From assembly GCA_947258435.1 (NCBI GenBank), contig CAMYID010000013.1, forward strand, positions 186,001 through 250,000: a stretch of DNA of 64,000 bases. Direction: 5' to 3'. Below are positions 1 through 64,000 of this stretch, piece after piece; position 1 is the first letter of the stretch, and each line of letters opens with the position of its first letter. The translations under genes and the position numbers were made by a program. The stretch comes from an uncultured Alphaproteobacteria bacterium (GTDB lineage Bacteria; Pseudomonadota; Alphaproteobacteria; UBA11222). A model generated the notes under the pieces. It was not told the DNA's origin, searched no databases, and worked only from the letters and a program-made list of their open reading frames with translations.

Positions 1-1
1 A

Positions 2-988
2 GCTGTTGGTGTATGCCACAGTGATCTGCATATTGCTGACGGTCATTATCCGTTCCGGCTGCCTGCCGTGCTGGGCCATGAAGCGGCCGGTATTGTGGAG
101 CAGGTGGGGTCTGACGTGACCTATGTGAAGCCGGGCGATCACGTGATCACCTGCCTGTCGGTATTTTGCGGCCATTGCGATCATTGCCTGACCGGCCATA
201 TGGCCCGCTGCGGCAGCCGCGAAACCCAGCGGACAAAGGAAGAAGAGCCCCGGCTGATGCTGAACGGCAGATATATGACGCAGTTCGCAAGCCTTTCATC
301 TTATGCCGAGCAGATGCTGGTGCATGAGCATGCTATCGTGAAAGTGCGTGAGGATATGCCGCTTGATCGGGCGGCACTGATCGGGTGCGGTGTGATGACC
401 GGTGCTGGGGCTGCAATTAACACCGCAAAGGTTGAGCCGGGCTCGACGGTGGCAGTCATTGGCTGCGGCGGCATCGGGCTGAGCGCCATTAACGGTGCGG
501 CAATTGCCGGCGCGGGCCGGATTATCGCGATCGATATGGTCGGTTCCAAACTCAACCTTGCAAAACAGTTCGGCGCAACCGATGTGATCAACGCAAAAGA
601 CGGCAATGTGGTCGAGCAGGTGCGCGAGCTGACAGGCGGCGGCGTGCATTACAGCTTCGAGGCGATCGGTCTCAAGCAAACGGCCGAAGATGCATTCAAG
701 ATGGTACGCACAGGTGGCGTTGCGACGGTCATCGGCATGATCCCGGTCGGCACGATGGTCGAAGTGCATGGCGCGGAACTGCTGCAGGAGAAAAAGCTGC
801 AGGGTTCGATGATGGGGTCGAACCGTTTCCGCGTCGATATGCCCCGGCTGGTCGACTTCTATATGTCGGGCAAGCTCAAGCTTGACGAGATGATCTCCGA
901 TCACATCAAGCTTGAGGACATCAATCAGGCATTTGATAATCTGCGTACCGGTGAAGTGGCCCGCCAGGTCATCATGATGGATAGCTGA
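2..988 (+). CDS. Zinc-dependent alcohol dehydrogenase, 5' part missing
   Basis: Medium-chain NAD(P)-dependent, zinc-type alcohol dehydrogenase, cut by the window edge; the open frame runs from base 2 and lacks only about the first 35 residues compared with the copy at 1928-3013. Visible are the catalytic-zinc region (VCHSD, then GHEAAG), the four-cysteine structural zinc lobe (FCGHCDHC followed by a fourth Cys) and the Rossmann motif GCGGIG followed by an acidic residue (IIAID), which favours NAD over NADP. It is nearly identical in its C-terminal half to the second copy, so the two are tandem paralogues. Role: oxidation of an alcohol, or reduction of an aldehyde, in the catabolic region. Substrate unknown. 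Confidence 0.9.
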   Translation, partial: AVGVCHSDLHIADGHYPFRLPAVLGHEAAGIVEQVGSDVTYVKPGDHVITCLSVFCGHCDHCLTGHMARCGSRETQRTKEEEPRLMLNGRYMTQFASLSSYAEQMLVHEHAIVKVREDMPLDRAALIGCGVMTGAGAAINTAKVEPGSTVAVIGCGGIGLSAINGAAIAGAGRIIAIDMVGSKLNLAKQFGATDVINAKDGNVVEQVRELTGGGVHYSFEAIGLKQTAEDAFKMVRTGGVATVIGMIPVGTMVEVHGAELLQEKKLQGSMMGSNRFRVDMPRLVDFYMSGKLKLDEMISDHIKLEDINQAFDNLRTGEVARQVIMMDS

Positions 989-1022
989 TCTTTCACTGCC
1001 GAACCGGCAACAACATATGCTG

Positions 1023-1057
1023 AAAAGCCGCCTCCCGCTCAGAGAGGCGGCTTTTTG
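1023..1057 (+). terminator. Intrinsic terminator, probably bidirectional
   Basis: Perfect stem AGCCGCCTC / GAGGCGGCT with flanking A and T runs (CTTTTTGTTTT on the right), 35 bases after the first alcohol dehydrogenase. It also lies just beyond the stop of the converging hydrolase at 1073, so it can serve both genes. Confidence 0.85.
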
Positions 1058-1072
1058 TTTTCCAACTGGTTG

Positions 1073-1801
1073 TCAGCTGTCGCCGTTTGCGATCTTGTCC
1101 AGAATCGCGGTCAGTTCGTCGGGCATGGCGAAGAAAGGCGAATGCCCGCAATCGAGCGGGAACACCTGTTCGCAGGGCGTGTGCGTATACATGCGTTTTT
1201 GCAGCGAGGGCGTGAGTACACGGTCGTTGCGGCATTCAACGTAATAGCGCGGGATGCGCCCGTAATTTTCAGCGCTAGTATGAAGTGCCGTGGCGAAGGG
1301 AGCCGCGGACTGCCGACACAGCAGTGAAGCGGCGCGCGCCGCATCCTCTGTCGGGCAGTCGTGATAGAATAATTCGGTGATCGCTTCGGAATTGAGCGTG
1401 ACTTCCGACCCATCGGGGGTGAATCCGATATTGCCGGCAAGTCGCGAATCCGGATCGGCATATTCGGCATCCTGCAATGTTTCCCCGTTACCCAGCAGTA
1501 CAGCGCAGATATATGCAAGCCCTTGAACCCTGTCAGGCATGGCCTCGGCCGCCTGGCTGATCACCATCCCGCCCATGCTGTGCCCGGCAAGCAGCGCGGG
1601 GCCATCCATCTCCTCCAGCACCGCGCAAACATAGGCGGCATATCTGTCTATCGTCATCGCAGACAAGGGTTTGGGATTGTCGCCATGTCCGGGAAGATCG
1701 AGCGCAAGCGGCACATGACCCAAATCGCGTAAGCGCTCGCTTACCTTGTTCCAGCACCAAGCACCGTGCCAGGCGCCGTGAATGAGTATGATAGTCGCCA
1801 T
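1073..1801 (-). CDS. Alpha/beta hydrolase, methylesterase/hydroxynitrile-lyase-like
   Basis: 242 residues. The N-terminus has HGAWHGAWCW, the oxyanion-hole signature of the subfamily that includes plant methylesterases, hydroxynitrile lyases and bacterial aryl/pyrethroid esterases. Nucleophile elbow GHSMGG puts the catalytic serine at 75; Asp193 (RND) and His220 (CGHSPF) complete a plausible triad. No signal peptide, so it is cytoplasmic. It is divergent from the second alcohol dehydrogenase, with about 126 bp between the starts, and convergent with the first, so it sits inside the duplicated dehydrogenase pair. Likely role: hydrolysis of an ester whose alcohol product the dehydrogenases could oxidise; this coupling is inference. 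Confidence 0.85.
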   Translation of the reverse strand: MATIILIHGAWHGAWCWNKVSERLRDLGHVPLALDLPGHGDNPKPLSAMTIDRYAAYVCAVLEEMDGPALLAGHSMGGMVISQAAEAMPDRVQGLAYICAVLLGNGETLQDAEYADPDSRLAGNIGFTPDGSEVTLNSEAITELFYHDCPTEDAARAASLLCRQSAAPFATALHTSAENYGRIPRYYVECRNDRVLTPSLQKRMYTHTPCEQVFPLDCGHSPFFAMPDELTAILDKIANGDS

Positions 1802-1927
1802 AATTCGTTCGGAGCCTTTCAGCTGTCCTGCGACCTGCCGTTAGCGGGATGGCCTGTTTTTTGTTGCCGTTGGTCGCAATAGTTGAAACCCTGTACCTAT
1901 AATAAACGAAAAGGGGAGGGACAGGCC

Positions 1928-3013
1928 ATGAAAGCGGCAATATTACGCGAGGTCAAACAACCGCTGCAGATTGAACAGGCGGAGATTTCCAAACCCGGCC
2001 CGCGCGAGGTTCTGATCCGCACTGTGGCGGTCGGGGTATGCCACAGCGATGTGCATATGGCCGATGGGGCCTGGCCAATGCGGCTGCCGACCATTCCGGG
2101 CCATGAGGCGGCGGGTATTGTCGAACAGGTCGGTGCGGACGTGACCTATGTGCAGCCGGGCGATCATGTGATTACCTGCCCGTCTGTTTTTTGCGGCCAT
2201 TGCGATCATTGCCTCACCGGTCATATGTCGCTTTGTACAAGCAAGGAAACCCAGCGCGACCGCGATGAGGAACCGCGCCTGATGCTTGATGGCAGATACA
2301 TGACGCAATTCGGCGGATTGTCAGCCTTTGCCGAGAAGATGCTTGTTCATGAACATGCGCTTGTCAAAATCCGGGAAGATATGCCGCTGGATCGTGCCGC
2401 CCTGATCGGTTGCGGGGTGATGACCGGTGCAGGTGCCGCAATCAATACCGCGAAGGCGGAGCCTGGCTCGACGGTTGCGGTGATTGGCTGTGGCGGTATT
2501 GGCCTGAGTGCGATTAACGGTGCGGCCATCGCGGGAGCAGGTCAGATCATCGCGATCGACATGCTGGGGTCGAAGCTCAACCTTGCCAAGCAGTTCGGCG
2601 CGACCGACGTAATTGATGCGAGCGCGGGCAATGTGGTCGAGCAGGTGCGCGAGCTGACCGGTGGTGGTGTGCATTACAGCTTCGAGGCAATCGGCCTCAA
2701 GCAAACAGCCGAGGATGCGTTCAAGATGGTGAGGACCGGGGGCGTTGCTACCGTGATTGGCATGATCCCGATGGGCACAATGGTTGAGGTGCATGGCGCC
2801 GAGCTGCTGCAGGAAAAACGTCTGCAGGGCTCGCTGATGGGGTCAAACCGCTTTCGGGTCGATATGCCCCGGCTTGTGGACTTCTATCTCGATGGCCGGT
2901 TGCATCTCGATGAAATGATTTCCGATCATATCCGTCTGGAAGACATCAATCAGGCATTCGATAATCTGCGCAAAGGCGGCGTCGCGCGGCAGATCATTAT
3001 GATGGAAAGCTAG
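1928..3013 (+). CDS. Zinc-dependent alcohol dehydrogenase, second copy
   Basis: 361 residues from the ATG at 1928, chosen because AGGGGAGGG lies just upstream and the product then begins MKAAILREV, as usual in the family. Medium-chain dehydrogenase with catalytic zinc residues (VCHSD, GHEAAG), a four-cysteine structural zinc lobe and Rossmann motif GCGGIG ending in IIAID (NAD type). Over the shared length it differs from the copy at 2-988 by scattered substitutions plus many silent changes, so the duplication is not very recent and both copies look selected. The SDR starts 30 bases downstream, probably in the same transcript, giving two oxidoreductases in series. Confidence 0.92.
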   Translation: MKAAILREVKQPLQIEQAEISKPGPREVLIRTVAVGVCHSDVHMADGAWPMRLPTIPGHEAAGIVEQVGADVTYVQPGDHVITCPSVFCGHCDHCLTGHMSLCTSKETQRDRDEEPRLMLDGRYMTQFGGLSAFAEKMLVHEHALVKIREDMPLDRAALIGCGVMTGAGAAINTAKAEPGSTVAVIGCGGIGLSAINGAAIAGAGQIIAIDMLGSKLNLAKQFGATDVIDASAGNVVEQVRELTGGGVHYSFEAIGLKQTAEDAFKMVRTGGVATVIGMIPMGTMVEVHGAELLQEKRLQGSLMGSNRFRVDMPRLVDFYLDGRLHLDEMISDHIRLEDINQAFDNLRKGGVARQIIMMES

Positions 3014-3043
3014 CCGCTGACAGCAGTTCACGGGAGGAAAGTT

Positions 3044-3799
3044 ATGGCGGATCTTAAAGGTAAGGTGGCGGTTGTGACCGGCGCGGGGCAGGGTATCGGG
3101 CGAGCGATTGCCCTGCGGCTTGCCGCAGCCGGTGCCGATGTCGTGGTGGGGGAGCTTGTGCGCGACAGGATCACGGCGACAGTTGAGGCAGTGAAAGCTG
3201 CGGGCGGTCGCGCGGCCGGGGTGGAGGTGGATGTGCGCGACCGGAACCAGGTTGAAACACTGATCGCCGCGGCTTCCGAAAATTTCGGCCGGCTGGATAT
3301 TCTGGTCAATAATGCGGGTACGGACATTGTTCGCGATCTTGTCGATCTGAGCGACGAGGAGTGGGACCTGCAGATCGATGTCAATCTGAAGGGTACGTTT
3401 TATTGCTGCCGTGCGGCGATCCCGGAAATTATCAAAGCGGGCGGCGGGGCAATCGTCAACATCGCCTCGGTCGCGGGATATGTTTGTTATCCGGGGGGCA
3501 CCGCCTATGCGGCGGCAAAAGCCGGGGTCACCGGATTGACACGCGCGCTTGCCGGCGAGGTGGGGCGGCACAATATTCGTGTCAATGCGGTGGCGCCGGG
3601 GCCGATCGATACACCGCTGGCGCGAACCGTGCTGAAAGAAATGGCGACGCGTGACGATCCGCAGCCATTTGCCGGTGTGATCCGCCGCTGGGGCAAGCCT
3701 GAGGAAATTGCCAATGCGGTCGCCTTCCTGGCTTCCGAACAGTCAAGCTATGTCACCGGTGATACGATCAGTGTCAGCGGCGGGGCCTTTATGCACTAA
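3044..3799 (+). CDS. Short-chain dehydrogenase/reductase
   Basis: 251 residues, classical SDR. The cofactor motif TGAGQGIG is at 12-19, NNAG at 89-92 and the catalytic Ser142-Tyr155-Lys159 set (YAAAK) is complete. C-terminal GG.FMH ending is typical. A strong ribosome site, GGGAGGAAAG, precedes the ATG. The gene follows the alcohol dehydrogenase by 30 bases and is probably co-transcribed. General function is NAD(P)-linked oxidation of a hydroxyl, for example a 3-hydroxyacyl-CoA; the exact substrate cannot be read from sequence. Confidence 0.92.
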   Translation: MADLKGKVAVVTGAGQGIGRAIALRLAAAGADVVVGELVRDRITATVEAVKAAGGRAAGVEVDVRDRNQVETLIAAASENFGRLDILVNNAGTDIVRDLVDLSDEEWDLQIDVNLKGTFYCCRAAIPEIIKAGGGAIVNIASVAGYVCYPGGTAYAAAKAGVTGLTRALAGEVGRHNIRVNAVAPGPIDTPLARTVLKEMATRDDPQPFAGVIRRWGKPEEIANAVAFLASEQSSYVTGDTISVSGGAFMH

Positions 3800-3852
3800 G
3801 GTATGTATTTGACCAGCGGTATACGGGTCAGTTTTCGTATAATAAAGTAATC

Positions 3853-3876
3853 GCCCGCTGCCGCGATGCAGCGGGC
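3853..3876 (-). terminator. Possible terminator of the phosphohexomutase gene
   Basis: Perfect 9-bp stem GCCCGCTGC / GCAGCGGGC with a 6-base loop, 8 bases beyond the stop of the leftward mutase gene. The run after it on the minus strand (GATTACTTTATT) is only partly T-rich, so strength is uncertain. Confidence 0.55.
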
Positions 3877-3883
3877 GGCTGTA

Positions 3884-5383
3884 TCAGATTTTCTGGTCGT
3901 AGTCCCCGACATCCTGAATTGCGCCCAGATGGGAATCGATCTCGCCGAACATCTCGCGCATCTTTTCTTCCGATACGGGGCTTTCCACCACGACCACAAG
4001 CGAGGGTTTGTTCGAGGAGGCGCGCACAAGCCCCCAGGTGCCGTCCTCAAGCACGATGCGAACGCCGTTCACAGTGACGACATCGCGAATGCGCTGCCCA
4101 AGGATTGTATTGCCCGCCTCGAACATCTTCACATAGTGGGCTGTGACCTGCTCGACGACCTGATATTTCGTCTCGTCGGGGCAGTAAGGGGCCATGGTGG
4201 GGGAACCCCAGGCCGGCGGCAGTGCCCGGCGCAGATCGGCAAGCGGGGTGCCGTGATTATTGTCGAGAAAACGGCAGACCGCGATAGCGGAAACAAGCCC
4301 GTCATCATAGCCATGGCCAAGCGGCGGATTGAAAAAATAATGGCCGCTTTTCTCGAAGCCGGCGAGGGCGCCAAGTTCCTTGACGCGGCGCTTCATGTGG
4401 GAATGACCGGTTTTCCAGTAATCGATCGTGGCACCGTTCGCCTTCAGCACGTCGTCGGTCTGGTAAAGGCCTGTTGATTTTACATCCACGACGAAAGTCG
4501 AATTGGGATACTGCGCCGATAAATCGCGCGCCAGAAACAGGCCGACCTTGTCGGCAAAGATTTCTTCCCCCTCGTTATCGACCACGCCGCACCGGTCCCC
4601 GTCGCCGTCGAAGGCCAGCCCGACATCGGCGCCCGATTCCAGCACGGTATCGCGCAAGGCATGCAGCATCTTCATGTCTTCGGGATTCGGATTGTGGTTG
4701 GGGAAGGTAAAATCAAGCTCGCAATCAAGCGGGATGACCTCTGCCCCGATGGCCTCAAGCATGGCCGGGGCGAACAGACCCGCGGTGCCATTTCCACAGG
4801 CGGCCACGACACGCAGGGGATGGGCAAGTTTCACCCCGTCTGTCATGTCGGCGAGATAGCGTTCGCGCAGATCTGAGATAAAGCGGTAGCTGCCGCTACC
4901 TTGCATCGTAAAGCTGCCGGACAGCACGATTTCCTTCAGCCGCGCCATTTGATCGGGGCCATGGGTGAGGGGGCGTTCCATGCCGATCTTCACCCCTGTC
5001 CAGCCATTTTCGTTGTGGCTGGCTGTGACCATGGCGACCGCGGGTACATCCAGTGCAAACTGCGCGTAATAAGCCATTGGCGACAAGGCCAGTCCGATAT
5101 CATGCACATCGCACCCCGCTGCCATCAGTCCGGTCATCAACGCATATTTGATCGACTGGCTGTAGGAGCGGTAGTCATGGCCGACCGCAATCGCAGGGCG
5201 GAGTCCAAGCTCATGCATCTGGGTGGCAATCCCCATGCCAAGCGCCTGAATTCCCATCAGATTAACATCATCATTGAACAACCAGCGCGCGTCATATTCA
5301 CGGAACCCGGTGGGGGCTGTCAGCGGGGTAACTTCAAAAGCTGCGGTGTTGCGGGTCAGTTTTTCAGCGGGTTTTGGAAACAT
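3884..5383 (-). CDS. Phosphomannomutase/phosphoglucomutase
   Basis: 499 residues, alpha-D-phosphohexomutase family, interconverting hexose 1- and 6-phosphates for GDP-mannose or UDP-glucose, i.e. surface polysaccharide and LPS precursors. All four functional loops are visible: phosphoserine loop TASHN at 120-124 (Ser122), metal loop DGDGDR at 259-264, sugar-binding loop GFEKSGH (where GGEMSGH is common) and C-terminal phosphate-binding loop RASSNKPS. Length fits the PMM/PGM group. It runs opposite to the SDR and lies downstream of the phosphoesterase on the same strand, with a 51-bp gap. The sequence does not decide between mannose and glucose preference. Confidence 0.92.
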   Translation of the reverse strand: MFPKPAEKLTRNTAAFEVTPLTAPTGFREYDARWLFNDDVNLMGIQALGMGIATQMHELGLRPAIAVGHDYRSYSQSIKYALMTGLMAAGCDVHDIGLALSPMAYYAQFALDVPAVAMVTASHNENGWTGVKIGMERPLTHGPDQMARLKEIVLSGSFTMQGSGSYRFISDLRERYLADMTDGVKLAHPLRVVAACGNGTAGLFAPAMLEAIGAEVIPLDCELDFTFPNHNPNPEDMKMLHALRDTVLESGADVGLAFDGDGDRCGVVDNEGEEIFADKVGLFLARDLSAQYPNSTFVVDVKSTGLYQTDDVLKANGATIDYWKTGHSHMKRRVKELGALAGFEKSGHYFFNPPLGHGYDDGLVSAIAVCRFLDNNHGTPLADLRRALPPAWGSPTMAPYCPDETKYQVVEQVTAHYVKMFEAGNTILGQRIRDVVTVNGVRIVLEDGTWGLVRASSNKPSLVVVVESPVSEEKMREMFGEIDSHLGAIQDVGDYDQKI

Positions 5384-5434
5384 CGGCTTGTCACTATTTG
5401 CTTACGTTGTTGTACAAATCCATATCTGCTTGGA

Positions 5435-6262
5435 TTACGCGGTTTTGCCTTCCAACGCGAACAAATTCGCGGCCTGCATGTTGTCGGAAAGTGTGACTGT
5501 ATGCGTGATCACATCGGAACAGCCCGGCATGTCTGAATAAAGGTGGATCTGGAAGCCCACCGGTTCGCTGGTCCGGTAAAATGGTGTATCGGGGAAAAAT
5601 GGTATGCCGAAGCTGACCGCGGTGCTCGGCGAGACGGAGCCTTGGGTTCCACCAAAAGCGGTTGCGATTGCGCGGTGCAGATGTCCGCTGATTACCTTTT
5701 TGACCTGTCGATGTCGCGCCAGGATAGCGGCAAGTGCGGGCCCGTCCGCACAGGCGGGCTTGTTGCCGAAATCGATCATGCCTGAAAAAGGCGGGTGGTG
5801 CATCGCGATCAAAGTTGGCCTGTCGGGCGCCGCGGCAAGCTGTTTGTCAAGCCAGCCTAGCTGTCTTGCACCGATCGCGCCTTCAACTTCATTTTCAACG
5901 ACTGTGTCGAGCCCGATGATCCGCAGTGTGAAGTCGTCCTGCACAAAACGGCAATTTTCGTCATATTGCGCAAGATAGTGATGCCAGGGGAAGGCGGCGC
6001 GCAGTTTCGCGCGATTATCATGGTTGCCGGGCAGCAACATAAGCGGTGCGCGTAATTCGCCAATAATCTCGCGCAGGCAGGCATATTCCGCAGTTGCGCC
6101 GAATTGCACAAGATCGCCGGTTGCGATGACAAGATCAGGCTGTCGCGGCATACCATTGATGGCGGCGATGCAGCGTTCCAGATTGCCGGCACTGTCATAA
6201 CGACCGTTCAGCAGCGCCCGCGCCGCCCGAATATGCAAATCGCTGATCTGGATGACAAGCAT
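5435..6262 (-). CDS. Calcineurin-like metallophosphoesterase (CpdA/Icc-like)
   Basis: 275 residues. Binuclear metallophosphoesterase motifs are complete and in order: D8-x-H10, GD (Asp50), GNHD 79-82, HH 155-156 and GHLH 193-196. This spacing matches class III cyclic-nucleotide phosphodiesterases (CpdA/Icc) and related enzymes, so cAMP hydrolysis is possible, but members of the family act on many phosphoesters. No signal peptide. The start at 6262 has GGCGGTGG just upstream. It may form a leftward unit with the mutase. Confidence 0.85.
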   Translation of the reverse strand: MLVIQISDLHIRAARALLNGRYDSAGNLERCIAAINGMPRQPDLVIATGDLVQFGATAEYACLREIIGELRAPLMLLPGNHDNRAKLRAAFPWHHYLAQYDENCRFVQDDFTLRIIGLDTVVENEVEGAIGARQLGWLDKQLAAAPDRPTLIAMHHPPFSGMIDFGNKPACADGPALAAILARHRQVKKVISGHLHRAIATAFGGTQGSVSPSTAVSFGIPFFPDTPFYRTSEPVGFQIHLYSDMPGCSDVITHTVTLSDNMQAANLFALEGKTA

Positions 6263-6409
6263 GCGACCACCGCCGGGATTGAAACTGCGGTGTTAGTGAT
6301 GCGCTCTGCGGGCCCGAATTGCAAGCTGCACGGATCGTGTGCCTGTCTTACCGGGGCAGGACGGCGACAATTGAGCTGGAACAGGGGTGGAATTCAGGCT
6401 GCGCGCAGT

Positions 6410-6637
6410 TCAGTCGTCGAAGTTAAAAAAGGAAAATGCCGGTTTGCCGCCATTTTCGAAATATTCCGCGCGGCGTTTGCCAAGCCCTGCGATGACCGCA
6501 TCCCGTTCGTCATCGGAATAACGGAGCCATTTGGCAATTTCTTCCGGCGTGCGGAAGCAACCGGAACAAAATCCTGTGTCTTCATCCATCTGGCAGACGC
6601 GGATACAGGGCGATTGGCGTTGGGCGGACAGGCTCAT
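6410..6637 (-). CDS. DUF1289 small cysteine protein
   Basis: 75 residues from the ATG at 6637; a TTG 18 bases upstream is less likely. The signature is SPCIRVC..D..TGFCSGCFRT..EI..W, with Cys11, Cys15, Cys24 and Cys27 spaced like a small metal-binding site. This is the DUF1289 family, widespread in proteobacteria and of unknown function. It lies alone between cobS and the phosphoesterase on the minus strand. Confidence 0.88.
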   Translation of the reverse strand: MSLSAQRQSPCIRVCQMDEDTGFCSGCFRTPEEIAKWLRYSDDERDAVIAGLGKRRAEYFENGGKPAFSFFNFDD

Positions 6638-6724
6638 AGGTGACTCGCAAAACAAATCAATAAGAACGTAGCTGAAATCTATGCTAATAGATTATGGGTT
6701 TCAAGGGGGCGCCTTGCGCCGCTA

Positions 6725-7516
6725 TCATATTTGTAAACTGACGCTGAGCGCGATCAGGCAGGCCAGTTCGCTCACCTGCTGAATTGCGCCCAAGGCATCG
6801 CCCGTCTGCCCGCCGATCTGACGTTTGACAAGTGCGGCAAGCAGCAGGGCAGCGGCAGCGCCGCAAAGCAGCACGGGCAGAATGACGCCCGCGGGCAGGG
6901 CGACAAGCAGTATGCCCGCGGCCAGGGCACCGGCGATGATGATATCACGCCGGGCGGGCATGCCGGCCCGAAAGGAAAGTCCATCCTGCTTTGCCGGTGG
7001 CAACAGTCCCATCGCCATATACATGAAGGCGCGCGAGAGGCTTGCACTGGCGATCAGCGCAATCGCAACCCGCGCCGGATCATACAGGTCGGCCAGTACC
7101 GCTACACGCAGCAACAGGCACAGGATCAGCGTCACCGTGCCATAGGTGCCGATCCGGCTATCTGACATGATGGCGAGTTTCCGCGCCCGGCCATGGCCAC
7201 CGCCAAGGCCGTCGGCAATGTCAGCCAGCCCGTCTTCATGCAGCGCACCGGTGCTGAGCAACATGGTCGCCACAGCCAGCCCCGCCGCCAATGGTGCGCT
7301 CAGGCCGAGCCACAGGCAGACTCCGTAGACCGTGGCTCCAACCGCACCGATGATCACACCGGCCAGCGGCGCATAGCGCAATGCCGCGCTGAACTGGCGG
7401 GGACTGTCGGCGCTTTCCGAGGTATCGGAATCCGGAGCGGGCAGCGGAAAACGTGTCAGGAAGCTCAGGGTGAGCAGGATGTCTTGAAGCTGCCTGCGAA
7501 TTCGGTCTGGCGACAT
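6725..7516 (-). CDS. cobS: Adenosylcobinamide-GDP ribazoletransferase
   Basis: 263 residues from the ATG at 7516, which has AGAGGG six bases upstream; a longer start at 7534 lacks this. Polytopic membrane enzyme joining adenosylcobinamide-GDP and alpha-ribazole in the last assembly step of cobalamin. The family signatures HEDGLADIADGLGGG (from residue 93) and SDSRIGTYG (118-126) are intact. It diverges from cobT across about 130 bp, a common arrangement that puts activation of dimethylbenzimidazole next to its use. I see no cobalamin riboswitch in the short divergent gap. Confidence 0.95.
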   Translation of the reverse strand: MSPDRIRRQLQDILLTLSFLTRFPLPAPDSDTSESADSPRQFSAALRYAPLAGVIIGAVGATVYGVCLWLGLSAPLAAGLAVATMLLSTGALHEDGLADIADGLGGGHGRARKLAIMSDSRIGTYGTVTLILCLLLRVAVLADLYDPARVAIALIASASLSRAFMYMAMGLLPPAKQDGLSFRAGMPARRDIIIAGALAAGILLVALPAGVILPVLLCGAAAALLLAALVKRQIGGQTGDALGAIQQVSELACLIALSVSLQI

Positions 7517-7647
7517 GGAAGCCCTCTGGCACAAAATCTGTATGACGGGTATAGGTCAATTACGCCGCCAGGCAAATAATCTCGCCAGACTTTGTCCGGC
7601 TCGCCGAACGCGACGAACGCATCTGCACTGGAATATAGAGAGACCGC

Positions 7648-8676
7648 ATGCCAGAATCCGAAAGCGCCGCGCCTTTTGACGATATTCGCGATCTGATGCG
7701 CAATCTGCCCGAGGCAGACGCCAATGCGGTTGCAGCCGTGCATGCACGGGAGCAGGAGCTGACGAAACCTGCCGGGGCGTTGGGCCGGCTTGAAGAGCTT
7801 GCCGAATGGCTGGCGGGATGGCAGGGGCGTGCAACCCCTGCGGTCACAGCCCCGCAAGTTGCGATATTCGCCGCCAATCACGGGGTGACGCAGCATGGCG
7901 TATCTGCCTATCCGGTGTCGGTCACCCAGCAGATGATGGAAAACTTCGCGGCAGGCGGTGCGGCAATCAATCAGATCAGCGCCGCACATAATGCCGGACT
8001 GAAGGTTTTTGATCTGGCACTCGATATCCCGACGCCCGATATCACGGTGGCGCCTGCCATGAGCGAGATGGATTGCGCGGCGACCATTGCCTTCGGGATG
8101 GAGGCGATTGCCGGGGGAACCGACCTGCTTTGCCTTGGCGAAATGGGCATCGGGAATACCACGATTGCGTCGGCGATCTGCTGTGCGCTTTACGGTGGCG
8201 AGGTTGAGGACTGGGTCGGGCATGGCACAGGTGTCGATGCCGCGGGGCTTGCACGTAAAGTAGATGTCGTCCGCCATGCGTTGGCCACCCATGCGGCGCA
8301 GTTGACGGATCCGCTTGAAATTTTGCGCCATGTCGGTGGCCGGGAAGTGGCGGCAATGGTCGGGGCGATTATCGCCGCGCGCAGCCAGCGTATTCCGGTG
8401 CTGCTTGACGGGTTTGTCGTCTGTGCGGCCGCAGCAATTGTGCAGGGGCTTAATCCGGCGGGGCTTGATCACTGTGTTGCAGCACATCGATCGGCAGAAG
8501 CGCCCCATGGACAACTTCTTGAAAGGCTGGGCAAGGACCCCTTGCTTGATCTCGGGATGCGGCTTGGCGAGGGGAGCGGTGCGGCCCTTGCCATCCCGAT
8601 CGTTGCGACCGCCGCGGCGGTCCATGGCGGCATGGCGACCTTTGCGCAGGCAGGGGTGGCGAAGGCAGGTCCGTAG
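7648..8676 (+). CDS. cobT: Nicotinate-nucleotide-dimethylbenzimidazole phosphoribosyltransferase
   Basis: 342 residues. Makes alpha-ribazole phosphate from dimethylbenzimidazole and nicotinate mononucleotide, feeding CobS. Conserved blocks include TKPAGALGRLE near the N-terminus, the ANHGVTQHGVSAYP segment, GEMGIGNTT and RLGEGSGAALA, with catalytic Glu308. AGAGAG precedes the ATG at 7648. Divergent from cobS. The acyl-CoA dehydrogenase pair starts 110 bp downstream on the same strand, so read-through is possible though functionally unrelated. Confidence 0.96.
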   Translation: MPESESAAPFDDIRDLMRNLPEADANAVAAVHAREQELTKPAGALGRLEELAEWLAGWQGRATPAVTAPQVAIFAANHGVTQHGVSAYPVSVTQQMMENFAAGGAAINQISAAHNAGLKVFDLALDIPTPDITVAPAMSEMDCAATIAFGMEAIAGGTDLLCLGEMGIGNTTIASAICCALYGGEVEDWVGHGTGVDAAGLARKVDVVRHALATHAAQLTDPLEILRHVGGREVAAMVGAIIAARSQRIPVLLDGFVVCAAAAIVQGLNPAGLDHCVAAHRSAEAPHGQLLERLGKDPLLDLGMRLGEGSGAALAIPIVATAAAVHGGMATFAQAGVAKAGP

Positions 8677-8785
8677 ACAGGCTGACAGCGACATTTCGCG
8701 CCGCTGTAATTCTTGCCAAGAAAGGGGGGCGACCATAGTATCGCCTGGCCCCGAAACAGCACTATGCAAGTTGGAGACGTCACAT

Positions 8786-9979
8786 ATGGACTTACAGTTT
8801 ACCCCTGAGGAAATTGCTTTTCGGGACGAGGTGCGGGACTTTATCGCCGCAAAATATCCCGCGCAGCTGAAAGGCCGCCGCCGGGGGGATGCGGATCTGA
8901 CGAAACAGGACTATCTGTCCTGGCACAAGGTGTTGGCCGAAAAAGGCTGGGTGGCCCCTTCCTGGCCGCTTGAATATGGCGGACAGGACTGGACATCGAC
9001 ACAGAAATATATCTTCAACAATGAAATGGCGCGCGCCGAATGCCTGCAGCTCATGCCCTTCGGGCTTGTCATGGTTGCGCCGGTAATCTGGACCTTCGGG
9101 CGGCAGGATCAGAAGGATTATTTCCTGCCACGCATTTATAATGGCGAGGATTGGTGGTGCCAGGGTTATTCCGAACCCGGTGCGGGGTCCGACCTTGCTT
9201 CGCTGACGACCCGTGCGGTGCGCGATGGGGATCATTATATCGTCAATGGCAGCAAGACCTGGACGACGATGGCGCAGTTCGCCGACATGATGTTCTGTCT
9301 TGTCCGTACCGACCCCGACGTCAAACCGCAGAAAGGAATTTCATTCCTGCTGATCGATATGAAGACGCCGGGCATTACCGTCCAGCCGATTATCACCATG
9401 GATGGCGGACATGAGGTCAATCAGATCTTCCTTGAGGATGTTCGGGTGCCGGTCGCCAATCGCGTGGGCGAGGAAAATGAAGGCTGGACCTATGCCAAGG
9501 TTCTGCTCGGTCATGAACGCAGTGGCATTGCGGGGGTCGCGCGCTCGAAACAGCAGATTGCGCGGTTGAAGGCCTTGGCCGCTGACACGTCCCAAAACGG
9601 CGTGCCGCTCAGCGAAGACCCTGATTTTTCGCGCAAGATTGCGGCGCTTGAGATTGATCTGCTGGCCCTTGAATATACCGATCTGCGTGTATTGGCCTCT
9701 GAGAGCGCAGGTAATGGTCCGGGCCCTGAATCTTCTATTCTGAAGATCAAGGGCACCGAAGTGCAGCAGCGGATTACAGAACTGCTTGTCGAGGCGGCCG
9801 GCTATTACGGTAATCCATATCTGCGCGGCATGAGCTATGAGGGGGATAACTTTCCCATCGGCCCGGAAGAGGCGGTCGGTACCGCGCCGGAATATTTCAA
9901 TATGCGCAAGACCTCGATCTATGGCGGGTCGAATGAGATCCAGCGCAATATTATTGCCAAGGCAGTGCTTGGGCTTTAG
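8786..9979 (+). CDS. Acyl-CoA dehydrogenase, likely catalytic subunit of a heteromeric pair
   Basis: 397 residues from the ATG at 8786 (MDLQFTPEE, with GGAG upstream). FAD-dependent alpha,beta-dehydrogenation of an acyl-CoA. The flavin-binding segment YSEPGAGSD is at 128-135. The C-terminal motif reads IYGGSNEIQR, so the MCAD-type glutamate is Gly here, but GHER places Glu244 where isovaleryl-CoA dehydrogenase-like enzymes keep their base. The next gene, 56 bases downstream, encodes a smaller relative that lacks a base at either place, as in the steroid-degrading alpha2beta2 dehydrogenases of actinobacteria (FadE28-FadE29 type). Heteromer formation is inference. Confidence 0.9.
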   Translation: MDLQFTPEEIAFRDEVRDFIAAKYPAQLKGRRRGDADLTKQDYLSWHKVLAEKGWVAPSWPLEYGGQDWTSTQKYIFNNEMARAECLQLMPFGLVMVAPVIWTFGRQDQKDYFLPRIYNGEDWWCQGYSEPGAGSDLASLTTRAVRDGDHYIVNGSKTWTTMAQFADMMFCLVRTDPDVKPQKGISFLLIDMKTPGITVQPIITMDGGHEVNQIFLEDVRVPVANRVGEENEGWTYAKVLLGHERSGIAGVARSKQQIARLKALAADTSQNGVPLSEDPDFSRKIAALEIDLLALEYTDLRVLASESAGNGPGPESSILKIKGTEVQQRITELLVEAAGYYGNPYLRGMSYEGDNFPIGPEEAVGTAPEYFNMRKTSIYGGSNEIQRNIIAKAVLGL

Positions 9980-10035
9980 ACAGCGGAAAAGGTTTGGCAG
10001 GCGCGCGCCACGCGCGGGCAGGAAGGAAAGACAGA

Positions 10036-11166
10036 ATGGATTTCTCCTTTACGGAAGAGCAGACATTGCTGCGCAACAGTGTGCAGCGCTTTATCCAGGA
10101 TAATTATGATTTCGACAGCCGGCAGAAAATCGTCCATAGCGACAGCGGCTGGAACCCCGATCATTGGAAGGCCTTTGCCGAGCTGGGATTGCTGGCTGCG
10201 CCATTTGACGAGCAATATGGTGGCTTCAGTGGCGGACCGGTAGAAACCATGATCGTTATGGAAGAATTCGGCCGCGGTCTCGTGGTCGAGCCATATCTGC
10301 AAACGGTGATCTTGTGTGGCGGTCTGATCAATATGGCGGGCAGTGAAAAGCAGAAAAGCGACTTGCTGCCGAAAATTGCCGGTGGCGAACTTGTGCTTGC
10401 CTGCGCCTATGCTGAACCGCAGGGCCGTTATAATCTTGCGGATCTGTTGACGCGTGCCGAAAAATCGGGCGATGGCTATGTGCTGAACGGGCAGAAAGCC
10501 GTGGTTGTTGGGGCGCCCTGGGCAGACAAGCTGATCGTATCCGCGCGGACAAGCGGCGATCAGCGCAATAAGGACGGGATCAGCCTGTTTATCGTCGATA
10601 AGGCCGCTGATGGCGTATCGACACGCGATTACCCGACCGTCGATGGTCAGCGCGCATCGGAAATCAAGTTCGAGAATGTGAAACTTGATGCCGCGGCCCT
10701 GCTGGGTGCGGAAGGGGCGGCGTTGCCGGTCCTTGAGGCGGCAGTGGATGCCGCGATTGCGGGACTGTGCGCGGAAGCGGTTGGCTGCATGCGGGTTTTG
10801 ACCGATGCGACCGTCGAATATTGCAAGACGCGCAAACAGTTCGGTCAGCCGATCGGCAATTTTCAGGTTCTGCAGCACCGGATGGTGGATATGTTCATGG
10901 AGTGTGAGCAGTCCCTGTCGATGACTTATATGGTCAACCTGAAACTTGATGAGGATGAGGCCGAACGTGTGAAGGCGGCATCGTCCGCCAAGGCGCAGAT
11001 CGGCAAGTCGGGCCGGTTCGTCGGGCAGCAGGCGGTGCAGCTGCATGGCGGCATGGGCATGACCGATGAGCTGAATGTCGGTCACTATTTCAAGCGCCTG
11101 ACAATGATCGACAGCCAGTTTGGCAATGTCGATTATCATCTGCGGCGGTTTGCGGCAGCAAGCTAG
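10036..11166 (+). CDS. Acyl-CoA dehydrogenase-like protein, likely non-catalytic partner
   Basis: 376 residues from the ATG at 10036, preceded by GGAAGGAAAG; a longer upstream start would overlap that site. Acyl-CoA dehydrogenase fold with QLHGGMGMTDE near the C-terminus. The usual flavin/substrate segment is weak (YAEPQGRYNLADL), the C-terminal catalytic-Glu position reads SQFGNV, and the alternative position (VLEAAVDAAIAGL) lacks the E-R pair. It therefore resembles the beta-type subunit of heteromeric dehydrogenases. It sits 56 bases after its probable partner and ends at a strong terminator. A free-standing role is less likely but not excluded. Confidence 0.85.
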   Translation: MDFSFTEEQTLLRNSVQRFIQDNYDFDSRQKIVHSDSGWNPDHWKAFAELGLLAAPFDEQYGGFSGGPVETMIVMEEFGRGLVVEPYLQTVILCGGLINMAGSEKQKSDLLPKIAGGELVLACAYAEPQGRYNLADLLTRAEKSGDGYVLNGQKAVVVGAPWADKLIVSARTSGDQRNKDGISLFIVDKAADGVSTRDYPTVDGQRASEIKFENVKLDAAALLGAEGAALPVLEAAVDAAIAGLCAEAVGCMRVLTDATVEYCKTRKQFGQPIGNFQVLQHRMVDMFMECEQSLSMTYMVNLKLDEDEAERVKAASSAKAQIGKSGRFVGQQAVQLHGGMGMTDELNVGHYFKRLTMIDSQFGNVDYHLRRFAAAS

Positions 11167-11211
11167 AGCCAGGAACATCCGCCCGGCTGATATGGCGGTC
11201 CGGTAAACAAG

Positions 11212-11246
11212 AAAGCCTCCCGGTTTTGCCCGGGAGGCTTTTTTTT
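11212..11246 (+). terminator. Intrinsic terminator, bidirectional
   Basis: Stem AAAGCCTCCCG / CGGGAGGCTTT followed by a run of eight T on the plus strand. It is 45 bases after the acyl-CoA dehydrogenase pair and 25 bases beyond the stop of the converging chemoreceptor gene; read leftwards it is also followed by T-rich sequence (TTTCTTGTTT). Confidence 0.9.
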
Positions 11247-11271
11247 ACGGATTTTGTTGTTGGCAGTGCTG

Positions 11272-13500
11272 CTATGCAGCCCGGATTTCGTTGAGAAAAC
11301 GCTCGACCTCGGCACGCAGTTCAACCGATTGCGTGTCAAGTTCGCTGGCGGCGTTGACAACCGCGGTGGCCGCCGCACCTGCCTCATCATTCGCCTTGCG
11401 GACAAACTCGATGCTACCGGAAACAGAACGGGTCGCCTCGGCCGCTTCATTTGTATTCCGAGAAATTTCTTCTGTCGCGGCACTTTGCTCCTCCACCGCT
11501 GAGGCGGCGGATGTAACAGCTTCGCTGATTTCGCCGACAGTCGCGCGGATATGTCCGATCGCGTCGACCGCATTGCTGGTCACGCCCTGCATGGCTTCAA
11601 TCTGTGCGCCGATTTCATCGGTTGCCCGTGCCGTCTGGTCGGCAAGGTTCTTGACCTCGGTCGCAACAACGGCAAACCCTTTACCGGCGTCGCCCGCTCG
11701 TGCTGCCTCAATCGTTGCATTCAGGGCCAGCAGATTGGTCTGATTGGCGATATCGTGGATCAGATTGACAACATCGCTGATGCGGGAGGCAGCTTCTGCG
11801 AGTGACTGCACCGTTTCATTCGTCGAATCCGCGCGCTGCACCGCGGATTGAGCGATTGAATTGGAGTTGGCCATCTGCTGGGAAATTTCGTTGATTGAAG
11901 AACTTAATTGTTCGCACGCAGTAGCCACTGTTTCGACATTGCTATTGGCATTTTGCGACGAGTCGGCGACCAGATCGCTTTGCTCATGGGCGCGGGTGGC
12001 GGTGCCGGACATCTGTTCGGCGGTCCCCATCATATTTGTGGCGTTTTGCGATACGGCCTCGACAATTCTGCCAACGCGTTGCTGAAAGTCATCGGCCAGC
12101 TTCTGCATGGCTTCGTGTTTTTCCTGCGCGGCTTTTTCGCGCAATTCGTCACGCTCTTTCTTGGCGCGGTCCATTTCAATCGCATTTTCCTTGAATATCT
12201 GGACAGCGCCGGACATCTGGCCGATTTCGTCTTTTCTGTTCTGTGCCGGGACAGATACCGACAGATCGCCATTGGCCAAAGCGCGCATCGCGCTGACCAT
12301 GGATTTGAGCGGTGTTGTCACGCTCCGACCGACATAGAACCAGGCGATGAATGCAACCACCGCAATCGTCGACGCAGCCAGCACAATCAGCGTTGTCACG
12401 CTGTTGGCGATACTGCTGCGAACTTCACTCACACCTGCATCCACCGCCGCGCGACGGGTCGTGACCTGCGAGTTGACGATGGTCGTCAACTCGCCGGCGA
12501 TTTCCTGCGCCTGATGCACCGAGCGTTCGGTCTGCGCAATCTGGTCCAGTTCTGCAAGCCGCTTGTCGAATATATCGTTTTCGGAATAGCCGTTGAGGAT
12601 CAGCTGTTCCACATTCTGATTGAGCGTCTCATAGCTTTCCCGCCATTTCGGGTTTCGCGACAGGGTAAACTGGTAGAGCATACCGGTACCGTCGGAGATC
12701 GAACGGGTAGCTTCGAAGAAGCGCTCAGCAAGCCGCGCTACATTGTCCGGTTGGGTCGCGCCGCCAGATTCAGCAAGTAGTCCCGCAGCAAGGTTTGTGT
12801 ACGCATTGATATCCATCGCCCCCTGCAGGATGCTCATCTCGTCCTGCAGATTGTTTACCGAACTTGTATCATTGTCATAAAGCAGCTCCATATTCTCGAA
12901 TACGCCGTCATTTGCGTTCTGAATGAAGAACTGGGTCTGGGACAGAATATTGCTGTGCAGGTTGCGGATCTGCTCAAGCTCCATTATCCGCGCATTCCTG
13001 GCATCGATCATTGCCGTGACGGATTTATCGAGCGACCGGGTCTGATCATTCAGTGTCGATACGATCTCCAGCGTCCGGGCTGCCTCTTCCGCGCCCATCT
13101 GGGCACGCACGGCATCGCTCAGGCGGTTGAGCGTTTCCTGACTTGCGTCAAGCTGCTGACGAAGTTTCTGGCGTTCCTCATGACTTTCAACAGACGAAAG
13201 AACACGCAATGTGTTGGTGATCTGATTGGCCTGTTCGGCAAGATCGAAGGCTGTGGACATACCCACGATATCGTGTTGCGCCATATGGGTGAATGTCTGT
13301 TCGACGGTGCGGAACGAATTCCACGAGACCAGACAGGCAACCAACGTCAGTAAGCCGACGACAGCATAGGTGCCAAACAGCTTTGCCTGAATGCTACGGC
13401 TCTTTGTACGGATAGTTGTGGCGGGTTTGTTTTTCTTGTTTTTCCTGGTCCCGGGTTTCCTTAAGCGGAATCCATTAGACCGTTCCACGGTGCCAGCCAT
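11272..13500 (-). CDS. Methyl-accepting chemotaxis protein
   Basis: 742 residues from the ATG at 13500, which has AAGGA and GGGG upstream; an ATG at 13527 has no such site. Architecture: basic N-terminus, membrane helix about 41-60, a helical periplasmic sensor domain of about 305 residues (60-367, size consistent with the helical-bimodular HBM type), second helix about 368-390, HAMP ([11 protein letters not shown] onward) and a cytoplasmic signalling hairpin with the conserved tip [20 protein letters not shown]. The C-terminus ends FLNEIRAA, so there is no CheB/CheR-tethering pentapeptide. No che gene is nearby. It may sense the compound degraded by the surrounding genes, but that is inference from position. 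Confidence 0.93.
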
Positions 13501-13843
13501 TGTAATCCCCAATTCCTTCTGGACCATCGGCTCAATTATGATCGTGAGCGCAGGTCGGGAGATAGCATTATTACCCGATCGCCCGACGCCTCTGGACTGA
13601 TTGGCCGTGATACCTTTTGTTGCGCCTCCTACAGCGACCGGCATAAATGACGGCAGGTTCGCTGCACACTGGGAAATTAGGTCAGTTTTCTTACGAAACG
13701 GTAAAATTACGATGGCGATACAGGATAATTTATGTGCGATTACCTTTCGGCGGCCCCGGTTTGTTTTCTGGTCACGCTATTGGCGGGGTGGCGGTAAACT
13801 GCCAAAGTATATCTGAAAACAACATCAGGGAGGGGAAACGGGC
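13501..13843 (+). other. Intergenic region between divergent chemoreceptor and crotonase genes
   Basis: 343 bases without a convincing gene. It must hold both divergent promoters and GGGAGGGG, the ribosome site of the crotonase (13826-13833). The middle part is AT-richer than the genes around it. I find no clear hexamer pair, palindrome or hairpin that I would defend. Confidence 0.6.
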
Positions 13844-14668
13844 ATGGCTGATAAACAGGATGCACTGCTTTACGAAAAGGACGGACATATCGTCACTTTG
13901 ACGATGAACCAGCCTGAGCTGCGCAATTCGATGGGCGATCCGGCGGTGCTGCCCTTGTGGCAACAGGCGGCGGACCGGATCAATGCCGATCGCGACGTGC
14001 GCTGCGTAATTCTTGCGGGCGCGGGCAAGCATTTCTCCACCGGCGGTAATATCCGCAATATGGGGGACCGTGCGCCCAGTCCCGATCAGGGAACCCGCGG
14101 CCGTTCGCCCGCACATGCGCGGGCGCGTTACCGCACGGGTGTGCACCGTATCGTGCGCGCGGTGCGCAGTATCGAACTGCCCGTGATCGCCGCGGTACAA
14201 GGTGCCGCCGTCGGCCTTGGCTGCGATGTGACGTGCCTGTGCGATATGCGGATCTGCGCCGATAATGCGAGATTTGCTGTTACCTTTCTCAAGCTTGGTC
14301 TCAATCCCGGTGATGGTGGCGCATGGCATCTGCAAAAGGTGATCGGCCTCGCCCGGGCGAGCGAAATGTTCTACACCGGCGATCCGATCGATGCGGCAAC
14401 GGCTCTTGAGTGGGGGCTTGTCAGTAAGGTTGTGCCGCTCGATTCGCTGATGGATGAGGCAAGGGCACTGGCTGAGCGGGTCGTGCGGCAGCCGCCCGAT
14501 GTGCTGCGCATGACCAAGGTGCTGCTGCGGACCGCGCAAACCGGCGATATCGAGACAGTGCTCGAGATGTCGGCCGCGATGCAGGGCGTTGCCCACCATA
14601 CCGAGGATCACCTTGAGGCGATCAACGCCTTTTTCGAAAAACGTCCGGGCAATTTCAAGGGGCAATAG
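13844..14668 (+). CDS. Enoyl-CoA hydratase/isomerase family protein with altered active site
   Basis: 274 residues, crotonase superfamily. The oxyanion-hole regions (KHFSTGGNI at 62-70; QGAAVGLG from 119) are kept. Aligned by eye with rat enoyl-CoA hydratase, the two catalytic glutamates fall at Asp128 (GLGCD) and Phe148 (VTFLKLGLNPG), so the usual water-activating pair is absent. The PGDGG turn occurs in some other crotonases. It may be an isomerase, a hydrolase or a retro-aldol/retro-Claisen enzyme rather than a hydratase. A strong ribosome site, GGGAGGGG, precedes it. The thiolase-like gene follows after 121 bp in the same direction. Confidence 0.85.
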   Translation: MADKQDALLYEKDGHIVTLTMNQPELRNSMGDPAVLPLWQQAADRINADRDVRCVILAGAGKHFSTGGNIRNMGDRAPSPDQGTRGRSPAHARARYRTGVHRIVRAVRSIELPVIAAVQGAAVGLGCDVTCLCDMRICADNARFAVTFLKLGLNPGDGGAWHLQKVIGLARASEMFYTGDPIDAATALEWGLVSKVVPLDSLMDEARALAERVVRQPPDVLRMTKVLLRTAQTGDIETVLEMSAAMQGVAHHTEDHLEAINAFFEKRPGNFKGQ

Positions 14669-14789
14669 CCCGCTTCTGTCCATGCGCTTTGTACGTAAAC
14701 TCAGGCTAGTGCATGGACTCTGCCGGGGCGTTTGCGCCATAAAGCGGTACATGAATGCCGCTATCACATAACAATGAGGGAACTGTTAG

Positions 14790-15962
14790 ATGAGCATTAG
14801 GGGAAAAGCGTATATTGCGGGGATATATGAACATCCCACGCGGTTGGCGCTTGGGAAAACGCTTCCGCAGCTGCATGCGGAACTTGCCAAGGGGGCGCTG
14901 GAAGATGCCGGGCTCACCAAGGACGATGTGGACGCTTATTACTGTGCTGGCGATGCGCCGGGCATGGGCGGCGTCGATATGGTCGAATATATGGGCCTTA
15001 ATGTGCGTCAGATTGACAGCACGGAGACCGGCGGTTCGTCCTATGTACTGCATGTAAACCATGCGGCGCAGGCGATTGCGGCAGGCCACTGCAAGGTTGC
15101 GCTGATTACGCTTGCCGGCCGCCCTGCGGCGGACGCAAAGGAAAAAGTCGCTTTCCGCCCGGGCGGCGATCCGCCACCGGCGATCGGCTTCGAAAGCCCG
15201 TACCGGCCGACCATCGTGAACATGTATGCGATGTGCGCCCAGCGGCACATGTATGAATATGGCACGACGAGCGAACAGCTCGCCTGGATCAAGGTTGCCG
15301 CCTCCCATCACGCGCAACACAATGAGCATGCGCTGCGCCGCGAGGTTGTGACGGTCGAGGATGTGGTCAATTCGCCGATCATCGCATCGCCTTTGCACCG
15401 GTATGACTGCTGCGTGATCACCGATGGCGGCGGTGCCGTTGTCGTTGTGGCGCCGGAAATCATGAAAAACCTGAAGCGTCCGGCTGTGAAGGTGCTGGGT
15501 GCGGGTGAAGCGCCCAAGCATCTGATGGGCGGCAAGGTGGATCTGACCTATTCCGGCGCACGCTGGTCCGGCCCCAAGGCATTTGAAGAAGCCGGCGTGT
15601 CCCATGCCGATATCAAATATGCCTCGATCTACGATTCCTTCACGATCACGGTGCTTGAAACGATCGAGGATCTGGGCTTCTGCGAGAAGGGCGAAGGCGG
15701 CAAGTTTGTGTCCGACGGCAATCTGATTTCGGGCACCGGCAAGCTGCCATTCAACACCGATGGCGGCGGGTTATGCAATAACCATCCGGGTAACCGGGGC
15801 GGCATGACCAAGGTTCTGGAAGCGGTCCGTCAGGTTCGCGGCGAAGCTCATCCCAAGGTGCAGGTGCCCAATTGCGATATCGCATTGGCGCATGGCACCG
15901 GTGGCCTGCTTGGCGCGCGGATGGGCAGCGCAACCTGCATTCTGGGGAATGAAGACGCATGA
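14790..15962 (+). CDS. Thiolase-like / lipid-transfer-type protein lacking the usual cysteine
   Basis: 390 residues, thiolase superfamily, SCP2-thiolase/lipid-transfer-protein branch. The region where thiolases carry the acyl-accepting cysteine reads TETGGSSY (79-85), so serine stands in its place; GGGLCNNHPGNRGG near the C-terminus corresponds to the His loop. Its last four bases (ATGA) overlap the start of a DUF35 gene. Thiolase-like/DUF35 pairs are known in the steroid side-chain aldolases (Ltp2 with the DUF35 domain of ChsH2), where the pair cleaves a tertiary alcohol CoA ester by retro-aldol chemistry. GAGGGA precedes the ATG. Retro-aldolase is my favoured inference; a true thiolase is unlikely without the cysteine. 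Confidence 0.88.
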   Translation: MSIRGKAYIAGIYEHPTRLALGKTLPQLHAELAKGALEDAGLTKDDVDAYYCAGDAPGMGGVDMVEYMGLNVRQIDSTETGGSSYVLHVNHAAQAIAAGHCKVALITLAGRPAADAKEKVAFRPGGDPPPAIGFESPYRPTIVNMYAMCAQRHMYEYGTTSEQLAWIKVAASHHAQHNEHALRREVVTVEDVVNSPIIASPLHRYDCCVITDGGGAVVVVAPEIMKNLKRPAVKVLGAGEAPKHLMGGKVDLTYSGARWSGPKAFEEAGVSHADIKYASIYDSFTITVLETIEDLGFCEKGEGGKFVSDGNLISGTGKLPFNTDGGGLCNNHPGNRGGMTKVLEAVRQVRGEAHPKVQVPNCDIALAHGTGGLLGARMGSATCILGNEDA

Positions 15963-16351
15963 GTGAGACAAAACCGAAAGTGAAAGCGCCCAAGGTCAAT
16001 CACGAAACCAAGGCGTTCTGGGAAGCCACCGCCGAAGGCAAGCTGATGGTAGGTAAATGCAATGAATGCGGGGAGTATCACTACTATCCACGTTCGCTGT
16101 GTCCTTTCTGCTTCAGCGACAAGACCGAGCTTGCGCAAACCGCTGGCAAGGGCAAGATCTACAGCTTCAGCGTGACGAGCCACCCCAAGTCGCCCTATAC
16201 CATCGCCTATATCACCCTGGCGGAAGGGCCGACCATTCTGAGCAATATCGTCGAAAGCGATTTTGACAAGCTTGCCATCGGGCAGGATGTGGAAGTTGTC
16301 TTCTACGATACCGGCGAAGGTAATGCCGTGCCGATGTTCAAAACCGTCTGA
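15959..16351 (+). CDS. DUF35 zinc-ribbon/OB-fold protein
   Basis: 130 residues. N-terminal helix (TKAFWEATAEGKL) leads into a rubredoxin-like zinc ribbon with Cys34, Cys37, Cys48 and Cys51 (CNECG...CPFC), then an OB fold (GKIYSFSVTSHP onward). DUF35 proteins bind acyl-CoA and work with thiolase-like enzymes. The ATGA overlap with the preceding gene implies translational coupling and an obligate pair. A strong terminator follows. Confidence 0.92.
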   Translation: MSETKPKVKAPKVNHETKAFWEATAEGKLMVGKCNECGEYHYYPRSLCPFCFSDKTELAQTAGKGKIYSFSVTSHPKSPYTIAYITLAEGPTILSNIVESDFDKLAIGQDVEVVFYDTGEGNAVPMFKTV

Positions 16352-16374
16352 TATGCCGACATTGACGATTTAAG

Positions 16375-16405
16375 AAGGGCGGCGGGGCATTCCCGCCGCC
16401 CTTTT
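16375..16405 (+). terminator. Intrinsic terminator after the thiolase/DUF35 pair
   Basis: GC-rich stem AAGGGCGGCGGG / CCCGCCGCCCTT with a short loop, then TTTTT, 24 bases after the DUF35 stop. It separates the crotonase-thiolase-DUF35 unit from the third acyl-CoA dehydrogenase. Confidence 0.88.
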
Positions 16406-16517
16406 TGCTGCCTGCTTTTGCTTGCCCCGGCTGCGGCTGCGGCATAGCCTGCGGATAATTGAAAATAAAATCATCGCGTCGTGCAGGGGCGGGTGGATAA
16501 CAGGGAAGGGGAGAGAG

Positions 16518-17681
16518 ATGGATTTCAATCTGGCTGAAGAGCACCGGATTTTGCAGGATATGGTGGCGAAATTTGTCGCCAATGAGCTGATGCCTTATGA
16601 GAATGCCATCCTCGAGCGCGAGGCGACCGGGCAGGTCGTTGCGCTGACCCCCGACGAGGTCGCGCCGATCCATGCCAAATGCAAGGAGTTGGGGCTTTGG
16701 GGCCTCGATGTGCCCGAGGCGCTGGGGGGTGCGGATATTGGCGCGGTTGCCAAAATGTGCATTGGGGAGGAGCTGGCCTATACTATCACGCCCTTCACCT
16801 TTCCGCCCGATTCCCCCAACCTGCATATGCTGCTTGCCACCGTGAATGAAGATCAGCGAAAGCGCTATCTCGAACCCTATGCGCGCGGGGAAACGGTATC
16901 AGCGATCGCGATTTCCGAACCGGGCGCGGGGGCGGACCCTTCGGGGATGAAAACCCGTGCGGAAAAGCGCGGCGATAAATGGGTCATCAATGGCCAGAAG
17001 ATCTGGATCAGCCGCATGCACGAATCCGCCTTCACCATCGTGATGGCGGTGACCGATCCGGAAAAGGGTTCGCGCGGCGGGATTACCGCTTTCCTGGTCG
17101 ACCAGGATAATCCGGGCATGCGTGTCGCCCGCGATATCCCCATCCTCGGCGGGCAGCGCACCGCTGAAGTCCTGTTTGAGGATTGTGAGGTGGGAGACGA
17201 GCAGGTGCTGGGGGAAATCGGCAATGGTTTTGGCCCCATGCAGTTGCGGCTCACCGTGCGGCGGCTCGAGATCGGCGCCTGGTCGGTCGGGATCGCGCGG
17301 CGTGCGCTGGATATGCTGATCGAGCATGCCAATAACCGTGTGACATTCGGTGAAAAGCTGGCTGACCGTCAGGCTATCCAGTGGTGGGTGGCCGATGCGG
17401 CAACCAAAATCCACGCCACCCGCCTGATGGTGCAGCAGGCCGCCTGGAAGGTCGAACAGGGGCAGGATGTCCGGATCGAAGCCTCGATGATCAAGGTGTT
17501 CGCGACCGAGATGGTGAAGGAAGTCGTCGACCGGGCGATGCAGGCTCATGGGGCAATGGGCCTCGCCTGCGAATTTCCGCTGCAATATATGTATAAGCGG
17601 GTGCGCGCCTTCCAGATCTTCGAGGGCCCGACCGAGGTGCATCGCTGGGTTGTCGCGCGCCGGCTGCTTGCGGGAAGATAG
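16518..17681 (+). CDS. Acyl-CoA dehydrogenase, third copy
   Basis: 387 residues from the ATG at 16518, preceded directly by GGGGAGAGAG. The flavin-binding segment SEPGAGADPSGM and the C-terminal FEGPTEVHR are intact, with Glu369 as the MCAD-type base; unlike the neighbouring pair it looks self-sufficient. The N-terminal half (ENELMPYENAI-like) resembles long/branched-chain acyl-CoA dehydrogenases. It stands alone after a terminator and before an LLM oxidoreductase. Likely role: first oxidation step for another chain length or branch of the same substrate class; the substrate is unknown. Confidence 0.92.
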   Translation: MDFNLAEEHRILQDMVAKFVANELMPYENAILEREATGQVVALTPDEVAPIHAKCKELGLWGLDVPEALGGADIGAVAKMCIGEELAYTITPFTFPPDSPNLHMLLATVNEDQRKRYLEPYARGETVSAIAISEPGAGADPSGMKTRAEKRGDKWVINGQKIWISRMHESAFTIVMAVTDPEKGSRGGITAFLVDQDNPGMRVARDIPILGGQRTAEVLFEDCEVGDEQVLGEIGNGFGPMQLRLTVRRLEIGAWSVGIARRALDMLIEHANNRVTFGEKLADRQAIQWWVADAATKIHATRLMVQQAAWKVEQGQDVRIEASMIKVFATEMVKEVVDRAMQAHGAMGLACEFPLQYMYKRVRAFQIFEGPTEVHRWVVARRLLAGR

Positions 17682-17834
17682 GGTGTGGCACCCGCCTTTG
17701 CCAATCGATAGGCGGATAAGGTGCATTGACCATTGCCGCGCAGACCGGTCACACTCTAACCTTCAGGAAACAAGACAGGAAATGCCGGTGCGATCTGTTC
17801 GTCCGGCCAATAAGAATTAGCAAGGGGTATCAGG

Positions 17835-19079
17835 ATGCGCTTTGGTGTTTTTTACGAATTGCAATTGCCCAAGCCGTGGAATGAGGGGGATGAACATCGC
17901 TTGTTTCACGAGGCGCTGGATCAGGTGGTCCTGGCCGACAAGCTTGGCTTTGATTATGCGTGGGAGGTGGAGCATCACTTCCTCGATGAATATTCCCATG
18001 CGTCGGCGCCGGAAGTGTTTCTGGCCTGCGCCGCCGGGAAGACCAGGAATATCCGGCTTGGCCATGGCATCCGGCAGGTGATCCCGAAATATAATCATCC
18101 CGCGCGGTCGGCGGAATGTATTGCGACGCTTGATCTGCTGTCGAACGGGCGGGTTGAATTCGGCATTGGCGAAAGCGCGACACGGCTTGAGTTGGGCGGC
18201 TTCAATATCCCGGCAAAGGATAAGCGGGCCATGTGTCTTGAGGCGGCCGAGCAGATCGCCAATATGATGGTGCTTGATCCCTATCCCGGCTTTGAGGGGC
18301 AGTTTTTCAGCATGCCCTGCCGCAATGTACTGCCCAAGCCGTTGCAGAACCCCCATCCGCCGATGTGGATCGCCTGTACCAACCGCGACACGATCAAGGT
18401 GGCGGCGCGTAACGGCATCGGGGCGCTGGCATTTTCCTTCCTCGATCCCGAGGAAGCGAAGAGATGGGCCGAGGTTTATTACGACATCATCAAGTCGGAA
18501 GAATGTGTGCCGATCGGTCATTCGGTGAATGCGAATATCGCGCTCGTCTCCAATTTCTCCCTGCATCAGGATCGGGAGGAAGCGATCCGCCGCGGTCATG
18601 AAGGCTTTGAGTTCTTCGGTTATGCGCTGAATGCGCTGGTTGCCCATGATACGGTGCCGGGCCGCACGGATCTGTGGGGTGAGTATCTTCAGCAGCGCGG
18701 CAACCGGACCGAGGAAATCATCGAGAAGTCGCGCAGCGGCGAGTATCTGCCGAGCGGTATCGGTACGCCTGACGATATGCGGCAGCATTTGCGCGCGCTT
18801 CAGGATGCCGGTGTCGATCAGGTCATCGTGATGCAGCAGGCCGGGCGTAACAGGAATGAGCATATTCGGGAATCGCTCGAACTGTTCGCGGCGGAAGTCA
18901 TGCCCGAATTTGCCGAGGGGCGTGAGGCGCGCGAGCGTCAAAAGGCCGAAGAACTCGCCCCCTATATCGAGGCGGCGCTGGCGCGGAAGCAATATATGAA
19001 GCCGCTTGCCGACGATGAAATTCCCGTCGTCCAGGCGTCCGTCGCCCAGGCGATTGTGGGGCAGGGGTCGGTGGACTAA
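17835..19079 (+). CDS. LLM-class flavin-dependent oxidoreductase (luciferase-like)
   Basis: 414 residues, bacterial luciferase-like TIM barrel. Begins MRFGVFYELQLPKPW; other family features are HHFLDEYSHASAPEVFLA, IRLGHGIRQV and DLLSNGRVEFGIGES. Such enzymes are FMN- or F420-dependent monooxygenases or oxidoreductases, often opening rings or oxidising terpenoids and alkanes. AAGGGG lies upstream of the ATG. The C-terminal about 60 residues are charged and beyond the usual barrel end. It is followed by a terminator. Cofactor and substrate are not readable. Confidence 0.9.
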   Translation: MRFGVFYELQLPKPWNEGDEHRLFHEALDQVVLADKLGFDYAWEVEHHFLDEYSHASAPEVFLACAAGKTRNIRLGHGIRQVIPKYNHPARSAECIATLDLLSNGRVEFGIGESATRLELGGFNIPAKDKRAMCLEAAEQIANMMVLDPYPGFEGQFFSMPCRNVLPKPLQNPHPPMWIACTNRDTIKVAARNGIGALAFSFLDPEEAKRWAEVYYDIIKSEECVPIGHSVNANIALVSNFSLHQDREEAIRRGHEGFEFFGYALNALVAHDTVPGRTDLWGEYLQQRGNRTEEIIEKSRSGEYLPSGIGTPDDMRQHLRALQDAGVDQVIVMQQAGRNRNEHIRESLELFAAEVMPEFAEGREARERQKAEELAPYIEAALARKQYMKPLADDEIPVVQASVAQAIVGQGSVD

Positions 19080-19111
19080 CACGGCAGTCATACGCAAGCA
19101 CAGAGAGATAG

Positions 19112-19144
19112 AATGGCGGGCCGCAGAACCCGCCATTTTCGTTT
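19112..19144 (+). terminator. Intrinsic terminator after the first LLM gene
   Basis: Perfect 9-bp stem AATGGCGGG / CCCGCCATT with an 8-base loop, followed by TTCGTTT. It lies between the convergent LLM and hydrolase genes and could work for both. Confidence 0.8.
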
Positions 19145-19159
19145 GACGGCTTGTCGCGA

Positions 19160-19939
19160 CTAACTGTTGCGGGCGATGAAATCCCGCACTGCCTGATTGA
19201 AGGCCTCCGGGGCTTCGATATTGATGGCATGCCCGCCATCGGCACCCACCACTTCAAGGCCGGGAATGTGTTTCTCGCCATATTCGCGGTGGGGGGTAAA
19301 CCGCTTTTCCTGTTCTCCGGCAACAAGCAGGGTCGGCACCTTCGTCGCGCCGACCTCATCAGCGACCGAGGCATGGGGCGATGTATATTTGAAAACCCGC
19401 GCTATGCCTGAGGGGTTGAGAAGCGGCGCATCCTCCAGCAACTCTTCCTGCGCACCGGGTGGCAGGCGCTTGGCATGGATCGGATGTATACGCATTTTCT
19501 TCAACCCTTCCGGACCGCCGCTTTCAAGCTTCTGGGCCAGTTTGTTGACATCGCGATAGAGCTCTTTCGTGACTTCGTTTGTCGCCAGCGCCGATGTTGA
19601 ATTGGTAAAAACCTGCCCCATGACCCGGTCGGGATAGTGCAGGGAATAGCGCAGTGTGGCGGTCGCGCCGAATGACTGACCGCACAGGAACCAGCGTTCG
19701 GCCCCCACGGCTTTGCGGATATTTTCGACCTGCGCGACATATTCCAGCGGATCGTAGCAGGCCGGATCCTCAGGCGAAGGGCTGCGCCCGTGACCCCAGA
19801 ATTCCGCAATCACGGGGGTTGAGAACTGTTTCAGCGCGTCAAGATTGCGCCGCCACTGGGCGCGGCTCGACAGCATGCCGTGTAGCAGAAACAGGAATGG
19901 GCCGTTGCCTTCGTGAACTTCATAATAAAACTGTGTCAT
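19160..19939 (-). CDS. Alpha/beta hydrolase
   Basis: 259 residues. LHGMLSSRAQW gives the oxyanion hole, GQSFG the nucleophile Ser89 and GGHAINIEAP the base His237; the acidic residue is probably in the VAGEQEKRFTP stretch. No signal peptide. It resembles carbon-carbon bond or ester hydrolases used in ring-cleavage pathways, although family alone does not settle this. On the minus strand, convergent with the first LLM gene. Three 21-bp-spaced direct repeats lie about 40-100 bases upstream of its start and may be an operator. Confidence 0.88.
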   Translation of the reverse strand: MTQFYYEVHEGNGPFLFLLHGMLSSRAQWRRNLDALKQFSTPVIAEFWGHGRSPSPEDPACYDPLEYVAQVENIRKAVGAERWFLCGQSFGATATLRYSLHYPDRVMGQVFTNSTSALATNEVTKELYRDVNKLAQKLESGGPEGLKKMRIHPIHAKRLPPGAQEELLEDAPLLNPSGIARVFKYTSPHASVADEVGATKVPTLLVAGEQEKRFTPHREYGEKHIPGLEVVGADGGHAINIEAPEAFNQAVRDFIARNS

Positions 19940-19980
19940 GCTGGCGCTGTTCCGCTGCGATTATTCGGGACGAATACTGT

Positions 19981-20042
19981 CCGGTCTGAATTCTTGTAAG
20001 ACCGATCCGGCTTCTTGCAAGGCCGGTCTGATTTCTTATAAG
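19981..20042. repeat. Three direct repeats with 21-bp period upstream of the hydrolase
   Basis: Copies at 19981-20000 (CCGGTCTGAATTCTTGTAAG), 20002-20021 (CCGATCCGGCTTCTTGCAAG) and 20023-20042 (CCGGTCTGATTTCTTATAAG), each separated by one base. The first and third differ at two positions; the middle one is more diverged. No fourth copy is seen on either side. The 21-bp period equals two helical turns, so equal faces of the DNA would be presented. Placed in the promoter region of the leftward hydrolase gene. Confidence 0.85.
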
Positions 20043-20093
20043 GGAAGCGACAGGATGAAGTAAATTCGCCCTGTCAGAATGGGGCTTGCCGGT

Positions 20094-21152
20094 TCAGGCA
20101 CTTTCGCTTGCCTGCCGTCGTGTCGCCGCCAGATCGGCCATGAATTCGATGGCCTCAAGCTGCCCTGTCGCGATGGTCAGGCCCGTGGCGCCTGAATCCG
20201 CCCAGTCCGCAAACCGTTTTTCGATCCGCTCGCGCGGGCCGACAAGCGCGTTCTCGTCGACATATTCATCGGGCACCGCATCGGCGGCTTCATTCTTGCG
20301 CTTGGCAAGATAAAGCTCCTGTATCCGCGCCGCCGCGTCGCCAAACCCCCGGCGGATCATCATATCCTTGTGGAAATTCTTGTCCGGATGGCCCATTCCG
20401 CCGACATAAAGCGCCACATTGGGCTTGAGCTTCTTCAATCCGGTGGCGATATCGTCAGTGATGATCACGCTGGTGCTGGCCTGAATTTCAAAATCCTTGA
20501 GCGATTTGCCATTACCGGCGCGTTTGAAGCCTTCCTCAAGCCAGGGGCCATACATTTTCATCGAGCCGGGCACGAAATTCAGCGGCAGCCAGCCATCCGC
20601 GATCTCGGCGGTCAGCCGTACATTCGTTTCTGTCCCGGTGCCAAGCCAGATCGGTATTTTCGGGTTGATATGCAGGATGGATTTAAGTGGCTTGCCAACA
20701 CCCAGCGCGCCGTCACCCTGATAAGGTAGCGAGATTTCGCGCCCCTCATGGCTGACCGGCTCCTTGCGGTCGCGGATTTTCCGCATGATCTGGACATAAT
20801 CGCGTATCCGCCAATAGGGTTTGCCCCAGGGCTGCCCGTACCAACCTTCGACAATCTGCGGCCCCGACACCCCAAGCCCCAGGATAAAGCGGTTGCCGCC
20901 GGCCAGATCGTCGACGGTTGCCGCGGACATCATGGTGGCGGCCGGGCTGCGCGCGGCAAGCTGGATAATGCCTGTGGCCAGCCGGATTCGCTTTGTGTGG
21001 GCAGCAATATAGGCAAGCGGGGTGATTGCGTCTGATCCATAGGCTTCCGCCGTCCACACCGAATCATAGCCAAGCTCTTCCGCCAGCCTGATCCGCTCCA
21101 TCGGCAGATTTAAGCGTGGGCCGGAATAGCCGATCGACAAGCCGAGTTTCAT
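20094..21152 (-). CDS. LLM-class oxidoreductase, Rv3520c-like
   Basis: 352 residues from the ATG at 21152, with AGGGAG just upstream; the frame stays open to 21584 across the tRNA but that extension is not real. Starts MKLGLSIGYSGP; AEELGYDSVWTAEAYGSDAITPLAY and IRLATGIIQLAARSPAATMMSA are typical of the F420-type LLM subfamily related to mycobacterial Rv3520c, though many proteobacterial members may use FMN. It is a second luciferase-like oxidoreductase in the cluster and only distantly similar to the first. Leftward, upstream of the hydrolase at 19160-19939, and possibly in one transcript with it. Confidence 0.9.
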   Translation of the reverse strand: MKLGLSIGYSGPRLNLPMERIRLAEELGYDSVWTAEAYGSDAITPLAYIAAHTKRIRLATGIIQLAARSPAATMMSAATVDDLAGGNRFILGLGVSGPQIVEGWYGQPWGKPYWRIRDYVQIMRKIRDRKEPVSHEGREISLPYQGDGALGVGKPLKSILHINPKIPIWLGTGTETNVRLTAEIADGWLPLNFVPGSMKMYGPWLEEGFKRAGNGKSLKDFEIQASTSVIITDDIATGLKKLKPNVALYVGGMGHPDKNFHKDMMIRRGFGDAAARIQELYLAKRKNEAADAVPDEYVDENALVGPRERIEKRFADWADSGATGLTIATGQLEAIEFMADLAATRRQASESA

Positions 21153-21290
21153 GTTCTTCTCCCTCTTTGCACCGCGGGGCCGCAGGATGGTGCGCAGGGC
21201 CGCCGCCGCTTTTGGTGACAGAATATGGGCTTGCTTGCGATTGCGCCAGCGCAGCGTCCCGGAATTGTCAAAAACTTCGCCACGGCGTGC

Positions 21291-21319
21291 TTGACAGTAA
21301 TCAGGGGCTGGCTTACACC
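21291..21319 (+). promoter_or_regulatory. Candidate promoter of tRNA-Asp
   Basis: TTGACA at 21291-21296 and TACACC at 21314-21319 with a 17-base spacer, about 60 bases before the tRNA. The -35 is perfect; the -10 is weak but tolerable for an alphaproteobacterium. Confidence 0.45.
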
Positions 21320-21386
21320 ATCCGCTCCGCATGCGATGGATGCGACGCCCAGACCGCAGGGAACGGGCGGAACGCACCAGGCTTTC

Positions 21387-21463
21387 GGGGGTGTAGCTCA
21401 GTTGGTTAGAGCGCTGGCCTGTCACGCCAGAGGTCGCGGGTTCGAGTCCCGTCACTCCCGCCA
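21387..21463 (+). tRNA. tRNA-Asp (GTC)
   Basis: 77 bases with an encoded CCA end. Acceptor arms GGGGGTG / CACTCCC pair with one G-U; anticodon stem CTGGC / GCCAG holds the loop CTGTCAC with anticodon GTC at 21421-21423; the T arm GCGGGTTCGAGTCCCGT is standard. It stands between the LLM gene and the nuo operon and is a single isolated tRNA. I see no integrated element beside it. Confidence 0.97.
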
Positions 21464-21585
21464 TCCGGTTTCTTAACCTTTCCGTCATAAGACTGCACCA
21501 CAAACGTTTGACCGCGCCGGAAATATTATCCGAATTGGTATGAGTATGCCGCGGGCCTGCTGGCCGGGTAGGCCGCATAACCACA

Positions 21586-21601
21586 CGATACCGCGGTATC
21601 G
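21586..21601. promoter_or_regulatory. 16-bp perfect palindrome upstream of nuoA
   Basis: CGATACCGCGGTATCG reads the same on both strands. It lies 74 bases before the TATAAT at 21676 and 157 bases before the nuoA start, a suitable place for a dimeric activator or repressor. No regulator is identified. Confidence 0.45.
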
Positions 21602-21675
21602 CGCCGGGGGAAGCTTCAGCGCGGATGAGCGAAATTTTTGCAGGGTTGGCGCTTTAATTCACAAAGGTGCATCCC

Positions 21676-21681
21676 TATAAT
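21676..21681 (+). promoter_or_regulatory. Candidate -10 element of the nuo operon
   Basis: A perfect TATAAT 77 bases before the nuoA start. The matching -35 region (around TTTAAT, 17-base spacer) is poor, so an activator or another start site may be needed. Confidence 0.4.
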
Positions 21682-21758
21682 GCGCCCGCGTCCAGCGCGC
21701 CGGTTTTGCACTGCCGAGTCGGCCCTGGCGAGAATGAATCCGGTTGGGAACCCCGTTT

Positions 21759-22124
21759 ATGGATGCGTTGTTACTCGAATATCTGCCTGTCCTGATTTTC
21801 GTCGGGCTGGCGCTGGTCATCGGGATCGCATTGATGCTGGCCGCCTTTGTTCTGGCGGAAAATCGCCCCGACCCGGAGAAGCTGTCTGCCTATGAATGCG
21901 GTTTTGAAGCATTTGACGATGCGCGGAAGAAGTTCGATGTCCGCTTTTATCTGGTCGCGATCCTGTTCATCATTTTCGATCTCGAAGTGGCATTTCTGTT
22001 TCCCTGGGCCGTTGCGCTTGGCGATATCGGGCTTTACGGGTTCTGGTCGATGATGATCTTCCTGGGCATCCTGACGATCGGATTTGTCTATGAGTGGAAG
22101 AAGGGAGCGCTGGAATGGGAGTAG
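21759..22124 (+). CDS. nuoA: NADH-quinone oxidoreductase subunit A
   Basis: 121 residues from the ATG at 21759; a TTG 15 bases upstream is less likely. Small membrane subunit of complex I with three hydrophobic helices. The family block [28 protein letters not shown] carries the conserved Cys loop that lines the quinone cavity, followed by [14 protein letters not shown]. First gene of a 14-gene operon in the standard order. The nuoB start lies inside its last codons, a 10-base overlap that implies coupled translation. Confidence 0.97.
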
Positions 22125-22648
22125 ACGTGAAAACAGTCACATCCGGCGGTCCGGACGATGCGTTCTTTGGGCAGCTTTCTGATGAGCTGGCCGATAAGGG
22201 CTATTTGCTTACCAGTCTGGATGATGTGATTACCTGGGCGCGGACCGGGTCCTTGATGTGGATGACCTTCGGGCTTGCCTGTTGCGCGGTCGAAATGATG
22301 CAGGCCAGCATGCCGCGCTATGATCTTGAGCGGTTCGGTACCGCGCCGCGCGCCAGCCCGCGCCAGTCCGATCTGATGATTGTTGCCGGCACGCTGACAA
22401 ACAAGATGGCACCCGCGCTGCGCAAGGTTTACGACCAGATGCCCGAGCCGCGCTATGTAATCTCAATGGGTAGCTGCGCGAATGGCGGCGGCTATTATCA
22501 TTATTCCTATTCAGTTGTGCGTGGCTGTGACCGAATCGTGCCTGTCGATGTATATGTACCGGGCTGTCCGCCAACTGCTGAAGCGCTGATGTACGGGCTG
22601 CTGCAATTGCAGCGGAAAATCAGGCGTGAAGGAACAATCGCACGTTAG
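22115..22648 (+). CDS. nuoB: NADH-quinone oxidoreductase subunit B
   Basis: 177 residues from the ATG at 22115, inside the end of nuoA. Carries the terminal N2 [4Fe-4S] cluster of complex I: Cys56-Cys57 (tandem pair in LACCAVEMM), Cys121 (GSCANGGG) and Cys151 (VPGCPPT). All ligands are present. The following gap to nuoC of about 100 bases is the widest in the early operon and shows no gene or hairpin. Confidence 0.97.
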
Positions 22649-22751
22649 TCTGGCCTGGCATGCGGAATTTGCCGCCGGTCCGGCAGGGAAAATTGACGTT
22701 CGTCCCGATTTGCGGGTTTCGGGCGGGCGTTGGACGACGATAGGGTAGGGA

Positions 22752-23387
22752 ATGGATATCGAAGCGCTACGCGATCTGGGGGAACAGATTGAAGGGGCTA
22801 TGCCGCAATCGGTTACCGATGTGGCAGTGGCTTATGGCGAGCTGTCGGTCACCGTCCATGCGGAGCAGATTATTCCTGTGCTGACCTATCTGCGGGACGA
22901 TTCAAATTGCCGGTTCCGGCAGCTTATTGATCTGACGGCGGTGGATTATCCGGATCGGTCGGCCCGGTTCGATGTCGTCTATCATTTACTCAGTATCCAT
23001 CAGAATCAACGGATTCGCGTGAAAGTCACGGTAGCGGAAGATGCGCTCGTACCCACGGCGGTTGGGCTGTTTCCGGCGGCCAACTGGTTCGAGCGTGAGG
23101 TTTTCGACATGTTCGGGATCCGCTTTGCCGATCATCCGGACCTGCGCCGGATCCTGACCGACTACGGATTTAGCGGGCACCCTCTGCGGAAGGATTTTCC
23201 GCTCACCGGCTTTGTGCAGGTGCGCTATGACGATGAACAGAAACGCGTGGTCAATGAACCGGTGCAGCTAACGCAGGAATTCCGCTCTTTCGATTTCCTC
23301 AGTCCATGGGAAGCGGCGGAATATCTGTTGCCGGGCGACGAAAAGGCCGGCATGGCCGATGACGCGAAGAAGAACGAGAAGGCCTGA
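22752..23387 (+). CDS. nuoC: NADH-quinone oxidoreductase subunit C
   Basis: 211 residues, peripheral-arm 30-kDa subunit. The signature [27 protein letters not shown] followed by [10 protein letters not shown] is intact. It is separate from nuoD, not fused as in enterobacteria. The last 20 residues are charged (ending AKKNEKA). nuoD begins 5 bases downstream. Confidence 0.97.
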
Positions 23388-23392
23388 TCCGC

Positions 23393-24571
23393 ATGAGTGA
23401 CATGGACGATCGCAAGTTTCACATAAACTTCGGGCCGCAACATCCTGCTGCGCATGGCGTTTTACGACTGGTTATGGAGCTTGACGGGGAGGTGGTCAGC
23501 CGGGTCGATCCGCATATCGGTCTGTTGCATCGGGGCACTGAGAAGCTGATTGAGCATAAGACCTATCTGCAGGCTGTGCCTTATTTCGACCGGCTCGACT
23601 ATGTCGCACCGATGAATCAGGAGCACGCCTTTGCACTGGCCGTTGAGCGGCTGCTCGATATTACCGTGCCGCCGCGTGGGCAGTATATCCGGGTGCTGTT
23701 TTCGGAAATCGGCCGGTTGTTGAGCCATTTGCTTAATGTCACGACCCAGGCGATGGATGTCGGCGCGCTCACTCCGCCGCTATGGGGGTTTGAAGAGCGT
23801 GAGAAGCTGATGATCTTTTACGAGCGGGTGTGTGGCGCACGCATGCATGCCGCCTATTTCCGGCCCGGCGGAGTGCATCAGGATATGCCGGTCGGGCTTG
23901 CTGAGGATATTTATCAGTTCTGTGAGGAATTCCCTGCGGTTGTCGACGATATTGAAGGCTTGCTTACAGACAACCGGATTTTCAAGCAGCGCAATGTGGA
24001 TATCGGTGTCGTCAGTCTCGATGATGCGCTCGACTGGGGTTTCACCGGCGTCATGCTGCGTGGCAGCGGGGTGGCGTGGGATCTGCGGCGGGCACAGCCT
24101 TATGAATGCTACAACGATCTGGAGTTCCAGGTGCCCATTGGCAAGAATGGCGATTGCTATGATCGCTATCTGTGCCGGGTCGAGGAGATGCGGCAGAGTA
24201 CATTGATCATGAAGCAATGTATCGAGCGGCTGCCCGATGGTCCGGTTTCATCCAACGATGGCAAAATCGTACCGCCAAAGCGCGGCGAGATGAAGCGCTC
24301 GATGGAAGCGCTGATCCACCACTTCAAGCTTTATACCGAAGGCTATCATGTGTCTGAGGGCGAAGTTTATGCCGCGGTCGAGGCACCAAAGGGTGAGTTT
24401 GGCGTCTATCTCGTTTCCGATGGCAGCAACAAGCCTTATCGCTGCAAGATCCGCGCGCCGGGTTATGCGCATCTGCAGGCAATGGATTATTTGTGCACCG
24501 GGCACATGCTGGCGGATGCGTCGGCAATTCTCGGTTCTATGGATATCGTATTCGGGGAGGTGGACCGGTGA
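23393..24571 (+). CDS. nuoD: NADH-quinone oxidoreductase subunit D
   Basis: 392 residues, the 49-kDa subunit, related to NiFe-hydrogenase large subunits and forming the quinone pocket with NuoB. Conserved parts include [14 protein letters not shown] (quinone-binding His loop), [25 protein letters not shown] and the C-terminal [12 protein letters not shown]. The hydrogenase nickel-binding cysteines are absent, as expected. Its stop overlaps the GTG start of nuoE by the sequence GTGA. Confidence 0.97.
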
Positions 24572-25191
24572 GTGTACGTCGCCTGGCCGAAGAGCAGCCG
24601 GAATCGTTTGAATTTACGCCTGAAAATCTTGAATGGGCGCAGCAGCAGATCGCGAAATATCCCGAAGGGCGCGCGGCAAGTGCGGTGATCTCCCTGCTGT
24701 GGCGCGGGCAGGAGCAGAATGACGGCTGGGTGTCAGAACCCATGATCCGCTGCATCGGCGATCTGCTTGGCATGCCTTATATCCGGGTGCTGGAGGTTGC
24801 GACCTTCTACACCATGTTCAATCTGGCGCCGCGCGGGAAGTATCTCATTCAGATATGCAAGACGACACCTTGCTGGCTGCGCGGGTCTGACGATGTCACT
24901 GATGTGGTCAAACGCAAGCTTGGGGTCGGGCCAGGCAAGGTTACAGAGGACGGGCTGTTCTCCTGGATGGAGGTGGAATGCCTGGGTGCCTGCTGCAATG
25001 CGCCGATGATCCAGATTAACGACGATTATTATGAAGACCTCGATGCGGCGAGGACGGAAGCCCTGCTTGATGCTTTCGCGCGTGGCGAAACGCCCGCGCC
25101 GGGGTCGCAGACCGGCCGCCGCAGTTCCGAGCCGGTAGGCGGGCTGACCAGCCTGACCGGCAGCGCAGGCCAGACGGGCGGAGAAAGCTGA
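24568..25191 (+). CDS. nuoE: NADH-quinone oxidoreductase subunit E
   Basis: 207 residues from a GTG at 24568, preferred because GGGGAGG sits 8 bases before it and it overlaps the nuoD stop; an upstream in-frame start would lie deep in nuoD. The 24-kDa thioredoxin-like subunit binding [2Fe-2S] N1a through Cys97, Cys102, Cys138 and Cys142 (CKTTPC...CLGACC). A low-complexity Gly/Ser/Thr tail of about 40 residues follows the domain. Overlaps nuoF by one base. Confidence 0.95.
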
Positions 25192-26474
25192 TGCTGCAGG
25201 ATAAAGACCGGATTTTCACAAATCTTTACGGTTTTGACGATTGGGGGCTGGAGGGCGCCCGGCGGCGTGGCGACTGGGACGGGACCAAGGCGTTGCTGGA
25301 ACGCGGTCGCGAGACCATTGTCGAGGAAATCAAACAGTCGGGCCTGCGCGGGCGCGGCGGTGCGGGCTTTCCGACCGGATTGAAATGGTCCTTCATGCCG
25401 ATGGAGTCGGATGGCAGGCCGCATTACCTTGTGGTTAATGCCGATGAATCCGAGCCGGGCACCTGCAAGGACCGGGAGATTATGCGTAATGATCCGCATA
25501 AGCTTGTGGAAGGGTGCCTGGTTGCCGGTTTCGCCATGGGTGCGCATGCGGCCTATATCTATGTTCGTGGCGAATTTATTCTTGAACGCAACAGGTTGCA
25601 GGCTGCTGTTGACCAGGCATATGAAGCCGGGTTGCTTGGGCCAAATGCCTGTAGTTCGGGCTGGGCCATGGATGTTTACGTGCATCACGGGGCGGGCGCC
25701 TATATCTGCGGCGAGGAAACAGCGCTTCTGGAGAGCCTTGAAGGCAAGAAGGGGCAGCCGCGCCTCAAACCGCCATTTCCCGCCAATATGGGGCTTTATG
25801 GCTGCCCTACCACCGTCAATAATGTGGAAAGCATTGCGGTGGCGCCGACCATTCTGCGGCGCGGCGCATCCTGGTTCACAGGTTTTGGCCGACAGGGCAA
25901 TGCAGGCACCAAGATTTTCTGTATCTCGGGGCATGTGAACAATCCCTGCAATGTCGAGGAGGAGATGAGCATTCCCCTGCGCGAGCTGATTGAAAAGCAT
26001 GCGGGCGGGGTGCGTGGTGGCTGGGACAATCTGCTTGCGGTGATCCCCGGCGGGTCGTCTGTGCCGATGATTCCGAAATCGATCTGCGATGATGTGCTGA
26101 TGGATTTCGATGCGCTGAAGGACGTGAAATCGGGGCTCGGTACGGCTGCGGTGATCGTGATGGATAAGTCAACCGACCTGATCAAGGCGGTGGCGCGGCT
26201 GGCGGCGTTCTACAAGCATGAAAGCTGCGGCCAGTGCACGCCGTGCCGGGAGGGTACGGGCTGGATGTGGCGCGTCATGGAGCGGTTTGTTACCGGCGAT
26301 GCCGATGTGGCGGAAATCGATATGTTGCTGGAAGTCACAACCCAGATCGAAGGGCACACGATCTGTGCGCTGGGCGATGCGGCGGCCTGGCCCATTCAGG
26401 GGCTGATCCGACATTTCCGTGGTGTGATCGAAGAACGGATCGCGGGTAAGCGCGGCCAAATCGCGGCGGAGTAG
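25191..26474 (+). CDS. nuoF: NADH-quinone oxidoreductase subunit F
   Basis: 427 residues, the 51-kDa NADH-oxidising subunit with FMN and a [4Fe-4S] N3 cluster. The NADH/FMN loop [13 protein letters not shown] is at 54-66; cluster ligands are Cys346, Cys349, Cys352 (SCGQCTPC) and Cys392. The ATG at 25191 shares one base with the nuoE stop. nuoG follows after 4 bases. Confidence 0.97.
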
Positions 26475-26478
26475 GGGT

Positions 26479-28536
26479 ATGCCAAAGCTGACAATTGACG
26501 GGACAGAGGTCGAGGTCGAACCGGGGGCCTCGCTATTGCAGGCCTGCGAGGCGGCCGGCAAGGAAATCCCGCGTTTCTGCTATCATGAACGGCTGTCAAT
26601 CGCGGGTAATTGCCGGATGTGCCTGATCGAGGTTGAGGGTGGCCCGCCTAAACCCGTCGCCTCCTGTGCGATGGCGGCGGCGGACGATATGGTTGTGCAT
26701 ACGGATTCGCCGATGGTGAAAAAGGCGCGCGAAGGGGTGATGGAATTCCTGCTCGCCAACCATCCGCTCGACTGCCCGATCTGCGATCAGGGGGGCGAAT
26801 GCGATCTGCAGGATCAGGCGATGGCCTTTGGCACCGATGGCAGCCGCTTTGCGGAAAACAAACGCGCCGTCGACGACAAGAATATGGGACCGCTCATCAA
26901 GACCGAGATGACGCGCTGCATTCACTGCACCCGTTGTGTGCGGTTCACGACGGAAGTCGCGGGAATTTACGATCTGGGTGCGACAGGGCGGGGCGAGGAT
27001 CTGGAAATCACTACCTATCTTGAAAAGGCGGTGATGTCTGAAATGTCGGGCAATGTCATCGATCTGTGTCCGGTCGGGGCGTTGACTTCGAAACCTTATG
27101 CCTTTACCGCCCGCCCGTGGGAGCTGAGCAAGACCGAAACCATCGATGTGATGGATGCGATCGGCTCCAGCATCCGCGTCGATGCGCGCGGTTCTGAGGT
27201 GATGCGGATCCTGCCGCGCATCAATGACGATGTGAATGAAGAATGGATTTCCGACAAGACCCGCTTTATCTGGGATGGATTGCGGCGGCAGCGGCTCGAT
27301 ACGCCTTACATCCGCGAGGATGGCAAGCTGCGCAAGGCGGGCTGGGGTGAGGCGTTACAGCGTGTTGCGGAAAAAGTAAAAGCCGCCGCGCCGGACCGGA
27401 TCGCGGCAGTGGCAGGGGATCTGGCCTGTGCGGAATCCATGGCGGCGCTCAAGGATCTGTGGGATGCGCTGGGCAGCCCGCATATCGATTGCCGGCAGGA
27501 CGGCGCGCAGCTGGGCGGTGGCGAGCGGGGCGATTATCTGTTCACCTCCACCCTGTCAGCCATCGATACGGCAGATGCGCTTTTGTTGATTGGTTGCAAC
27601 CCGCGCGCGGAAGCGGCGGTATTCAATGCCCGTATCGTCGAACGCTCGCGGCTTGGCGGGTTTGCGGCAGCGTCGATCGGCGCGCCGATTGATGCAAACT
27701 TCCCCTGCGCGCAGCTTGGTGCGGGGCCTGCAACCTTGCGCGAGTTGATCGCGGGTGAGCATTCCTTTGCCAAAACGCTGGCGGATGCGGAACAGCCGAT
27801 GATCATTGTCGGAATGGGCGCGTTGGCAAGGCCGGACGGGGCGGCGGTGCTGTCGGCGGCAAAGCAGCTTGCGGCAAATGTGGGGGCGACCGGCGTTGAT
27901 GTGTTGCACAATGCGGCTGCACGGGTTGGCGGTCTCGACCTTGGCCTGTTGCCTGGCGAGGGTGGCCGCGATGTGGCCGCGATCATGCAGGGCGCGCAGG
28001 CGGGCGAGGTCGATCTGGTGTATCTGCTCGGTGCCGACGAGATCGACATGAACGGGCTTGGCGATGCTTTTATTGTCTATCAGGGCAGTCATGGCGATGC
28101 GGGTGCGCACCGCGCCGATGTCATTCTGCCCGGCGCGGCCTACACGGAAAAGAACGCCCTCTGGGTCAATACGGAAGGCCGGGTGCAGCTTGGCGTGAGA
28201 GCCTGCTTCCCGCCCGGCGAGGCGCGCGAAGACTGGACGATTTTGCGCGCTTTGTCCGATTTTGTGGGGCATACGCTCGGTTATGACGATCTGTCGGGAT
28301 TGCGCGCCCGGATGATTGAACTGGCGCCGCATTTCACCGAGATCGGCACTGCGGGACAGGCAGTGGCGGGCGCAGCATCGGAGGGCGCGGCGATGGCCGA
28401 TACGCCGTTTGATCTGGCGATCGATGATTTCTATCTGACCAATCCGATCGCGCGGGCTTCCGCAGTCATGGCTGAATGCAGCGCGCTGGCGCAGGTCGCG
28501 GCACAGGACAAGGAGGCGACCGGCACCCATGGCTGA
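26479..28536 (+). CDS. nuoG: NADH-quinone oxidoreductase subunit G
   Basis: 685 residues, the 75-kDa iron-sulfur subunit. N-terminal ferredoxin domain: N1b [2Fe-2S] Cys34, Cys45, Cys48, Cys63; N5 with His95, Cys99, Cys102, Cys108; N4 with Cys147, Cys150, Cys153, Cys197. The remainder is a molybdopterin-oxidoreductase-like domain with no catalytic function expected. Length is typical of alphaproteobacteria, and the extra N7 cluster motif is not seen. Overlaps nuoH by 8 bases. Confidence 0.97.
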
Positions 28537-29539
28537 ACTCTGGTGGGATTATGGCTGGCCATTGACCATCATGGTCGGACAATCATTGCTGGTGATTGTC
28601 GGCGTGTTGGTGGCCCTGGCATTCTTGCTGCTTGCGGACCGTAAAATCTGGGCCGCGGTGCAGCTTCGGCGCGGGCCGAATGTGGTGGGGCCGTTCGGTC
28701 TTTGGCAGTCTTTTGCGGATTTTTTCAAATTTGCATTGAAAGAGGTAATCATCCCCGATGGGGCGAATAAGGGGGTGTTCCTGCTCGCCCCGCTGCTTAC
28801 CTTCGTGCTTGCATTCATGGGATGGGCGGTTATTCCGTTCGCCGAGGGCTGGGTTGTTGCCGATATCAATGTTGGTATCCTGTATGTTTTTGCCGTGTCC
28901 TCGCTTGGGGTTTATGGTGTGGTGATGGGCGGCTGGGCTTCGAATTCGAAATATCCGTTTCTTGGCGGATTGCGTTCGGCGGCGCAGATGGTGTCTTACG
29001 AAGTGTCGATCGGCTTCGTCATCATTACCGTGCTGCTTTGCGTGGGCTCGCTCAATCTCAGCGATATCGTGCGGGCGCAGGAAAATATCTGGTTTTTCAT
29101 CCCGCTGTTCCCGATGTTCGTGATTTTCTTCATCTCGGCTCTTGCGGAAACCAATCGGCCGCCATTCGATCTGCCGGAAGCCGAATCCGAACTTGTCGCG
29201 GGTTATCAGACGGAATATTCCTCCACCCCGTTTCTTCTCTTCATGATCGGGGAATATGCGAACATCGTGCTGATGTGTGCGATGATCGTCATTCTGTTCC
29301 TGGGTGGCTGGTTGCCGCCATTCGACATTGCGCCGTTTAACTGGATTCCGGGCATTTTCTGGTTTGTCGGCAAAATGCTGCTGATTTTCTTCATGTTCGC
29401 CATGGTCAAGGCATTCGTGCCGCGCTATCGCTATGATCAGCTGATGCGGCTGGGCTGGAAGGTGTTCCTGCCATTTTCGCTTGTCTGGGTTGTGGTGACC
29501 GCTGGTGCGCTTGTTGCATTTGATTGGGTGCCGGCATGA
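28529..29539 (+). CDS. nuoH: NADH-quinone oxidoreductase subunit H
   Basis: 336 residues, polytopic ND1-type subunit at the junction of the two arms, forming the quinone channel entrance. Conserved [15 protein letters not shown] and the acidic loop [17 protein letters not shown], which carries residues needed for quinone-linked proton pumping, are intact. Its start lies within the end of nuoG. Confidence 0.97.
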
Positions 29540-29587
29540 GGTGGGGCAAAGTGAGATCGCTGCAAGCGATGAGGAAGGATTGAACCG

Positions 29588-30079
29588 ATGGCGTTTCTGG
29601 ACCGATCCGCGCGCTCCCTGTTTCTGCTTGAATTTGTCGGTGCGTTCTGGCTGGCGATGAAATATTTTTTCAAGCCCAAGCGCACGGTAAACTATCCCTA
29701 TGAGAAGGGGCCGCTTTCGCCGCGTTTCCGGGGCGAGCATGCGCTGCGCCGTTATCCGAATGGTGAAGAACGCTGCATCGCCTGCAAGCTTTGCGAGGCA
29801 GTTTGTCCCGCCCAGGCCATCACGATTGAGGCCGGGCCGCGTCAGGATGATGGCAGCCGCCGCACCGATCGCTACGATATCGACATGACCAAATGCATCT
29901 ATTGCGGCTTTTGTCAGGAAGCCTGCCCCGTGGATGCGATTGTCGAGGGGCCGAATTTCGAGTTTGCCACCGAAAGCAGGGAAGAACTGTTCTACAACAA
30001 GGAACGCTTGCTTGCGAATGGTGACCGCTGGGAATTCGAAATCTCGAAAAATATCGAACTGGATGCGCCTTACCGCTAG
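29588..30079 (+). CDS. nuoI: NADH-quinone oxidoreductase subunit I
   Basis: 163 residues, TYKY-type subunit with two [4Fe-4S] clusters (N6a and N6b): Cys63, 66, 69, 73 ([12 protein letters not shown]) and Cys103, 106, 109, 113 ([12 protein letters not shown]). The N-terminal amphipathic segment anchors it to the membrane arm. A 130-base gap to nuoJ follows; no gene or clear hairpin was found in it. Confidence 0.97.
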
Positions 30080-30209
30080 GGCCGCGTCAGTTGATGCCGC
30101 CTTGCGCGGCGCGAAAAACAGCTGCGCCGGATCGTCGGGCAGCACGGAAATTCAGGGACCGGCAGGCGCGCGGGCTGTCGCCGGGCCGATTTGAGGGGAA
30201 GTAAATCGA

Positions 30210-30830
30210 ATGATCGTCCAGGCGCTAGCCTTTTACCTGTTCGCCGCGGTGACCGTTGCCGCCGCGTTTATGGTGATCGTGGCACGTAATCCTGTGCATT
30301 CTGTCTTATTTCTGATCCTGACCTTCTTTAATGCGGCGGGGCTGTTCGTGCTGATCGGTGCGGAATTCCTCGCCATGATCCTTGTCGTGGTTTATGTGGG
30401 CGCGGTTGCGGTGCTGTTCCTGTTCGTTGTCATGATGCTCGATATCGATTTTGTCGAATTGCGGCAGGGCTTTCTGCAATATGTGCCGATCGGCGCGGTA
30501 ATCGGTTTGATATTGGTCGCCGAGCTTATTCTGGTTATCGGCGCAAACAGTGCCGGCGATGCGAGCGCTGCGGGAAGCGCTTTGTCATCCAGCTTTCCGC
30601 CGGTGAGCGAAGTGAGCAATACGGATGCGCTGGGCCGGCTGATCTACACCGAATATGCCTATCTGTTCGAAGCGGCGGGGATGGTGCTGCTTGTCGCGAT
30701 GATCGGCGCGATCGTACTGACGCTGCGGCAGCGGCCAGGCGTTCGCAAGCAGAATATTTCCGCTCAGGTCAGCCGTCGCCGCGAAGACGGGGTTGAGTTG
30801 CGCGACGTCAAGCCAGGGCAGGGAATTTAG
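30210..30830 (+). CDS. nuoJ: NADH-quinone oxidoreductase subunit J
   Basis: 206 residues, ND6-type membrane subunit with five hydrophobic stretches. Diagnostic parts are NPVHSVLFLILTFFNAAGLFVL and the pi-bulge helix region VVYVGAVAVLFLFVVMML. The charged C-terminal tail (QVSRRREDGVELRDV) is common in alphaproteobacteria. Confidence 0.96.
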   Translation: MIVQALAFYLFAAVTVAAAFMVIVARNPVHSVLFLILTFFNAAGLFVLIGAEFLAMILVVVYVGAVAVLFLFVVMMLDIDFVELRQGFLQYVPIGAVIGLILVAELILVIGANSAGDASAAGSALSSSFPPVSEVSNTDALGRLIYTEYAYLFEAAGMVLLVAMIGAIVLTLRQRPGVRKQNISAQVSRRREDGVELRDVKPGQGI

Positions 30831-30878
30831 ACGATGCCGATGCGTGCGGGCCAGACAGTTCAGGGAAACAAGTAAGCC

Positions 30879-31187
30879 ATGGAAATCGGACTGAGCCATT
30901 ATCTGACGGTCGCAGCGATCCTGTTTACCATCGGGGTTCTGGGCATCTTTGTGAACCGGAAGAATATCATCGTCATTCTGATGTCGGTGGAACTGATGCT
31001 GCTGTCGGTGAACATCAACCTGGTCGCTTTCTCAGTATTTCTGAGCGATCTGACCGGGCAGATTTTCGCCTTGTTCGTTTTGACGGTGGCGGCTGCGGAG
31101 GCGGCGATCGGGCTCGCAATTCTCGTGGTCTATTTCCGCAATCGCGGATCGATCGCGGTTGAAGATATTCACATGATGAAAGGCTGA
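30879..31187 (+). CDS. nuoK: NADH-quinone oxidoreductase subunit K
   Basis: 102 residues, ND4L-type, three helices. The two conserved membrane glutamates are present ([12 protein letters not shown] and [11 protein letters not shown]). It lies 11 bases before nuoL. Confidence 0.97.
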
Positions 31188-31198
31188 GGGGCAGGGGA

Positions 31199-33133
31199 AT
31201 GTATTCAGCGATTGTATTCCTGCCGTTGATCGGCGCGCTGATTGCCGGCTTCTTCGGACGCTGGATCGGTGATCGCGGCGCGCAGATTGTGACAAGCGGC
31301 TTGCTTGTGATTTCCGCATTGTTATCGGCTGTTGCGCTTTACAAGGTCGGGTTTGCCCATGAACCGGTCAAGATCGTGCTGTTTGAGTGGATCGATTCAG
31401 GCACGTTCGAACTAAGCTGGGCCTTGCGGGTCGATACGCTGACGGCCGTTATGCTGGTGGTGGTGACCGGGGTCAGCTCGCTCGTGCATATCTATTCCAT
31501 CGGCTATATGAGCCACGATCCGCACAAGCCGCGTTTCATGGCCTATCTGTCGCTGTTTACCTTCGCGATGCTGATGCTTGTCACCTCTGACAACTTCCTG
31601 CAGCTTTATTTCGGCTGGGAAGGGGTGGGGCTTGCCTCCTATCTGCTGATCGGGTTCTGGTACAAGAAACCATCCGCCAACGCGGCTGCAATAAAGGCCT
31701 TTGTCGTCAACCGGGTCGGCGATTTCGGGTTTGCCATCGGTATCATGGCTATTTTCCTGGTGTTCGGGTCGGTCGAGTTCGATACCGTCTTTGCGGCGGC
31801 GCCCGAAATGGCGGGCGAGACCTTCAGCTTCCTGAGCTGGCAGCCCGATATCATGACGACGATCTGTCTGTTGCTGTTTGTTGGTGCGATGGGTAAATCG
31901 GCGCAGCTTTTGCTGCATACCTGGCTGCCCGATGCGATGGAAGGCCCGACGCCTGTTTCCGCCCTTATCCATGCAGCGACCATGGTGACCGCGGGTGTGT
32001 TCCTTGTGGCGCGCTGTTCGCCGTTATTCGAATTCGCCCCGGTCGCGCTTGCGGTTGTGACTGTTGTGGGCGCGACCACGGCGTTTTTTGCCGCGACCAT
32101 CGGGCTTGTCCAGAACGATATCAAGCGGGTGATCGCCTATTCCACCTGTTCGCAGCTTGGCTATATGTTTTTCGCGGCCGGCGTGTCGGCCTATGAGGTG
32201 GCGATTTTCCACCTGTTCACCCATGCCTTTTTCAAGGCGCTGCTGTTCCTGGGCGCAGGCTCGGTCATTCATGCCCTGTCCGACGAGCAGGACATGCGCA
32301 ATATGGGCGGTATCTACAAAATGGTGCCGATGACGTGGCTTTTGATGATTATCGGCACGCTGGCGCTGACCGGGTTCCCGCTGACCGCGGGTTATTTCTC
32401 AAAAGACGCGATTATCGAGGTGGCCTATGCCGCGGGCTCCGGTGTCGGGCAATATGCTTTTGTTCTGGGGGTCGTTGCCGCCACTTTGACCGCATTCTAT
32501 TCATGGCGGCTGATTTTCCTCACCTTCCACGGTACGTCGCGGGCCGATCAGGATGTGCTGTCGCATGCCCATGAATCGCCGCCGGTGATGATGGTGCCTC
32601 TGTTGCTGCTTGCGGCGGGTGCGTTGTTCGCCGGGGTGGCATTTGCCGGTTCCTTCATTGGTGAGGGGGCGGCCGAGTTCTGGAACGGGGCGATTTTCGT
32701 ACTGCCGGGCAAGGATATGCTTGAGGCGTTGCATCATGTGCCGGCCTGGGTCGTCTGGTCGCCGACAGTGGTCGGGTTTATCGGCCTTGCGCTGGCCTGG
32801 TATATGTATATCCGCAATCCCGAGGCGCCTGCGCGCCTGGCCAAGACCCATGAGCCGCTTTACCTGTTCCTGCTCAACAAATGGTATTTCGATGAGCTGT
32901 ATGACCTGATTTTCGTGCGGCCCGCAAAGTGGATCGGGAGCTTCTTATGGGTACGGGGCGATCAGCGGACAATTGACAGGTTTGGCCCCGATGGTATCGC
33001 GCTGAGCGTATTGGCGGCGACGCGGCGGCTTGCGCGGCTGCAGAGCGGCTATCTCTATCATTATGCCTTTGCCATGCTGATCGGGATTTCCGCGCTGACC
33101 ACCTACTTTATCTTCGCGGGGGGAGCGCACTAA
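31199..33133 (+). CDS. nuoL: NADH-quinone oxidoreductase subunit L
   Basis: 644 residues, antiporter-like ND5 proton-pumping subunit with the long lateral helix at its C-terminus. Key motifs: [18 protein letters not shown] (membrane Glu) and [19 protein letters not shown] (membrane Lys and the proton-path loop). Shares one base with the nuoM start (TAATG). Confidence 0.97.
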
Positions 33134-34680
33134 TGGGTAACTGGCCGCTACTTTCGCTGATCACCTTCCTGCCGTCGGTCGGGGCGTTATTCATCCTGAT
33201 GATCCGGGGGGAGGAGGCGCTTGTCGCGCGCAATGCGCGGATGGTTGCGCTGTGGACGACCCTGTTCACCTTTTTCCTGTCGCTGTTCCTGTGGATCGAT
33301 TTCGATGTGACGACAGCGGATTTCCAGTTCGTTGAAAAGCATGAATGGCTGGGCGGGAACATCACCTATCATATGGGGGTTGACGGCATTTCGATGCTGT
33401 TCGTCATCCTCACGACATTCCTGATGCCGCTTTGTATTCTGGCCAGCTGGGAAGCGATTACGACCCGGGTCAAGGATTACATGATCGCGTTTCTTGTGCT
33501 TGAAACGCTCATGGTCGGGGTGTTCAGCGCGCTTGATCTGGTGCTGTTCTACCTGTTCTTTGAAGGCGGGCTTATTCCGATGTTCCTGATCATCGGGGTC
33601 TGGGGCGGGGCGCGGCGTGTTTATGCGTCATTCAAGTTCTTTCTCTATACATTGATCGGGTCCCTCCTCATGCTGCTCGCGGTTATGGCGATGTACTGGG
33701 ATGCGGGCACCACGGATATCCCCACACTGCTTGCCCATAACTTCGACCCATCCCTGCAGAAATGGCTGTGGCTTGCCTTTTTCGCGTCATTCGCGGTGAA
33801 GGTGCCCATGTGGCCGGTCCATACCTGGCTGCCCGACGCGCATGTGGAGGCACCGACCGCGGGTTCGGTCATTCTTGCGGGTATTCTGCTCAAGATGGGG
33901 GGGTACGGGTTCCTGCGTTTCTCCCTGCCGATGTTCCCGGTGGCCTCGGACTATTTCACCCCGCTTATTTTCGCTCTCAGCATTGTCGCGATTATCTACA
34001 CATCGCTTGTCGCGCTTGTGCAGAAGGATATGAAGAAGCTCATTGCCTATAGCTCGGTCGCGCATATGGGCTTTATCACGATCGGCATATTCACCATCAC
34101 GATCCAGGGGCTGCAGGGCAGTATTGTGCAGATGATCAGCCATGGGCTTGTCTCCGGCGCGCTGTTCCTGTGTGTGGGGGTGATTTACGACCGGATCCAT
34201 ACCCGCGATATCGACGCCTATGGCGGGCTTGTGAACAGAATGCCGGTTTATGCCTTTACATTCCTGCTCTTCACCATGGCGACCATTGGCCTGCCGGGGA
34301 CGAGCGGCTTTGTCGGGGAGTTTCTGATCCTCGTGGGGGCCTATCAGGTCAATAGCTGGGTCGCGTTTCTGGCCACAACGGGGGTTGTTCTGGCTGCGGC
34401 CTATTCCTTATGGCTTTACCGGCGTGTGGTGTTTGGCGAGCTGACCAAGGACAGCCTGAAGGATATTCTGGATATGAACCGGCGCGAGGTTCTGGTCTTT
34501 GCGCCATTGATTATCGCGACCATCTGGTTCGGGGTATATCCCATGCCGCTGCTTGATGTCACAGCGGTGTCGGTTGAAAATCTTATTCAAAACTATCAGC
34601 AGGCGATCGCCGCTTTTGAGGCGGGCGCAGCGGATCTTGCCGTTGCCGCCGAACCGCAGTTGGGAGATGCGCAGTTATGA
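33133..34680 (+). CDS. nuoM: NADH-quinone oxidoreductase subunit M
   Basis: 515 residues, antiporter-like ND4 pumping subunit. The conserved membrane Glu ([15 protein letters not shown]) and Lys ([18 protein letters not shown]) are present. The C-terminal about 30 residues after the last helix are low-complexity Ala/Glu. Overlaps nuoN by ATGA. Confidence 0.97.
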
Positions 34681-36125
34681 GCTCTGGCGAATTCATTTCT
34701 CCGGATTTGATGCCGGCAATGCCCGAACTCATTCTGGCCTGTGGCGCGATGGCGCTGCTGATGCTGGGCGTGTTTCGCGGCGATCAGAGTACCCGGCTTG
34801 TGACGTTACTGTCTGTCGGGCTGATGATTGTGGCTGGCGGTTTCGTGCTGGCGCAAGGGGATGCGCGGGTTGAAACCTTTAGCGGCAGCTTTGTTGTTGA
34901 TGCCTTTTCCCATTATGCCAAAATTCTTATTCTGCTGGGGTCTTCTGTCATCCTGCTGATGGCGCGCGATTATCAGCGGCGCGAGAATATGGAGCGGTTC
35001 GAGTTTCCGGTTCTGGTGCTGCTGGCCACGCTTGGCATGCTGATGATGGTGTCGGCGAATGACCTGATCGCGCTTTATATGGGGTTGGAACTGCAAAGTC
35101 TGGCGCTATATGTGATCGCGGCCTTCAAGCGCGATTCCGAACGTTCCACCGAAGCGGGACTGAAATATTTCGTACTGGGCGCGCTTGCTTCGGGCATCCT
35201 GCTTTATGGCGCATCGCTGATTTACGGTTTTGCCGGAACGACCAACTTTACCGCGCTTGCAAGTTTGATGGGCGCGGCGGAAACCTCCATCGGGCTGATC
35301 TTCGGTCTTGTATTCCTGGCGGCAGGGCTTGCGTTCAAGATCTCCGCCGTACCGTTTCATATGTGGACGCCGGACGTCTATGAAGGCGCGCCAACGCCTG
35401 TGACCGCGCTTTTTGCCTCGGCCCCCAAAGTGGCCGCGATGGCGCTGTTCATTCGCGTGCTGATGGGGCCGATGCCTGGCCTCAGCGGTGAGTGGCAGCA
35501 GATCATCGTATTCCTGTCGATTGCGTCAATGGTGCTCGGTGCGGTGGCGGCAATCGGGCAAAGCAATATCAAGCGGCTGATGGCCTATAGCTCGATCGGA
35601 CATATGGGGTTTGCGCTTGTGGGGCTGGCTGCGGGAACGCCCGAAGGGATCCAGGGTGTGCTGATCTATATGGCGATTTACGTCGCGATGAATTTCGGTG
35701 TCTTTGGCTGCATTCTTGCCATGCGCGACAAGCAGGGCATGCTTGAGAATATCAATGATCTGGCCGGGCTTGGGCGGACCAATCCGATGATGGCGCTTGC
35801 GCTTGCGCTGCTGATGTTTTCGCTCGCGGGTATTCCGCCGCTCGCCGGGTTTTTTGCAAAATTCTATGTCTTCCTGGCGGCTATTCAAGCGGGGCTTTAT
35901 GCGCTTGCGGTAATCGGTGTGCTTGCCAGTGTGGTCGGTGCATTCTATTACCTGCGGATTATCAAAATCATGTATTTCGATGCGCCGGCGGATGCCATAG
36001 AGGCGCCGATGTCGGGTGAACTGCGTCTGGTGGTCGGTGCATCTGCCTTGTTCACGCTGTTTTTCTTCCTGTATCCCGCGCCGATACTTTCAGTAGCCGA
36101 ACATGCTGCGACGGCTTTATTCTAG
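34677..36125 (+). CDS. nuoN: NADH-quinone oxidoreductase subunit N
   Basis: 482 residues, antiporter-like ND2 pumping subunit and last gene of complex I. Visible are the Glu/Lys helices ([28 protein letters not shown]) and the [20 protein letters not shown] loop. The start overlaps the nuoM stop by four bases. birA follows after 29 bases, so the operon probably continues. Confidence 0.97.
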
Positions 36126-36154
36126 GTAAATGTGAAGCCATAGCAGGCAGCGTC

Positions 36155-36943
36155 ATGACCCGAACGCCGACAGCGCAGCCGGCCATGCCGGCTGGTATCT
36201 CGGTTGCCGTTTTCGACGAAATCGACAGCACGATGGATGAGGCGCGCCGGCAGTTGCAGGCGGGCGCAGACACCCCGTTATGGATCGTTGCCGCACAGCA
36301 GACCAAGGGACGCGGGCGGCGCAGCCGGGCGTGGCAATCGGTTGATGGCAATCTGTTTTGTACATTGGCGCTCAAACCCGATGCGGCACCGGCGCGTGCT
36401 GCGACCTTGTCCTTTCTGGCCGCGGTCGCGGTGGCGGATGCGCTGGAAAGCTGGGTCAGTCCAGTGGCGGACCGTCCGGCGCGGCTGCAATGCAAATGGC
36501 CGAACGATATATTGCTTGATGGGCGGAAGATTGCCGGAATTCTGCTGGAATCGGAGATGGCGCCGGGCGGCGGCGGCCTTGCCTGGCTGACGATCGGTAT
36601 CGGTGTGAATTTGGCGACCCATCCGGATGTCGCTGAGCGCCCGGCAATATCGCTTGCGGGTGCAGGATGTCCGGTACCGCATCCGCATGAATTGCTGAGT
36701 GTCATGGCCGTTGGATTTGCCGACTGGATTGTGCGCTGGCGGGAAGACGGCTTTGCACCTGTCAAGCAGGCCTGGCTTGCGCGTGCGGCGCGGCTGGGTC
36801 AGGAAATCGAAGTCCGACTCGACAAACAGACCCTTCACGGGATATTCAGCGCGCTGGATGATAGTGGTGCATTGCTGCTGCAACAGGCAAATGGCGAAAA
36901 TATTGCGGTTACGGCGGGTGATGTGTTTTTTCCGGATTTGTGA
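36155..36943 (+). CDS. birA: Biotin-[acetyl-CoA-carboxylase] ligase
   Basis: 262 residues. Activates biotin to biotinyl-AMP and transfers it to carboxylase carrier proteins. The catalytic domain has STMDEA, KGRGRRSRAW (biotinyl-AMP loop) and WPNDILLDGRKIAGIL. There is no N-terminal helix-turn-helix domain, so unlike E. coli BirA it should not be a repressor. Its position between nuoN and coaX is a conserved alphaproteobacterial arrangement. Confidence 0.95.
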   Translation: MTRTPTAQPAMPAGISVAVFDEIDSTMDEARRQLQAGADTPLWIVAAQQTKGRGRRSRAWQSVDGNLFCTLALKPDAAPARAATLSFLAAVAVADALESWVSPVADRPARLQCKWPNDILLDGRKIAGILLESEMAPGGGGLAWLTIGIGVNLATHPDVAERPAISLAGAGCPVPHPHELLSVMAVGFADWIVRWREDGFAPVKQAWLARAARLGQEIEVRLDKQTLHGIFSALDDSGALLLQQANGENIAVTAGDVFFPDL

Positions 36944-36952
36944 ATTGGCTTT

Positions 36953-37741
36953 ATGTTGTTAGCGATCGATGTAGGGAACACCAATACGGTTTTTGCCGTC
37001 CTTTCGCGTGATGTGGTGCGCGGTGAATGGCGCAGCGCGACAACCGATCTGCGGACGGCGGATGAGTATGCGGTGTGGCTGACCCAGCTGATGCAGATCA
37101 ACGGCATCACTCCCGCGCAGATCGATGGTGTCATCGTGTCGACAGTGGTGCCGCAAACCCTGTTTGAATTGCGGGTCCTTTGCCACAAATATTTCAGTGG
37201 CGAGCCGCTTGTCGTTGGCGAGGACGGGGTGAATACCGGGCTGACCATCATGCTCGACCGGCCCGAACAGGTGGGGGCGGACCGGCTTGTCAATGCGGTT
37301 GCCGCCCATAAGGCGCATCCGGGACTGGATCTGATTGTGATCGATTTCGGCACCGCCACGACTTTTGATATCGTCTCTGCGGGTGGTGAATATCGCGGTG
37401 GGATCATTGCGCCGGGCGTCAACCTGTCGATCCAGGCATTGCATGATGCGGCGGCTAAATTGCCGCATATTGTCGTCCGCCGCCCCGACACGGTGATCGG
37501 TACCGACACGGTTTCAGCGATGCAGTCGGGCGTCTATTGGGGATATATCGGACTTATCGAGGGGATCGTCAGCCGGATTATCGAGGAGTATGGGCGCCCG
37601 ATGACGGTTGTTTCCACAGGGGGGCTTGGACATTTGCTGCGGCATGGGACGCCGGTGATCACCCATTTCGATCCCGATCTGACCATCCGGGGACTGGCTG
37701 AAATTTATCGGCGGAATTGCGTAACCGGGACCTCCATTTGA
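36953..37741 (+). CDS. coaX: Type III pantothenate kinase
   Basis: 262 residues. Phosphorylates pantothenate, the first step of coenzyme A synthesis, and is insensitive to CoA feedback in characterised members. Motifs are [11 protein letters not shown] (phosphate loop), [23 protein letters not shown] and [11 protein letters not shown]. It starts 9 bases after birA and ends inside the TTG start of the RNase J gene (TTGA). Confidence 0.96.
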
Positions 37742-39399
37742 CTGACGGACTTTTCTTTCTGCCGCTTGGCGGCGCTGGTGAAATCGGCATGAACCTTAAC
37801 CTCTACGGCTTCGGACCGGAGGGGGATCAGGACTGGATTATTGTCGATCTCGGGGTGACGTTCGGTGATGACACGGTGCCGGGCATCGATGTCATCATGG
37901 CGGATCCTGATTTTATCGTGGAACGGCAGGACCGGCTGCTTGCGATTGTCCTCACCCATGCGCATGAGGATCATATCGGTGCGGTGGCCCATTTATGGCC
38001 TGATCTGCGCTGCCCGGTTTATGCCACCCGGTTCACCGCGAACATGTTACAGGACAAGCTGGTCGAAGCCGGTATCGAAAGCGAGGTTGAGCTGAATATC
38101 GTCCCGCTTGGGGGGCAGATTCAGATCGGACCGTTTGATATCGGCTATATCTCGATCACCCATTCGATCCCCGAAGCCAATGCGCTGGCGATCCGCACGC
38201 CGCTTGGCAATATCCTGCATACCGGCGACTGGAAGCTCGATCCCGACCCGCTGCTTGGCGACAAGACGGATATTGATGCCCTTTCCGCGTTCGGCGAAGA
38301 GGGGGTGCTGGCGATGGTTTGCGATTCAACGAATGTGCTGTCGCCGGGGCGCGCGGGTTCGGAAGCGGCGGTCCGGTCCAGCCTGTCGACATTGCTGAGC
38401 GGCATGCGTGGCCGTGTTGCCGTGACCGGTTTTGCATCGAATGTGGCGCGTGTGGAATCGATCATTAAGGCAGGCGCGGCGCATGGCCGGAAAGCCGTGC
38501 TGGTCGGGCGGTCGATGCACCGTGCCATCGGCGCGGCAAGGGATGCGGGATATCTGCAGGATCTGCCGCCGCTTCTGCGTGAGGATGAGGCGCAAAACCT
38601 GCCCCGCGATGAAGTGCTTTATGTGTGCACCGGTTCGCAGGGGGAGGCGCGCGCGGCTCTGGCGCGGATTGCGCGTGGTGATAACCCGCGTATCAGGTTG
38701 GAGCCGGGGGATCAGGTGGTCTTTTCATCGCGGATTATTCCGGGCAATGAGAAGGCGATTTTCGGCCTGCAAAATCAACTTGCCCAGATCGGTGTGGATA
38801 TCATCACAGAAAAAGATCATTTCATTCATGTTTCCGGTCATCCGTGTCGGGATGAGTTATCGGATATGTACCGCTGGGCAAAACCGCAAAACGCAATTCC
38901 GGTGCATGGGGAAATGCGGCATTTGCTTGAGCATGCGGAACTTGCAAAATCGATGCAGGTGCCAAACAGCATTGTTGCCCCGAACGGGTCGCTTGTGCAG
39001 ATCGCACCGGGGCGCTGCAGGATTGTCGACGAGGTGTATGCCGGCCGGCTTTATCTGGATGGCAATGTTCTGACGCCTGTCGAGGACGGTCAGATTTCCG
39101 CCCGCCGCCAGCTTGCCTTTTCAGGTTATCTTGGGGTGACGCTCGTGCTTGATGAGGAGGGTTACTTCCTGGCGCCGCCAAGGGTGACGCTTATCGGCGT
39201 CCCCACCCACGATGGGGAGCCTGACACGCTTGCATCGGAGGTGGCCTATGCGGTCGAGGAGGCGGTGACCAAAATGCGGCGCGGCCGGCTGCGCGACGAT
39301 GAGGCGGTGAAGGAAAAGGTGCGGCGTCTGGCGCGCCGCGAAATCCGGCACGCAACCGGCAAGAAACCGGTCACCGAGGTTGAGCTGATACGTGTGTAA
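37738..39399 (+). CDS. rnj: Ribonuclease J
   Basis: 553 residues from a TTG at 37738 that overlaps the coaX stop as TTGA; this gives the usual N-terminus ([20 protein letters not shown]). An in-frame TTG 21 bases upstream is possible but adds residues absent from the family. Metallo-beta-lactamase/beta-CASP ribonuclease with the metal-binding signature HAHEDHIG, the second metal region (HTGDWKLD) and [10 protein letters not shown] in the beta-CASP part. It acts in 5'-3' RNA decay and rRNA maturation. Widely conserved at this spot after coaX in alphaproteobacteria. Confidence 0.94.
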
Positions 39400-39461
39400 A
39401 CTTGCGCAGAACCACAACAGGGCGGTATTTTGCGCAAAAGCAGGAACGGAGCAGGACAGTT

Positions 39462-39866
39462 ATGATCGGACGTTTGAACCATGTGGCGATCGCCGTGAGC
39501 GATGTCGAGGCGGCGGCAAAAATCTATCAGGAAACGCTTGGGGCGACTGTATCGGAAAAGGTGCCGCAACCCGATCATGGAGTCTGGACGATTTTCGTTG
39601 AATTGCCGAACACCAAAATCGAATTGCTTGAACCGCTGGGCGATAATTCGCCGATTGCCGGGTTTCTGAAAAACAACCCCAAGGGCGGAATGCACCATCT
39701 TTGTTATGAGGTTGAGGATATCGAGGCGGCGTGTGAGCAGATGCGTGCGCAAGGTGCAACCATTACCGGGACGGGCGAACCGCGGATCGGCGCGCATGGC
39801 AAGCCGGTCGTGTTCCTGCATCCAAAAGATTTTTGCGGCACGCTGATCGAGCTGGAGCAGGTTTAG
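39462..39866 (+). CDS. mce: Methylmalonyl-CoA epimerase
   Basis: 134 residues from the ATG at 39462 (MIGRLNHVAIAV). Vicinal-oxygen-chelate fold; cobalt/zinc ligands include His7, the His pair in GGMHHLCYEV and the Glu in GTLIELEQV. Interconverts (S)- and (R)-methylmalonyl-CoA, the propionyl-CoA branch that also receives products of odd-chain, branched-chain and steroid catabolism. DUF1467 follows after 10 bases. Confidence 0.94.
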   Translation: MIGRLNHVAIAVSDVEAAAKIYQETLGATVSEKVPQPDHGVWTIFVELPNTKIELLEPLGDNSPIAGFLKNNPKGGMHHLCYEVEDIEAACEQMRAQGATITGTGEPRIGAHGKPVVFLHPKDFCGTLIELEQV

Positions 39867-39876
39867 AGGTGCAACT

Positions 39877-40131
39877 ATGGGGCTGGCTGGCGGGTTCGTA
39901 TCTTTTGCGATAATCTGGATGCTGTGTTTCTTTGTCATCCTGCCTTGGGGGATTGAGAACCATATTGAAGCAGGGCAAGAGGTTGTGCCCGGCGAAGATC
40001 CGGCTGCTCCGGTTCGTCCCCGGCTCAGGCTGAAGGTGCTGATTACAACGGGGGTAACCGCCCTGTTATGGGGCGTGCTTTACTACATACTGGAAAATCA
40101 TCTGATTACGCTGGACGATTTCCCTTTCTGA
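39877..40131 (+). CDS. DUF1467 small membrane protein
   Basis: 84 residues with two hydrophobic helices (FAIIWMLCFFVILPWGI; VLITTGVTALLWGVLYYIL) joined by a loop with APVRPRLRLK. Matches the DUF1467 pattern (F.VLPWG..., then P.L..K...TT). Function unknown; consistently found next to mce and upstream of proS in alphaproteobacteria. Here a leftward diguanylate cyclase gene separates it from proS. Confidence 0.9.
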   Translation: MGLAGGFVSFAIIWMLCFFVILPWGIENHIEAGQEVVPGEDPAAPVRPRLRLKVLITTGVTALLWGVLYYILENHLITLDDFPF

Positions 40132-40177
40132 AATATGCGGGTTCCCCCCTGTAGCTGCAGCGCAGCGGTCCGCCGGC

Positions 40178-42088
40178 TCAGTGATGCGCATTGGCCAGTT
40201 TTGCCGGTGCGGTGGTGCGGGCAGTTTCTTCCTGCATCGTTTCGGCAAGCATTTCCCACCTGTCGCGGCCATTTTTCTTTGCAAGATAAAGGGCGGAGTC
40301 AGCGCGCTGAATAAGCTGCTCCGCATTCAAAGCGCCACCCGATATTGTGGCGATGCCCATGCTGACTGTGACATAGCTTGAGATCGAGTCGGGATGCGGT
40401 AATCCCGTATCCCTGATGGCGCTCTTTATACGGTCGGCCATGGCGGCAGCGCCTTGCTGCATTGTATCGGGCAGAATAACCGCAAATTCTTCCCCGCCAT
40501 AGCGGGCGACAAGATCGCCGGGGCGTGTTGCGCAGTTGGCGACGGCCGTTGCGATTTGCCGCAAGCAGTTATCGCCGGCAAAATGGCCGAGCGCGTCATT
40601 GTAGTTCTTGAAGTGATCCGCATCGATCATCATCAGGGAAAGTGGCAGATTCGACCGCGCCGAACGCCGGATTTCATTTGCAAGTGTTAGGTCAAAGCAG
40701 CGCCTGTTCGCCAGCCCTGTCAGACCGTCGGCATCGGCAACTTTCTGCAATTCCCGGAAAGCGCGATCGCGATCGGCTTCGGCCGCTTTTTGCGCCGAGA
40801 TATCCCGCAATGTACCGACGGTCCCCTTGAAATCCCTGGTGTCGGGGTCCCGGATGATCTGTGAGCTCAGCTCTGTCCAGATATAGTGCCCGTCCTTGCG
40901 GCGGTAGCGAACATCGACCCGCCTGCGCTCAAAACCGTCCGGGTCTGTCTCAAATGGCGTATCAAGCTTGTGCAGATCGGCGGGGTGAATGAAGTCACGC
41001 CCGATCATGTTTACAGCTTCATCAATTCCCCATCCCAGAATGCGTGTGACGGCGGGCGAAACAAAGGTGAGCCGCTGATCGGCATTACGTTCGAATATAA
41101 TATCGTTCGTGTTATCCAGCAGGAATTTGTAGCGGCGTTCATTACTTGCTTTTTCACGCATGAGTTTCTGACGCAGCACAAGTGTTGTCGCGGCCGGATA
41201 ACTCATGAAAACCAGACTGGCGACGAATAGCTGTATGAGACCGATTTTTTCGCGAATGGTATAATCGACCGAAGCTCCAACCGGGCCGAACCCGTACACG
41301 GTGAAAGTAAGGGCGATAACGCCGGAAATGGCGACGGCGGTTGTGGTGCCGTAAAAGCCCGACTGGAAGGCTGCCAGCATGAGAATGGGGGGAATCAGGA
41401 ACAGTAAGTGATAGTGCGACTGGGTAAATACAAAGAGATTTATCCCAATAACCAGCACCAGCATCGCGATTGTCAGGGCGCGCTCGGAAATGGATCGGGG
41501 CAATAACTTGAAACCGCGCCTGTATTGAAGAATGAGCGGTGTGAGCAATGCAATACCGAGTGCATCACCTGGCATCCAGATGACAAAAACACCGGCAATG
41601 TCGGCGCCGACATGCAGATGTAATATCGTCGCGGCAAGTAGCGCAGTAGCGATGGGGGCCAGCAAGAGCCCATAGGCGCCCAGCCGGATCAATGTCGGGA
41701 AGTTAAGCAGGTTTTCCTCGGATGCGCGCGGGTCGCGCCTGATGCAGGTCGCAGCCAAAAGGACTTCAAAGCTGTTGCAGGCGGAAAGTAACAGCGCAAG
41801 AGACACGGAGTCGCCGATATAGAGGTCTGCAATAACATTGCCGATATAGCCCGCTGCCAGTAATTGCGGCCAACGGCTGAGCGGCTGAAGCAATATAATG
41901 GCAAGCAGAATTCCGTTTGCCGGCCAGAAGCTGGCAATACGCCCGGCTTCTTTCGTCAGTTCAATACCGAACCAGCTGGCAATACCGATGGTTAAACAAA
42001 GCAGAAGAGTGCCTCGTACACCGATGGTGCCTGAACCTTTCCGTAAACTCATCGTGATCTGCAACGCAAATGCCCCGTCACCAGCCAT
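40178..42088 (-). CDS. Diguanylate cyclase with MASE1 and PAS domains
   Basis: 636 residues. Eight or so N-terminal helices form a MASE1 sensor (FWPANGI at 54-60; WMPGDALGI at 171-179), followed by a PAS domain (about 315-432) and a GGDEF domain (about 450-615). The catalytic signature GGEEF is at 531-535 and the product-inhibition I-site RPGD (RxxD) at 522-525, so it should make c-di-GMP and be feedback-regulated. A later start at Met13 is possible. It faces mce/DUF1467 and was probably inserted between DUF1467 and proS. Confidence 0.93.
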   Translation of the reverse strand: MAGDGAFALQITMSLRKGSGTIGVRGTLLLCLTIGIASWFGIELTKEAGRIASFWPANGILLAIILLQPLSRWPQLLAAGYIGNVIADLYIGDSVSLALLLSACNSFEVLLAATCIRRDPRASEENLLNFPTLIRLGAYGLLLAPIATALLAATILHLHVGADIAGVFVIWMPGDALGIALLTPLILQYRRGFKLLPRSISERALTIAMLVLVIGINLFVFTQSHYHLLFLIPPILMLAAFQSGFYGTTTAVAISGVIALTFTVYGFGPVGASVDYTIREKIGLIQLFVASLVFMSYPAATTLVLRQKLMREKASNERRYKFLLDNTNDIIFERNADQRLTFVSPAVTRILGWGIDEAVNMIGRDFIHPADLHKLDTPFETDPDGFERRRVDVRYRRKDGHYIWTELSSQIIRDPDTRDFKGTVGTLRDISAQKAAEADRDRAFRELQKVADADGLTGLANRRCFDLTLANEIRRSARSNLPLSLMMIDADHFKNYNDALGHFAGDNCLRQIATAVANCATRPGDLVARYGGEEFAVILPDTMQQGAAAMADRIKSAIRDTGLPHPDSISSYVTVSMGIATISGGALNAEQLIQRADSALYLAKKNGRDRWEMLAETMQEETARTTAPAKLANAHH

Positions 42089-42216
42089 TAAGGTTCCGAC
42101 AGTGACAGGGAAAGGTAAATAAAGATTACCGACAGTCAGGATGACGCGTGGCGATGTCAGGTTGTGCTGTATGAGGTCCTACAAATGGGTGAACCACGAT
42201 AAGGGCACTTTAAAAA

Positions 42217-42256
42217 CCTGAAAGCAAAGGGGAGGGCCTGAAAGCAAAGGGGAGGG
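42217..42256. repeat. Two exact 20-bp tandem repeats, plus decayed copies
   Basis: CCTGAAAGCAAAGGGGAGGG occurs at 42217-42236 and 42237-42256 without spacer. Related shorter forms follow: CTGAGAGCAAGAGG at 42271 and CCTGAAGGCAAA at 42285. Purine-rich throughout. Confidence 0.9.
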
Positions 42257-42293
42257 AAAGCCAAAAAAAACTGAGAGCAAGAGGCCTGAAGGC

Positions 42294-42324
42294 AAAAAAA
42301 ATGCAAGACTCGCAGGAGTCTTGC
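42294..42324 (-). terminator. Strong leftward intrinsic terminator with no gene upstream
   Basis: Perfect 8-bp stem GCAAGACT / AGTCTTGC (42303-42310, 42317-42324) with a 6-base loop, followed on the minus strand by eight T (A run 42294-42301). No protein gene feeds it; it would end an RNA started near 42450. Confidence 0.8.
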
Positions 42325-42450
42325 CGTAAATAGGGATTATATTATTCTTTTTACATCTTTACTTCGGTTCGTAAACCTAGATTATGAGATGTTCTCCCCC
42401 TAAACTCGGGCCGAGCCGTTCGTTGCGGCGATACCTCGTTGTTATGAAGT
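42294..42450 (-). ncRNA. Candidate small RNA, about 155 nt
   Basis: Defined by a minus-strand promoter-like pair (TTGCGT at 42484-42479, 16-base spacer, TAGAAT at 42462-42457) and the strong terminator at 42294-42324. Internal short hairpins are GGTT-TACG-AACC and CTCGG-CC-CGAG. No known RNA family recognised. The TTGCGT box equals the -35 of the rpsB promoter in this window. Confidence 0.4.
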
Positions 42451-42456
42451 AGTTAT

Positions 42457-42484
42457 ATTCTACAATCGTTGATCTGTCACGCAA
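42457..42484 (-). promoter_or_regulatory. Candidate promoter of the small RNA
   Basis: Minus-strand TTGCGT (42484-42479) and TAGAAT (42462-42457) separated by 16 bases; start expected near 42450. Confidence 0.4.
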
Positions 42485-42510
42485 TAATTTTGCGATTGTT
42501 CTTTTTTTTT
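42463..42510 (+). terminator. Rightward intrinsic terminator
   Basis: Stem CGCAA / TTGCG (42480-42484, 42490-42494), alternatively the wider pairing CAATCG / CGATTG, followed by a T-rich run with nine consecutive T (42502-42510). It would end a plus-strand transcript from the same AT-rich gap; no plus-strand gene is present there. Confidence 0.65.
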
Positions 42511-42738
42511 CGTAATTTTCTAACAGCAAATAGAATTTCGCAAAGAAACCTCATTTTCAACTTTGTCAATATTTGACCGGCCAGTGCAGTGCTCACAGTG
42601 TAATATGCAAAGTGAATGCTGCGATTGCGCGCCCTCCGCGGCGCCAAAGTCCGCCTTAACATTCAGTATCCGTTAAGAATAGTTTAGCGCTTTTAGGCAA
42701 TATTGGCGAAAGCCACGAATTGCTATTTGGGGCAGCCA

Positions 42739-43191
42739 ATGCATGTTGCAAAATTGTTGATCGGACGTCGGCGGTGGGGTGGCGCTGTCTGCGGCCTTCT
42801 TTCCCTTTGCGCGGGAATCGGTGTGACCGGACACGCGCATGCCAGCGGGAAGCTTCTGACGACAAAGGGGGATTGCGTGCGCCCCGTACCCCATGTGCCC
42901 GCGCCTGATGTCGCTTATCGGCCCGGTGTGGATGTGAATGGCAAGCCGGTTGTTCCCGCGGATCTGGGCGGCACAACCATGTTGGTATCGCCCGACGCGT
43001 TCGATATCGATATCGATATCAACCTGTCAGACCGGTTCGCAATTCCCGGCGATCCTGCATTTTATGACCCCAATGCGATGGTCGGAACACTTTCTGTCCG
43101 TTCTCTTGACGACAGGCCGCGTCTTGAATTTAACGGGCAACCGCTGCCTGCAACCCCCCAGCTTCAGACGGGCGCGCGCTGCGCGGACTGA
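42739..43191 (+). CDS. Secreted protein of unknown function
   Basis: 150 residues from the ATG at 42739 (TTGGGG upstream). Signal peptide: basic RRR, hydrophobic core CGLLSLCAGIGVTG and cleavage site AHA-S near residue 36. The mature part is Pro/Asp-rich (CVRPVPHVPAPDVAYRPG; an alternating Asp-Ile run in the middle) and has one Cys near each end, which could form a disulphide in the periplasm. The type recalls conserved hypothetical proteins of alphaproteobacteria, but I assign no function. It stands alone between the AT-rich gap and proS. Confidence 0.75.
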   Translation: MHVAKLLIGRRRWGGAVCGLLSLCAGIGVTGHAHASGKLLTTKGDCVRPVPHVPAPDVAYRPGVDVNGKPVVPADLGGTTMLVSPDAFDIDIDINLSDRFAIPGDPAFYDPNAMVGTLSVRSLDDRPRLEFNGQPLPATPQLQTGARCAD

Positions 43192-43310
43192 GACGCCGCG
43201 AACAGTGCGGGGCATCGTTTGCGGGCAGCGCGTCTGACGCGCGGCTTTTGCGGTTACACCTGCTCACCCAATCGTGCCATTGCCAAGCGCGGGGCCATTC
43301 CCTAGAAGGG

Positions 43311-43345
43311 TTTGGAACGGTCCATATATTTGGAACGGTCCATAT
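43311..43345. repeat. 17-bp direct repeat, 18-bp period, just upstream of proS
   Basis: TTTGGAACGGTCCATAT at 43311-43327 and 43329-43345, identical, ending 21 bases before the proS start, so probably inside its leader or promoter. Confidence 0.9.
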
Positions 43346-43366
43346 GTGTCGCCAGCGGAGTCCAGG

Positions 43367-44683
43367 ATGAAGCTTTCCCAATTTTTCCTTCCGACATTGA
43401 AGGAGGTGCCGTCCGATGCGCAAATCGCTTCGCATCGTCTGATGCTGCGCGCCGGGATGATCAGGCAGACAAGTGCGGGAATCTACGCCTGGCTGCCGCT
43501 TGGACTGCGGGTTTTGCGGCGCATCGAACAGATTGTTCGCGAAGAACAGAACCGGGCAGGAGCGATCGAGTTGCTGATGCCCACCATCCAGTCGGCTGAC
43601 CTGTGGCGTGAAAGCGGCCGCTATGACGATTATGGCGATGAGATGCTGCGGATCACCGACCGGCATCAGCGTGACATGCTGTTTGGACCGACAAATGAGG
43701 AGATGATCACCGATATCTTCCGCCATGCGGTGCGCTCCTACCGTGATTTGCCGCGCAATCTCTATCATATCCAGTGGAAATTTCGCGATGAGATCCGCCC
43801 CCGTTTCGGTGTTATGCGGGGCCGCGAATTTCTGATGAAGGATGCCTATTCATTCGATCTTGATGCCGCGGGCGCACGCCGCTCCTATAACAGGATGTTC
43901 GTTGCGTATCTCAAGACCTTTGCACGGATGGGGTTGCAGGCAATCCCGATGGCGGCGGATACCGGACCCATCGGGGGCGATCTGAGCCATGAGTTCATCA
44001 TTCTTGCCGACACGGGCGAGAGTGAAGTGTTCTGTCATGCGGATTATCTTGCCCGGGACTGGGCAGGCGATATCGATTACGAGACCGATCTGCAGCCGCT
44101 GATCGATGATCTGACCGCGCTTTATGCCGCAACCGACGAGAAGCATGATGCGGCGCGGTTTGCCGCCGAGGTGCCGCAGGATCAGCAGCGCAGCGCCCGG
44201 GGAATCGAGGTGGGGCATATCTTCTATTTCGGTACCAAATATTCCGCGCCGATGGGGGCTGTTGTGGCAGGCCCTGACGGCAATGATATCGCCGTCGAAA
44301 TGGGGTCTTACGGTATTGGAGTGTCGCGGCTCGTTGGCGCGATAATCGAGGCAAGTCACGATGATAACGGAATTATCTGGCCCGCATCGGTCGCGCCTTT
44401 TGATGTCGGGCTGATCAATCTGAAGCCGGGTGACGATGCGGTCGATGAACAATGCAGCCAGCTTTATACGCAGCTCCAGGCGGCGGGGCTTGAGCTGTTA
44501 TATGATGATCGCGATGAACGTGCCGGGGCAAAATTCGCGACGATGGATCTGATTGGTCTGCCCTGGCAGCTTATTGTCGGTCCCAAGGGCGTGAAGGGCG
44601 GGACGGTCGAGCTTAAGAACCGCGCGACGGGAGAGCGGTTTGACCTGGCGCCGGCCGCTGCTATGCAGAAGCTACAGGAATAA
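43367..44683 (+). CDS. proS: Prolyl-tRNA synthetase, short alphaproteobacterial form
   Basis: 438 residues from the ATG at 43367 ([10 protein letters not shown]); the frame is open further upstream through the repeat but that is not coding by comparison with the family. Class II synthetase: motif 1 around [19 protein letters not shown], motif 2 in the [22 protein letters not shown] region and motif 3 [10 protein letters not shown]. It lacks the large editing insertion of the E. coli enzyme, as usual in alphaproteobacteria. The Lol permease gene begins 3 bases after the stop. Confidence 0.95.
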
Positions 44684-44686
44684 TCT

Positions 44687-45943
44687 ATGGCCGCCGGCGC
44701 ATTTTCCGCCTTTGAGCGTATGGTTGCCTGGCGCTATCTGCGCTCGCGCCGGCGGGAGGGGTTTGTTTCGGTCATTACCGGTATTTCGCTGATCGGGATT
44801 GCGCTTGGCGTTGCCACACTGATCATCGTGATGGCTGTGATGAACGGCTTTCGGATCGAGTTGCTTGACCGCATTCTCGGGCTTAATGGCCATATGCTGG
44901 TGCGCGCCGAAACACGGCTTGTCACCGATTTCGATCCACTGGCGCAGCAGATTGCGGCGATTGACGGGGTGATTAGGGTTGCCCCGGTGATCGAGGGGCA
45001 GGTCATGGCAAGCAGCGACGCCGCCGCGGCAGGTGCGCTTGTCCGCGGGGTGCGGCAATCGGATCTGCGTTCGCTGAAACTTGTAAGCGACAATATCGTG
45101 GCCGGTGATCTGGACCGGTTCGGCGCGCCCGATACGATATTTGTCGGGGTCCGGCTCGCCCGGCAGCTTGGTGCCTTTCCCGGGGCAACCATCACTTTAC
45201 TGACACCGCGCGGCACGGTTACGCCATTTGGTGTTACGCCGCGGGTCAAGCAGTACCGGGTCGCGGGTCTTTTTGAGGTTGGTATGTCGGAATATGACTC
45301 GACATTCATCTTCATGCCGCTAGCCGAGGCACAGCGTTATTTCCGCACAGGCGATGCGGTTACCGCACTCGAAATCATGACCGCTGATCCGGATAATATT
45401 GCCCGCTTCCGGCAACCGATTTCAGAACAGCTTCGTCCCGATCTGCGTCTGGTTGACTGGCAGCAGATCAATTCAGGCTATTTCAGCGCTTTGCAGGTCG
45501 AACGCAATGTCATGTTTCTGATTTTGACGCTGATTATTCTTGTGGCCGCACTGAATATGATTTCCGGACTTGTCATGCTGGTCAAGGATAAGGGGCGCGA
45601 TATCGCCATTCTCAGAACGATGGGGGCGAGCAGCGGCGCTGTCATGCGGGTGTTCTTTCTGGCCGGTGCCAGTGTTGGCGTAAGCGGAACGGTTATTGGT
45701 GTCACGCTTGGCACGGTTTTCTGCGCCAATATCGAGGCGATCCGGCAGGCGATCTCCACTCTGCTGGGAACGCAGCTTTTTTCACCCGAGATCTATTTCC
45801 TCAGTCAGATGCCTGCCGAGATGGATGTTGGCGAGGTGATTGCCGTGGTGATCATGGCGCTGTCGCTGTCGATGCTGGCAACACTTTACCCCGCTTTCCG
45901 TGCGGCCAGGCTCGATCCGGTGGAGGCGCTGCGCTATGAGTGA
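44687..45943 (+). CDS. lolC: Lipoprotein-releasing ABC transporter permease (LolC/E type)
   Basis: 418 residues. An N-terminal helix (VITGISLIGIALGVATLIIVMAVMNGF), a large periplasmic domain and a C-terminal three-helix FtsX-like domain ending DPVEALRYE. Together with LolD it extracts lipoproteins from the inner membrane and hands them to LolA. Only one permease gene is present, so the exporter is probably a homodimer (the LolF-like arrangement); that is inference from this locus. Overlaps lolD by 8 bases. Confidence 0.93.
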   Translation: MAAGAFSAFERMVAWRYLRSRRREGFVSVITGISLIGIALGVATLIIVMAVMNGFRIELLDRILGLNGHMLVRAETRLVTDFDPLAQQIAAIDGVIRVAPVIEGQVMASSDAAAAGALVRGVRQSDLRSLKLVSDNIVAGDLDRFGAPDTIFVGVRLARQLGAFPGATITLLTPRGTVTPFGVTPRVKQYRVAGLFEVGMSEYDSTFIFMPLAEAQRYFRTGDAVTALEIMTADPDNIARFRQPISEQLRPDLRLVDWQQINSGYFSALQVERNVMFLILTLIILVAALNMISGLVMLVKDKGRDIAILRTMGASSGAVMRVFFLAGASVGVSGTVIGVTLGTVFCANIEAIRQAISTLLGTQLFSPEIYFLSQMPAEMDVGEVIAVVIMALSLSMLATLYPAFRAARLDPVEALRYE

Positions 45944-46619
45944 CGACGCGCCCGTATTGCAGCTTGCCGATATTACGCGCAGCTATGTGACGCCGGCCGG
46001 CCGGCTGCCTGTGCTGGAGGGGGTCAATCTGCGTGTCGCGGCGGGGGAGATTGTCGGGCTTGTAGCTCCCTCGGGCGCGGGCAAGTCAACGCTGCTGCAT
46101 ATTGCGGGGCTGCTCGACCGGCCTGACCGGGGTACGGTGCGGATAGCCGGTATGGCGTGCGAAAAGCTCGATGACCGGAAACGGACCGGCATCAGGCGCG
46201 CCAAGATCGGTTTTGTCTATCAGTTTCATCATTTGCTTGCGGAATTCAGCGCGATTGAAAATGCGGCCATGCCACTTCTGATCGCCGGGGTCGCGCGCGA
46301 TCAGGCGATGCAGCGGGCGCAGCAATTGCTTGATACGCTGGGGGTGGGTGCGCGCGCCGCGCACCGGCCCGCGGAAATGTCGGGCGGGGAGCAGCAGCGT
46401 GTGGCAATTGCCCGTGCCTTTGCAAACCGGCCCGGATTGCTGCTGGCGGATGAGCCGACCGGTAATCTTGATCAGGAAACGGCCGGGCGTGTGTTTGATG
46501 CGCTGTTGACGCTGTCTGAAAATGAAAAGCTGGCGGCGCTCATCGTAACCCATAATCACGAACTTGCCGCCCGCATGGACCGGGTCATTCATCTCGAAAA
46601 CCGGACGATTGCGGCTTAG
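45936..46619 (+). CDS. lolD: Lipoprotein-releasing ABC transporter ATPase
   Basis: 227 residues from the ATG at 45936 inside the permease stop. Walker [10 protein letters not shown] (44-52; the more usual first residue is Gly), signature MSGGEQQR, Walker [13 protein letters not shown] and switch His in VTHNHE. Energises lipoprotein release in the Lol pathway. Confidence 0.95.
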
Positions 46620-46647
46620 CCGAACTGGCATCGCAACCAATTTGGCA

Positions 46648-46698
46648 GGGCGGTCAACCTGACCGGGTGGCCAGTCAGACAGGGTGGCCGTTCAGCCA
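46648..46698. repeat. Three degenerate 17-bp tandem repeats after lolD
   Basis: GGGCGGTCAACCTGACC (46648-46664), GGGTGGCCAGTCAGACA (46665-46681) and GGGTGGCCGTTCAGCCA (46682-46698), contiguous. The last two match at 13 of 17 positions; the first is more diverged. No T run follows, so it is not an obvious terminator. Confidence 0.65.
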
Positions 46699-46800
46699 TA
46701 TGAATTGTCGGCTGGCCGATGATGTGCCTTTTATGCTTGACAGAAAAAGAACAAAACAGGAACATTACGACAGAACAGACTCATATCTGGAAGGATTGGA

Positions 46801-46905
46801 ATGATGCGGGAATGGATTGGCGATCTTGTTGCACTTGGAATGATGGCAGGCAGCATCTGGCTTGTGGTGCTGTGGGGGGCGGTGTTCGGTATCGTTTCGG
46901 TTTAA
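46801..46905 (+). CDS. Possible 34-residue membrane protein
   Basis: Small frame MMREWIGDLVALG... ending GAVFGIVSV. AGGATTGGA lies directly before the ATG. A single hydrophobic segment from about residue 9 to 34, with the charges at the N-terminus, would fit a one-helix membrane protein. It lies between lolD and dnaE. No homologue recognised; it may be chance, but the ribosome site and the hydrophobicity support it. Confidence 0.4.
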   Translation: MMREWIGDLVALGMMAGSIWLVVLWGAVFGIVSV

Positions 46906-46950
46906 GTCCTCTCGGGCCCGGGGGCTTGCGCTGGAAAAGCGGGACGCGAC

Positions 46951-46959
46951 TTATCCACA
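46951..46959 (+). promoter_or_regulatory. Perfect DnaA box upstream of dnaE
   Basis: TTATCCACA, the consensus DnaA-binding 9-mer, 65 bases before the dnaE start. A single box, with no clustered copies, so not an origin. Could link dnaE expression to DnaA. Confidence 0.55.
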
Positions 46960-47023
46960 GAAATTTGGTCTCCAGGGTGCAGGTTGCACCTGACATGGGG
47001 CCGTGAAATTCTGACAATAGCCT

Positions 47024-50000
47024 ATGCAAGAATCGCAGAAGGAGAGTGAGGGCACCGTGACGCGTGAGGATTCCGCAGCGGAGGCGCGGCTTTATTCTCC
47101 CGCCACCTTCATCCATCTGCGTGTGCATTCCGCCTATTCATTGCTTGAGGGGGCGGTGCGGGTAAAGGAATTGCCCCGTTTGTGTCAGATGCATGACATG
47201 CCTGCCGTGGCGGTTACCGATAGCGGCAATCTGTTCGGCGCGCTTGAGATTTCGGAGACACTGGTCAGGGAAGGGGTGCAGCCCATCACCGGTTGCGCGC
47301 TTGCGGTCAGGTTTGATCGCGAGGAGGCGACGTCGGTGCCCGCGCCGACCCGTGCTGCGGATATCGCCCGGATCGTTCTGCTGGTGCAGGATGCGGCGGG
47401 TTACACAAATCTGATGAAATTAAGCAGTCGGGCCTTTCTTGATTCAGACGGGCATGACATTGCGCATGTGTCTCTGGATTTGCTCAAACGCCATGCCGGG
47501 GGGCTGATCTGCCTGACCGGCGGCGCGGAGGGGCCGGTTGGCCGCTTGTTGCAGGCAGGCCGCCACGATGCGGCGGAAGCGCTGCTGTGTGAATTTGCCG
47601 CAATATTCCCCGATCGTTTGTATGTCGAGTTGCAGCGGCATGGTTTGCCGGCCGAAAACGCGACCGAGGATCATTTTGTCTCGCTGGCCTATCGCCACGA
47701 TTTGCCGTTGATCGCGACCAATGATGTCTATTTTCCCGCACGCGATATGTATGAGGCGCATGACGCGCTTATCTGTATCGCTGAAGGCGCCTATATTTCG
47801 CAGGATGATCGCCGCAGGCTGACGGCTGAGCATTATTTCAAAAGCGCCGATGAAATGTGCGCGCTATTCAGTGACTTGCCAGAAGCTGTTGAGAATACGC
47901 TTGAGGTTGCGCAGCGCTGTGCCTTCCGGCCCGAGACGCGGCCGCCGATTTTGCCCAGCTATGGCAATGCCCAGACGACGGAGCAGGAAAACGAGGAATT
48001 GCGTCGGCAGGCGCGTGAGGGGTTGCGCAAGCGATTGCGCGAGGAGGGGATGTATGCGGAGGAGGACAAATATTTTGCGCGGCTCGATTATGAGTTGGGC
48101 ATTATCGGCAAAATGGGCTTTTCGGGCTATTTTCTGATCGTTGCAGACTTTATCAAATGGGCAAAACAGCGCGATATTCCGGTGGGGCCGGGGCGTGGTT
48201 CTGGCGCGGGGTCCTGTGTTGCCTGGTCGTTGACGATTACCGATCTCGATCCGCTGCGGTTCGGTTTGCTGTTTGAGCGCTTCCTCAATCCCGAGCGGGT
48301 ATCGATGCCTGACTTTGATGTGGATTTTTGTCAGGACCGGCGCGATGAAGTGATCCGCTATGTGCAGGACAAATATGGCTACGACCATGTGGCGCAGATC
48401 ATCGCGGTCGGAAAGCTGCAGGCGCGGGCGGCGCTGCGCGATGTCGGGCGGGTTTTGCAGATGCCCTACGGGCAGGTGGACCGGCTGTGCAAGATGGTGC
48501 CGAACAACCCGGCCAATCCGGTCAGCCTGAGTGAGGCCATCGCGAGCGAGGAAGGGCTGCGCGCCGAACGCGAGAAGGAACCGATTGTCGAGCGGATGCT
48601 TGATATCGCAATGCGGATCGAAGGGTTGTATCGGCACGCCTCGGTGCATGCCGCCGGGCTTGTGATCGGTGACCGGCCGCTTGATGAGCTGGTGCCGCTT
48701 TACCGCGAACCCAGATCGGATATGCCCGTGACCCAGTTTCATATGAAATGGGTCGAACCGGCGGGACTTGTGAAGTTCGATTTTCTGGGGCTTAAGACGC
48801 TGACCGTCATTTCACGCGCGGTCGAGTTGCTGCACCGCCGCGGGGTTGCAATCGATATTACGAAAATCCCGCTCGATGACAGGGCGACATTCGAAATGCT
48901 GCAGGCCGCGCATGTAACCGGGGTGTTTCAGCTTGAAAGCACCGGTATGCGCAATGTGTTGCTGCAGATGCGACCGGATAAATTTGAAGATATTATTGCA
49001 CTTGTGGCGCTTTACCGCCCCGGTCCCATGGACGATATCCCCAAATATAATGCCTGCAAGCATGGCCGGGAGGAGGTGGTTTATCCGCATCCGCTGCTCG
49101 CGCCGGTGCTTGAGGAAACATACGGGGTCATTGTTTATCAGGAACAGGTGATGGAGATCGCGCGTCGTTTGTCAGGCTATAGCCTGGGGGAGGCGGATTT
49201 GCTGCGCCGTGCGATGGGCAAGAAAATTCAAAGTGAAATGGATGCGCAGCGTGAGCGTTTTATTGAGGGCGCTCTGGAACGGGATGTGGATCAGGCGACG
49301 GCCAATCACATATTTGAACTGGTCAACAAATTTGCCGGTTACGGCTTTAATAAATGTCACGCCGCGCCCTATGCGCTGATTGCCTATCAGACCGCTTATC
49401 TCAAGGCGAATTTCCCGGTGGAGTTTCTGGCGGCGTCCATGATGCTCGATCAGGGTAATACCGATAAGCTCAATATTTTCCGGCAGGAGGCGCAACGTTC
49501 GGGGATCGGGATTGCACCACCCGACATAAACCGGTCGAATGCGGATTTCGACGTGGCCGACGGTGCGGTGCTGTATGCCCTGGGCGCGATTCGCAATGTC
49601 GGCAGTCAGGCAATGCGTGGCATCGTTGCCGAGCGCGAGGAAAACGGACCGTTCAGGGATATGCGCGATTTCGCGTCCCGTATCGGCCCGAACTTGTTGA
49701 ACCGGCGCGGGTTCGAGTTTTTGGTGAAAGCGGGTGCATTCGATTCCATTCACCCCAACAGGGCGCAGTTGCTGGCCGGGGCTGATGCTGTCATTGCGTT
49801 GTCGGCTGCCTCCGAGAACGCGCGCAACAGCAGTCAGAGTGATTTGTTCGGCGGCGTGCAGGAGGCGGGCGGGCAGCTGATCATGCCGGATGTGGATGAT
49901 TTCGCGCCATTGGAACGGCTGCGCGAGGAATATGCCGCGCTGGGGTTCTATATGTCGGCCCATCCTCTTGATGACTATGCCTCCCTGCTGGCGGCGTCGG

Positions 50001-50533
50001 GGGTGGTTGCCAGCAGTGAGTTTCTGGCACGGCTGGGGGGCGGCGAACGTGGCGCGCGGCTTGCGGGGACCATCGTCAGCAAGCGGGAACGCCGCTCGCA
50101 ACGGGGTAATCCTTATGCGTTTGTCATGCTCGCCGATCAGGCCGGCGAGTTTGAGGTTGCTGTATTCAGCGACGTGCTGGCGCAATGCCGGGAGCTGCTG
50201 GAGCCCGGCAATCTGGTGACGGTCAATGTCACCGGCCGGGTGGAGCAGGAGCAGGTGCGGCTGGTTGCGCAATCTGTAAAACCGGTGGACAAGCTGACTG
50301 CGAAGGCAAATGAGGGGCTGCGCATATTTATCGATGCGCCCCGGCCGCTTGATAGTATCCGTCAACGTCTGGGCGATGCGGGGCCGGGCAATGGCTATAT
50401 CAATCTGGTCATGTTGATTGATGGTGGCAGCCGCGAAGTCGAAATGCGGTTGCCTGGCCGGTATGATGTGGGCCCGCGCGCGCGCGGTGCGGTCAAGGCG
50501 GTGGCCGGCGTTGTCGATGTGCAGGAATGCTGA
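47024..50533 (+). CDS. dnaE: DNA polymerase III subunit alpha
   Basis: 1169 residues. Replicative polymerase catalytic subunit: N-terminal PHP domain (FIHLRVHSAYSLLEGAV), palm catalytic aspartates in MPDFDVDFCQDRR, fingers region (SVHAAGLVIGD, then LRRAMGKK), helix-hairpin-helix and OB domain near the end (RLAGTIVSKRERRSQRG). Length and motif order fit DnaE1. An in-frame GTG at 47057 is an alternative start; the first about 25 residues are not conserved. Preceded by a DnaA box and a possible small gene. Confidence 0.96.
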   Translation: MQESQKESEGTVTREDSAAEARLYSPATFIHLRVHSAYSLLEGAVRVKELPRLCQMHDMPAVAVTDSGNLFGALEISETLVREGVQPITGCALAVRFDREEATSVPAPTRAADIARIVLLVQDAAGYTNLMKLSSRAFLDSDGHDIAHVSLDLLKRHAGGLICLTGGAEGPVGRLLQAGRHDAAEALLCEFAAIFPDRLYVELQRHGLPAENATEDHFVSLAYRHDLPLIATNDVYFPARDMYEAHDALICIAEGAYISQDDRRRLTAEHYFKSADEMCALFSDLPEAVENTLEVAQRCAFRPETRPPILPSYGNAQTTEQENEELRRQAREGLRKRLREEGMYAEEDKYFARLDYELGIIGKMGFSGYFLIVADFIKWAKQRDIPVGPGRGSGAGSCVAWSLTITDLDPLRFGLLFERFLNPERVSMPDFDVDFCQDRRDEVIRYVQDKYGYDHVAQIIAVGKLQARAALRDVGRVLQMPYGQVDRLCKMVPNNPANPVSLSEAIASEEGLRAEREKEPIVERMLDIAMRIEGLYRHASVHAAGLVIGDRPLDELVPLYREPRSDMPVTQFHMKWVEPAGLVKFDFLGLKTLTVISRAVELLHRRGVAIDITKIPLDDRATFEMLQAAHVTGVFQLESTGMRNVLLQMRPDKFEDIIALVALYRPGPMDDIPKYNACKHGREEVVYPHPLLAPVLEETYGVIVYQEQVMEIARRLSGYSLGEADLLRRAMGKKIQSEMDAQRERFIEGALERDVDQATANHIFELVNKFAGYGFNKCHAAPYALIAYQTAYLKANFPVEFLAASMMLDQGNTDKLNIFRQEAQRSGIGIAPPDINRSNADFDVADGAVLYALGAIRNVGSQAMRGIVAEREENGPFRDMRDFASRIGPNLLNRRGFEFLVKAGAFDSIHPNRAQLLAGADAVIALSAASENARNSSQSDLFGGVQEAGGQLIMPDVDDFAPLERLREEYAALGFYMSAHPLDDYASLLAASGVVASSEFLARLGGGERGARLAGTIVSKRERRSQRGNPYAFVMLADQAGEFEVAVFSDVLAQCRELLEPGNLVTVNVTGRVEQEQVRLVAQSVKPVDKLTAKANEGLRIFIDAPRPLDSIRQRLGDAGPGNGYINLVMLIDGGSREVEMRLPGRYDVGPRARGAVKAVAGVVDVQEC

Positions 50534-50596
50534 ACCGCCCGGATTGACGGATTTTGCCCCTCCCGATTGTGTAACTGCGGTCTGGCGCGGCGGCGC

Positions 50597-50625
50597 TTGC
50601 GTCATTGTGTAATTATGCTTATAAA
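50597..50625 (+). promoter_or_regulatory. Promoter of rpsB-tsf
   Basis: TTGCGT (50597-50602) and TATAAA (50620-50625) with a 17-base spacer, 156 bases before rpsB. The long leader that follows contains a small CACC-GGCT-GGTG hairpin and may take part in S2 autoregulation; this is not shown by sequence. Confidence 0.65.
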
Positions 50626-50780
50626 ACGCGCCATCACACACGCGGGTCACGGCACCCTGCACCGGCTGGTGGATATCTATCCGCTTGCCGCAGCCCCTGA
50701 TTAGGCAGGCAGGATCGTCGCTCCGGTGTCCCATGAGGGACTAACCCCGCGGAGGTCTAACCGGTAAAGGAATATAGGAA

Positions 50781-51635
50781 ATGGCACTGCCTGATTTCAG
50801 CATGCGCCAGCTATTGGAAGCTGGCGTGCATTTCGGTCACCAGGTCCATCGTTGGAATCCCAAGATGGAAAGCTTTCTGTTTGGCGACCGTAACAACATT
50901 CATATCATCGACCTGACGCAGACGGTCCCGATGCTGCATCGCGCGATGGAAGTCGTGCGTGACACGGTCGCGGGCGGCGGGCGCGTATTGTTCGTCGGCA
51001 CCAAGCGGCAGGCCGCGATGCCGATCGCGGAAGCTGCGAAACGCAGCGCGCAGTACTATATGAATCAGCGCTGGCTTGGCGGCACATTGACGAACTGGAA
51101 AACCATTTCCAATTCGATCAAGCATCTGCGCGAGCTTGAGGAGAAGCTGTCCCAGGCGGAATCCGGCTTCACGAAAAAAGAGACATTGCGCCTTACCCGG
51201 CAACGCGAAAAGCTCGAAGGTTCGCTCGGCGGTATCAAGGATATGGGCGGTCTGCCTGATCTGATGTTCATCATCGATATCAACAAGGAATCGCTGGCGG
51301 TCAAGGAAGCGGCCAAGCTTGGCATTCCGGTTGTGGCAATTCTGGACAGCAATTGCGACCCGGACGGTATTACCTATCCGATACCGGGTAATGATGACGC
51401 GGTGCGCGCGATCGAACTTTATTGCGACCTGATTTCGCATGCGGCGCTGGAAGGTATTTCCCGCTCCCAGGCTCCGGTTGCAGGTGAGATGGCGCAACCG
51501 CCAGCCGAGCTGCTGGAAGATGCCGCCGAGGAGGTCACCGGCGACGAGACCGCTCCCGCCGAGGAGGCCGCTCCCGCCGAGGAGGCCACCCCCGCCGAGG
51601 ATAAAGTGACCGAAGCAGCGCAGGAGAGTGCCTGA
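50781..51635 (+). CDS. rpsB: 30S ribosomal protein S2
   Basis: 284 residues. Starts [21 protein letters not shown], with the conserved [24 protein letters not shown] and [12 protein letters not shown] blocks. A C-terminal tail of about 50 residues is Ala/Glu/Pro-rich and contains repeated APAEEA units encoded by 18-bp tandem repeats. AAAGGAATATAGGAA precedes the ATG. Confidence 0.98.
51550..51600. repeat. 18-bp tandem repeats in the S2 tail
   Basis: Two identical 18-bp copies (51550-51567 and 51568-51585) of CCGCTCCCGCCGAGGAGG and a partial third (51586-51600) with mismatches. In frame, they encode repeated APAEEA. Confidence 0.9.
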
Positions 51636-51682
51636 ACGTCACTGGTCGGGCAGGCGGGTAGCCAAAATGCCGTGCCACACTG

Positions 51683-51716
51683 ATTGTAAGATTACCGGGA
51701 TTGTAAGATTACCGGG
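51683..51716. repeat. Exact 17-bp tandem repeat between rpsB and tsf
   Basis: ATTGTAAGATTACCGGG at 51683-51699 and again at 51700-51716, directly adjacent, ending 44 bases before the tsf start. Confidence 0.92.
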
Positions 51717-51760
51717 CTAGGCTGCGGCGGATAGTCGGGTACAGGAAATGAGGAATAGCA

Positions 51761-52684
51761 ATGGCTGAGATTACCACAGCGCAGATCAAGGAACTGCGTG
51801 AAAGTACCGGCGCCGGTATGATGGATTGCAAGAAGGCGCTGGTCGAAAATGGCGGCGATATGGATGCCGCGGTCGACTGGCTGCGGACCAAGGGACTTGC
51901 CAAGGCGGCCAAGAAAGCAGGGCGTGTGGCGGCTGAGGGGCTGGTCGGGGTTGCCGGCGGGGACAACATCGCCGCCCTGGTCGAGCTGAATTCGGAAACC
52001 GATTTTGCCGCCCGTTCCGAGTCATTTCAGGAAATTGTGCGCACGGTTACCACATTGGCGCTTGAGGCCGATGGGGATCTGGACAAGCTGCTGGCGACGC
52101 CGTTCCCAGGCAGCGATCAGAATGTGGCTGAATATGTGGCGCAGATGGTGGGCGCCATCGGCGAGAATATGAATGTCCGGCGGACCGCTGCGCTGCGTGT
52201 GTCGCAAGGTGCGGTGGCAAGCTATATCCACAATCAGACGGTGCCCGGGCTTGGTAAAATCGGTGTGATCGTCGCACTCGAATCGCCGGCCAATGCGGAC
52301 AAGTTGGCAGAGTTCGGCAAGCAGGTTGCGATGCATATCGCCGCTGCCGCGCCTCTGGCGACCACGACGGACGAGCTTGATCCGCAGATTGTCGAGCGTG
52401 AGCGCGCGGTGCTGATCGAACAGGCGCGCGAATCCGGAAAGCCGGAGAACATCATCGAAAAGATGGTGGAAGGGCGTATTCGTAAATATTACGAAGAAGT
52501 CGTGCTGCTGTCCCAGCCCTGGGTGATGGATCCTGATCTGACCGTCGCGAAGGCGGTGGAGGCCGCGGGCAAGGATCTTGGCGCGCCCGTCACTGTGACC
52601 GGGTTCGCCCGCTTCGTTCTGGGTGAGGGGATCGAGAAGGAAGAGAGCGATTTCGCGGCCGAGGTCGCGGCGGCGGCGTCCTGA
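51761..52684 (+). CDS. tsf: Elongation factor Ts
   Basis: 307 residues, the nucleotide exchange factor of EF-Tu. UBA-like N-terminus [26 protein letters not shown], then the paired core subdomains ([24 protein letters not shown]). 125 bases after rpsB in the usual rpsB-tsf order; the tandem repeat lies in this gap. Confidence 0.98.
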
Positions 52685-52892
52685 ATTTGTCTGTGCCGCT
52701 GTCATGGCTGGCGGCGGCACGGTCGACCTTGCGCTTCAGGGGCCGACCACCGGTTTTTTCCTGAATTATACGAAACTGTGACGCGCCTACTGTATCTGGG
52801 GCGCGTTCATCGTATGATGGGGGTGGCTGGAGCCTGGATCTGGATGGATTCGCTTGCGCTCTGGTCGGTATCTTTCGTCAGACGGACTTATC

Positions 52893-53648
52893 ATGCCGCA
52901 ATCTGGTTCTTCTCTGCCGGGCTCCGGACAACCCAAATGGGGCCGGATTCTGCTTAAGCTTTCGGGCGAGGCGCTGATGGGCGAACGGGATTTCGGCCAT
53001 GACAAGGATGCGATCACCGCCGTCTGTGAGGAGCTGGGGGCGGTCGCGGCGCTGGGTGTACAGATCGCCATCGTCGTCGGGGGCGGCAACATATTTCGCG
53101 GTATGTCCGATGCAGCGGCCGGAATGGACCGGGTAACGGCCGATCACATGGGCATGTTGGCGACCGTGATCAATGCGCTGGCCCTGCAGGATGGATTTAT
53201 CCGTGCCGGCATCCATGCGCGTGCCCTGTCGGCGGTGCCGATGGGCGGCTTGTGCGAAGGTTATGCCCAGTCCACCGCCCAGCGCTATCTTGGCGAAGGC
53301 ACGGTCGTGATATTCGCCGCCGGGACCGGCAATCCCTATTTCACAACCGACACGGCAGCGGCGTTGCGGGCGGCGGAGATGGGGTGCGACGTTTTGTTGA
53401 AAGGGACGCAGGTAGATGGCGTATACTCCGCCGATCCGAAAAGCGACCCGTCCGCGACACGTTATGACAGTCTCAGCTTCACGGAGGTGTTGAGCCGGCA
53501 GTTGAAGGTCATGGATGCAACGGCGGTCAGCCTGTGCCGTGATAATGATATGCCGATTTTGGTGTATGCCAACCATCCTGCCGGGATGTTGGCCGACATT
53601 CTCTCGGGCGGCGGCAGTTATACACTGATCGGACAAGAGCGCTCATAG
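52893..53648 (+). CDS. pyrH: Uridylate kinase
   Basis: 251 residues from the ATG at 52893. Hexameric bacterial UMP kinase of the amino-acid-kinase fold, making UDP. Motifs: RILLKLSGEALMG, VVGGGNIFRG, ADHMGMLATVINALAL and AGTGNPYFTTDTAAALRA. The N-terminal 15 residues are not conserved. Separated from tsf by about 208 bases, in which I find no gene; frr follows in the usual order. Confidence 0.96.
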   Translation: MPQSGSSLPGSGQPKWGRILLKLSGEALMGERDFGHDKDAITAVCEELGAVAALGVQIAIVVGGGNIFRGMSDAAAGMDRVTADHMGMLATVINALALQDGFIRAGIHARALSAVPMGGLCEGYAQSTAQRYLGEGTVVIFAAGTGNPYFTTDTAAALRAAEMGCDVLLKGTQVDGVYSADPKSDPSATRYDSLSFTEVLSRQLKVMDATAVSLCRDNDMPILVYANHPAGMLADILSGGGSYTLIGQERS

Positions 53649-53685
53649 CGGCGCCGTTGATGATATTTGGGAGCAAGAAGAATAA

Positions 53686-54249
53686 ATGTCGGACGAAGAG
53701 CCAGATATTGAGGATATAGAGCGGCGGATGACCGGTGCGGTTTCCACGCTGAAGAGCGAATTTGGTGGCTTACGGACAGGCCGCGCCTCTGTCGGCCTGC
53801 TTGACCCCGTGGTTGTCGATGCCTATGGCGCCCAGATGCCGTTGAACGAGGTAGGTACGGTAAGCGTGCCTGAGCCGCGCATGATCAGCGTTCAGGTCTG
53901 GGACAAGGGCAATGTATCGGCGGTGGAAAAGGCCATTATCAAATCGGGGCTTGGTCTCAACCCCGCTGTCGATGGCACGCTGATCCGCATTCCGATCCCT
54001 GATCTGAATGAGGAACGCCGGCAGGAACTCACCCGCGTGGCCAGCCGCTATGCCGAGGAAGCGCGGGTGGCGATCCGCAATGTCCGTCGCCATGGTATGG
54101 ATGAGCTGAAGCGGCTGGAGAAGGATGGCCATCTGAGTAAGGATGACCAGAAAATCTGGTCCGACGAGATCCAGGCCATGACCGATGATATGGTAAAACA
54201 GGTCGATACGTTACTGGCTGAAAAAGAAAAAGAGATCATGCAGGTTTGA
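53686..54249 (+). CDS. frr: Ribosome recycling factor
   Basis: 187 residues. Releases the ribosome after termination together with EF-G. Conserved [30 protein letters not shown] and [19 protein letters not shown]. Its stop overlaps the TTG start of uppS (TTGA). Confidence 0.97.
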
Positions 54250-55016
54250 AGAACGCCGCGACACATAAGTCGGGTCCGGAGACACTTGCCCCCGGCCTGC
54301 CGTCGGGCAGCCGCCTGCCGGCGCATATTGCCATCATTATGGATGGGAATGGCCGCTGGGCTGAAAAGCGCCTTATGCCCCGCAGCTTCGGTCACAAGCA
54401 GGGAGCGGAAGCGGTGCGCCGAACCGTGGAGGCCGCGGTCGAAATCGGGTTACCCTATCTGACGCTGTTTGCCTTTTCTTCGGAGAACTGGAAGCGTCCG
54501 GTCGATGAAGTGAATGATCTGATGTGGCTGTTGCGCAGCTATCTGCGCAAGGAAATGGCCGCCTTGCACCGGCAGGGGGTGCGCATTCAGTTTATTGGCG
54601 CGCGGCATAGTCTGGCTGCCGATCTTGTGGGGCTGATTGAAGAAGCAGAGACGCTGACCGCACAGAACCAGCGGCTGGTATTTACGATTGCTGTCAGCTA
54701 TGGCGGCCAGGACGATATTGTCGAGGCTGCGCGAAGCCTGGCGCGGCGGGTTGCCGCTGGTGAGCTGGATCCCGACACTATCGATTCGGATTTATTTGCC
54801 GCTGCGCTATCCACAAGAGGCATCCCCGATCCCGATCTGGTCATCCGGACAAGCGGGGAACAAAGGCTGAGTAATTTCATGCTTTGGCAATCGGCCTATT
54901 CGGAACTTGTCTTTGTCGATACCCTTTGGCCCGACTTCGCCAGGCAGGACCTTGAGCGGGCAATTACGGTTTTTGCCGGGCGTGACCGGCGCTTTGGCGG
55001 CACCGGTGCCGTTTGA
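54246..55016 (+). CDS. uppS: Undecaprenyl diphosphate synthase
   Basis: 256 residues from a TTG at 54246 overlapping the frr stop. Cis-prenyltransferase making the C55 carrier for cell wall and surface polysaccharide. Motifs: [13 protein letters not shown] (catalytic Asp), [11 protein letters not shown], and [25 protein letters not shown]-type C-terminal region. About 25 N-terminal residues before the domain are variable. The stop overlaps cdsA. Confidence 0.95.
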
Positions 55017-55882
55017 GTGATGTGATGCCGACACAAGGTGGTCTGACTTCATCTGTTATTTCGAAAAATAACCGCAGCAGCTTGAAATTGCGTATTATTT
55101 CGGCGTCAGTGCTTGCACCGATTGTGTTGCTTGCCGTCTATTTCGGTGATGTGGCATTTTATCTGATGATCGCCGTTGCGCTGTTGTTGATGGCCTATGA
55201 ATGGTGTCGGCTCACCTGTAGCGAGGCATGGGGCTGGGACATGCTGCTGGCCGCGTTGGCAGGGCTTGGCGCGATCAGTTTTGTACAGTTTCCCGCGCTT
55301 GCCGATGGCTTGCCGCTTACACCGCTCATGGCGGCCTTTGGCGTAATTGGGCTGGGCCTTGCGGTTGCGGCCGTGCGGGCGTTGTGGAAGCGGCAGGATA
55401 TGCTGTGGCGGGTGTGCAGCGTACCCTATATCGCGATTGGGGCTGTGGCGCTTGTCTGGCTGCGGCAGTATGAACCGGCGGGTCTGATACTCGTTTTATG
55501 GGTGCTTGTCATTGTCTGGAGCATGGATATTGGCGCATATTTCTTTGGCCGCGCGATTGGCGGGCCCCGGCTTGCGCCCCGCATCAGTCCGAACAAGACC
55601 TGGGCGGGTATGATCGGTGGCATGTTCTGTGCCGGCCTTGCGGGCGGCGCGCTTGGCTATACAGCCGGTTTCGGCGCGGCGGCAATGCTGATCTTGTTGT
55701 CGGCGCTGATCGGTGGCTGGTCGCAAATGGGTGATTTGGCGGAATCGGCTGTAAAGCGCTATTTTGGCGTGAAGGATATGAGCAACCTGATTCCCGGCCA
55801 TGGCGGTATTCTGGATCGGGTGGACGGGCTGTTATTTGGCGCGCCGGCGGTATTGCTTTTGGCTTTGGTCCTTTTTGAATGA
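55013..55882 (+). CDS. cdsA: Phosphatidate cytidylyltransferase
   Basis: 289 residues if started at the TTG at 55013 that overlaps the uppS stop; an ATG at 55025 is the alternative. Integral membrane enzyme making CDP-diacylglycerol for phospholipids. The C-terminal signature [21 protein letters not shown] then DRVDG is complete. Sits between uppS and dxr in a conserved order. Confidence 0.94.
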
Positions 55883-55892
55883 GGGAGCGGGT

Positions 55893-57092
55893 GTGACGCA
55901 GGCGGCGGCAATTCCCCTTCGGGAGGTAAAGCGCGTGACGATATTGGGGGCAACCGGTTCGGTTGGCCGCAATACGCTTGATCTTATTGTCCGCAACCGC
56001 GAGCGCTTTCATGTCGAAGCCTTGACAGCCTACCGTGACTGCGACGGGCTGATTGCCCTGGCCAGGGAGATTCGCCCGCAACTGGCGGTTATCGGCGATG
56101 CCTCCCTTTATCAGCAACTGTCCGACGGACTGGCGGGAACCGGTGTGGCCTGTGCGGCGGGGGCGGAGGCCATTGTGGCGGCGGCGGAACGGCCGGTGGA
56201 CTGGATCATGGCGGCGATCGTTGGCGCGGCGGGGCTTGCAGCGACGATTGCAGGGGTGAAACAGGGCGCGCAAATCGCGATTGCCAACAAGGAGTGTCTG
56301 GTTTGCGCGGGGGAGTATCTTACCGCGCTTGCCGATGATCGCGGTGCTGAACTATTGCCTGTCGATTCCGAGCATAACGCAATCTTTCAGGTGTTCGATC
56401 AGCAACGTCCTGAAACGGTCGAGCAGATTATTCTCACCGCGTCGGGCGGGCCGTTCCGAACGCTCTCGCGCGCGCAGATGCGTGATGTCACGCCCAAGCA
56501 GGCGGTGGCGCACCCCAATTGGGATATGGGGGCCAAAATCTCTGTCGATTCAGCGACCTGCATGAATAAGGGGCTTGAGCTGATCGAAGCCTTTCATCTG
56601 TTTCCGGTGACAGCCAATCAGATCGATATTCTCATTCATCCGCAATCGGTCGTGCATAGTCTGGTTTCCTATATTGACGGGTCGGTGCTGGCGCAGATGG
56701 GATCACCTGATATGCGGACCCCGATTGCCTACACGCTGAGCTGGCCCGAACGCATGGTTGCGCCGGTCGCGCGTCTTAATTTGGCCGAAATTGCACAGCT
56801 TACATTCGAAGCGCCGGACCATGATCGTTTTCCGGCCTTGCGGCTGGCGCGCAATGCCCTGGCTCAGGGGGGGGGCGCCCCGGCAATTCTCAATGCGGCT
56901 AATGAAGTGGCTGTTGCGGGCTTTCTGGGCGGTCAGATCGGTTTTCTGACGATCGGCGATATTGTTGCAGCCACGCTTGAAAACCGGGAAATGGCGGAAT
57001 GGTTGCGGCCGCTTGACAGTGTGCAGGAAATCATTGCCGCAGATGAGCAGGCACGGCGGGTGGCGCGGGCGCTTGTGCAACATGCGGAATAA
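55893..57092 (+). CDS. dxr: 1-deoxy-D-xylulose 5-phosphate reductoisomerase
   Basis: 399 residues from the GTG at 55893, with GAGGGAG upstream; frames further upstream lie inside cdsA. Second step of the MEP isoprenoid pathway. NADPH motif GATGSVGRNTLDLI, metal-binding DSEHNAIFQ, GASGGPFR-like loop (SASGGPFRT) and MNKGLELIEA. A run of nine G at 56867-56875 within the gene encodes part of a Gly stretch. It supplies precursors used by UppS two genes upstream. Confidence 0.95.
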   Translation: MTQAAAIPLREVKRVTILGATGSVGRNTLDLIVRNRERFHVEALTAYRDCDGLIALAREIRPQLAVIGDASLYQQLSDGLAGTGVACAAGAEAIVAAAERPVDWIMAAIVGAAGLAATIAGVKQGAQIAIANKECLVCAGEYLTALADDRGAELLPVDSEHNAIFQVFDQQRPETVEQIILTASGGPFRTLSRAQMRDVTPKQAVAHPNWDMGAKISVDSATCMNKGLELIEAFHLFPVTANQIDILIHPQSVVHSLVSYIDGSVLAQMGSPDMRTPIAYTLSWPERMVAPVARLNLAEIAQLTFEAPDHDRFPALRLARNALAQGGGAPAILNAANEVAVAGFLGGQIGFLTIGDIVAATLENREMAEWLRPLDSVQEIIAADEQARRVARALVQHAE

Positions 57093-57173
57093 TGACAACG
57101 GCCCGTTGATGAGCCGGGCCGTGAGCCGGATGGCGATAAGACGTGGAGAAGGCTTGAAAAAGGAAAGCGGTGC

Positions 57174-58316
57174 ATGATTGGTGCAGGTTTGATCTATGTC
57201 GGAGCCTTTTTATTCGTTCTGACCATCGTCGTTTTCTTCCACGAGCTGGGACATTTCTGGGTGGCCAGGAAATGCGGTGTGAAAGTCGAGGTTTTTTCTG
57301 TCGGCTTCGGGAAGGAAATTTTCGGTTGGTACGACAAAAAGGGCACCCGCTGGAAATTGTCGCTTCTGCCGCTTGGCGGATATGTCAAGTTTCTCGGCGA
57401 TGATACAGCGGCAAGCACGCCCGACCATGACCGGTTTGCGACGATGAGCGCAGGCGACCGTGTTCAGAGTTTTCATCATCAGAATGTCTGGCGGCGCATG
57501 GCGATTGTCGCCGCGGGTCCGGTTGCCAATTTTGTGCTCGCGATTTTGATATTTGCGTCGATTTTCGTGTTTTACGGACGGGTGGAGATGTCTGCGCGGG
57601 TGGATGCGATCCAGCCGGGCAGCGCTGCTGAACGTGCCGGCTTTCAGCCCGGCGACGTGGTGATCGCCATCGATGGCGCCGAAGTTGACAGTTTCGCCGA
57701 TTTGCAGCGCATGGTGATGCTGAGCGCGGGGGAAGAGCTGAGAGTGGCGATCGACCGGGGGGGCGAACGGCACGAGCTTGTTGCGATTCCGGAGGTCGAT
57801 GAGTTCGAGGATGCGCTGGGTAACACGCAACGGCGCGGATTGTTGGGCATTTCTCGCGTCGCCGGCGCGGAGGACCGGAATCTGATCCGTTCAGGTCCGG
57901 TTGAGGCTTTGTGGCTGGGCACCAGGGAGACCTACTTTATCGTCTCGCAGACCTTTACCTATCTGGGGCGTATTTTTACGGGCAAGGAAGATGCGAGCCA
58001 GATCGGCGGCCCGCTCCGGATTGCACAGGTATCGGGGCAGGTTGCGCAAATCAGTCTTGTTGCCCTGATCCATTTGACAGGGGTTTTGTCAGTCAGTATC
58101 GGTTTGTTGAATTTTTTCCCGATCCCCATGCTGGACGGGGGCCATTTGCTGTTCTATGGAGTTGAGGCGGCAATGGGACGGCCATTAAGCGAGCGGGTGC
58201 TGGAATTCGGCTACCGGATCGGTTTTGCCCTGGTCATCTCGTTGATGATATTTGCGACATGGAACGATTTGTTGAATTTGCATATTCTGGATTTTGTTAG
58301 CGGGATTTTCTCCTAG
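57174..58316 (+). CDS. rseP: Site-2 intramembrane zinc protease
   Basis: 380 residues. Zinc site HELGH at 23-27 in the first membrane helix, a PDZ domain (VDAIQPGSAAERAGFQPGDVV), and the second metal region NFFPIPMLDGGHL. Cleaves membrane-bound anti-sigma factors and signal-peptide remnants in characterised homologues. 5 bases before the bamA start. Confidence 0.96.
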   Translation: MIGAGLIYVGAFLFVLTIVVFFHELGHFWVARKCGVKVEVFSVGFGKEIFGWYDKKGTRWKLSLLPLGGYVKFLGDDTAASTPDHDRFATMSAGDRVQSFHHQNVWRRMAIVAAGPVANFVLAILIFASIFVFYGRVEMSARVDAIQPGSAAERAGFQPGDVVIAIDGAEVDSFADLQRMVMLSAGEELRVAIDRGGERHELVAIPEVDEFEDALGNTQRRGLLGISRVAGAEDRNLIRSGPVEALWLGTRETYFIVSQTFTYLGRIFTGKEDASQIGGPLRIAQVSGQVAQISLVALIHLTGVLSVSIGLLNFFPIPMLDGGHLLFYGVEAAMGRPLSERVLEFGYRIGFALVISLMIFATWNDLLNLHILDFVSGIFS

Positions 58317-58320
58317 AATT

Positions 58321-60654
58321 ATGACATTACGCCGCAAAGAACTGGCGCCCCTGACGGGGACGGAAAAGAACGCCAGCGCGCATCTGTTTTGCGTGCGGCG
58401 CACGATCACTGCGCTGTTTTTTGCGATATGTGGCCTTGCCCTTGTTGTAATCCCGGCGCATGCGGTCGCGATTTCCCAGATTGACGTCACGGGAAATCAG
58501 CGGATCGAGGCGGATACCGTGCGTTCCTATATGACGATCCGGCCCGGTGAGGAATATGATCCGGTCATTGTCGATAAATCACTGAAAAACCTGTTTGCGA
58601 CGGGCTTGTTCGCCGATGTTACAATCCGCAGGCAGGGCACCAGGCTTGTTGTATCGGTTGTGGAAAATCCGATCATCAACCGCGTTGCCTTCGAAGGCAA
58701 TTCAGCGGTCGATGATCAGGCGCTGACCGATGAGGTGCAGCTTAAGGCGCGGATTGTCTATACCCGCGCAAGGGTGCAAAGCGATGTACAGCGGATTGTC
58801 GAGCTGTATCGCCGCTCGGGGCGTTTCGCCGCAACCGTCGAGCCGAAAGTCATCCAGCTACCGCAGAATCGCGTTGATCTGGTGTTTGAAATCAATGAGG
58901 GGCCGGTTACCGGCATCCGCAAGATTTATTTCATCGGCAACAGGCGGTTTTCAGATGATCGGCTGCGCGGGGAAATTGCCACTCAGGAGACGCGCTGGTG
59001 GAATATTCTCGCGTCGCGCGACAATTACGATCCCGACCGGATGATTTTTGACCGCGAGCAGCTACGCCGTTTCTATCTCAGCCGGGGCTACGCGGATTTC
59101 CGTGTGGCATCCGCGGTTGCCGAGCTGACGCGTGATCGCGAGGAATTCTATATCACCTTCGTTGTTGATGAAGGTGAATTGTATGAATTTGGTGATGTGA
59201 CGATTGAAACAGAACTTGATCAGATCAATCCGCAGATTCTGACTGACAAGCTGGAGACACAGCCCGGTAATATCTATAACGCCAAGCTGATCGATGACAC
59301 GATTGAGGAGCTGACATTCGCGGCGGGCGAATTTGGCTATGCCTTCGTCGATATCCGGCCGCAGATCAGCCGCCGCAAGGATGAACGGAAGATCGATGTC
59401 GTCTACCGGATCGATGAAGGGCCGCGCGTCTATGTCGAACAGATCAATATCGAAGGCAATGTGCGGACCCTCGACAAGGTCATCCGGCGTGAATTCCGTC
59501 TTGTCGAGGGCGATGCGTTCAACACGGCGAAGATCAACCGCTCCCGCTCGCGTATTCGTGCGCTGAATTTCTTTGAAGAAGTCGAGATCGAGCAGGCACC
59601 GGGCAGCGCGCCGGACCGGACGATCGTCAATGTCGAGGTTGAGGAAAAATCAACCGGCCAGCTGAGCTTTGGCGTCGGCTTTTCATCGTCGGAAAGCCTG
59701 ATCGGCGATATCAGTATTTCCGAACGTAATCTGCTGGGACGCGGTCAGTTCCTGAGATTGTCGACCCAGTTAAGCGGTCGGACGCAGGAAATCGATTTAA
59801 GCTTTGCCGAACCCTATTTCCTTGATCGTCAGATTTCGGCCGGTTTCGATATTTTCCGCATTCGCTACGATTTCCAGGATGAGGCTTCGTTCATTACCGA
59901 AACGACCGGCTTTACCCTCAATGCGGGGGCACCGCTGTCTGAATATGCGTCACTCCGCCTCCGCTACAGTCTGCAACAGGAAATACTTTCCGGCGCGCCA
60001 CAGTTTGCATCCCCGCTCATACTGGCCGCGCTTGGGGAGGATTTGAGCTCGATCATCGGCTATCGGCTGAGCTATACCGATCTTGACGATACGCTGGATC
60101 CGACAACCGGCTTCTCGACCAGTATTTCGCAGGATTTTGCGGGACTTGGCGGCGATGTCCGTTATCTGCGGACCGAATTCGAATATCAGTATTTCTACCC
60201 CTTCCGTGATGAGGTGATCGGCAATATCGTGCTGCGCGAAGGGTATATTCACGGCTTTGATCAGGATGTGCCGATCAATGACCGTTTCTTTAAAGGCGGT
60301 CGGACCTTCCGCGGTTTTGAAACCGCCGGTGTCGGGCCGCGCGATGCCTTTACGGACGATGCGCTGGGCGGCCGGCTTTATTATATCGGTACGGCGCAGG
60401 TAACATTCCCGATCGGTCTGCCCAATGAGTTTGGCATTCTGGGCAATTTGTTCACCGATTTCGGTACAGTCACGCGTGCAGTCGAGAGCGGACCGCTTGT
60501 CAGCACAAGCAATTCACTGCGCGTATCGACCGGGATTGGGCTGTTTTGGGAATCGCCGTTCGGGCCGATCCGGCTCGATTTTGCCAAGGCGATCAAGCGT
60601 GAAGATTTCGACAAGGTGGAATCCTTCCGCTTTGACGTGGGAACAAGGTTCTAA
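58321..60654 (+). CDS. bamA: Outer membrane protein assembly factor BamA
   Basis: 777 residues from the ATG at 58321. Signal peptide with the core TALFFAICGLALVVIP and cleavage after AHA; five POTRA-type repeats (for example ISQIDVTGNQRI, INRVAFEGNSAV, VTGIRKIYFIGN, VEQINIEGNVRT), then an Omp85 beta-barrel with the conserved GGRTFRGFE region and a C-terminal aromatic residue (RF). It inserts beta-barrel proteins into the outer membrane; Skp, its chaperone partner, is next. Confidence 0.97.
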   Translation: MTLRRKELAPLTGTEKNASAHLFCVRRTITALFFAICGLALVVIPAHAVAISQIDVTGNQRIEADTVRSYMTIRPGEEYDPVIVDKSLKNLFATGLFADVTIRRQGTRLVVSVVENPIINRVAFEGNSAVDDQALTDEVQLKARIVYTRARVQSDVQRIVELYRRSGRFAATVEPKVIQLPQNRVDLVFEINEGPVTGIRKIYFIGNRRFSDDRLRGEIATQETRWWNILASRDNYDPDRMIFDREQLRRFYLSRGYADFRVASAVAELTRDREEFYITFVVDEGELYEFGDVTIETELDQINPQILTDKLETQPGNIYNAKLIDDTIEELTFAAGEFGYAFVDIRPQISRRKDERKIDVVYRIDEGPRVYVEQINIEGNVRTLDKVIRREFRLVEGDAFNTAKINRSRSRIRALNFFEEVEIEQAPGSAPDRTIVNVEVEEKSTGQLSFGVGFSSSESLIGDISISERNLLGRGQFLRLSTQLSGRTQEIDLSFAEPYFLDRQISAGFDIFRIRYDFQDEASFITETTGFTLNAGAPLSEYASLRLRYSLQQEILSGAPQFASPLILAALGEDLSSIIGYRLSYTDLDDTLDPTTGFSTSISQDFAGLGGDVRYLRTEFEYQYFYPFRDEVIGNIVLREGYIHGFDQDVPINDRFFKGGRTFRGFETAGVGPRDAFTDDALGGRLYYIGTAQVTFPIGLPNEFGILGNLFTDFGTVTRAVESGPLVSTSNSLRVSTGIGLFWESPFGPIRLDFAKAIKREDFDKVESFRFDVGTRF

Positions 60655-60672
60655 AACGGATAGGTGTAATCG

Positions 60673-61254
60673 ATGCAAGCCTGTATGAATCGCATAGTTA
60701 GTTTGAGTTGTGCCTGCGTGCTGATGGCGCTTACAGCTTTCCCGGCGGTCGCGCAGTCGGCGGCAGGTCTCCCGGCGGCCAGGATACTGATTGTGGATAT
60801 GAAGCGGGTGCAGAAGGAATCGGTCGCCGCGCAGTCCGTGCAGTCGCAGGTGCAGGCGCTGGAAGAAAGAATGCAGGCCGACTTCAAGGCAATCAATGAA
60901 AGCCTGCAGGGTCAGCAGGAAGCGTTGAAGCAGCAGCAGACCCTGCTGTCACCTGACGCCTTCGATGAGCGGCGGCGGGAATTTGAAGACCGCGTGCGCG
61001 AGGAAGAGCGTCAGCTTCAGGAGCGACAGCGGGCGCTGCAGGTCGCCGTCCGCAACGCACAGCGTGATATCCTGAAGTCCCTCGATCCGATTTTAAGGAC
61101 GCTCAAAGATGAAAAGGGCGGCAATATCCTGATTGACCGGCAAGTAATACTGACCGGCGATTCGGATCTGGATATTACCGACACGGTTATTCAGCGGCTG
61201 AATGCGGCACTGCCGTCTGTGTCGGTCAATCTGCCGGCGGCAAATGCCCGCTGA
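60673..61254 (+). CDS. skp: Periplasmic chaperone Skp/OmpH
   Basis: 193 residues. Signal peptide (CVLMALTAFPAVA-QS), the beta-stranded core ILIVDMKRV and a long coiled coil rich in Gln/Glu/Arg (about 60-150). Holds unfolded outer-membrane proteins in the periplasm for BamA. It starts 18 bases after bamA; lpxD follows after 49 bases. Confidence 0.93.
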   Translation: MQACMNRIVSLSCACVLMALTAFPAVAQSAAGLPAARILIVDMKRVQKESVAAQSVQSQVQALEERMQADFKAINESLQGQQEALKQQQTLLSPDAFDERRREFEDRVREEERQLQERQRALQVAVRNAQRDILKSLDPILRTLKDEKGGNILIDRQVILTGDSDLDITDTVIQRLNAALPSVSVNLPAANAR

Positions 61255-61303
61255 TCTGTAGCGGGCGCGTTCCGGCCACTATTGAGAAAAGGCGGATTAG
61301 ATC

Positions 61304-62335
61304 ATGGCAGATCCTCGGTTTTTCAACAATCGGGGGCCTTTCTCTTTAGGCCGGTTAGCGGAGATCGGACTTGCCGAGCTGCATGAGGATGCTGATCCGG
61401 CACTGATGATTTCCGATGTCGCGCCGCTGTCAGGCGCGGGGCAGGGGGAAATCAGCTTCCTCGATAACCCGAAATATGCCGGGCAGTTTCGCAACTCGCA
61501 GGCGCAGGCCTGTGTCATTGCGCCAAAATTCGCCACCCAGGCGCGCGAGGGCATGGCGCTACTACTGAGCGACAATCCCTACAAGAGCTATGCGCTGATT
61601 GCGCAGGCCTTTTATCCACGCCCCGAATTTGCCGAAGGCGTCGCGCAGGGGGCGTGGGTTGCGGCATCGGCAAGCCTTGGTCAGGGAACGCATGTGGCGG
61701 CGGGTGCCTGGATCGGCGAAAATGTCGAAATTGGCCCGCAATCTTATATCGGCCCGAACAGCGTTATCGGCGACAATGTGAAGATCGGCGCTCACGGCTG
61801 GATCGCGGGGCAGGTCTCGATCAGCCACGCCCTGATCGGCGACAGGGTCAGCATCCATCCCGGTGCCCGCATCGGACAGGATGGTTTTGGTTTCGCGCCT
61901 GACCCGGCAGGGTTTGTCAAGGTTCCGCAGCTTGGCCGCGTTATCATTCAGGATGATTGCGATATTGGCGCAAACACGACAATCGACCGGGGCACAGGGC
62001 CTGACACGGTCATCGGGGAAGGCAGCTGGATCGATAATCTGGTGCAGATCGGCCATAATGTAAAAATCGGGCGGCGCTGTATTATCGCGGCGCTTGCGGG
62101 GCTGTCGGGCAGCGTCGAGGTTGAGGATTTTGTTCAGATCGGCGGTCAAAGCGGCTTTGCCGGTCATCTGCGTGTGGGGCGCGGGGCGCAGATTGCCGCT
62201 CAGGCAGGTGTCATGCGCGATGTTTCCTCGGGTCAGCGTATGGTGGGAACGCCGGCGGTGCCTGCGAAACAGTTTTTCAGGGAAGTCGCGATGATTTCAC
62301 GACTGGCAGACAGGAAGAGGCAGAAGGATGAGTGA
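61304..62335 (+). CDS. lpxD: UDP-3-O-acylglucosamine N-acyltransferase
   Basis: 343 residues. Third step of lipid A synthesis. N-terminal uridine-binding domain ([11 protein letters not shown]), then hexapeptide repeats forming a left-handed beta-helix ([26 protein letters not shown]) with the active-site segment [10 protein letters not shown]. Overlaps fabZ by 8 bases. Confidence 0.96.
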
Positions 62336-62807
62336 AAATGGGTCGCAAGGATCCGGGGCATCTGAGGGGGAAACGCTCGATATCAATCAGGTGATGGCAT
62401 TGCTGCCGCATCGCTATCCGATGCTGATGATTGACGGGCTGCGCGATATCGTGCCGGGCAAATCGGCGGTCGGAATCAAGAATGTCACGATCAACGAGCC
62501 ATTCTTTCAGGGGCATTTCCCCTCCCGGCCCGTAATGCCCGGTGTGCTGATCGTCGAAGCGATGGCGCAGACATCCGGCGCGCTGATTCTGTATGGGGAG
62601 GGGACTTCCGCCCATGATAAGCTTGTTTATTTCATGACGATCGACAAATGCCGTTTTCGCAGACCGGTCGGGCCCGGCGACGTGATGCATATCCATGTGG
62701 AGATGCTGCGGTCGCGCGGCGCGGTCTGGAAATTTCATGGCGAAGCGCAGGTGAACGGGCAGTTGATGGCCGAAGCCGACTATAGCGCCATGATCGCCGA
62801 TAAATAG
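62328..62807 (+). CDS. fabZ: 3-hydroxyacyl-ACP dehydratase
   Basis: 159 residues, hot-dog fold. Catalytic His in [12 protein letters not shown] and Glu in [22 protein letters not shown] is diagnostic. Removes water from 3-hydroxyacyl-ACP, drawing on the same pool LpxA and LpxD use. The first about 15 residues are variable. Between lpxD and lpxA as usual. Confidence 0.97.
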
Positions 62808-62816
62808 GGTACACAG

Positions 62817-63602
62817 ATGGCTGACATTCACCCAACCGCGGTCGTGGCGGAAGGCGCGAAGATCGGGACCGGCGTTACCATTGGTCCTTTCTGCCTTGTC
62901 GGCGCGGAAGTCGAGCTGGGCGATCATGTCGATCTTGTTTCGCATGTCGTTGTCGAAGGCCGGACGATCATCGGCAGGGGAACCAAGATTTTCCCCTTCG
63001 CATCCATCGGACATCCGCCGCAGGATCAGAAATATTCCGGCGAGAAAAGCGTGCTGCAGATTGGCGAGGATAACGTTATCCGCGAGAATGTGACGATGAA
63101 TCCGGGCACAAGCGGTGGCGGTATGATCACCAGGGTGGGCAATGGCGGGCTGTTCATGGCGGGCTCGCATGTCGCCCATGACTGTACGGTCGGGAACAAT
63201 GTGATCCTTGCGAATAACGCCACATTGGCAGGGCATGTCGCGGTAGATGATTTTGCGATCTTCGGCGGACTTTCGGCGGTGCAGCAATTTGTGCGCATTG
63301 GCGCACATGCCATGATTGGCGGTATGTCGGGGGTTGAAAGCGATGTCATCCCTTACGGATCGGTTCTGGGCAATCGTGCGCATCTTGGCGGGTTGAACAT
63401 CATCGGACTGAAACGGCGTAATTTCACGCGTGAGCAGATACATGCCCTGCGCAATGCATACCGCATGCTGTTTGCCGAGGAGGGCACATTGCAAGAGCGG
63501 ATGGAGGATGTGGCCGAGCTGTTCAAGGATCACGGGGAGGTCATGGAAATCGTGACCTTTATCCGTGGCGCGACCCGTAGCATCTGCACGCCCAAGGCGT
63601 AA
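62817..63602 (+). CDS. lpxA: UDP-N-acetylglucosamine O-acyltransferase
   Basis: 261 residues. First step of lipid A synthesis. Hexapeptide repeats from the start (IHPTAVVAEGAKIGTGVTIG), catalytic His in VAHDCTVGNNVILANNATLAGH-type region and a C-terminal helical domain (RRNFTREQIHALRNAYRMLF). lpxI follows after 10 bases. Confidence 0.97.
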   Translation: MADIHPTAVVAEGAKIGTGVTIGPFCLVGAEVELGDHVDLVSHVVVEGRTIIGRGTKIFPFASIGHPPQDQKYSGEKSVLQIGEDNVIRENVTMNPGTSGGGMITRVGNGGLFMAGSHVAHDCTVGNNVILANNATLAGHVAVDDFAIFGGLSAVQQFVRIGAHAMIGGMSGVESDVIPYGSVLGNRAHLGGLNIIGLKRRNFTREQIHALRNAYRMLFAEEGTLQERMEDVAELFKDHGEVMEIVTFIRGATRSICTPKA

Positions 63603-63612
63603 CGGGTATCCG

Positions 63613-64000
63613 GTGAACCGGCCTGTTGAGCAGACCGACGCTAAACTTGCGATTGTCGCGGGCGGCGGCATTGTGCCGCTTCTTCTGGCGCAGGATTGCG
63701 TCGCCAGAAAACGGGATTTTTGCCTGTTTGGTGTGGTTGGCGCGGCCAGTGAGGCGATCGCTGACTATCCCCATCACTGGATCAATATCGGGACCATCGG
63801 CAAGACAATGCAGTTGCTACGTCAGGAAGGTTGCGATGAAATTGTCTTTATCGGGCCTGTGAACCGCCCCGATCTGCGCAAATTACGGCTTGATATGCGG
63901 GCTGTACGGCTATTGCCGCGCTATGTGAAGGCCGCCCGGGGTGGCGATGACCAGCTGTTGCGCTTCATGGTCGATTTATTCGAGGCGGAAGGTTTCCGCG
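63613..64000 (+). CDS. lpxI: UDP-2,3-diacylglucosamine diphosphatase LpxI, 3' part missing
   Basis: The first about 129 residues of LpxI (DUF1009 family) from a GTG at 63613, cut by the window end. Begins with LAIVAGGGIVPLLLA and contains GKTMQLLR, FIGPVNRPDLRKL and the family marker GGDDQLLR. LpxI replaces LpxH in alphaproteobacteria as the enzyme making lipid X. It is co-directional with lpxA, 10 bases downstream. Confidence 0.93.
   Translation, partial: MNRPVEQTDAKLAIVAGGGIVPLLLAQDCVARKRDFCLFGVVGAASEAIADYPHHWINIGTIGKTMQLLRQEGCDEIVFIGPVNRPDLRKLRLDMRAVRLLPRYVKAARGGDDQLLRFMVDLFEAEGFR

Follow-up and report, generated by a model that had tools for sequence, protein, structure and literature searches.

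Independent modules as a probable reading of a 10-kb acyl-CoA gene region in an uncultured alphaproteobacterium

Genes for three acyl-CoA dehydrogenases, a crotonase, a thiolase-fold protein with a DUF35 partner, and a luciferase-like oxidoreductase lie within 10 kb of each other in an uncultured alphaproteobacterium. Do they encode a single pathway? A preliminary description of this DNA raised that possibility and proposed a CoA-dependent route for a bulky substrate, comparable to actinobacterial steroid side-chain breakdown. We consider it likely, at a probability of roughly 0.6, that the region is instead a juxtaposition of independent modules. The first of these, ACD1-ACD2-ECH, would be what is left of an operon conserved in Alphaproteobacteria (ACD1-ACD2-ECH-ABM-ACD1b). 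The second, THI-DUF35, would be a portable heteromer, and LLM1 and the hydrolases would be neighbours rather than pathway members.

Gene content and layout of the locus

The window (the complete stretch of 64,000 nucleotides that was analysed) carries the following features.

2–3799: ADH/hydrolase/ADH/SDR gene group, about 5 kb from the focal set
8786–9979, + strand: ACD1, acyl-CoA dehydrogenase, large subunit by its match to TIGR03204; FAD motifs
10036–11166, + strand: ACD2, small subunit, PimD-like (TIGR03203); Glu at the Glu376 position, FAD motifs lost
11212–11241, no strand assigned to the feature: inverted repeat resembling a terminator, placed between ACD2 and the MCP gene, which converge on it; 12 pairs, 8 of them G-C
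11272–13644, − strand: MCP, methyl-accepting chemotaxis protein (chemoreceptor; Pfam MCPsignal and HAMP)
13844–14668, + strand: ECH, crotonase of the PRK09245 group (NF006699) lacking both hydratase glutamates
14790–15962, + strand: THI, thiolase-fold protein of the PRK08142 group (NF006010), probable DUF35-dependent retro-aldolase
15959–16351, + strand: DUF35, partner of THI, with zinc ribbon and OB fold (Pfam zf-ChsH2, OB_ChsH2_C)
16518–17681, + strand: ACD3, self-sufficient acyl-CoA dehydrogenase of the ordinary type; FAD motifs and Glu position
17835–19079, + strand: LLM1, luciferase-like flavin/F420 oxidoreductase (Pfam Bac_luciferase)
19160–19939, − strand: alpha/beta hydrolase (Pfam Abhydrolase), convergent with LLM1

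The six focal genes and LLM1, including the third dehydrogenase and the LLM oxidoreductase of the preliminary description, were confirmed at these positions by ORF coordinates and by Pfam or family models. The hydrolase, ADH, and SDR genes that it placed alongside do exist, but the group at 2–3799 is set apart from the focal genes by a phosphomannomutase-like gene and cobalamin genes.

ACD1 and ACD2 are 56 bp apart, the reading frames of THI and DUF35 overlap by 4 bp, and ECH is located 121 bp upstream of THI in the genus of the window. ECH, THI, DUF35, ACD3, and LLM1 are co-directional, none of the gaps between them exceeding about 170 bp, and, judging from this layout, could form a single transcript. 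The MCP gene separates the dehydrogenase pair from ECH and thereby breaks the otherwise conserved order ACD1-ACD2-ECH; at its position, relatives have either no gene or a different gene on the − strand. The repeat at 11212–11241 was called on the − strand and graded strong, and presumably works in both directions. Neither the MCP gene (11272–13644) nor this repeat is mentioned in the preliminary description.

Co-conservation across genomes

Co-location was tallied in 191 alphaproteobacterial genomes, with orthologs counted as linked when found within 12 kb. Besides the genome of the window, 23 genomes contain both ACD1 and ECH, and in 15 of these the two are linked. ACD1 and THI are linked in 2 of 16 genomes, and THI and LLM1 in one of six, that one belonging to the window's own family. 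No linkage was found for THI with ECH (0/6) or ACD3 (0/7), nor for ACD1 with LLM1 (0/16) or ACD3 (0/14). Outside the window's family, the 191 genomes contain no linked pair besides ACD1-ECH and the two cases of ACD1-THI.

The operon ACD1-ACD2-ECH-ABM-ACD1b is uninterrupted in L143, L145, and L151 and occurs with interruptions in L146, L147, and L154; the ABM protein and the second ACD1-like gene (ACD1b) usually join the ACD1-ACD2-ECH core. The other two PimC-like proteins of the genome were considered as ACD1b but are only 49–52% identical to it and are thus not orthologs. THI/DUF35, in turn, has varying neighbours across 80 loci. Its range extends from Porticoccaceae, where it adjoins purA, to haloarchaea, and plasmids that carry it come from alpha- and betaproteobacteria, actinobacteria, and haloarchaea. 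We favour independent modules because the tally links mainly ACD1 and ECH, because the neighbours of THI/DUF35 differ among these loci and plasmids, and because the terminator-like repeat parts ACD2 from the MCP gene.

Two observations argue against this reading: the co-directional run from ECH to LLM1, and the presence of THI/DUF35 beside PimC/D-type dehydrogenases elsewhere (Parvibaculum L009, the Roseomonas group, L170, Variovorax L181), in other bacteria together with a MaoC hydratase and a CoA ligase. Since this proximity recurs in several lineages, the modules may be functionally connected. With ECH now directly upstream of THI in the genus, desaturation, the crotonase step, and retro-aldol cleavage may act jointly.

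For ACD3, which has the FAD motifs and the catalytic Glu position in one chain, the evidence suggests that it is sometimes coupled to the THI-DUF35 module: it adjoins THI/DUF35 in sibling genera and is near it in Caulobacteraceae. In the sibling genera, LLM1 is separated from ACD3 (in L105, from DUF35) by DNA-repair genes. Orthologs of LLM1 with 65–76% identity sit in unrelated contexts, and none of the 15 has THI, ACD1, or ACD2 as a neighbour in surroundings spanning as much as 20 kb. This speaks against LLM1 as a pathway monooxygenase, and its gene is probably a neighbour outside the pathway. The hydrolase gene at 19160–19939 stays beside LLM1 within the family.

One dedicated pathway for one bulky acid, as proposed in the preliminary description, is in our view unlikely. 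ACD1-ACD2 would desaturate, ECH hydrate, and THI-DUF35 cleave by a retro-aldol reaction, with ACD3 and LLM1 processing the released product. This chemistry is coherent, the full focal gene order is kept in a congeneric genome (G001), and analogous operons with PimC/D-like dehydrogenases, MaoC, THI, DUF35, SDR, and ligase occur in Variovorax and L170. However, beyond the genus, the orthologs are not co-conserved: those of THI, ACD3, and LLM1 are scattered, and LLM1 has contexts of its own. The conserved neighbourhood that the preliminary description had suggested looking for in related genomes thus holds for ACD1-ACD2-ECH but not for most of the set, and that description had itself named scattered homologs as evidence against its proposal. 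Furthermore, the MCP gene and the repeat lie inside the region, positions 8786–19079 contain neither a CoA ligase nor a transporter gene, and ECH lacks the hydratase glutamates. A haloarchaeal plasmid locus (L178) with members of the ECH, THI, DUF35, ACD, and LLM families was rejected as a case of deep co-conservation, since its ACD and LLM proteins share no more than 29% and 25% identity with ACD3 and LLM1, respectively, and are not orthologous.

The dehydrogenase pair and the crotonase

The top-scoring family models for ACD1 and ACD2 are those of the large and small subunits of pimeloyl-CoA dehydrogenase, with scores below the curated cut-offs (TIGR03204, 499 bits, cut-off 624; TIGR03203, 440 bits, cut-off 653). 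The tandem arrangement of large and small subunits is also as in PimC/PimD; a pim operon context was not seen. Because the best models are pimeloyl-CoA dehydrogenases, the heteromeric build need not mean a steroid substrate. Among the papers accessible to this analysis, none connected pimeloyl-CoA dehydrogenase with Alphaproteobacteria.

The motif losses in the two proteins are complementary, which substantiates the two-subunit-type pair of the preliminary description. ACD1 keeps the FAD motifs SEPGAGSD and GGSNEIQR and lacks a Glu where MCAD has Glu376, whereas ACD2 has lost the FAD motifs and carries Glu at this position in all 20 aligned sequences. ACD2 adjoins ACD1 in nearly all compared loci. 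From this motif pattern and gene order, we infer a complex and its reaction: ACD1 (FAD) and ACD2 (Glu) would together make up a single heteromeric dehydrogenase for the desaturation of an acyl-CoA. Tandem large and small genes, and FAD motifs and Glu376-type base split between the subunits, are characteristics of a ChsE-type heteromer, and both are seen here. ACD1 also resembles chain A of PDB 4x28, which we take to be an alpha2beta2 acyl-CoA dehydrogenase of the ChsE4-ChsE5 type, in having the FAD motifs and a HER motif while missing the Glu376-type base; identity is low, and a steroid substrate is not indicated for ACD1. As the HER motif places a Glu near the isovaleryl-type base position, either ACD1 or ACD2 is a candidate source of the base.

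ECH belongs to the PRK09245 group (NF006699, 367 bits, cut-off 354). The unusual residues noted in the preliminary description were verified: at the positions that we take to correspond to Glu144 and Glu164 of the rat enzyme, ECH has Asp128 and Phe148, so that both catalytic glutamates of enoyl-CoA hydratase are absent from all 16 aligned orthologs. Asp157 is likewise invariant in these. With neither glutamate present, plain hydration is no likelier than isomerisation or some other reaction of the crotonase type. ECH would act on the unsaturated product of the dehydrogenase or on a further product.

The thiolase-fold protein and its DUF35 partner

THI exceeds the cut-off of the PRK08142 thiolase-domain group (NF006010, 706 bits, cut-off 462). 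Both the nucleophilic Cys and the C-terminal acid/base Cys of canonical and SCP2 thiolases are missing: in essentially all of 87 homologs, Gly-Gly-Ser-Ser replaces the nucleophile motif and Gly-Thr-Gly-Gly the C-terminal Cys motif, and a Cys at residue 83 occurs in two of them. The term "Cys-less" used in the preliminary description is accurate for these two catalytic positions but not for the protein, which has nine cysteines elsewhere, several invariant across the 87 homologs. Also invariant are Gly81-Gly82, Tyr281-Asp-Ser-Phe, Cys329, and His332, the latter in a retained thiolase His-Pro motif. In DUF35, the four zinc-ribbon cysteines are largely conserved.

The preliminary description of THI as a thiolase-like protein coupled to DUF35 is supported. 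The closest structural neighbour is 4u4e, a putative thiolase from Sphaerobacter thermophilus (45% identical to THI, with which it shares the YDSF and His-Pro motifs), followed by the Sal-Shy and Ltp2-ChsH2 aldolases. The structure model of THI is of moderate quality (pLDDT 75.5) and weak at residues 326–335, the His332 loop. In a tree of THI, Sal, and Ltp2, the branches are long and the branching order is not settled.

The missing thiolase cysteines and the invariant YDSF, Cys329, and His332 make THI a likely DUF35-dependent retro-aldolase that is neither Sal nor Ltp2. Most likely, the heteromer would split a 3-hydroxyacyl-CoA by a retro-aldol reaction in which Tyr281 serves as the base and one of Ser283, Cys329, and His332 as the acid. 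The bile-acid aldolase CtSal-CtShy (PDB 9myr; PMC12329534), at 33% identity, resembles THI in its thiolase fold coupled to DUF35, in having Gly-Gly where thiolases carry the nucleophilic Cys, and in the Tyr of the YDxx motif (Tyr302). Its motif is YDCY, so that catalytic Cys304 is Ser in THI; its Gln352 corresponds to His332, and its DUF35 domain is fused to MaoC, whereas DUF35 is a separate small protein here. TcLtp2-ChsH2 (PDB 6ok1), also 33% identical, shares the fold, the DUF35 partner, and the catalytic-base Tyr, but has YDHF in place of YDSF; Tyr344 of Ltp2 has no aligned equivalent, THI having His at the aligned loop.

A thiolase- or acyltransferase-like nature of THI-DUF35, as in BbsAB or PhlABC, is rather improbable. 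Superfamily, fold, and His-Pro motif agree with this, but the Gly-rich replacements at both Cys motifs and the Tyr-Asp-x-Phe motif, as in known aldolases, speak against it.

Degradation of a steroid or bile-acid side chain (Scd/Shy/Sal or ChsE/ChsH/Ltp2 kind), whose hallmarks are a heteromeric dehydrogenase together with a thiolase-like protein coupled to DUF35 (PMC12329534, PMC12502768, PMC6678751), is very improbable given the 33% identities and deviating motifs of THI (YDSF and His rather than YDCY and Gln or YDHF and Tyr), the absence of a MaoC hydratase from the stretch, and the results of a search that covered one KstD model and HsaA. The KstD model NF009479 has no match anywhere in the genome (95% complete). 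The best HsaA-like protein (404 bits, cut-off 450; G000:C23:42123-43256) adjoins gltB/gltD-like, ACD, MaoC, and crotonase genes, not ring-cleavage genes. Nothing was found to support the steroid, terpenoid, or branched-acid substrate of the preliminary description; its actinobacterial comparison applies to the heteromeric dehydrogenase and the DUF35-coupled fold devoid of catalytic cysteines, not to the 10-kb set as one pathway.

The leads of interest are the two modules, not the 10-kb cluster. A crotonase family that lacks both hydratase glutamates, is fixed beside a heteromeric dehydrogenase class-wide, and persists even in small genomes points to an acid in wide use whose degradation is still unnamed. 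Since catabolic plasmids and chromosomes of organisms ranging from Proteobacteria to haloarchaea commonly carry the DUF35-coupled YDSF-type protein, knowledge of its reaction would annotate hundreds of clusters; it would also put to the test whether aldolase chemistry has more than one origin within the SCP2-thiolase superfamily. Only tentatively can it be put forward that ACD1-ACD2-ECH-ABM-ACD1b is an undescribed catabolic operon widespread among Alphaproteobacteria, those with genomes of 1.4–1.7 Mb included, that uses a heteromeric dehydrogenase alongside a crotonase whose active site is not of the hydratase type, and that, in addition, THI-DUF35 represents a third kind of catalysis among DUF35-dependent aldolases (YDSF, Cys329, His332), recruited to many different breakdown pathways.

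In ibuprofen degradation, the role of DUF35 is taken by IpfE. The ipfDE-encoded thiolase is described as freeing propionyl-CoA in an alphaproteobacterium (PMC9195938), and IpfDE is likened here to THI/DUF35 on the strength of that description.

Gene content of the region

Every gene named in the preliminary description was found in its place. That account is partly confirmed: the gene set stands, but it omitted a chemoreceptor gene and a terminator-like repeat, and its term 'Cys-less' for the thiolase-like protein holds for the two thiolase Cys positions and not for the whole protein, which has nine cysteines.

Features of the region (window coordinates, strand, description)
8786-9979, +, ACD1, large acyl-CoA dehydrogenase subunit; best model pimeloyl-CoA dehydrogenase large subunit, score below cut-off
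10036-11166, +, ACD2, small subunit; best model pimeloyl-CoA dehydrogenase small subunit, score below cut-off
11212-11241, strong terminator-like repeat
11272-13644, -, chemoreceptor gene, between ACD2 and ECH
13844-14668, +, ECH, crotonase; PRK09245 crotonase group, above cut-off
14790-15962, +, THI, thiolase-fold protein; PRK08142 thiolase-domain group, far above cut-off
15959-16351, +, DUF35, zinc ribbon and OB fold partner of THI; 4-bp overlap with THI
16518-17681, +, ACD3, dehydrogenase of ordinary type
17835-19079, +, LLM1, luciferase-like oxidoreductase; exceeds no NCBIfam cut-off

Two closely similar zinc alcohol dehydrogenases (2-988, truncated by the window start, and 1928-3013) enclose a hydrolase; the pair looks like a recent duplication.

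The ACD1-ACD2-ECH operon

LLM1, ACD1, THI, ACD3, and ECH were used as queries against one set of 191 alphaproteobacterial genomes, and pairs separated by at most 12 kb were tallied with the studied genome excluded. The pair counts are approximate because the tally covers most match places (for ACD1, those among the matches listed) and because ACD1 and ECH have paralogs; the contrast between pairs is nonetheless large. Among the matches listed, ACD1 and ECH are within 12 kb in approximately 15 of the 23 genomes having both, and ACD1 and THI in approximately 2 of 16 (among the ACD1 matches listed). THI and LLM1 are this close in one of six genomes, which belongs to the window's own family. The remaining pairs showed no linkage within 12 kb among the matches listed for the 191 genomes. 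Clear linkage is limited to ACD1-ECH. The proposal of a single CoA-dependent pathway for a bulky substrate (steroid, terpenoid or branched acid) is thus only partly supported: as a neighbourhood conserved in related genomes, ACD1-ECH holds, while the rest of the set (0 to 2 genomes for the other pairs) does not.

In the linked loci ACD1, ACD2, and ECH stand in this order, and next usually come genes for a small ABM-domain protein and for another PimC-like dehydrogenase (ACD1b); this conserved operon is apparently undescribed. Phosphomannomutase-like and CobT genes are often close to ACD1, also in the window. The window has neither ABM nor ACD1b; the two other PimC-like proteins of the studied genome were rejected as ACD1b, not being orthologs. 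Between ACD2 and ECH some genomes have no gene, and others carry varied genes on the opposite strand (L146 10762-12264, histidine kinase-like by eye; L154 10993-12417, different from those of L146 and the window). Phosphotransferase-family (APH) genes are close to the operon in some genomes (L151 4858-5805; L150 13267-14388, the latter by eye).

In the alignment, ACD1 retains the FAD motifs, and its Glu376 position is not a Glu. In ACD2 this position is Glu in 20/20 aligned sequences, and the FAD motifs are gone. At the sequence level, such complementary loss is what an obligate two-subunit dehydrogenase would show, as had been proposed, and 4x28 chain A has the same motif pattern as ACD1. Since the HER-motif Glu of ACD1 is close to the isovaleryl-type base position, either subunit could supply the catalytic base. 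The unusual residues ascribed to the crotonase were confirmed: Asp128 and Phe148 replace Glu144 and Glu164 of rat hydratase, and both, like an extra Asp157, are invariant in 16 orthologs.

THI/DUF35, a possible separate catalytic type

THI carries Gly-Gly-Ser-Ser and Gly-Thr-Gly-Gly at the two thiolase Cys positions, and Tyr281-Asp-Ser-Phe, Cys329, and His332 are invariant among 87 homologs. The equivalent motifs are YDCY with Gln in the Sal aldolase and YDHF with Tyr in the Ltp2 aldolase (PMC12329534), whereas THI combines Tyr-Asp-Ser-Phe with His332. Its predicted structure (pLDDT 75.5) has 4u4e as the closest fold, with Sal and Ltp2 next. What remains of interest is THI/DUF35 as a putative catalytic type of its own among the thiolase-fold proteins that are coupled to DUF35.

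THI adjoins DUF35 in nearly all of 80 fetched loci; the remaining neighbours vary. They include purA in Porticoccaceae (named from reading the sequence), PimC/D-type dehydrogenases in Parvibaculum, Roseomonas relatives, and L170, and, on a Variovorax plasmid, MaoC, SDR, CoA ligase, and proteins similar to ACD1 (52%) and ACD2 (45%). Plasmids of Rhodococcus, Phaeobacter, and haloarchaea also carry THI/DUF35. A Halomarina plasmid locus (L178; THI 60% identical) repeats the list of families but was rejected as the same cluster, its ECH, ACD, and F420 LLM being from other subfamilies and not orthologs. ACD3 orthologs are close to THI in the window's family and in Caulobacteraceae. In sibling genera, THI-DUF35 is separated from LLM1 by genes for Ada, a DNA-damage oxygenase, and an AlkB-like protein, located between ACD3 and LLM1 (L106 12892-15301; L107 5109-7521).

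Possible reactions and cofactor F420

Judged from the sequences, ACD1/ACD2 would desaturate an acyl-CoA, ECH would perform a crotonase reaction, possibly other than hydration, and THI/DUF35 would probably split a 3-hydroxyacyl-CoA, releasing a short acyl-CoA together with an aldehyde or ketone. ECH and THI lie so close to each other in this genus that they may act jointly, although the conservation of the neighbourhood does not point to this. With respect to steroids, one KstD model found no match across the studied genome (95% complete). The best HsaA-like protein, a flavin monooxygenase (G000:C23:42123-43256; L182 14106-15311), falls short of the 450-bit cut-off with 404 bits and has gltB/gltD-like, ACD, MaoC, and crotonase genes as neighbours.

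LLM1 orthologs (65-76% identity) occur in unrelated contexts, some of them housekeeping. A second luciferase-like protein, LLM2 (window 20094-21152, - strand), exceeds the cut-off of TIGR03559 (F420-dependent Rv3520c family). The studied genome also encodes CofD with a score above the cut-off, so that F420 may be within reach of the LLM enzymes. Taken together, the LLM2 and CofD scores suggest that the source organism is probably an F420-using alphaproteobacterium.
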